From Saccoglossus kowalevskii (lineage: Eukaryota > Hemichordata > Enteropneusta > Harrimaniidae): a stretch of 23,874 nt of DNA. The notes beneath the pieces were generated by a model. The model was not told the origin of the DNA, made no database searches, and saw only the letters and a program-made list of their open reading frames with translations. Where the stretch lies: positions 486,724 to 510,597 of the forward strand of contig NW_003141807.1 in the NCBI RefSeq assembly GCF_000003605.2, written 5' to 3'. Shown here piece after piece: positions 1 to 23,874 of the stretch (positions are counted from its first letter, which is position 1; the number at the start of each line of letters is the position of its first letter). Both the position numbers and the translations under genes were made by a program.

Positions 1-1744
1 TGACATCAGCAAAAAATTGTTATTCAAAAACATCTTACAAAAGGCTCATTACAAAAAAGCGAAACAGATAACTATTACGCATTGAATGAGTTCAGTTGTT
101 CGTATTGTGATGTTATGTTTCATGATACCAATGTGAAAGCTGTAAAATGTAACATTTAAGGGAGCATTAACGGGAGATGGACATATGTAAGGCACATAAA
201 CGTTTAATTAATTTATATAATAAGCGTTTATTATAACTATTACAAGATAATTAACTGCACAACTAATGTACGCTAATGGATCTATCCATCGTTATTATAA
301 AGAATGGCAATTCCGAAGCAGCTCTAAGTTAGCTGTTCAAATCCAGGTATGTCAATCCATACAAACAAACATAATAACAACTTGAATTGTATGATAATTA
401 ATATTGTCAGACAATTTATTCTACAACTAGAAGGCAATCCGATAGCGCATACCTCCACTACAGAATCAAGTAACTTATTCTTACATATATCTTACATATA
501 CTGTGTGTGTCCTTTATATGACAGAACACCTTTATCATATTGACATAAGCTTCTAATATCGTCTTATAAAAGACGGAACAAATTTGTATTGAATAGTTTA
601 CGAGATTGACGATTTCTGAAAATTCAAGAGCAGCTGGAAGCAGATATTATGTAAATTCTTATGTCAGGGGATATTCATACTGAAAATGTTTGTTACCATA
701 AAAACCTGATAAACATCTCTACTACTTTAGAAATTTTACGAGAAAGGATTATTACCTTCGTAAGTAATAAATTAAGTAATTCTCAAAATTGACATGGCTA
801 GAAAATACAACTGCTATCAAAAGCTCAATGGTGTTCAACCTTAGTGTCAAATTTATTAGAAGATCATTTTTTCGGAACTTAAATCCTGTCATGAGGAATA
901 AATGTATGGATGACAGAAAAAGTGAAGTTATAAATATTAACCACAATCAATATATATTGTCCATGTAAGTGATTTTTATGTAATATTTGAAAACAGTAAA
1001 TGATCACATCATATACCGTATTTTTAATTTAGGGATATATTATTACATGCTAATGTTGAATGTGCTTATTGTCAAATTTAAGATAATAATCATAATTATT
1101 GTACTCAATCATTTAATGTTCATTTCATTCACATTTATATGTGTTAATAATGTATTTTCCCACATTTGCCCGCTGAGGTATCCTTCTGTTACTGCTCCAC
1201 TAATTTTCACAAACACAAAGGCAATGTCTGTGTGTTTATAATGCAGGCGGCCATATTTCTGTTTTCACAAAACATTTTGGAGAACATAAACGTTTACCAG
1301 CCAATACAGCATATTTATTTTATCTGCTACGAAAATAAAATCCGTTTTTGAACGACATTATCTTCTAATAATCGAAACATAAATCATATATCACCAGCAA
1401 TCTACGACAGTTAAAATATACCAAAAATGATGCAACTGAAATGCATTTGGTATTAATTGTTATTAGGATGAAAGTGGGTAGAAGATAATGTAAAATCGAC
1501 GATCATTTTAGAATTAGTATCTTGGGTAGTATTGACTATTCACTAGAATGACTTACTCAGACTGACAGCATGAGAACCAACTTTTATTACGTATAATATT
1601 AATAATTGCGACATTATTTTAATCATTTTCTCAGTGATGGTATGTAATGACCCCGGCGAAATTTTACGCAAACATTATTTGTGTAATTTGGAATAATTAT
1701 TTTCTAGTCTTTTCATTTCTGACTGTCCATCTTTAATATGTAGT

Positions 1745-1906
1745 GTCATTGGGAGACTTATCTTGACAATTGTTGGTTCTTCTTGTTCTACATATCACTG
1801 TGCCGACACATGTCACGGTTTAGCCCATATACTTTCGCAAACTAAGGGCTTTGATCCGCGGTATATCAACAAGATCTTATTTGGACCCATCAACATGCCT
1901 GAATGA
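1745..1906 (+). other. Conserved open segment of unknown nature, copy A
   Basis: The frame starting at 1745 is open to a TGA at 1904 and includes CSTYHCADTCHGLAHILSQT and FDPRYINKIL. Copy B has the same frame at 16264-16464, open further because of a 1-nt difference. Cys and His positions are kept. It may be an exon scrap of another gene or an old repeat. I do not recognise a family, and no splice sites clearly bound it. Confidence 0.3.
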
Positions 1907-2142
1907 GTTGCACAAGCTTATTTTTATGAGTTCAACACTAAAGTGATAAATTGTGTACCTAAAAGGTGTATGACCTTATATTTTTGTTCGATAATAAATC
2001 AGATCAGTGCCCTATGTCCTTAAACGCTGACAGCGTAATTCGTCTATTTATGAATGTTGTTTGTCGAGGGAGTATCATTCGTTCGTGTCGCGAGTTAACT
2101 AACTGGTGCCTTTCTGTACTAGCAGATTTCAATTGATCCATA

Positions 2143-2157
2143 TGACTCATTGACTCA
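2143..2157 (+). promoter_or_regulatory. Paired TGACTCA (AP-1/TRE-like) motifs, copy A
   Basis: TGACTCATTGACTCA holds two TGACTCA heptamers one base apart, about 1.44 kb upstream of the start codon. The pair and its flank ('ccatatgactcattgactc') are unchanged in copy B. TGACTCA is the known AP-1/TRE core. That it controls this gene is inference. Confidence 0.4.
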
Positions 2158-2822
2158 CTAAGCGACAGCCTACATAGAGTTGTTTGTCGAAACGAGGTCA
2201 TAATACTGCCTAAGTGTCATTATTGAGAAATTTTGAAGACAGAGGATGAAGGACCACCAGGACGCATACTAATCAAGGTCACTGGTAGGACACCATATAC
2301 TTCCCCATTCGTTTCTGTACGGTCTAAAAACCTTTGAATGAATAATTTGGGCTGTTCAATACCTACCATTCGAGTTGTGAATGAAAAAAATATTCAATGT
2401 ATAATTCAATTCTGGAATTGCTCAGATGTGTACAGTATTAGTTAGGAATGTATTGACTCCAGCAACACGGTTATTTACGCGATTACTGAAACACTTCCTG
2501 TGGAACAGAAAACAGGAAAAACAAAAAAATGTATCAACATTGTGACATGACCTTTCTCACACTTAATTATACTGCATATGATATGTTGCAAAATTGACAT
2601 TAACGTTTTGTCATTTTCTGGCGGCCAAAGTCACGTGACTGCTAAAGCATTAATTCGTGAAAAAGGCAGCCAATATAGCAATGTTATAGCAACAAAACAT
2701 GATATGACATGAAAAGTCTCAGAAGTAGAGAAATCGAACCCTCGAACTAATATAGCTGGGAAAAGCCGTGACATACATGAATTTTCAAATATTTGGCCTA
2801 AACGTTCCAGAGAAAATGATTT

Positions 2823-2930
2823 TTAAAGCGCGGTGGTCGTCGCGCAGCGCTTGAATTTCATGTAAATAAACAATGTATTTTACACGCGTTGTATACGTCG
2901 CTATGCGGCACGACGACTGCCGCCCTTTAA
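2823..2930. mobile_element. TTAA-flanked MITE-like element, 108 bp
   Basis: The segment begins TTAAAGCGCGG and ends CCGCCCTTTAA. Its two ends form an imperfect inverted repeat of about 25 bp sharing GGTGGTCGTCG-like and CGACGACTGCC-like cores. TTAA at both ends suggests a TTAA target-site duplication, as made by piggyBac- and Kolobok-type transposases. It is much more GC-rich than its surroundings, has no coding capacity, and is absent from copy B. Confidence 0.55.
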
Positions 2931-3548
2931 GAATTTTGTGTTATTTTCAGTTAATCCAGTATACTTTTTTGAAGATAATATTGTTTTTCAAAATTCGCAA
3001 GTTAAAAAAATGAAACAAACGACTGACAACAAAACAATCCACGAGAACAAAACAATCAACAAGTACACTACATCATGTATTATACTACATAGTTAATTCA
3101 GTATATGAAACATATATGGATACCATTATTTACACGAAGTTGTAAAAGTTGTTGACATGACAGTAAATCAGTTTGAGTAGTAGCAAATAACAATACAATT
3201 ATACGACGTTGTGGTACTGAAATGAAGATAATAAAGATTACAGTAACTTTACGACCTTGAAAATACTTGATATGACGTCAGTATAGTGGCATGTTTAGTG
3301 GTTGTCAGGTCAATAGTTCGTTGATGAAAATACTTCAATTGCGCTATTTTTGTCTTAAAACTAGTAATATGTCTATACATAACGACTACAACGACAAGGT
3401 GTGGTATTTCTGACCATCTATTTCTCATCCATAAAACTCAATAACAGTAAGTACAATAGAAAATATAAATAAAAAATAGTGAATACAATAAATAAAGTGT
3501 AAATGCTGTACAACGCAATATAGATAATTTCATATTTGTTTATTTTAG

Positions 3549-5186
3549 AACAATTATTCAAAAAACATTCACATCATCCAAGAAGAATGGGAGCAAACTT
3601 ATCAAAGAATTCAGGCTTGGACCAGAGATTGGGTGACAAATATTGTTATTCAGAATTGAAGATGCAAGAGCAATTGCGCCATGCGTGGGACACTGACGAC
3701 ATGTCTTCATGTATGAAGGTTTTGAAGGATGGGTTCACTGCACAAATATGCAAAGACAAACATAAACGATCGTCACATATCACCATGGATGGCATTAGGG
3801 GAAAGATGATGTATCACACTGGGGTTCACGTCTTTCGAATCAACTGTCCCAAAAATAGGCGAGGCAAAGATACTATGATTGGAGTAGTGACTCCCCAAGC
3901 ACCTATGGAATGTCAAGATAACTTCCCACTTCTTGGTGCTACTGAAGACTCATGGGGCTGGAATCTCACTAACAATAAATTATTTCATGGTGGTGAAGAC
4001 GTCGGTGTTTATCCGTCTGGTGGCTCCTATGTAGTGCCAGATAGTATATATATGGCTTTAGATTTAGATAATAGAATTGTGAGGTGAGGATATTGAAAGG
4101 TTATACCACTCCCGATGATTGTTAAGCTGTTTAAACAATTTGTATTTAATCCAATATGACCACCAAGCCCTGTGACCAATTTCGGTACATGTTTTTGTCA
4201 TGTATAACATTGAATTATTTTCGATTCAGATAAAACATTCACAAGTTAAACAAATTGTAATTAATTTTGAAATTTGTGCCGTAAATCCAAGATAATCACA
4301 TGTTAATATAATTGCAAGAAAGAATGACACGGCATTAAATTATGAGGCACTGATTTGCTAATGATGCGGCTAAATTGCTCATAATGTAGCCATTGTTTCC
4401 TGTGGCAAAACCTTTTTAATGTAGCTACTTTGTTAGCAAAATAGTGTCTCATACTATAATATCGACGTTCAAACATTTCTCGCTGTCACAGCTGTCATTG
4501 ATTACAAAACATATGGTACACCACATTAATTTCAATTTATAAAGCATTAGTAATTACGAGTAATGGAGCTCTTCCTGTTTGTATTTAATTCAAGTTGGCG
4601 GCAGATGCCCCAAAACCAAGTTTCAAATCAATGTGGTTAGTGGTTCAAACTGATTGATAAGTGTTGCTAAGTGATAGCCCACATTTCAATAATGCCAAAA
4701 CACAGTGACAAATCATAATTTTGCATTATTTGAAAACATTCTGTTCAGCTCTATAGACCATTTTAACATTTTAAGCAATAAGAATATATAGTATTATTTA
4801 CATTATGCTTTCCCGTTCTATATGATTTGTGTACTCCCTACTCGATCAGATATTTATGCCAGATTATTTAGTTTCGGGGTAGGTCTCCTAGTGGCAGAAA
4901 GCAGAGATTGCCAATCAGATGATTCGATTCCACTGAACATGTTAAAATGTAGAAAAATGAGAATACGTATAAGTTCATGCCTAGAAACATGTCGTGTAAC
5001 AGTAACATATATGACAGACGCCGACTATAGTCTTTTTCCCTGGATTTTTTTTTTTTAGTTTTCGTGATGATCGAAATAACTTGGGAGTGGCCTTTAGTAA
5101 GATACCATTATATACAATACTATGTATTGCCGCCTGTACATCAAGTTATCAGTGTAAAATTAAAATGATATATATGGGAACAGAGA
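3549..5186 (+). CDS. Copy A exons 1-2: N-terminus and SPSB-like SPRY domain
   Basis: Exon 1 spans 3549-4083 (coding from 3587) and exon 2 spans 5059-5186. They join in phase 2. The protein matches SPSB-type SPRY domains segment by segment: DGIRGK, GVHVFRI (SPSB 'GLHVWQI'), a short basic RRGKDTMIGV, DSWGWNLTNNKLFHGG (SPSB 'ESWGWDLGRNRLYHDG'), VPDSIYMALDLDN, then FRDDRNNLGVAF and CKIKMIYMG. The SPSB peptide-pocket segment 'VWG' appears to be replaced by Ser/Tyr (TSSYQC), so the ligand probably differs. No SOCS box follows; the chain runs straight into an NHR domain. The acceptor of exon 2 follows a pure T tract. The intron between them (4084-5058, 975 bp) shows no other gene. Confidence 0.88.
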
Positions 5187-8100
5187 GTGAGTATGCGCAT
5201 TGTTTAATTTGCTTACGATCGAATTACAATATATTAAATATATTCTTGGAGCATTTGGAGTTGAACTTGTATTCTGTGAACTAAATCGCGACTATTTTCA
5301 TGTAAATAATTAAAATATCAATTAATATTAGCACGTATCCCTCCACCGATTGGTGAAAGTTACTATACATTTGACACCAATTTCAATGAATATATGGAAA
5401 TCACGTTTAGTGGAAGAGTTGCCGTGGGACAAAGGTAAACCATACTAATAAATATTTACATGTTTTTTTCAAAACTCTGTATGGTATATGTGTTTCTGAT
5501 GTATTTCGTATATTTACTTTAAACCGTATATCATGGTTACATATATACATATGCATCAGCTTATTAGATAACTATGATAAAAGACGGATTTTGACAAGCA
5601 ATCCGCTCAGGATTGATGAGATGTTTGAGGTTCGTGTTGATGCTGTGGTCCCAGGACAAAACAAAATTCTTGAGATAGGAATCACAACAAAAACGGGCGA
5701 GATATGCATGTGGTCTGGTTTACACGTGTTTGAGAATGGTCAACCGATTTTAGAAGTCCAGAAAAATCTAGATGACGCCACGGTAAGATTGTTTTTGCAT
5801 ATATGTTCATTTGATAATTCGACATTTAAAACCATGACACACAATTTCTAGCGTTTGGGAACGATTTAGGTATTGCAATATACGGATACACGGATTGGAG
5901 CAACAGAGATGCAACGAATGTGTATTTTCGCCTGACTTATATGCCTAGTATGTCTATCCAGACAGGTGATACAATCGGAGTAGAACGACACAGAGATGAC
6001 TCAATTAGTTTTTATTTCAATGGTGAGACAATTAGCAATAAAATACAATTGGAAAGTAGACCACATGAAGTGTATGGTTCCATTGAGATGTGTGAAGAGA
6101 CGCATAGGGTCACTATTTGTCGTGAGTACCGGTAGTTTTTTTCATTGTATGTTGCATTTGAATAAAAAATCACGGGAGGGGAAAAAAGAAAGTTTCGTTT
6201 ATAATCCATAGTAAAACCACTATTTGTATTTTACACACACAATAGGCAACACCACATTTATTACGTACGTACATTTTATGAGAACCATTGCCACAATTGT
6301 GATTCGTGTGCCAAGTGCCACTAGTTAATTTATCATTGTTTTGAACTCGCATTGTAAGTGTCAGGAATTTTTTATTAAAAGATTTGTTGAACTTCTCGTT
6401 AGTATTTCATATTTCATGTTCGTGAACCGGCAAAATTACATCTATGCTATGTATTCCGGGAATTATTGTCGTTCACAGACAAAGAATCAAATATATTAGT
6501 CTAACAAAACTACTAATAAAAATAAACAACGAGTAACACTCCCACTAAGTGACATTATGATGTTTTCTAGCGTTGAAAGTTTAGTTCTTGTAGAAATATC
6601 ATTTTTGATTACAGACAAGTTACCTTGGTCATTGAGTCACTAATTTGGGTAAGGCACGACAAGACATACAGTATCACGGCAATGCTGTCTAACATGTAGA
6701 TATCATCATAGATATTACATCTGTTGAGGCATGACGGAAAAACCTCCAATACTTACTGTCGTTAGATTTGAATTTCACAACATTATTTACACCATTTTTA
6801 GCGAAGTAAAATGCAGTAAAACGTCTAATGCACACCCCGTGTGGATTTTTCAGCGATGATCAGGTCGTATATAAGATATAACATCCGTACTACACAAAAA
6901 AGGTAAAGATCTAAAAAAAAGAAAACTTCTGCGGTGTCAACAATAATCACACAATTGAAATCACACAATTGGAACTATATAAAGAGATAAGCTGAGAAAC
7001 TGTTTTTTTTCAGACTCCTACAAATCAGGTAATACCAAACGAATCGTTGGGGTAACATGGCGCCAACCGCACCTAATTATACGTAAAATGTAGAATACAT
7101 TCCTGGGGTATTTGAAACCAAATTTATCGTTCAACTGAAAGACTGTCACTGATTGTCGCTCCTTGCATACGATAATGTATGATCCGACAACAAATTTAAA
7201 AAAAAATCATACAGCTAAATTGTTGGTTTGGTTTGCTGACTGTTTTACCAATGTGCGTTTACGAAACGTTATGTCGCCTGGTGCAGTATGTATCCCATTC
7301 GTGACTAAATCCAGATCAGAAAAATCGGTTTCACAGTTATTGATTTTTTTTCAGCATCCAGTATATCCAGTAATACACGTGAAACTGACACAAGCGTGTT
7401 AAGAGATACAATACAACAATGTGATCCAAATGCTGCGATGTTTAAAATGAGACAGACGGTTCAAGCATTAAAGGATGATATGTTTTCAACTGTTGAGGAA
7501 AAACTTGATGCCGTGATATCAAATATCCACGACCCGATCAAATATAATCCAGATGTAAATACACATCGATTATTTGGAGATCACCTAGCAAAAATTGGCG
7601 CAGCAGAAGAGCTAACAAAACTGTTGAAAGCAATAATAGATATGAAACTCTACTCTAAGTATGTATCTGGTGTGAATGTTATTTGCATCACATGTTTGAA
7701 CCTCTGTGATGAAAGTTTTCGGATCAGTAGAGCATTCTGCCAGTGTGGATTGTGATATTAATCATTTTACTTGGAAAGTTCAACATTCATAAAGATTTAA
7801 GAAATGAGGTAGGTCTAATTACTCTATGTTACAATTATACAAATTATGATATTGTCGACTTAGTGTAGTATGATTCCCTGATCTTTTTTTGTATTTTGCA
7901 GAAAATCCGATCATTGGTGTGGACGACACTTGGAATTATGTACAACTGTGTAAAATTGTCTGAGAATCAAACATTTTTTGCAAACCAGGCTATTGTAGAG
8001 TGTCTGCTACCTTTTACCGAATCACACACAATGATAATATCTATTACAGCAATGTTAGTTTTAACCACCATATCTCATGAACACACATATATAGTTACAG

Positions 8101-11068
8101 ATGACGCAATACGTTACCTCTTAAAATTACTCAAACGAGCTTTCAGTGCACACGATTTACGAGTTGTGACAGATGTCGCATCGTTATCCGCATATGAAAT
8201 AATGACTGGATTGGCAAACTTTGCCAGCGATGAAACGAACAACGAGCACATGGTTAAAAATGGATGTCTTCCTATTTTTGTTGACATTCTTCGGAAAGGA
8301 GATAAACCTGCACATGAATGCATATGCTATATTCTTTGGTCCCTGGCAATGATGGGTTGCTTTAAAAGGGAAATCCAACAAGAGAAAGGGTTGAACAAGG
8401 CCTTAACAGACATCATGGAAGGAAGTAATGGTTATCTAAAACATTTAACAAAATGTCTTTTTGATTCCTTAACAGGTAAGTGACAAATCTCAAGGTTATT
8501 GTAGAGCTTGAACTAAACAACACTAGTCACATTCAAAATATGGTTTTCTTTCTTGCAATAATCACAAATTCAAATATATATGATGTATTTTTATTTTTGT
8601 TGTAATATATGTTCATTTAATTCATAAGCAGTTACTGGGAGGAGAGGTCCATGTAAATACAAAATGTTGTGTGAGCGGTATAAGAACTCATTAAAATTAT
8701 CAGGTAAGTTCTGTTATCTGAAATAAAACTTATTCAGGAGCAATCAAAAAACTTTCTACCAGTGACTTTTATCTGATTCTTTGCTCTAGAGGAATTCTTT
8801 GACAAACGATATAACATGTGTTACTGTGCTTCGTGTCACGTTGAAAGAAATGACAAGCTATATTATTTGCGGGGAAAACCAGCACGCCCATATGCTCTCC
8901 CAATCGGCTGGTGCAGATTTGCACTCAAGTAAGTAATCACCAATGATATGGCGTTTTAATTATTACGCAATATATAAATATTTGCATGTGATGTAACGAT
9001 TACTCCAACACGCTAGGATATACATAAGTTTTAGGGAACTCTTAGAAAGAACACAAATATCGCCGCCAATATGCAACATCATTCGAAAAACGTTAATGCA
9101 ATAAATCTAAAATAAATTCTTCTTATGCTTAATGTGTGTTTGTGTGAATTAATAATAAAACATGTTAAGCCTAACTATTATGCGTTTGGTATACCTCTAC
9201 AGAATCCCATGTCGAGCAGGCCCACTCGATATTTTTACTAAGTGGCATGTTGCTTTCCATGGTACTCAAATACAGAGTGTTAAACCAATTTTGGAATCTG
9301 GAGGCTTATGTATTCCTGGCAAGTAATTATATAATTTATAACAATTAATCAAGTGTTGTACTTCATACGTTTCGCGCATAATTGCTTAGAGCATGATTGA
9401 ATTGTGGCACATTCCCGTAATCTGTAGATGTTTAAATTGTTAAAATTATAAAACATTTTTGTGTGATTAATTGTGAACGTATTTGATTTGTAAAAATATT
9501 CTTTTTTGATGAGTTATATTATCTATATGTATGAGTTATATGATAGTTATAGTATATGAGCCATATTGTGGTTAACTGACATTATATTGTTTGTCATTTT
9601 TTAATAATGTACACTATATTGTTTAATGTATACAGGTGACGCATTGATGGGTGCCGGGAAATTGAAAGTACGTGAAGGACATTTTTCTTCAACTAGGAAA
9701 CCCGAAGGTTTTGATTATAAACAGATATTCTTGTCGCCAAGTATCAGATATTGTAAGCATAATGCTTATGCAAAAATAGCTAGGTAAGTTTTGCTATAAA
9801 ACTTGTATTTTCTCATACATATATATGTAAGAGATTATTTTTTGTGCTATACTTAGTTGCATTGTAATAAAATTGAAACGTGCTTTCAGAACAGTGTGTC
9901 GTGCTGCGTTGCTACGTGGTAATGACAAAACCCCACTACACTGGACTTGTTATTTGCTTGAGACAGGAGTGAGTGACAATGCATTATAGAGGAACGCCGT
10001 GCACTCACTATTATACACACTGTTTTGTTTGTAAGTTAAACAAAGTGAGGATGTAACATTGACGTTTAAATACATAGAAAGCATAATTGAAGGGAAGGCT
10101 TATCAAATCGATGTTTCGTCCACACAATCCAGTCGATGTCCAGTATTTCTCTCGGTGAAAATTAATTGAACTTAATCATTGTCAGTTGCCTCACAGTGTC
10201 CCTAGAATTTGAAATATAATAGAACAATTGCGCGGATTAGAATACTAAGGCCACCGACAATCGAAACCAGCAATTACAGCACATCACATAATAATGCACA
10301 AAAACAGAACCATATCATTACATTTGCTTCAGCGTCAGAGTAAACTGACCCCAGAAACGAAGAGTGATCGAGTATACAAACGATCACAGTCATGACTTTG
10401 ACTCAGATACATTTTTTCGGACACTTCTCCTATTGGAAATAACAATTTTCAAACTGCTGATATCTATTTTAATATTTCATGTTTTATCGTTATCATTCTA
10501 AGAGCACATTTGTTGTGCAATTTAAGAATGGGGGAATTGCAATATATTTGAAAGAAATGTTTAACGTTTTATAATGTTTGCATATACTGTCCTTTCATTT
10601 GTAATAGAGTAACATTGTATTCGTTTCAACTGAATATATTGTTGTTCTCATTAATGTCGATAGCGCTTCATTTAGGAAACGTACATACATTAATCTATTC
10701 CGTAAATTAGCTTGTATATATGGTTACTCATTTGAAATTTGTCAATTGTGTACAATTTTTTGCCCCCTCCCCCATAAGTCGAGTATTACTCAGCGTTGAG
10801 CATATATGTAATACGTTTATTATTTCACATTTACAGTTTTCTAGATGAGAAAACCAAGAAAACATACAATTCTAAGGTAGCGTTTCAGGTTAGAATCCTA
10901 CCAGGCAGTTACACCGTTGGCCAAGAAACAATTGGAGCAAAGTCTACAATTGATCGCATGTTTGACAACCGGGAAATTGAATGGTGTACCAAAGAACGCC
11001 CGAGTGTAATTTTGACTGGGTTACTCGTCAATTTAAGGGTTATTGATGAAGAATATGAAATTGTTTAA
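3587..11068 (+). CDS. Copy A gene: SPRY-NHR-helical repeat-ART protein, NEURL4-like
   Basis: Predicted coding exons: 3587-4083, 5059-5186, 5332-5434, 5584-5782, 5962-6121, 7014-7028, 7355-7808, 7902-8475, 8632-8703, 8790-8928, 9203-9318, 9636-9783, 10837-11068 (stop TAA). All junction phases agree and all introns are GT-AG except the GC-AG intron starting at 9319. Restoring the one frame loss, the length would be about 946 residues. Domains: MGxxxSK N-terminus, SPSB-like SPRY (about 40-210), NHR (about 210-362), ARM/HEAT-like helices (about 385-710), Cys-rich linker (about 711-782), ART-like domain (783-946). The start at 3587 was chosen for its Kozak context (A at -3, G at +4) and the myristoylation motif; the frame stays open back to the acceptor at 3548. 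A net 4-nt loss near 7755 in exon 7 brings an immediate stop, so this copy may be a pseudogene, a sequencing error, or a truncated SPRY-NHR protein. The family name comes from recognising the C-terminus; the full architecture differs from vertebrate NEURL4, which has six NHR domains. Confidence 0.85.
4084..5058 (+). other. Intron 1 of copy A gene
   Basis: 975 bp from a GTGAGG donor to an acceptor after a long T tract. It aligns with 18230-19282 with several indels. A short open frame at 4822-5058 runs into the exon but is disrupted in copy B, so I treat it as chance. Nothing else is recognised. Confidence 0.7.
5332..6121 (+). CDS. Copy A exons 3-5: neuralized homology repeat (NHR)
   Basis: Exons 5332-5434, 5584-5782 and 5962-6121. 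NHR landmarks in order: an N-terminal YTFDTNFNEYMEITFSGR strand region, RRILTSNPLR (the 'R.S.F..G..FS.RPL' position), EVRVDAVVPG, LEIGITTKTGE (NHR '.RLGFT..DP'), MWSGLHVFENG, then GDTIGVERHRDDSISFYFNGE, the most diagnostic NHR segment ('GD.VGV....G.L.F.VNG'), and VYGSIEMCEETHRVTIC. In other NHR proteins 'NLD' is followed within a few residues by 'GD.VGV'. That supports starting exon 5 at 5962 (acceptor 'ctatccag') and not at the earlier 'tttctag'. NHR domains bind substrate proteins in ubiquitin-ligase adaptors. The domain ends in phase 1 at a GTGAGT donor. Confidence 0.86.
6122..7354 (+). other. Introns around the microexon, copy A, with TATA-like motif
   Basis: DNA between the NHR and helical-repeat exons, holding the microexon at 7014-7028. 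CTATATAAAG at 6975-6984 is conserved at 20958-20967 and lies about 30 bp upstream of the microexon acceptor. It could be an internal promoter for a shorter protein without SPRY and NHR, or simply A/T-rich intron. Nothing else recognised. Confidence 0.45.
7014..7028 (+). CDS. Copy A microexon, 15 nt
   Basis: A 15-nt segment flanked by a strong acceptor ('ttttttttcag') and a donor ('gtaata'). Copy B has the same arrangement at 20994-21008. Inserted in phase 1 between the NHR exon and the helical-repeat exon, it adds five in-frame residues (HSYKS in A, HSNKS in B, counting the split first codon). Skipping it also keeps the frame, so it may be alternatively spliced. Confidence 0.6.
7355..8475 (+). 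CDS. Copy A exons 7-8: ARM/HEAT-like helical region, frame broken
   Basis: Exons 7355-7808 and 7902-8475 join in phase 0. The product is rich in amphipathic helices with ARM-like phrasing, such as 'GCLPIFVDILRKGDKPAHE' followed by 'CICYILWSLA', and 'RLFGDHLAKIGAAEELTKLL'. I see about five or six helical repeats but cannot assign them to one Pfam family. Compared with copy B, exon 7 lacks four bases in two 2-nt steps near 7754-7760, so GGA TTG runs into TGA. Downstream the old frame resumes and exon 8 is fully open for 191 codons. That pattern fits a recent lesion or a base-calling error better than an old pseudogene. In NEURL4-type proteins this region would be a protein-binding scaffold (inference). 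Confidence 0.82.
8632..8928 (+). CDS. Copy A exons 9-10: Cys-rich linker and GWCRF motif
   Basis: Exons 8632-8703 and 8790-8928. The first encodes VTGRRGPCKYKMLCERYKNS. The second encodes EEFFDK, then YNMCYCASCHVER (a CxCxxC-like cluster that could bind zinc), then YALPIGWCRFALK. I recognise the GWCRF segment and the Cys cluster as the entry to the C-terminal domain of NEURL4-like proteins. The exon 9 acceptor is a tandem NAGNAG ('aagcag'), allowing one extra codon (Ala) if the first AG is used. The last exon ends in phase 2 at 'aa|gtaagt'. Copy B's counterpart ends at the same base, after which the copies soon diverge. Confidence 0.83.
9203..11068 (+). CDS. Copy A exons 11-13: ADP-ribosyltransferase-like C-terminal domain
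   Basis: Exons 9203-9318, 9636-9783 and 10837-11068. The domain reads WHVAFHGT...ILESGGLCIPG, then KQIFLSPSIRYCKHNAY, then VAFQVRILPGSYTVG and FDNREIEWCTKE. These correspond to the three parts of a PARP-like H-Y-E centre: His in FHGT, Tyr in SIRY, and Glu in the NREIEW strand. Human NEURL4 has been reported to have mono-ADP-ribosyltransferase activity, which agrees. The substrate here is unknown. The first donor is GC instead of GT (CCTG|GCAAGT); using it gives the expected IPGDA join, whereas the nearby GT gives a stop. The last intron (9784-10836) is 1053 bp. Stop TAA is at 11066-11068. I see no canonical AATAAA in the next 400 bp. Confidence 0.85.
9784..10836 (+). other. Last intron of copy A gene, with possible alternative exon
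   Basis: 1053 bp from GTAAGT to 'tttacag'. At 9890-9968 there is an exon-like stretch with a good acceptor (tgctttcag) and donor (GTGAGT). It continues the upstream phase with 26 open codons but its 79-nt length would break the frame of the final exon. Read through, it ends at TAG soon after. No other gene seen. Confidence 0.45.
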
Positions 11069-12675
11069 AAAAATATATGTGCAACAATGGATTTCAATAT
11101 TTCCAAATTATTAGTTCTCCAGTAGCTTTATATTTGTAATGTTAATTATTTTGCTATGCGTTAGGTTTGTAATAATCTAATACATGTATATGGTACATCG
11201 GATATCATATGTTTTCCAGTGTGCTAGTTATGTGTTAGTGATATCTTTGACGGATTAGGGAACCCAATTTCCTTCGAATCTCCAACTAAAGATGCACAAG
11301 CAATCAAGTATGAACCGTTTATACTATTCATCGTCTAAAGGTATATCTTTATACTATTCATCGTATATATATTTAAAAGTATACTCGGGCTTTTGGTCAT
11401 GATCATAATATTGATGATGCCCTCGTCTTCGGCTCTGGCATCTCTTGGACAGGCAACAAGTCGTGTTATTACGCTCACATACATGTGTTATTATTTAAAT
11501 ATTGTATTACTCACGTTTACTGCCAGAGCGTCATATTCATCTTTTTACATTATGTGTGTTCCTTTTGCAACTAAACGGTACATTGTGGGTGACATTTATC
11601 AATTGATGTAATAGTGCACGGACCAATTTCATTTTTGTAGATTTGGTATTAACTGTGAGAACTAATAATGTGTGGTACATTGTAAGGGTTTTCGTGTGTA
11701 TTGGTCAGGTCAGCTGAGTAGCTCAGTCAAATCAAAATTCAATTATAATTGATCGACGTGCACCTGTGTTTGTGAATTGTAATTTTTGCAGTTATGTCTC
11801 TCTCTATATTTGATTTCCATTATAATTTCACAAATATTTAATCAATTTATATCCAAAATGACCTAAAATTAAAATTGGATCACGAAAATTTTAATTTATG
11901 ATGCAGTTTGTGAAGATATCTTGAGCTGGGAAAATAATGAGTTTGTCAATGACCAATTGGTCAAGTAGCTATACATCATATATGACATATTACTGAATAT
12001 TCAACTATCATTTTCTTTTATGCGATGGCATATCTTACAAACGCTAAATTGAATATCAAGTCAATAGATTTATGTTTGTTAATCCACCAGATGTTTAAGG
12101 CATTGGTCAAATCAGATGATAAATAAATTAATTTCTGATAAATACACAAATATATTCAAGTAAATATTATATATCTACTTGCATAAACAAGAATGTTTTG
12201 AACTCAACGTCATTACGTAGCAATCACTGTTACAAGTTTTCATGAATTCGTAGTCTCTGTCAATAATCATTATTTATGTTTACATATGTTATGTACACAT
12301 ATTGTATCACTCACGTTTACTGTTAGAGCATCATATTCATCTTTATGTTTGTTCTATTTGAATCCTTTCGGAAAAACTATTAACAATAGTTCAATGGAAT
12401 TTTTTGACTAGTTGTTTTGTTTCGTTTTGTACTCGTTGATTGTTTTGTGTTGTTTAAGTAAATTCCCCATATGACCTTTCTACAACTACCTACGGTTGGT
12501 TTTATTTTTGATGGAATTAATTTTCGCTCGAAAGACTTCTTGGATGTTTTGTATGGAATTTATTTTCTGATTTTTGACGAGGTTGAATGTAAAATATAGG
12601 AAAACGGTATATTTGATGGATTTTATTTTTACTGAATCATTCCTGTAGCGAAAATTACTTGCAAGCAAAAATAAA
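11069..12675. other. 3' flank of copy A gene and intergenic DNA
   Basis: No gene seen. It contains a 17-bp direct repeat (tttatactattcatcgt) at 11318-11334 and 11348-11364, and a ~55-bp imperfect direct repeat at 11501-11555 and 12301-12355. A 72-codon open stretch at 11393-11611 overlaps the first member of that repeat and looks accidental. The 200 bp before the gap is A/T-rich with GCGAAAATTA-type words, but I could not assign it to a repeat family. Confidence 0.55.
11501..12355 (+). repeat. Pair of ~55-bp dispersed direct repeats
   Basis: The two members, 11501-11555 and 12301-12355, share 'attgtat.actcacgtttac' and then 'tcatattcatcttt' with a few mismatches. They are 800 bp apart. They may be ends or fragments of one unrecognised element. 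Confidence 0.45.
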
Positions 12676-12725
12676 NNNNNNNNNNNNNNNNNNNNNNNNN
12701 NNNNNNNNNNNNNNNNNNNNNNNNN
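12676..12725. other. Assembly gap (50 N)
   Basis: Exactly 50 N, a typical placeholder length, so the true size is unknown. It separates the copy A 3' flank from the DNA that leads into the retroelement. The tandem layout of the two gene copies rests on the scaffold join being right. Confidence 0.98.
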
Positions 12726-12960
12726 GATATGCCATCTCAAAATATTGGCTATTTACCAAACATTGGAACCCCTCCTACACATAAAGAAGTGGTGAATGAA
12801 ACCATGAAAGGAAATGTGACTCTTGAAGAGTGAGTGAGTAAGATAGCATTCAAACCAACTATAACTTAGCTATGACCAAGCAAGCAGCTCAATTGCAGGA
12901 TACAATGACAGTGAACATGCCAGATAAAGTAAAAAATGGCATGCTGATATCTTAAGTAGG
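12726..12960 (+). other. Coding-like scrap abutting the gap
   Basis: Directly after the gap, 35 codons are open: MPSQNIGYLPNIGTPPTHKE and onward to a TGA at 12831-12833. After that, coding-like words continue in broken form (LAMTKQAAQLQ). Its flavour is that of a repeat-associated ORF common in invertebrate genomes, but I cannot name a family. Probably a decayed element. Confidence 0.3.
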
Positions 12961-13249
12961 ACGTGAAAGGATGAAGTGGAATGATGACTAAATGCTTAGA
13001 TGAAAGCAAAGACCAACTTAGCTTTTGTAATCAAGAGCAATATCCAAGGTAAAGATTAAACACTTTTTCAGCGGGAGACAAAAGACTTTAGAGGCAGATT
13101 GGTCTATCTTACTTATTCGTCTATTTAGTTTAAAACAATGCTTTCCTTTCACTATCTCTGCTTTCTTTCTTATTGGTCAGCATTTATGGTGCAGTAAAGA
13201 AGACATTTGAGTTGAAACTCAACAAGCAGTAGTTAATACATTAATAATC

Positions 13250-14608
13250 TTTGCTCTCGAGTAACGCACAAGCTATGAAATATAAACTGCATAAGCTGGT
13301 GATGTAGGAATGTTGCTATCGATATATGGAATGTTTAATAGCAAAATTAAAATCGTCACGCTTGTCATACAGCTTAGTATGCAGTTTTCAACTGCTGTCA
13401 AATTCGAGTAGTAGATCAAGATATGAAGCATAAATCAGTGTGACAGGAGTATCCTTAATTTGAAGTTCATTGGGATAATTAGTATGTAAATAACTACTGA
13501 ACTGTCGTCTTCAGTATACCTCTGTCTTGAATCTGTACGATTTTGAACAAAGTAGCAAGATATACGATTTGAGACTAAATACTTATATCGACGTCTACCA
13601 TTTTTGTAAAAGAAACATTGAACAATTAAATCCTTAAGCCTGTTTTTAAGTTGGGAATGTGGTATAAAGTGTGGAAAATGATATGTGTGTATATTATGGA
13701 TATTACTGAGAGAACGAGATTTTAAATTCTCCAGCAACTCTTTTGAGTTTTTCAAAATCGACATCTGATTAACCCCACTATGTGTATAAATCCTATTGCA
13801 ATATTTATGTAAGCTCTTCTTGACTGCAGTGAGTAGTGTTGTTGATAGCTTAAAAACTGGTTTTGTGAAACACTTACAGACCTAGCAATATATCTTTGTT
13901 CATAAGGGCACTTATGAAGTTTAGGTGTCCAGTAGAGAATTGCTCAGTTTTATAACCCGTTTACTATGAATATTACTGACGTTGATGGCATCGATGCCTT
14001 TGTTCAAACCAAAACATTTTCACAAAGGAGCATTTTGACTGCGATGTTTCTGCAGTACAGACAGGGTTAAATAATCTATTCCTGCCAATGTCTAAAACTA
14101 TTGAGATTAACCAATAAACCTTTAATAAACACGTCATGCCCATGGCTAGGTGACTTGTGGAAGAGATCCATTACATTGACTGAACTTCAACCAGGACTAG
14201 TAAGATTACTTGCACTGTCGATCTTGTCATTGCACCCATAAGGTGAAGCAGTACCTAACTCTCGAATCCAAAATTCTGCACTACCTCTGCTGAAATAGTG
14301 TACTCAACTGGGGACTGTTCATTGGGGTGATAGATTTTCTCATAATGCATGGAGAAAATGGAATGGTCTTGTTGGTTAAAATGCTGATATACCAGCTGAT
14401 TACCGCCATGAGTAATTTCGAAAATGTGACCGTTCATTCTCTTATTTAATTGTCCGCCTGTTTCACCCACGACAACAAGACCACAGAGTATACACTCTAT
14501 ACCATAACTAATGTTGGTTGGTTTGCAAGTAAGATCCTCCCGGACATTATCTATTAATCTAAGAAACGATTTATGACAGAAACTTAAACTAAAAATGTCT
14601 AAAATCAA
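13250..14608 (-). mobile_element. Decayed Penelope-like retroelement, Naiad-like domain order
   Basis: Read on the minus strand, a GIY-YIG endonuclease comes first (14608-14255): YGIECILCG, then VVVGETGGQLNKRMNGH, then HFNQQDHSIFSM and a C-terminal FG. A linker follows (about 14103-13977) with LDIGRNRLFNPV and FVKMFW. Reverse-transcriptase pieces come next (about 13830-13435): KYCNRIYTHSGVNQ, IPHSQLKNRLKDL, YKNGRRRYKYLV, YTEDD and an IPM motif. Further on (about 13345-13250) is PYIDSNIPTSPAYAVYIS, a thumb-side segment. Canonical Penelope elements have the endonuclease after the RT; here it precedes it, and a CxxC sits inside the GIY-YIG core, as described for Naiad elements. It is interrupted several times and the catalytic palm segment is not visible, so it is an inactive, moderately old copy. 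Confidence 0.75.
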
Positions 14609-14754
14609 CTACAACTAGAATACTATATTAAAGCCTTTTTGAACTATTATTTCTTAGCCACGGTATCCACAATTATCAACAAGTTTTTTATAATCAAATA
14701 ATTAAATTAAGGGTTTTTAATATTTTTATTTCCAATTAATAGTTACATAATTTG
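14609..14754. other. Short A/T-rich spacer
   Basis: Between the retroelement fossil and the left edge of duplication copy B. It is very A/T-rich and has no recognisable feature. Confidence 0.5.
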
Positions 14755-16263
14755 TTAGTCAAAGAGATCCCATAAAAGGCTCATTAAAAAAACAGATACG
14801 CATTGAATAAGATTAGTATTGTGATGTTATGATTCAAGATACTAATGGGAAAGCTATAAAATTTAACATTTAAGGCAGCCTTTACGGGAGATGGACAACT
14901 TTAATGCACATACATGTTTAATTAAATCATATAATATTAATTTATTATATCTATTACCAGCAATTAACTGTGCAACTAACATACACGAACAATGGATCTA
15001 TCCATCCATTGCTATGATAAGAAATAAAAATTCTGAAGCAGCTCTAAGTTATCAACTCCATGTATGTCAATCCATACAAAGAAACATAATAACAAATTGA
15101 ATTGTATGATAATTAATATTGTCAGACAATTTATTATAAAACTAGAAGGCAATCCGAAAGTACAAACTTCCACCACAGAAACAAGTAACTTATTCTTACA
15201 CATAACTTTAACATACTGTGTGTGTCTTTCATACGACAGAACACCTTTACTATATTTACATAAGCTTCTAATATCGACTTATAAAAAGAGGGAACAAGTT
15301 TTGTATTGAATAGTTTATGAGATTGTCGATTCCTGAAAATTCTATAGTAACTGCAAACAGGTCTCATGTAAAATCTTTGGTTAACAGTTTAAAATAATGC
15401 TCAAAATTTCTGTTACCATGAAAACAGGATAAACATCTGTACTGCTTTAAAACTTCAAAATTCAGAATTATTAACTTTGTAAGTTATAAATTAAATAATT
15501 CTCGAAATGTCCTTGCCAGAAAATACAACTGCGTTTAAAACCTCGATGGTGTCCAACCTTTTTATCAAATCCAGTAGAAGATCATCTTTTCGGTACTCGA
15601 ATCTTTACGATGACGGAACAAGTCAACTTATAAACATTAACCACAAACTAGTATATAATGTATATGAAAGTGGTTTCTGTGTAATTTAGGGATATATTAT
15701 TACTTGCTAATGTTGAATGTGCCTCTTATTGTCAAATCTAAGATTATAATCATATTAGTGTACTGTTTCGCAATTTATGGGATAATAAAGGATTATACTT
15801 AAAATTACTATTTTTGAAAAATTGTTCTCGTCACATTCATTTAATGTTCATTTCATTCACATTTATATATTACATTTTTTCATATTTGCCCGCTGAGGAT
15901 TTTTTCTGCACTAATCTTCATGAATACAAATACAAAGGCAATGTGTGTGTGTTTATAGAGCAGGCGGCTATATTTCTGTTTTCACAAAACCTTTTTTTCT
16001 GCTACGAAAGTGAAATACAAGTTATTGAATGACATTATCTACTAATGATCGAAATCGAAACATAAATCATATACCACCAGCACTAGTATTGACTTTTCAT
16101 GGGAACGAATTACCTAGATTGTCAGCATGAGAACCAACTTTCATTACTTCTTCCCAATATTAATAATTGCGACATTATTTTAATCATTTTCTCAATGATG
16201 GAAATTTTATGCAAACATTATTTGTGTAGTGTGTAATAATTCTGTCCATCTCTATTGTGTATT

Positions 16264-16464
16264 GTCATTGGGATACCAATGTTGGCTACTGTTGGATCTT
16301 CTTGTTCTACATATCACTGTGCCGACACATGTCACAGTTTAGTCTATATACTCTCGCAAACTAAGTGCTTTGATCGGCGGTATATCAACAAGATCTTAAT
16401 CGGACCCATAGCATGCCTGAATGAGTTGCACAAGTTAATTTTTATGTGTTCAACACTAAAGTAA
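16264..16464 (+). other. Conserved open segment of unknown nature, copy B
   Basis: Counterpart of 1745-1906. It reads CSTYHCADTCHSLVYILSQT, then FDRRYINKIL, and ends at TAA after SLK-like residues. It lies about 1.3 kb upstream of the copy B start codon. No function can be given. Confidence 0.3.
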
Positions 16465-16493
16465 TACATTGTGTACCTAAAAGGTGTATGACC

Positions 16494-16562
16494 TTATATA
16501 TTTGTTCGATAATAAAATACATCAGTATTTTATATATTTGTTCGATAATAAAATACATCAGT
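16494..16562 (+). repeat. 36-bp tandem duplication
   Basis: The unit beginning 'ttatatatttgttcgata' occurs at 16494 and again at 16530, with the second copy running to about 16562. Copy A has only one unit (about 1977-2010), so the duplication happened after the segment was copied. Confidence 0.8.
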
Positions 16563-16634
16563 GCCCTATGCCCTTAAACTGTCAGACTCGCTGACAGCGC
16601 AATTCGTCTATTTATGAATGTTGTTTGTCGAAGT

Positions 16635-16662
16635 CGGTCCTTCGGTCCTTCGCGGTCCTTCG
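16635..16662 (+). repeat. GGTCCTTCG short tandem repeat
   Basis: Three GGTCCTTCG units with a two-base spacer before the last. Absent at the matching place in copy A. Confidence 0.75.
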
Positions 16663-16753
16663 TTTTAGTGAGTACCCGAAGGAGTACCATTCGTTTGTGT
16701 CGCGAGTTGACTAACTGATGCCTTCCCGTACCAACAGATTTCCTTGGTCCATA

Positions 16754-16768
16754 TGACTCATTGACTCA
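16754..16768 (+). promoter_or_regulatory. Paired TGACTCA (AP-1/TRE-like) motifs, copy B
   Basis: The same paired heptamers as at 2143-2157, about 980 bp upstream of the copy B start codon. Conservation in DNA that otherwise carries many small changes is the only support for function. Confidence 0.4.
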
Positions 16769-17692
16769 CTAAGCGACAGCCTATACATAGAGTTGTTTGT
16801 CGAAGCGAGGTCACAGTGCAGCCTAAGTGTCATTATTGAATGATTTTGAAGACAAAGAAGAAACACCAGGGCACATACCAATCAAGGTCACTGGTAGGAC
16901 ACCATATACTTCCCCATATGTTTCTGAACGGTCTATAAACCTTTAAATGAATAATTTGAATTGTTCAATACCTACCATTCGAGTTGTGAATGAAAGAATA
17001 TTCAATGTATAATTCAATTCTGGAATTGATCAAATGTGTACAGTATTAGTATTACAGTAACACGGTTATTTACGCGATTTCTGAAACATTTTCTGTGGAA
17101 CAGAAAACAAAAAAATGTATCAACATTATGACATGACCTTTGTCACACTCAACTATACTGCATATGATATGTTGCAAAATTAACATTAATGTTCTGTCGT
17201 TTTTCACGTGACTACTAAACCATTAAACAGAGCACTTCCGGGTTGAAAGGATTACATTATCATAAAGATTACAGTGACTTTATAACCTTGAAATAGAGTT
17301 TGGCATGTTTAACTGTAAATGCTGTACGTAGATTCTTGAAGCCAAATTTCAGATTCAGGTTGTTTTTTTTTGGGGGGGGGGAATCGAATGTCACGTGACC
17401 GTAAACATTGTTATACATGAAATCTTTAACTAATGTGGCTGTCATACTGTAACACAAGATCAGATTACTTAAACCTCGGAATATAGCACTTCCTGGTTTT
17501 CTTAAAGCGAGTATGCCACACTACTTTACCCATTAAACAAATTGTAAGAGTTACAGTAGTGTTGTATATATGCTAATATTTTCATTAACCTTTCAACCGC
17601 ATAATGCACAGTTTTCCAATCTAATATTCTAAGTAAATTGCACAAATAATGTATAGAATACATGTAGATCATTTCATATTTGTTTGTTTTAG

Positions 17693-19410
17693 AACATTCG
17701 TTCTACAAAAACATTCACATCATCCAAGAAGAATGGGAGCAGACGTATCAAAGAATTCAGGCTTGGACGAGAGATTGAGTGACAAAGATTGTTATTCAGA
17801 ATTGAAGATGCAAGAGCAATTGCGCCATGCGTGGGACACTGACGACATGTCTCCATGTATGAAGGTTTTGAAGGATGGTTTCACCGCACAAATATGCAAA
17901 GACAAACATAAACAATCGTCACATATTACCATGGATGGCATTCGGGGAAAGAAGATGTATCGCACTGGGGTTCACGTCTTTCAATTCAGCTGCCCAAAAA
18001 ATAGGCGAGGCAAAGTTACTATGGTTGGGATAGCGACTCCCCAGGCACCTATAGAATGTCAAGATAACTTCCCACTTCTTGGTGCTACTGGAGACTCATG
18101 GGGCTGGAACCTCACCAGCAATAAATTATATCATGGTGGTGAAGATGTCGGTGTTTATCCGTCTGGTGGCTCCTATGTAGTGCCAGATACTATTTATATG
18201 GCTTTAGATTTAGATAATAGAATCGTGAGGTGAGGGTTTAATATTTAAAGGTCATAACACTTCCGATGATTGTTAAACTGTTTAACCAATTTGTATTTAA
18301 TCCAATATGATCACCAAACCTTGTGGCCGTTTGTTTTGCATGTATAAGAATGGCGCGGCAAAATTAAATTATGAGACACTGATTTGCTAAATTGCTTTTT
18401 GTGTATGTAGCCATCGCTTCCTGTGGCAAAACTTTGTGTAATATTTGTTTGCAATACACTGTCTCATACTAAAATATCGACGTTCAACTATTTCTCGTTG
18501 TCGCGGTAATAGCTATTATTGATCTCAAAAAATAAATATATGGTGCACCATTAATTTAAATGTATAAGACATTTGAAATTATGAGTAATGGAACTCTTTC
18601 AGTTTGTATTCAATTCACGTTGACGGCCACATCAGGCGTAAAGCAGTTCATAAAAATGTATGCATCTGACACATAGAGGCCCGAAACCAACTTTCAGATC
18701 AATGTGATTAGTTGTTCTAACTGACTGTTAAGTGTTGTTTGTGAACTTGGTAGCCATATGTCAATAATGCCAAAACCCAAATTTTAGTTTGCCTAGAGTC
18801 ATGTAACAAGTATGTCCGGCAAACACAGTAACTAATCGAAAATCACGTGCACCTAATTTACATTAGTCCCTAATAACATAGAAATTTGAAAATATTCTGT
18901 TCAGTTTACAACAAACGACACAACATGTGGAAGAAATAAACCTGAAAGATGATCACAGATCTCCATAGATATTTTCCGCAATAATAGGAATAATTTTAAC
19001 ATTTTACGCAATAATAAATAGTATTGTTTTATGTGTCCAGTCTTGAAATTTTCCGCTCTATCCGATTTGTGTAATTTCGATTAGATATTTAAACCAGGAT
19101 ATTCAGTTTCGGGATATGTCTCTTAGTGGCAGATGTCAGAGCTTGCCAATCACATGGTTAGATCCAGACTGAGCATGTTAAAATGTTAAAAAAGTGCACA
19201 AGTACAAGGACATATATAGAAAAATGTAACAGTAACATATACGACAGATGCTGACTGGAGATTTGTTCTGGTTTATTATTAGTTTTCGTGATGATCGAGC
19301 AGACTTGGGAGTGGCCTTTAGTGAGATATCATTATATAAAATACTATGTATTGCCGCCTGTACATCAAGTTGTCGGTGTAAAATTAAAATGATATATATG
19401 GGAACAGAGA
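17693..19410 (+). CDS. Copy B exons 1-2: N-terminus and SPRY domain
   Basis: Exon 1 is 17693-18229 with ATG at 17733, exon 2 is 19283-19410. The N-terminus is MGADVSKNSG, which keeps the MGxxxSK signal although residues 4 and 5 differ from copy A. SPRY landmarks are all present: GIRGK, GVHVFQF, DSWGWNLTSNKLYHGG, VPDTIYMALDLDN, LGVAFSE, CKIKMIYMG. The putative pocket segment is TSSCRC here against TSSYQC in copy A, so the ligand-facing loop differs between the copies. The 1053-bp intron between the two exons shows no other gene. Confidence 0.87.
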
Positions 19411-22400
19411 GTGAGTATGCACACTGTTGAATTTACATTTGACTTAAAATATATTCAATAATATTATCCAATTTGCATTCGAACTTATATTTTTGTACTG
19501 ATTAGCACAACCACTTTCATGTAAATAATTAAAATATCAATTATAATTCTAGCACGTATCCCTCCACCGATTGGTGAAAGTTATTATACATTTGACACCA
19601 ATTTCAATGAATGTATGGAAATTACGTCTAGTGGGAGAGTTGCAGTGAGACAAAGGTAAAATATACTAATTAATATTTACATGTTTTTTCAAAATCCTGT
19701 AAGGTATGTGATTCTAATGTATTTCGTGTATTTTTATGCCGTATATTAATGGTTATATGTATATATATATATATATATATATGCATCAGCTTATTAGATG
19801 ATAATAGACGGATTTTGACAAGCAATCCGCTCAGGACTTGTGAGCTGTTCGGGGTTCGTGTTGATGCTGTGGTCCCAGGACAAAACAAAATTCTTGAGAT
19901 AGGAATTACAACCAAATCGGGCGAGATATGCATATGGTCTGGTTTACACGTGTTTGAGAATGGTCAACCAATTTTAGAAGTCCAGAAAAATCTAGATGAC
20001 GCCACGGTAAGTTTTATGTTTGCACGAATGTTCATTTTATAATTCTACATTAAAATCATGACACACAATTTCTAGCGTTTGGGAACGCAATATACGGATA
20101 CACGGGTTCGAACAGCTGCAATACAACGAATGTGTATTTACGTCTGACCTATATGCATATGTCTTTCCAGACAGGTGATACAATCGGTGTAGAACAACAT
20201 AGAGATGACTCAATTAGTTTTTATTTTAATGTTGAGGCAATTAGTAATAGAATACAATTGAAGAGTAGACCACATGAAGTGTATGGTTCCATTGATATGT
20301 GTGACGAGACTGAACGGGTCACTATTTGTCGTGAGTAGCAGTTGTTTCTCATTATTTGTTGCATTTGACTATAAATGGAATCATGGGAGGGGGGAAAGTA
20401 AGCGGCGTTTCCATCCTAACATTAATATGGTATCATACCCAGACACATATACGCTATAGACTAGATTTATTATGGATATAACCCAAATAGAAAACTGGAT
20501 CAATACATTGTTTTGATGAACAATTCACACTATAAGCTTTTTCAACTGTTCTCTTTTAAGAAATGTCATGATTATAATGTCACCTAGACTCGCATTGTAG
20601 GTGTCGAAAATTCTTCATTATGAGTCTTGTTACACTTCTCGTAAACATTTCATATTTTAATTGTTCATGAACCCACCATATTACATTATGCTATGAACTC
20701 TGGGAAATAGTGGCGCTCGCAGACCGAGAACCAAATATATTCGTGGAACAAACAACAAATAAATAATAATTCTCAGCAATGGCCAGGTCGTATAAGAGCC
20801 TAATAATCGTACTACACAACAAAATGTACAATCTAGAAAAGGAAATACTTCTGCGGTGTCAACATTTAGCATTCTATCATAGCTGGCGTACAAGAAGTAA
20901 TAGAATAATGTGATTAATTAATTATATAGGGTCAGTCATCTTGAATACGGCTTGAAACTATATAAAGAGACAAGTTGAGAAACTGTTTTTTAGATTCCAA
21001 CAAATCAGGTAAAAATACCAAACTTTTACAGCAAAACGATTTGTTGTAGTAACATTAGGCCAAACGCGTGTGTGGAAAAGTTCCTTGCACCTCATTATAC
21101 GTAAAACCTAAAACACATTCCTGGGTTATTTAAAACCAAATTTATCGTCAAATTTATCAACTGAAAGACTATCGCTGATTGTCGCTTCTTATGATAATAC
21201 GATAATGGTATAATCCGGCGCGTTGGAATCTGACACCAAATTAAAAAAAAAATCATACAGCTAAACGGTGAGCCGGTTAGATGACTGTTTTACCAATGTG
21301 CGTTTACGAACCGTTATGTCATCTGGTGCAGTACGTATCCCATTCGTGACTAAATCCAGATCAGAAATATCGGTTTCACAGTTATTGATTTTTTTCAGCA
21401 TCCAGTATATCCAGTAATACACGTGGAACTGACACAAGTGTGTTAAGAGATACAATAAAACAATGTAATCCAAATGCTGCGATGTTTAAAATGAGACAGA
21501 CGGTTCAAGCATTAAAGAAGGACATGTTTTCCACTGTTGAGGAAAAACTTGACGCCGTGATATCAAATATCCACGACCCAATGAAATATAATATGGATGT
21601 AAATACACAGAGATTATTTGGAGATCACCTAGCAAAAATTGGTGCAGCAGAAGAGCTAACAAAACTGTTGAAAACAATAATAGAAATGAAACTCTACTCT
21701 AAGTATGTATCTGGTGTGAATGTTATTTGCGTCACATGTTTGAACCTCTGTGATGAAAGTGAACAAATCAGTAGAGCATTCTGCAAGTGTGGATTGCTTG
21801 ATACATTAATCATTATACTTGGAAAGTTCAACATTCATAAAGATTTAAGAAATGAGGTAGGTCTAATTACTCTATGTTTCAATTATACAAATTATGACAT
21901 TGTCGACTTAGTGTAGTATGATTCCCTGATCTTTTTTTATATTTGCAGAAAATCCGATTATTGGTGTGGACGACACTTGGAATTATGTACAACTGTGTGA
22001 AATTGTCTGAGAATCAATACATTTTTTGCAAACCAGGCTATAGTAGAGTGTCTGCTACCTTTGACCAAATCACACACAATGGTGATATCTGTTACAGCAA
22101 TGTTAGTTTTATCCACCATACCTAATGCACGCAAAATTATAGTTACAGATGACGCAATACGTTATCTCTTAGAATTACTCAAACGAGCTTTCAGTACACA
22201 CAATTTACGGGTTGTGACAGATATCGCATCATTTTCCGCATATGAAATAATGACTGGATTAGCAAATTTTGCTAGCGATGTGGCGAACAACAAAAAAATG
22301 GTTAAAAATGGATGTCTTCCTATTTTTGTTGACATTCTTCGGAAAGGAGATAAACCTGCACATGAATGCATATGCTATATTCTTTGGTCCCTGACAATGA

Positions 22401-23011
22401 TGGGTTGCTTTAAAAGGAAAATCCAACAAGAGAAAGGGTTGATCAAGGCCTTAATAGACATCATGGAAGGAAGTAATGGCTATCTAAAACATTTAACAAA
22501 ATGTCTTTTTGATTCCTTAACAGGTAAGTAAAAAATCACATGGTAGCTGTAGACCTTGAAATAAACCACACTTGAGTGTTACATTTTGTAATCACATTCA
22601 AATAAACCAAAATATGGTTTTCCTCTTTGCGATAATTACAAATTCTAATAAATAAGATGGTGTAATTCACATTTGTTTAGTTGTAATATATGTTTATGTT
22701 TAGAAGTCACGGGAGAGAGAGGACCATGTGAATATAAAATGTTGTGTGAGCGGTACAAAACCTCATTCAAATTACCAGGTAAGTTCTGTTATTTTGAAAT
22801 CAAAACAATCCACTTATCAGAAGCGATGAGAAAACTTTCTACCAGTAACTTTTATCTGATTCTTTGCTCTAGAGGAATTCTTTGACAAACAATATAACAT
22901 GTGTTACTGTGCTTCTTGTCACGTTGAAAGAAATGACAAGCTATATTATTTTAGAGGAAAACCAGCACGCCCATATGCTCTCCCAATCGGCTGGTGCAGA
23001 TTTGCACTCAA
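17733..23011 (+). CDS. Copy B gene: SPRY-NHR-helical repeat protein, ART exons not in window
   Basis: Coding exons: 17733-18229, 19283-19410, 19553-19655, 19808-20006, 20171-20330, 20994-21008, 21399-21856, 21949-22523, 22704-22778, 22873-23011. All splice sites are GT-AG and phases match copy A. Exon 7 (458 nt) is intact here, which shows that copy A lost 4 nt. Exon 8 has 575 nt against 574 in copy A, because an extra T near 22018 (gaatcaaTacat) shifts the frame; the correct frame returns for the remaining 156 codons to the end of the exon. No counterpart of the three ART exons is found to the end of the window: the intron after 23011 runs into a hairpin and foreign sequence. Either a large insertion separates them, or this copy has lost its catalytic domain. 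Confidence 0.83.
18230..19282 (+). other. Intron 1 of copy B gene
   Basis: 1053 bp between the two SPRY exons. Alignable with copy A in patches, with extra sequence around 18630-18960. No gene seen. Confidence 0.65.
19553..20330 (+). CDS. Copy B exons 3-5: NHR domain
   Basis: Exons 19553-19655, 19808-20006 and 20171-20330, identical in length and phase to copy A. The diagnostic segment is GDTIGVEQHRDDSISFYFN with VEAISN following (FNGE in copy A becomes FNVE, so the turn glycine is lost). The acceptor of exon 5, 'tctttccag' just before 20171, is stronger than its copy A counterpart and supports the exon boundary. An (AT)n microsatellite lies about 25 bp upstream of exon 4. Confidence 0.85.
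19759..19783 (+). repeat. (AT)n microsatellite
   Basis: About eleven AT units in the intron just before copy B exon 4. Copy A has a short 'atatatacatatgc' there. Confidence 0.9.
20331..21398 (+). other. Introns around the microexon, copy B
   Basis: Counterpart of 6122-7354, holding the microexon at 20994-21008 and CTATATAAAG at 20958-20967. No other feature is supported. Confidence 0.5.
20994..21008 (+). CDS. Copy B microexon, 15 nt
   Basis: Bounded by 'ttttttag' and 'gtaaaa'. The length and the last eight bases (AAATCAG before the donor, with the preceding C) agree with 7014-7028. Of three base differences from copy A, one is synonymous and one changes Tyr to Asn in the assumed frame. Confidence 0.58.
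21399..22523 (+). CDS. Copy B exons 7-8: ARM/HEAT-like helical region, frame broken in exon 8
   Basis: Exons 21399-21856 and 21949-22523. Exon 7 is fully open and shows the intact version of the segment damaged in copy A, reading SRAFCKCGLLDTLIIILGKF before the donor 'gag|gtaggt'. Exon 8 opens with KIRLLVWTTLGIMYNCVKLS as in copy A, then an extra T near 22018 throws the frame out; from 22061 the homologous frame is open again to the donor. Only one lesion is visible in more than 1 kb of coding sequence, so decay is recent or the base is an error. Confidence 0.82.
22704..23011 (+). CDS. Copy B exons 9-10: Cys-rich linker and GWCRF motif
   Basis: Exons 22704-22778 (or from 22707 if the second AG of 'tagaag' is used) and 22873-23011. 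The encoded cluster is YNMCYCASCHVER followed by YALPIGWCRFALK, the same as copy A apart from a few changes upstream. The donor at 23012 is intact (aa|gtaagt), so a downstream exon is expected but is not seen before the window ends. Confidence 0.82.
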
Positions 23012-23050
23012 GTAAGTAATCACCAATGATATGGCGGTTTAATTATTTAA

Positions 23051-23191
23051 GCAATAACCCCCGCCGAAGGCGGGTATACCACGAGATATTGCACAATTCA
23101 CGACATATATGCACGAGCCGCAGGCGAGTGCATATATGGAGTGAATTGTGCAATATCAAGTGGTATACCCAACTTCGGCGGGGGTTATTGC
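23051..23191. repeat. 141-bp near-perfect hairpin (foldback element)
   Basis: The two 69-nt arms pair as stems of 19, 11, 17, 11 and 3 bp around a GCA loop. The stems are separated by four symmetrical 2x2 mismatches and are otherwise perfect. The outer stem is GCAATAACCCCCGCCGAAG with its exact complement at 23173-23191. The innermost part reads CACGAGCCGCAGGCGAGTG. Copy A does not have it at the matching place (near 8972), so it was gained in copy B or marks the edge of a larger insertion. No transposase is encoded in it. Confidence 0.9.
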
Positions 23192-23874
23192 TATTATATT
23201 ATACCAGTATATTGACAATTCGATAAAACTTGTAAAAAAAGAGTTTACTAACTTTACTTTCATCTACTAAAAGATCATGATTATGGCCCTTGAACATGAA
23301 TATTTATAAGAATAGTATGTAGTTGTACGCTGAATGCATACAAAAATTACATGCGCAACACAGTTCAAATTGAATACAAACTAATTTTTATTCCACATAA
23401 AAATGAAACATATCCACGTTGAATAGAGCAGCGTAAACACACAAATTAGCATAACAAAGGATGACCTTTCTGACCTTTTACTGACGCACAACGCGATTTG
23501 AAATACAGGGTCGTGTACAGTTTGGGTCATTTAAACAACGGATTTTCCACGTTTTCATTCCGGTTTTTGTACAATTTGGACTGTAATTTGCCCATTGAAA
23601 GTACAGTTGTGAAATAAACCGGTTTTGTGACTCAACATACTACTTGTAACTGTGGATATTTGACGTTCAGCGGTACTTGGTTCGACCGAAATTTGAGACG
23701 CGGCGGGACGCGGTGTATCATGTACGGCGACCGGCACAGCGACCTCAGTTCCAACATCTGACCTGGATACCTTTGGTATAACCAAAGTTTTGTGACAGTA
23801 TGACTGACAGTTTTGTCATTGTTCTGGGGTAAGTTTGATGGTGTAAAATTCGGATTTTCGCATCGTTTTGTGAC
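23192..23874. other. Unmatched DNA right of the hairpin
   Basis: This DNA has no counterpart in copy A. It is less A/T-rich near the right edge. A minus-strand open frame (23555 to about 23830) ends in LFHNCTFNGQITVQIVQKP. That tail is loosely like the C-terminal ends of some invertebrate tyrosine-recombinase (Crypton-type) ORFs, but I cannot confirm it. It may be the 3' part of a mobile element inserted in copy B's intron. Confidence 0.35.

Follow-up and report, generated by a model that had tools for sequence, protein, structure and literature searches.

A Saccoglossus kowalevskii gene family that joins SPRY, NHR, armadillo-like and ART-like modules in one predicted protein

A stretch of 23,874 nucleotides of Saccoglossus kowalevskii DNA (contig NW_003141807.1, positions 486,724 to 510,597; hereafter the window) raises the question of whether a myristoylation-like start, an SPSB-type SPRY domain, a single NHR, helical repeats and an ADP-ribosyltransferase (ART) domain can be parts of one protein, as a preliminary description of this DNA proposed, and, if they are, what such a protein might do.

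Gene A and its intact paralog

Our analysis finds in gene A, which extends from 3587 to 11068 on the plus strand, 13 exons that encode a SPRY domain, one NHR, armadillo-like repeats and an ART-like domain. Splice signals are present at the junctions of all 13 exons, and the introns are GT-AG except for one GC-AG intron after position 9318. The exons are listed here, with reference to two paralogs, genes B and C, that are described below:

Exon 1, 3587-4083, plus strand: myristoylation-like start, MGANLSKN, followed by the greater part of the SPRY domain; open frame and donor site; Pfam SPRY at residues 81-205 of the spliced protein
Exon 2, 5059-5186, plus strand: end of the SPRY domain; splice sites, conservation with B and C
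Exon 3, 5332-5434, plus strand: linker and start of the NHR; the Neuralized match of gene C begins at residue 235, in the equivalent exon
Exon 4, 5560-5782, plus strand: first half of the NHR; Pfam Neuralized at residues 248-370; splice sites
Exon 5, 5962-6121, plus strand: second half of the NHR; phase argument and gene C junction (see below)
Exon 6, 7014-7028, plus strand: 15-nucleotide microexon, of which 13 of 15 nucleotides are the same in B; no separate exon found in gene C
Exon 7, 7355-7808, plus strand: helical repeats; net 4-nucleotide deletion relative to B; in-frame stop at 7753-7755
Exon 8, 7902-8475, plus strand: armadillo-like repeats, open frame; all-helical in an AlphaFold2 model
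Exon 9, 8629-8703, plus strand: linker leading to the Cys/His segment
Exon 10, 8790-8928, plus strand: CYCASCH, a Cys/His segment that may be a metal site, and GWCRFAL
Exon 11, 9203-9318, plus strand: WHVAFHGT, the putative catalytic His motif; GC donor
Exon 12, 9636-9783, plus strand: KQIFLSPSIRY, the second ART-like motif
Exon 13, 10837-11068, plus strand: NREIEW, the putative catalytic Glu motif; stop codon

Exon 5 had previously been started at 5851, which breaks the frame: exon 4 ends in phase 0, and the open frame that follows 5851 would have to be entered in phase 1, so this start was dropped. The corrected start at 5962 gives NLDDAT/TGDTIGV across the junction in A, and the equivalent phase-0 junction in gene C reads DLDTIV/IGDTIGI. 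The segment that thus falls to intron 4 (5851-5961, its 3' part) shows good conservation between the two copies A and B, apart from indels (12 and 3 nucleotides), and is open in one frame. It does not match the phase of exon 4; perhaps it is an old or alternative exon.

The five modules had also been placed in a single frame from 3587 to 11068. Their order stands, but the open frame does not, since the deletion in exon 7 shifts the frame and the stop at 7753-7755 follows; from exon 8 to exon 13 the expected frame is open. Other donors within exon 7 that would skip the stop were sought, and the only one, a weak GT at phase 0 (judged by eye), was not adopted.

A complete copy lies outside the window. 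A tblastn search of the flanks places gene C 3.4-8.9 kb upstream of it (contig C3272, 477825 to 483317), where the spliced product of 12 exons is an intact protein of 978 residues, with all of the modules in the same order as in A and B. The intron phases of gene C are those of A and B, and only the 15-nucleotide microexon was not seen. Proteins A and C are 34% identical in the N-terminal half (168 of 493 aligned residues) and 39% in the C-terminal half (166 of 422); taken separately, the Cys/His-ART part reaches 54% identity and exon 8 has 23%. The gene family with the fusion is real, gene C is its intact representative, and copy A in the window is not intact as assembled.

Gene B and the condition of the copies

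The window holds a second copy of most of the gene, together with the traces of the duplication that gave rise to it:

Gene B, 17733-23011, plus strand: tandem copy of exons 1-10, with a 1-nucleotide insertion in exon 8 near 22016
Duplicated unit, 14749-23056, plus strand: nine pieces of it match 14-8972, with identities of 73-91% (self-BLASTN, pieces longer than 60 bp)
Palindrome, 23050-23192, no strand: 143 bp, matching its reverse complement at 86.7% identity; located where the duplicated unit breaks off on its 3' side, just past the last exon of B

The flank search found no match to exons 11-13 downstream of B as far as the contig end; copy B has lost the ART core. A Collagen_bind match on B (0.0095, below cut-off) was set aside as stray. 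Between the copies, on the minus strand at 13435-14608, are ORF pieces that we take to resemble a Penelope-like element with a GIY-YIG-like end; no Pfam match there supports this.

The two copies differ in a way that points to selection on the protein. Over 771 codons dN is 0.060 and dS 0.125 (dN/dS 0.48), and nonsynonymous changes account for 103 of the 162 differences, against an expectation of about 126 based on the site counts (binomial p 2.4e-5 against neutrality); this dN/dS calculation excludes about 20 nucleotides at the deletion in A and any codon that has a gap or yields a stop. The introns, intron 5 excluded, differ at 17.5% of aligned sites. These values indicate that A and B have been under protein-level constraint since their divergence. 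In SPRY exon 2 (5059-5186 in A, 19283-19410 in B) the balance is opposite to the ratio of the other exons, with about 8.5 nonsynonymous and 0.5 synonymous changes, too few to test.

Could it be, nevertheless, that the family is decaying, that most copies, A and B included, are pseudogenes left by duplication, and that only gene C, and perhaps the copy at locus C1808, works? The frameshift in A would agree with this, as would the insertion in B and its want of exons 11-13, and the SPRY exon (exon 1) of the copy at locus C2502, which shifts frame as assembled. On the other hand, the dN/dS of 0.48 is a mark of constraint since divergence, and the frame lesion in A is the single one in 2.86 kb of its coding exons and could be an assembly error. 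With such a ratio, either the loss of frame was recent or the indels are assembly errors, and the further frameshift in C2502 means that assembly error has to be taken seriously. It may be that several copies are pseudogenes, or else that the lesions are indel errors of the assembly; that decay accounts for the family at large we consider doubtful.

The domains of the predicted proteins

The starts of five genes were read, namely MGANLSKN in A, MGADVSKN in B, MGNHKSKS in C, MGNVEGVS at C1808 and MGNLESAL at C2502. All five have the form MG[N/A]xx[S/G] or MGADVS and fit, by eye, the PROSITE N-myristoylation pattern; beyond the MG pattern the first residues of A, C, C1808 and C2502 share little. 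The myristoylation signal noted earlier can thus be retained, by pattern, as a myristoylation-like MG start. Two observations weigh against a myristoyl reading: the SPSB-like gene in this genome likewise has an MG start (MGQKVS), and for B there is a further in-frame ATG ahead of the start, at 17649.

Pfam searches bear out both the SPSB-type SPRY domain and the single NHR of the preliminary description. SPRY is above cut-off in A (4.2e-13 on the spliced N-terminal part), B and C (residues 84-210, 5.3e-7), and so is Neuralized in A (7.3e-10), B (2.6e-8) and C (residues 235-397, 3.5e-16, full profile), with one NHR stretch in each of the three proteins. One of the six matches to exon 1 of gene C falls outside the family, in an SPSB-like gene at C1599 (36% identity, start MGQKVSGG) that we take to be an SPSB, although its SOCS box was not seen. 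There is no SOCS box among the Pfam matches of the family proteins, nor a RING, a TIR or a SAM domain.

The helical repeats reported earlier can tentatively be described as armadillo-like. AlphaFold2, given a 3-row alignment, models exon 8 of A as all-helical with 11 helices (mean pLDDT 72.3, pTM 0.71); the family matches of the helical part are weak (ARMC5 0.0034, Arm 0.037, also ARMC7), and those from Pfam lie below cut-off.

The exons of the C-terminal domain gave 29 matches in the genome, which we grouped by hand into 12 loci (A, C, C2502, C1808, C4067, C2921, two on C4171, C3979, C1001, C993 and C3981). Eight of the 12 were aligned; the C993 row is without the last part, and rows other than A and C are joined BLAST pieces whose edges are not at checked splice sites. 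The motifs CxC-x2-CH, [FY]HGT, F[LV]SP[ST]I[RK]Y and NxExEW recur wherever an aligned copy extends over them: the Cys/His segment has its three Cys and its His unchanged in all eight sequences, HGT is present in all eight, and ExEW in all seven that reach it. Among further loci, C3979 and C1001 keep ExEW and C4171:618781 reads ELVW. The putative catalytic triad, its positions assigned by motif only, keeps the H and the E and has F at the second (Y) position. The triad tripeptides of human NEURL4 are given in a section of PMC7955679 as HGS/LLS/ELE, and the HGT, FLS and EIE/ELE of the family parallel them.

More general searches do not recover this likeness. The Pfam PARP profile matches two of the eight members at the HGT stretch (profile positions 49-85 and 49-73; E 0.12 and 0.28), with no match above cut-off and none at all in the other six members or in a hand-made consensus, and unrelated families are as strong or stronger in the same scans (Glyco_hydro_59_C 0.03, GFA 0.15, DND1_DSRM 0.17). 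PDB profile searches returned no ART, and hhalign against PARP1 gave a probability of 2.3, below the 10.4 of the SPSB-like control. The ART profile met 152 pattern stretches in viral contigs (none confirmed, and no exact matches to the WHVAFHGT coding sequence), 28 stretches in prokaryote genomes (none confirmed), nothing useful in phages or NCBIfam, and in PHROGs two matches (E 0.064 and 0.35) that led nowhere. NEURL4 itself is called only PARP-like in a passage of PMC10450202, and a list in PMC7955679 has it as undetected by Pfam, so negative sequence tests are unsurprising here. Of the ART domain that had been proposed, the NEURL4-like motifs are borne out, and an ART fold gains no support from Pfam, PDB profiles or hhalign; it is from the motifs that we infer the putative ART identity of the domain.

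An alternative that accepts the fusion holds that the C-terminal domain is a dead ART-like module, or some other fold, and that the protein is a membrane-bound scaffold that joins SPRY and NHR ligands. The F at the second triad position (L in NEURL4), the minimal similarity to the PARP profile and the one locus with ELVW instead of ExEW all suit such a pseudoenzyme, and a part of PMC7955679 discusses ART-like pseudoenzymes with respect to LRRC9. Against it, HGT and ExEW are kept in every aligned copy that covers them, A and C are more alike in the Cys/His-ART part than in the N-terminal half or exon 8, and NEURL4, with its H-L-E, is described in a passage of the review PMC9149570 as responsible for mitochondrial ADP-ribosylation. 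The unrelated Pfam matches and the ELVW locus led us to rate an active enzyme lower and a pseudoenzyme higher than we otherwise would, and we judge the latter to be rather unlikely.

Distribution, relatives and possible function

The fused module order recurs at other loci of the same genome. By exon-level matches SPRY, NHR, ARM and ART lie in order at four of the 12 ART loci (A, C, C1808 and C2502), NHR, ARM and ART at two (C4067 and C2921), ARM and ART at one (C993), and ART alone at five; the genome searches score the best candidates only and genes are split by exon, so a missing module is weak evidence. At C2921 the NHR and ARM matches are 2.5 kb apart, with some parts unseen. The NHR match at C4067:354980-355195 lies inside a reported open frame of 3283 residues, which may be a run of N, and at C2917:907466-914802 there are three armadillo-like exon matches within 7 kb, with no ART match listed on that contig. 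Scoring of the best 12 candidates gave nine Neuralized matches in the genome, eight of them in the family and the ninth in a canonical-looking neuralized gene at C3046 (one-exon full-length NHR, with a RING-like ORF nearby, the RING judged by eye). No six-NHR NEURL4 is among these nine, though 12 loci have ART-like exons.

That the SPRY-NHR and ARM-ART parts are two neighbouring genes wrongly joined by prediction is very improbable: A has two introns (892 and 326 bp) between the NHR and ARM parts and a frameshift in exon 7, and some ART loci are without a SPRY or NHR match (C993 and the five with ART alone), but gene C splices into a single open frame, with an intron of 144 bp at this junction, the matches on either side of it at C1808, C2502 and C4067 are separated by gaps of about 95-165 bp, the junction (6121, 7014-7028 and 7355 in A) is phase-compatible in A, B and C with phase 1 on both sides, and a fusion kept over the distance between A and C with so short an intron is unlikely to be an artefact.

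We favour, with a probability of about 0.55, the reading that these genes form a small multigene family and encode a membrane-tethered, partner-recruiting, probable mono-ADP-ribosyltransferase composed of an MG start, an SPSB-derived SPRY domain, a single NHR, an armadillo-like solenoid, a Cys/His segment and a NEURL4-like ART, with gene C as the intact example. The shared module order, the intron phases in three genes, the protein-level constraint and the SPRY and NHR identities are established. In the mechanism that we envisage, the N-terminal glycine would be myristoylated and would anchor the protein at the membrane, the SPRY domain and NHR would capture short motifs of partner proteins, the armadillo-like part would serve as scaffold or gate, and the C-terminal domain would use NAD+ to mono-ADP-ribosylate the captured partner. 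The poor conservation of the helical part, with 23% identity between A and C in exon 8, was counted against this reading.

Among the closest known proteins, NEURL4 has six NHRs, no SPRY domain and no MG anchor. The family resembles it in having an NHR upstream of a putative C-terminal PARP-like ART (HGT/FLS/EIE here, compared by way of the published tripeptides) and is unlike it in having one NHR together with an SPSB-like SPRY domain and armadillo-like repeats; published accounts, in the parts that bear on this, place NEURL4 in the cytoplasm/cytoskeleton or the mitochondria. With SPSB1-4 and gustavus the family has in common the W-N/D-x-x-D-x-S, D-x-IRGK and SWGW stretches of the SPRY domain and the MG start, as represented by the SPSB-like gene at C1599, but its Pfam matches include no SOCS box and the W of that gene's VSAVWGH is missing in A and C. 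It is like Neuralized/NEURL1 (NHR and RING) in having an NHR above the Pfam cut-off and differs from it in the lack of a RING match. SARM1 is an ARM-SAM-TIR protein, with its ARM solenoid on the same chain as an NAD+-using effector; the family likewise would have an armadillo-like solenoid on one chain with a putative NAD+-using effector, but has no TIR or SAM match, and the effector resembles an ART rather than a TIR NADase.

By analogy with SARM1 one may go further and suppose that these are lineage-expanded, membrane-tethered, NAD+-using sensor-effectors, in which the SPRY domain and NHR would sense a ligand, the solenoid would gate the ART as ARM does in SARM1, and the released ART would mark host or invader proteins, an innate-immune-like ADP-ribosylation system that would be undescribed. 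We think this improbable and offer it as speculation. SPRY-like domains, Neuralized repeats included, are named in a portion of PMC8195603 as prominent in eukaryotic immunity, and an immune-like role is possible given the tandem copies and the several loci.

In the literature that we searched there was no description of a SPRY-NHR-ARM-ART architecture; the search did not extend to animal proteomes, and similar proteins may well have been deposited already without a name. Returning to the membrane-tethered transferase that we favour, the family, if active, would link two partner-recruiting domains familiar from ubiquitin ligases to ADP-ribosylation in one membrane-bound chain. It presents an SPSB-type SPRY domain in use without a SOCS box, and in gene C it offers a compact, intact gene with which the poorly understood NEURL4-type ART may be tested together with its recruiting modules.
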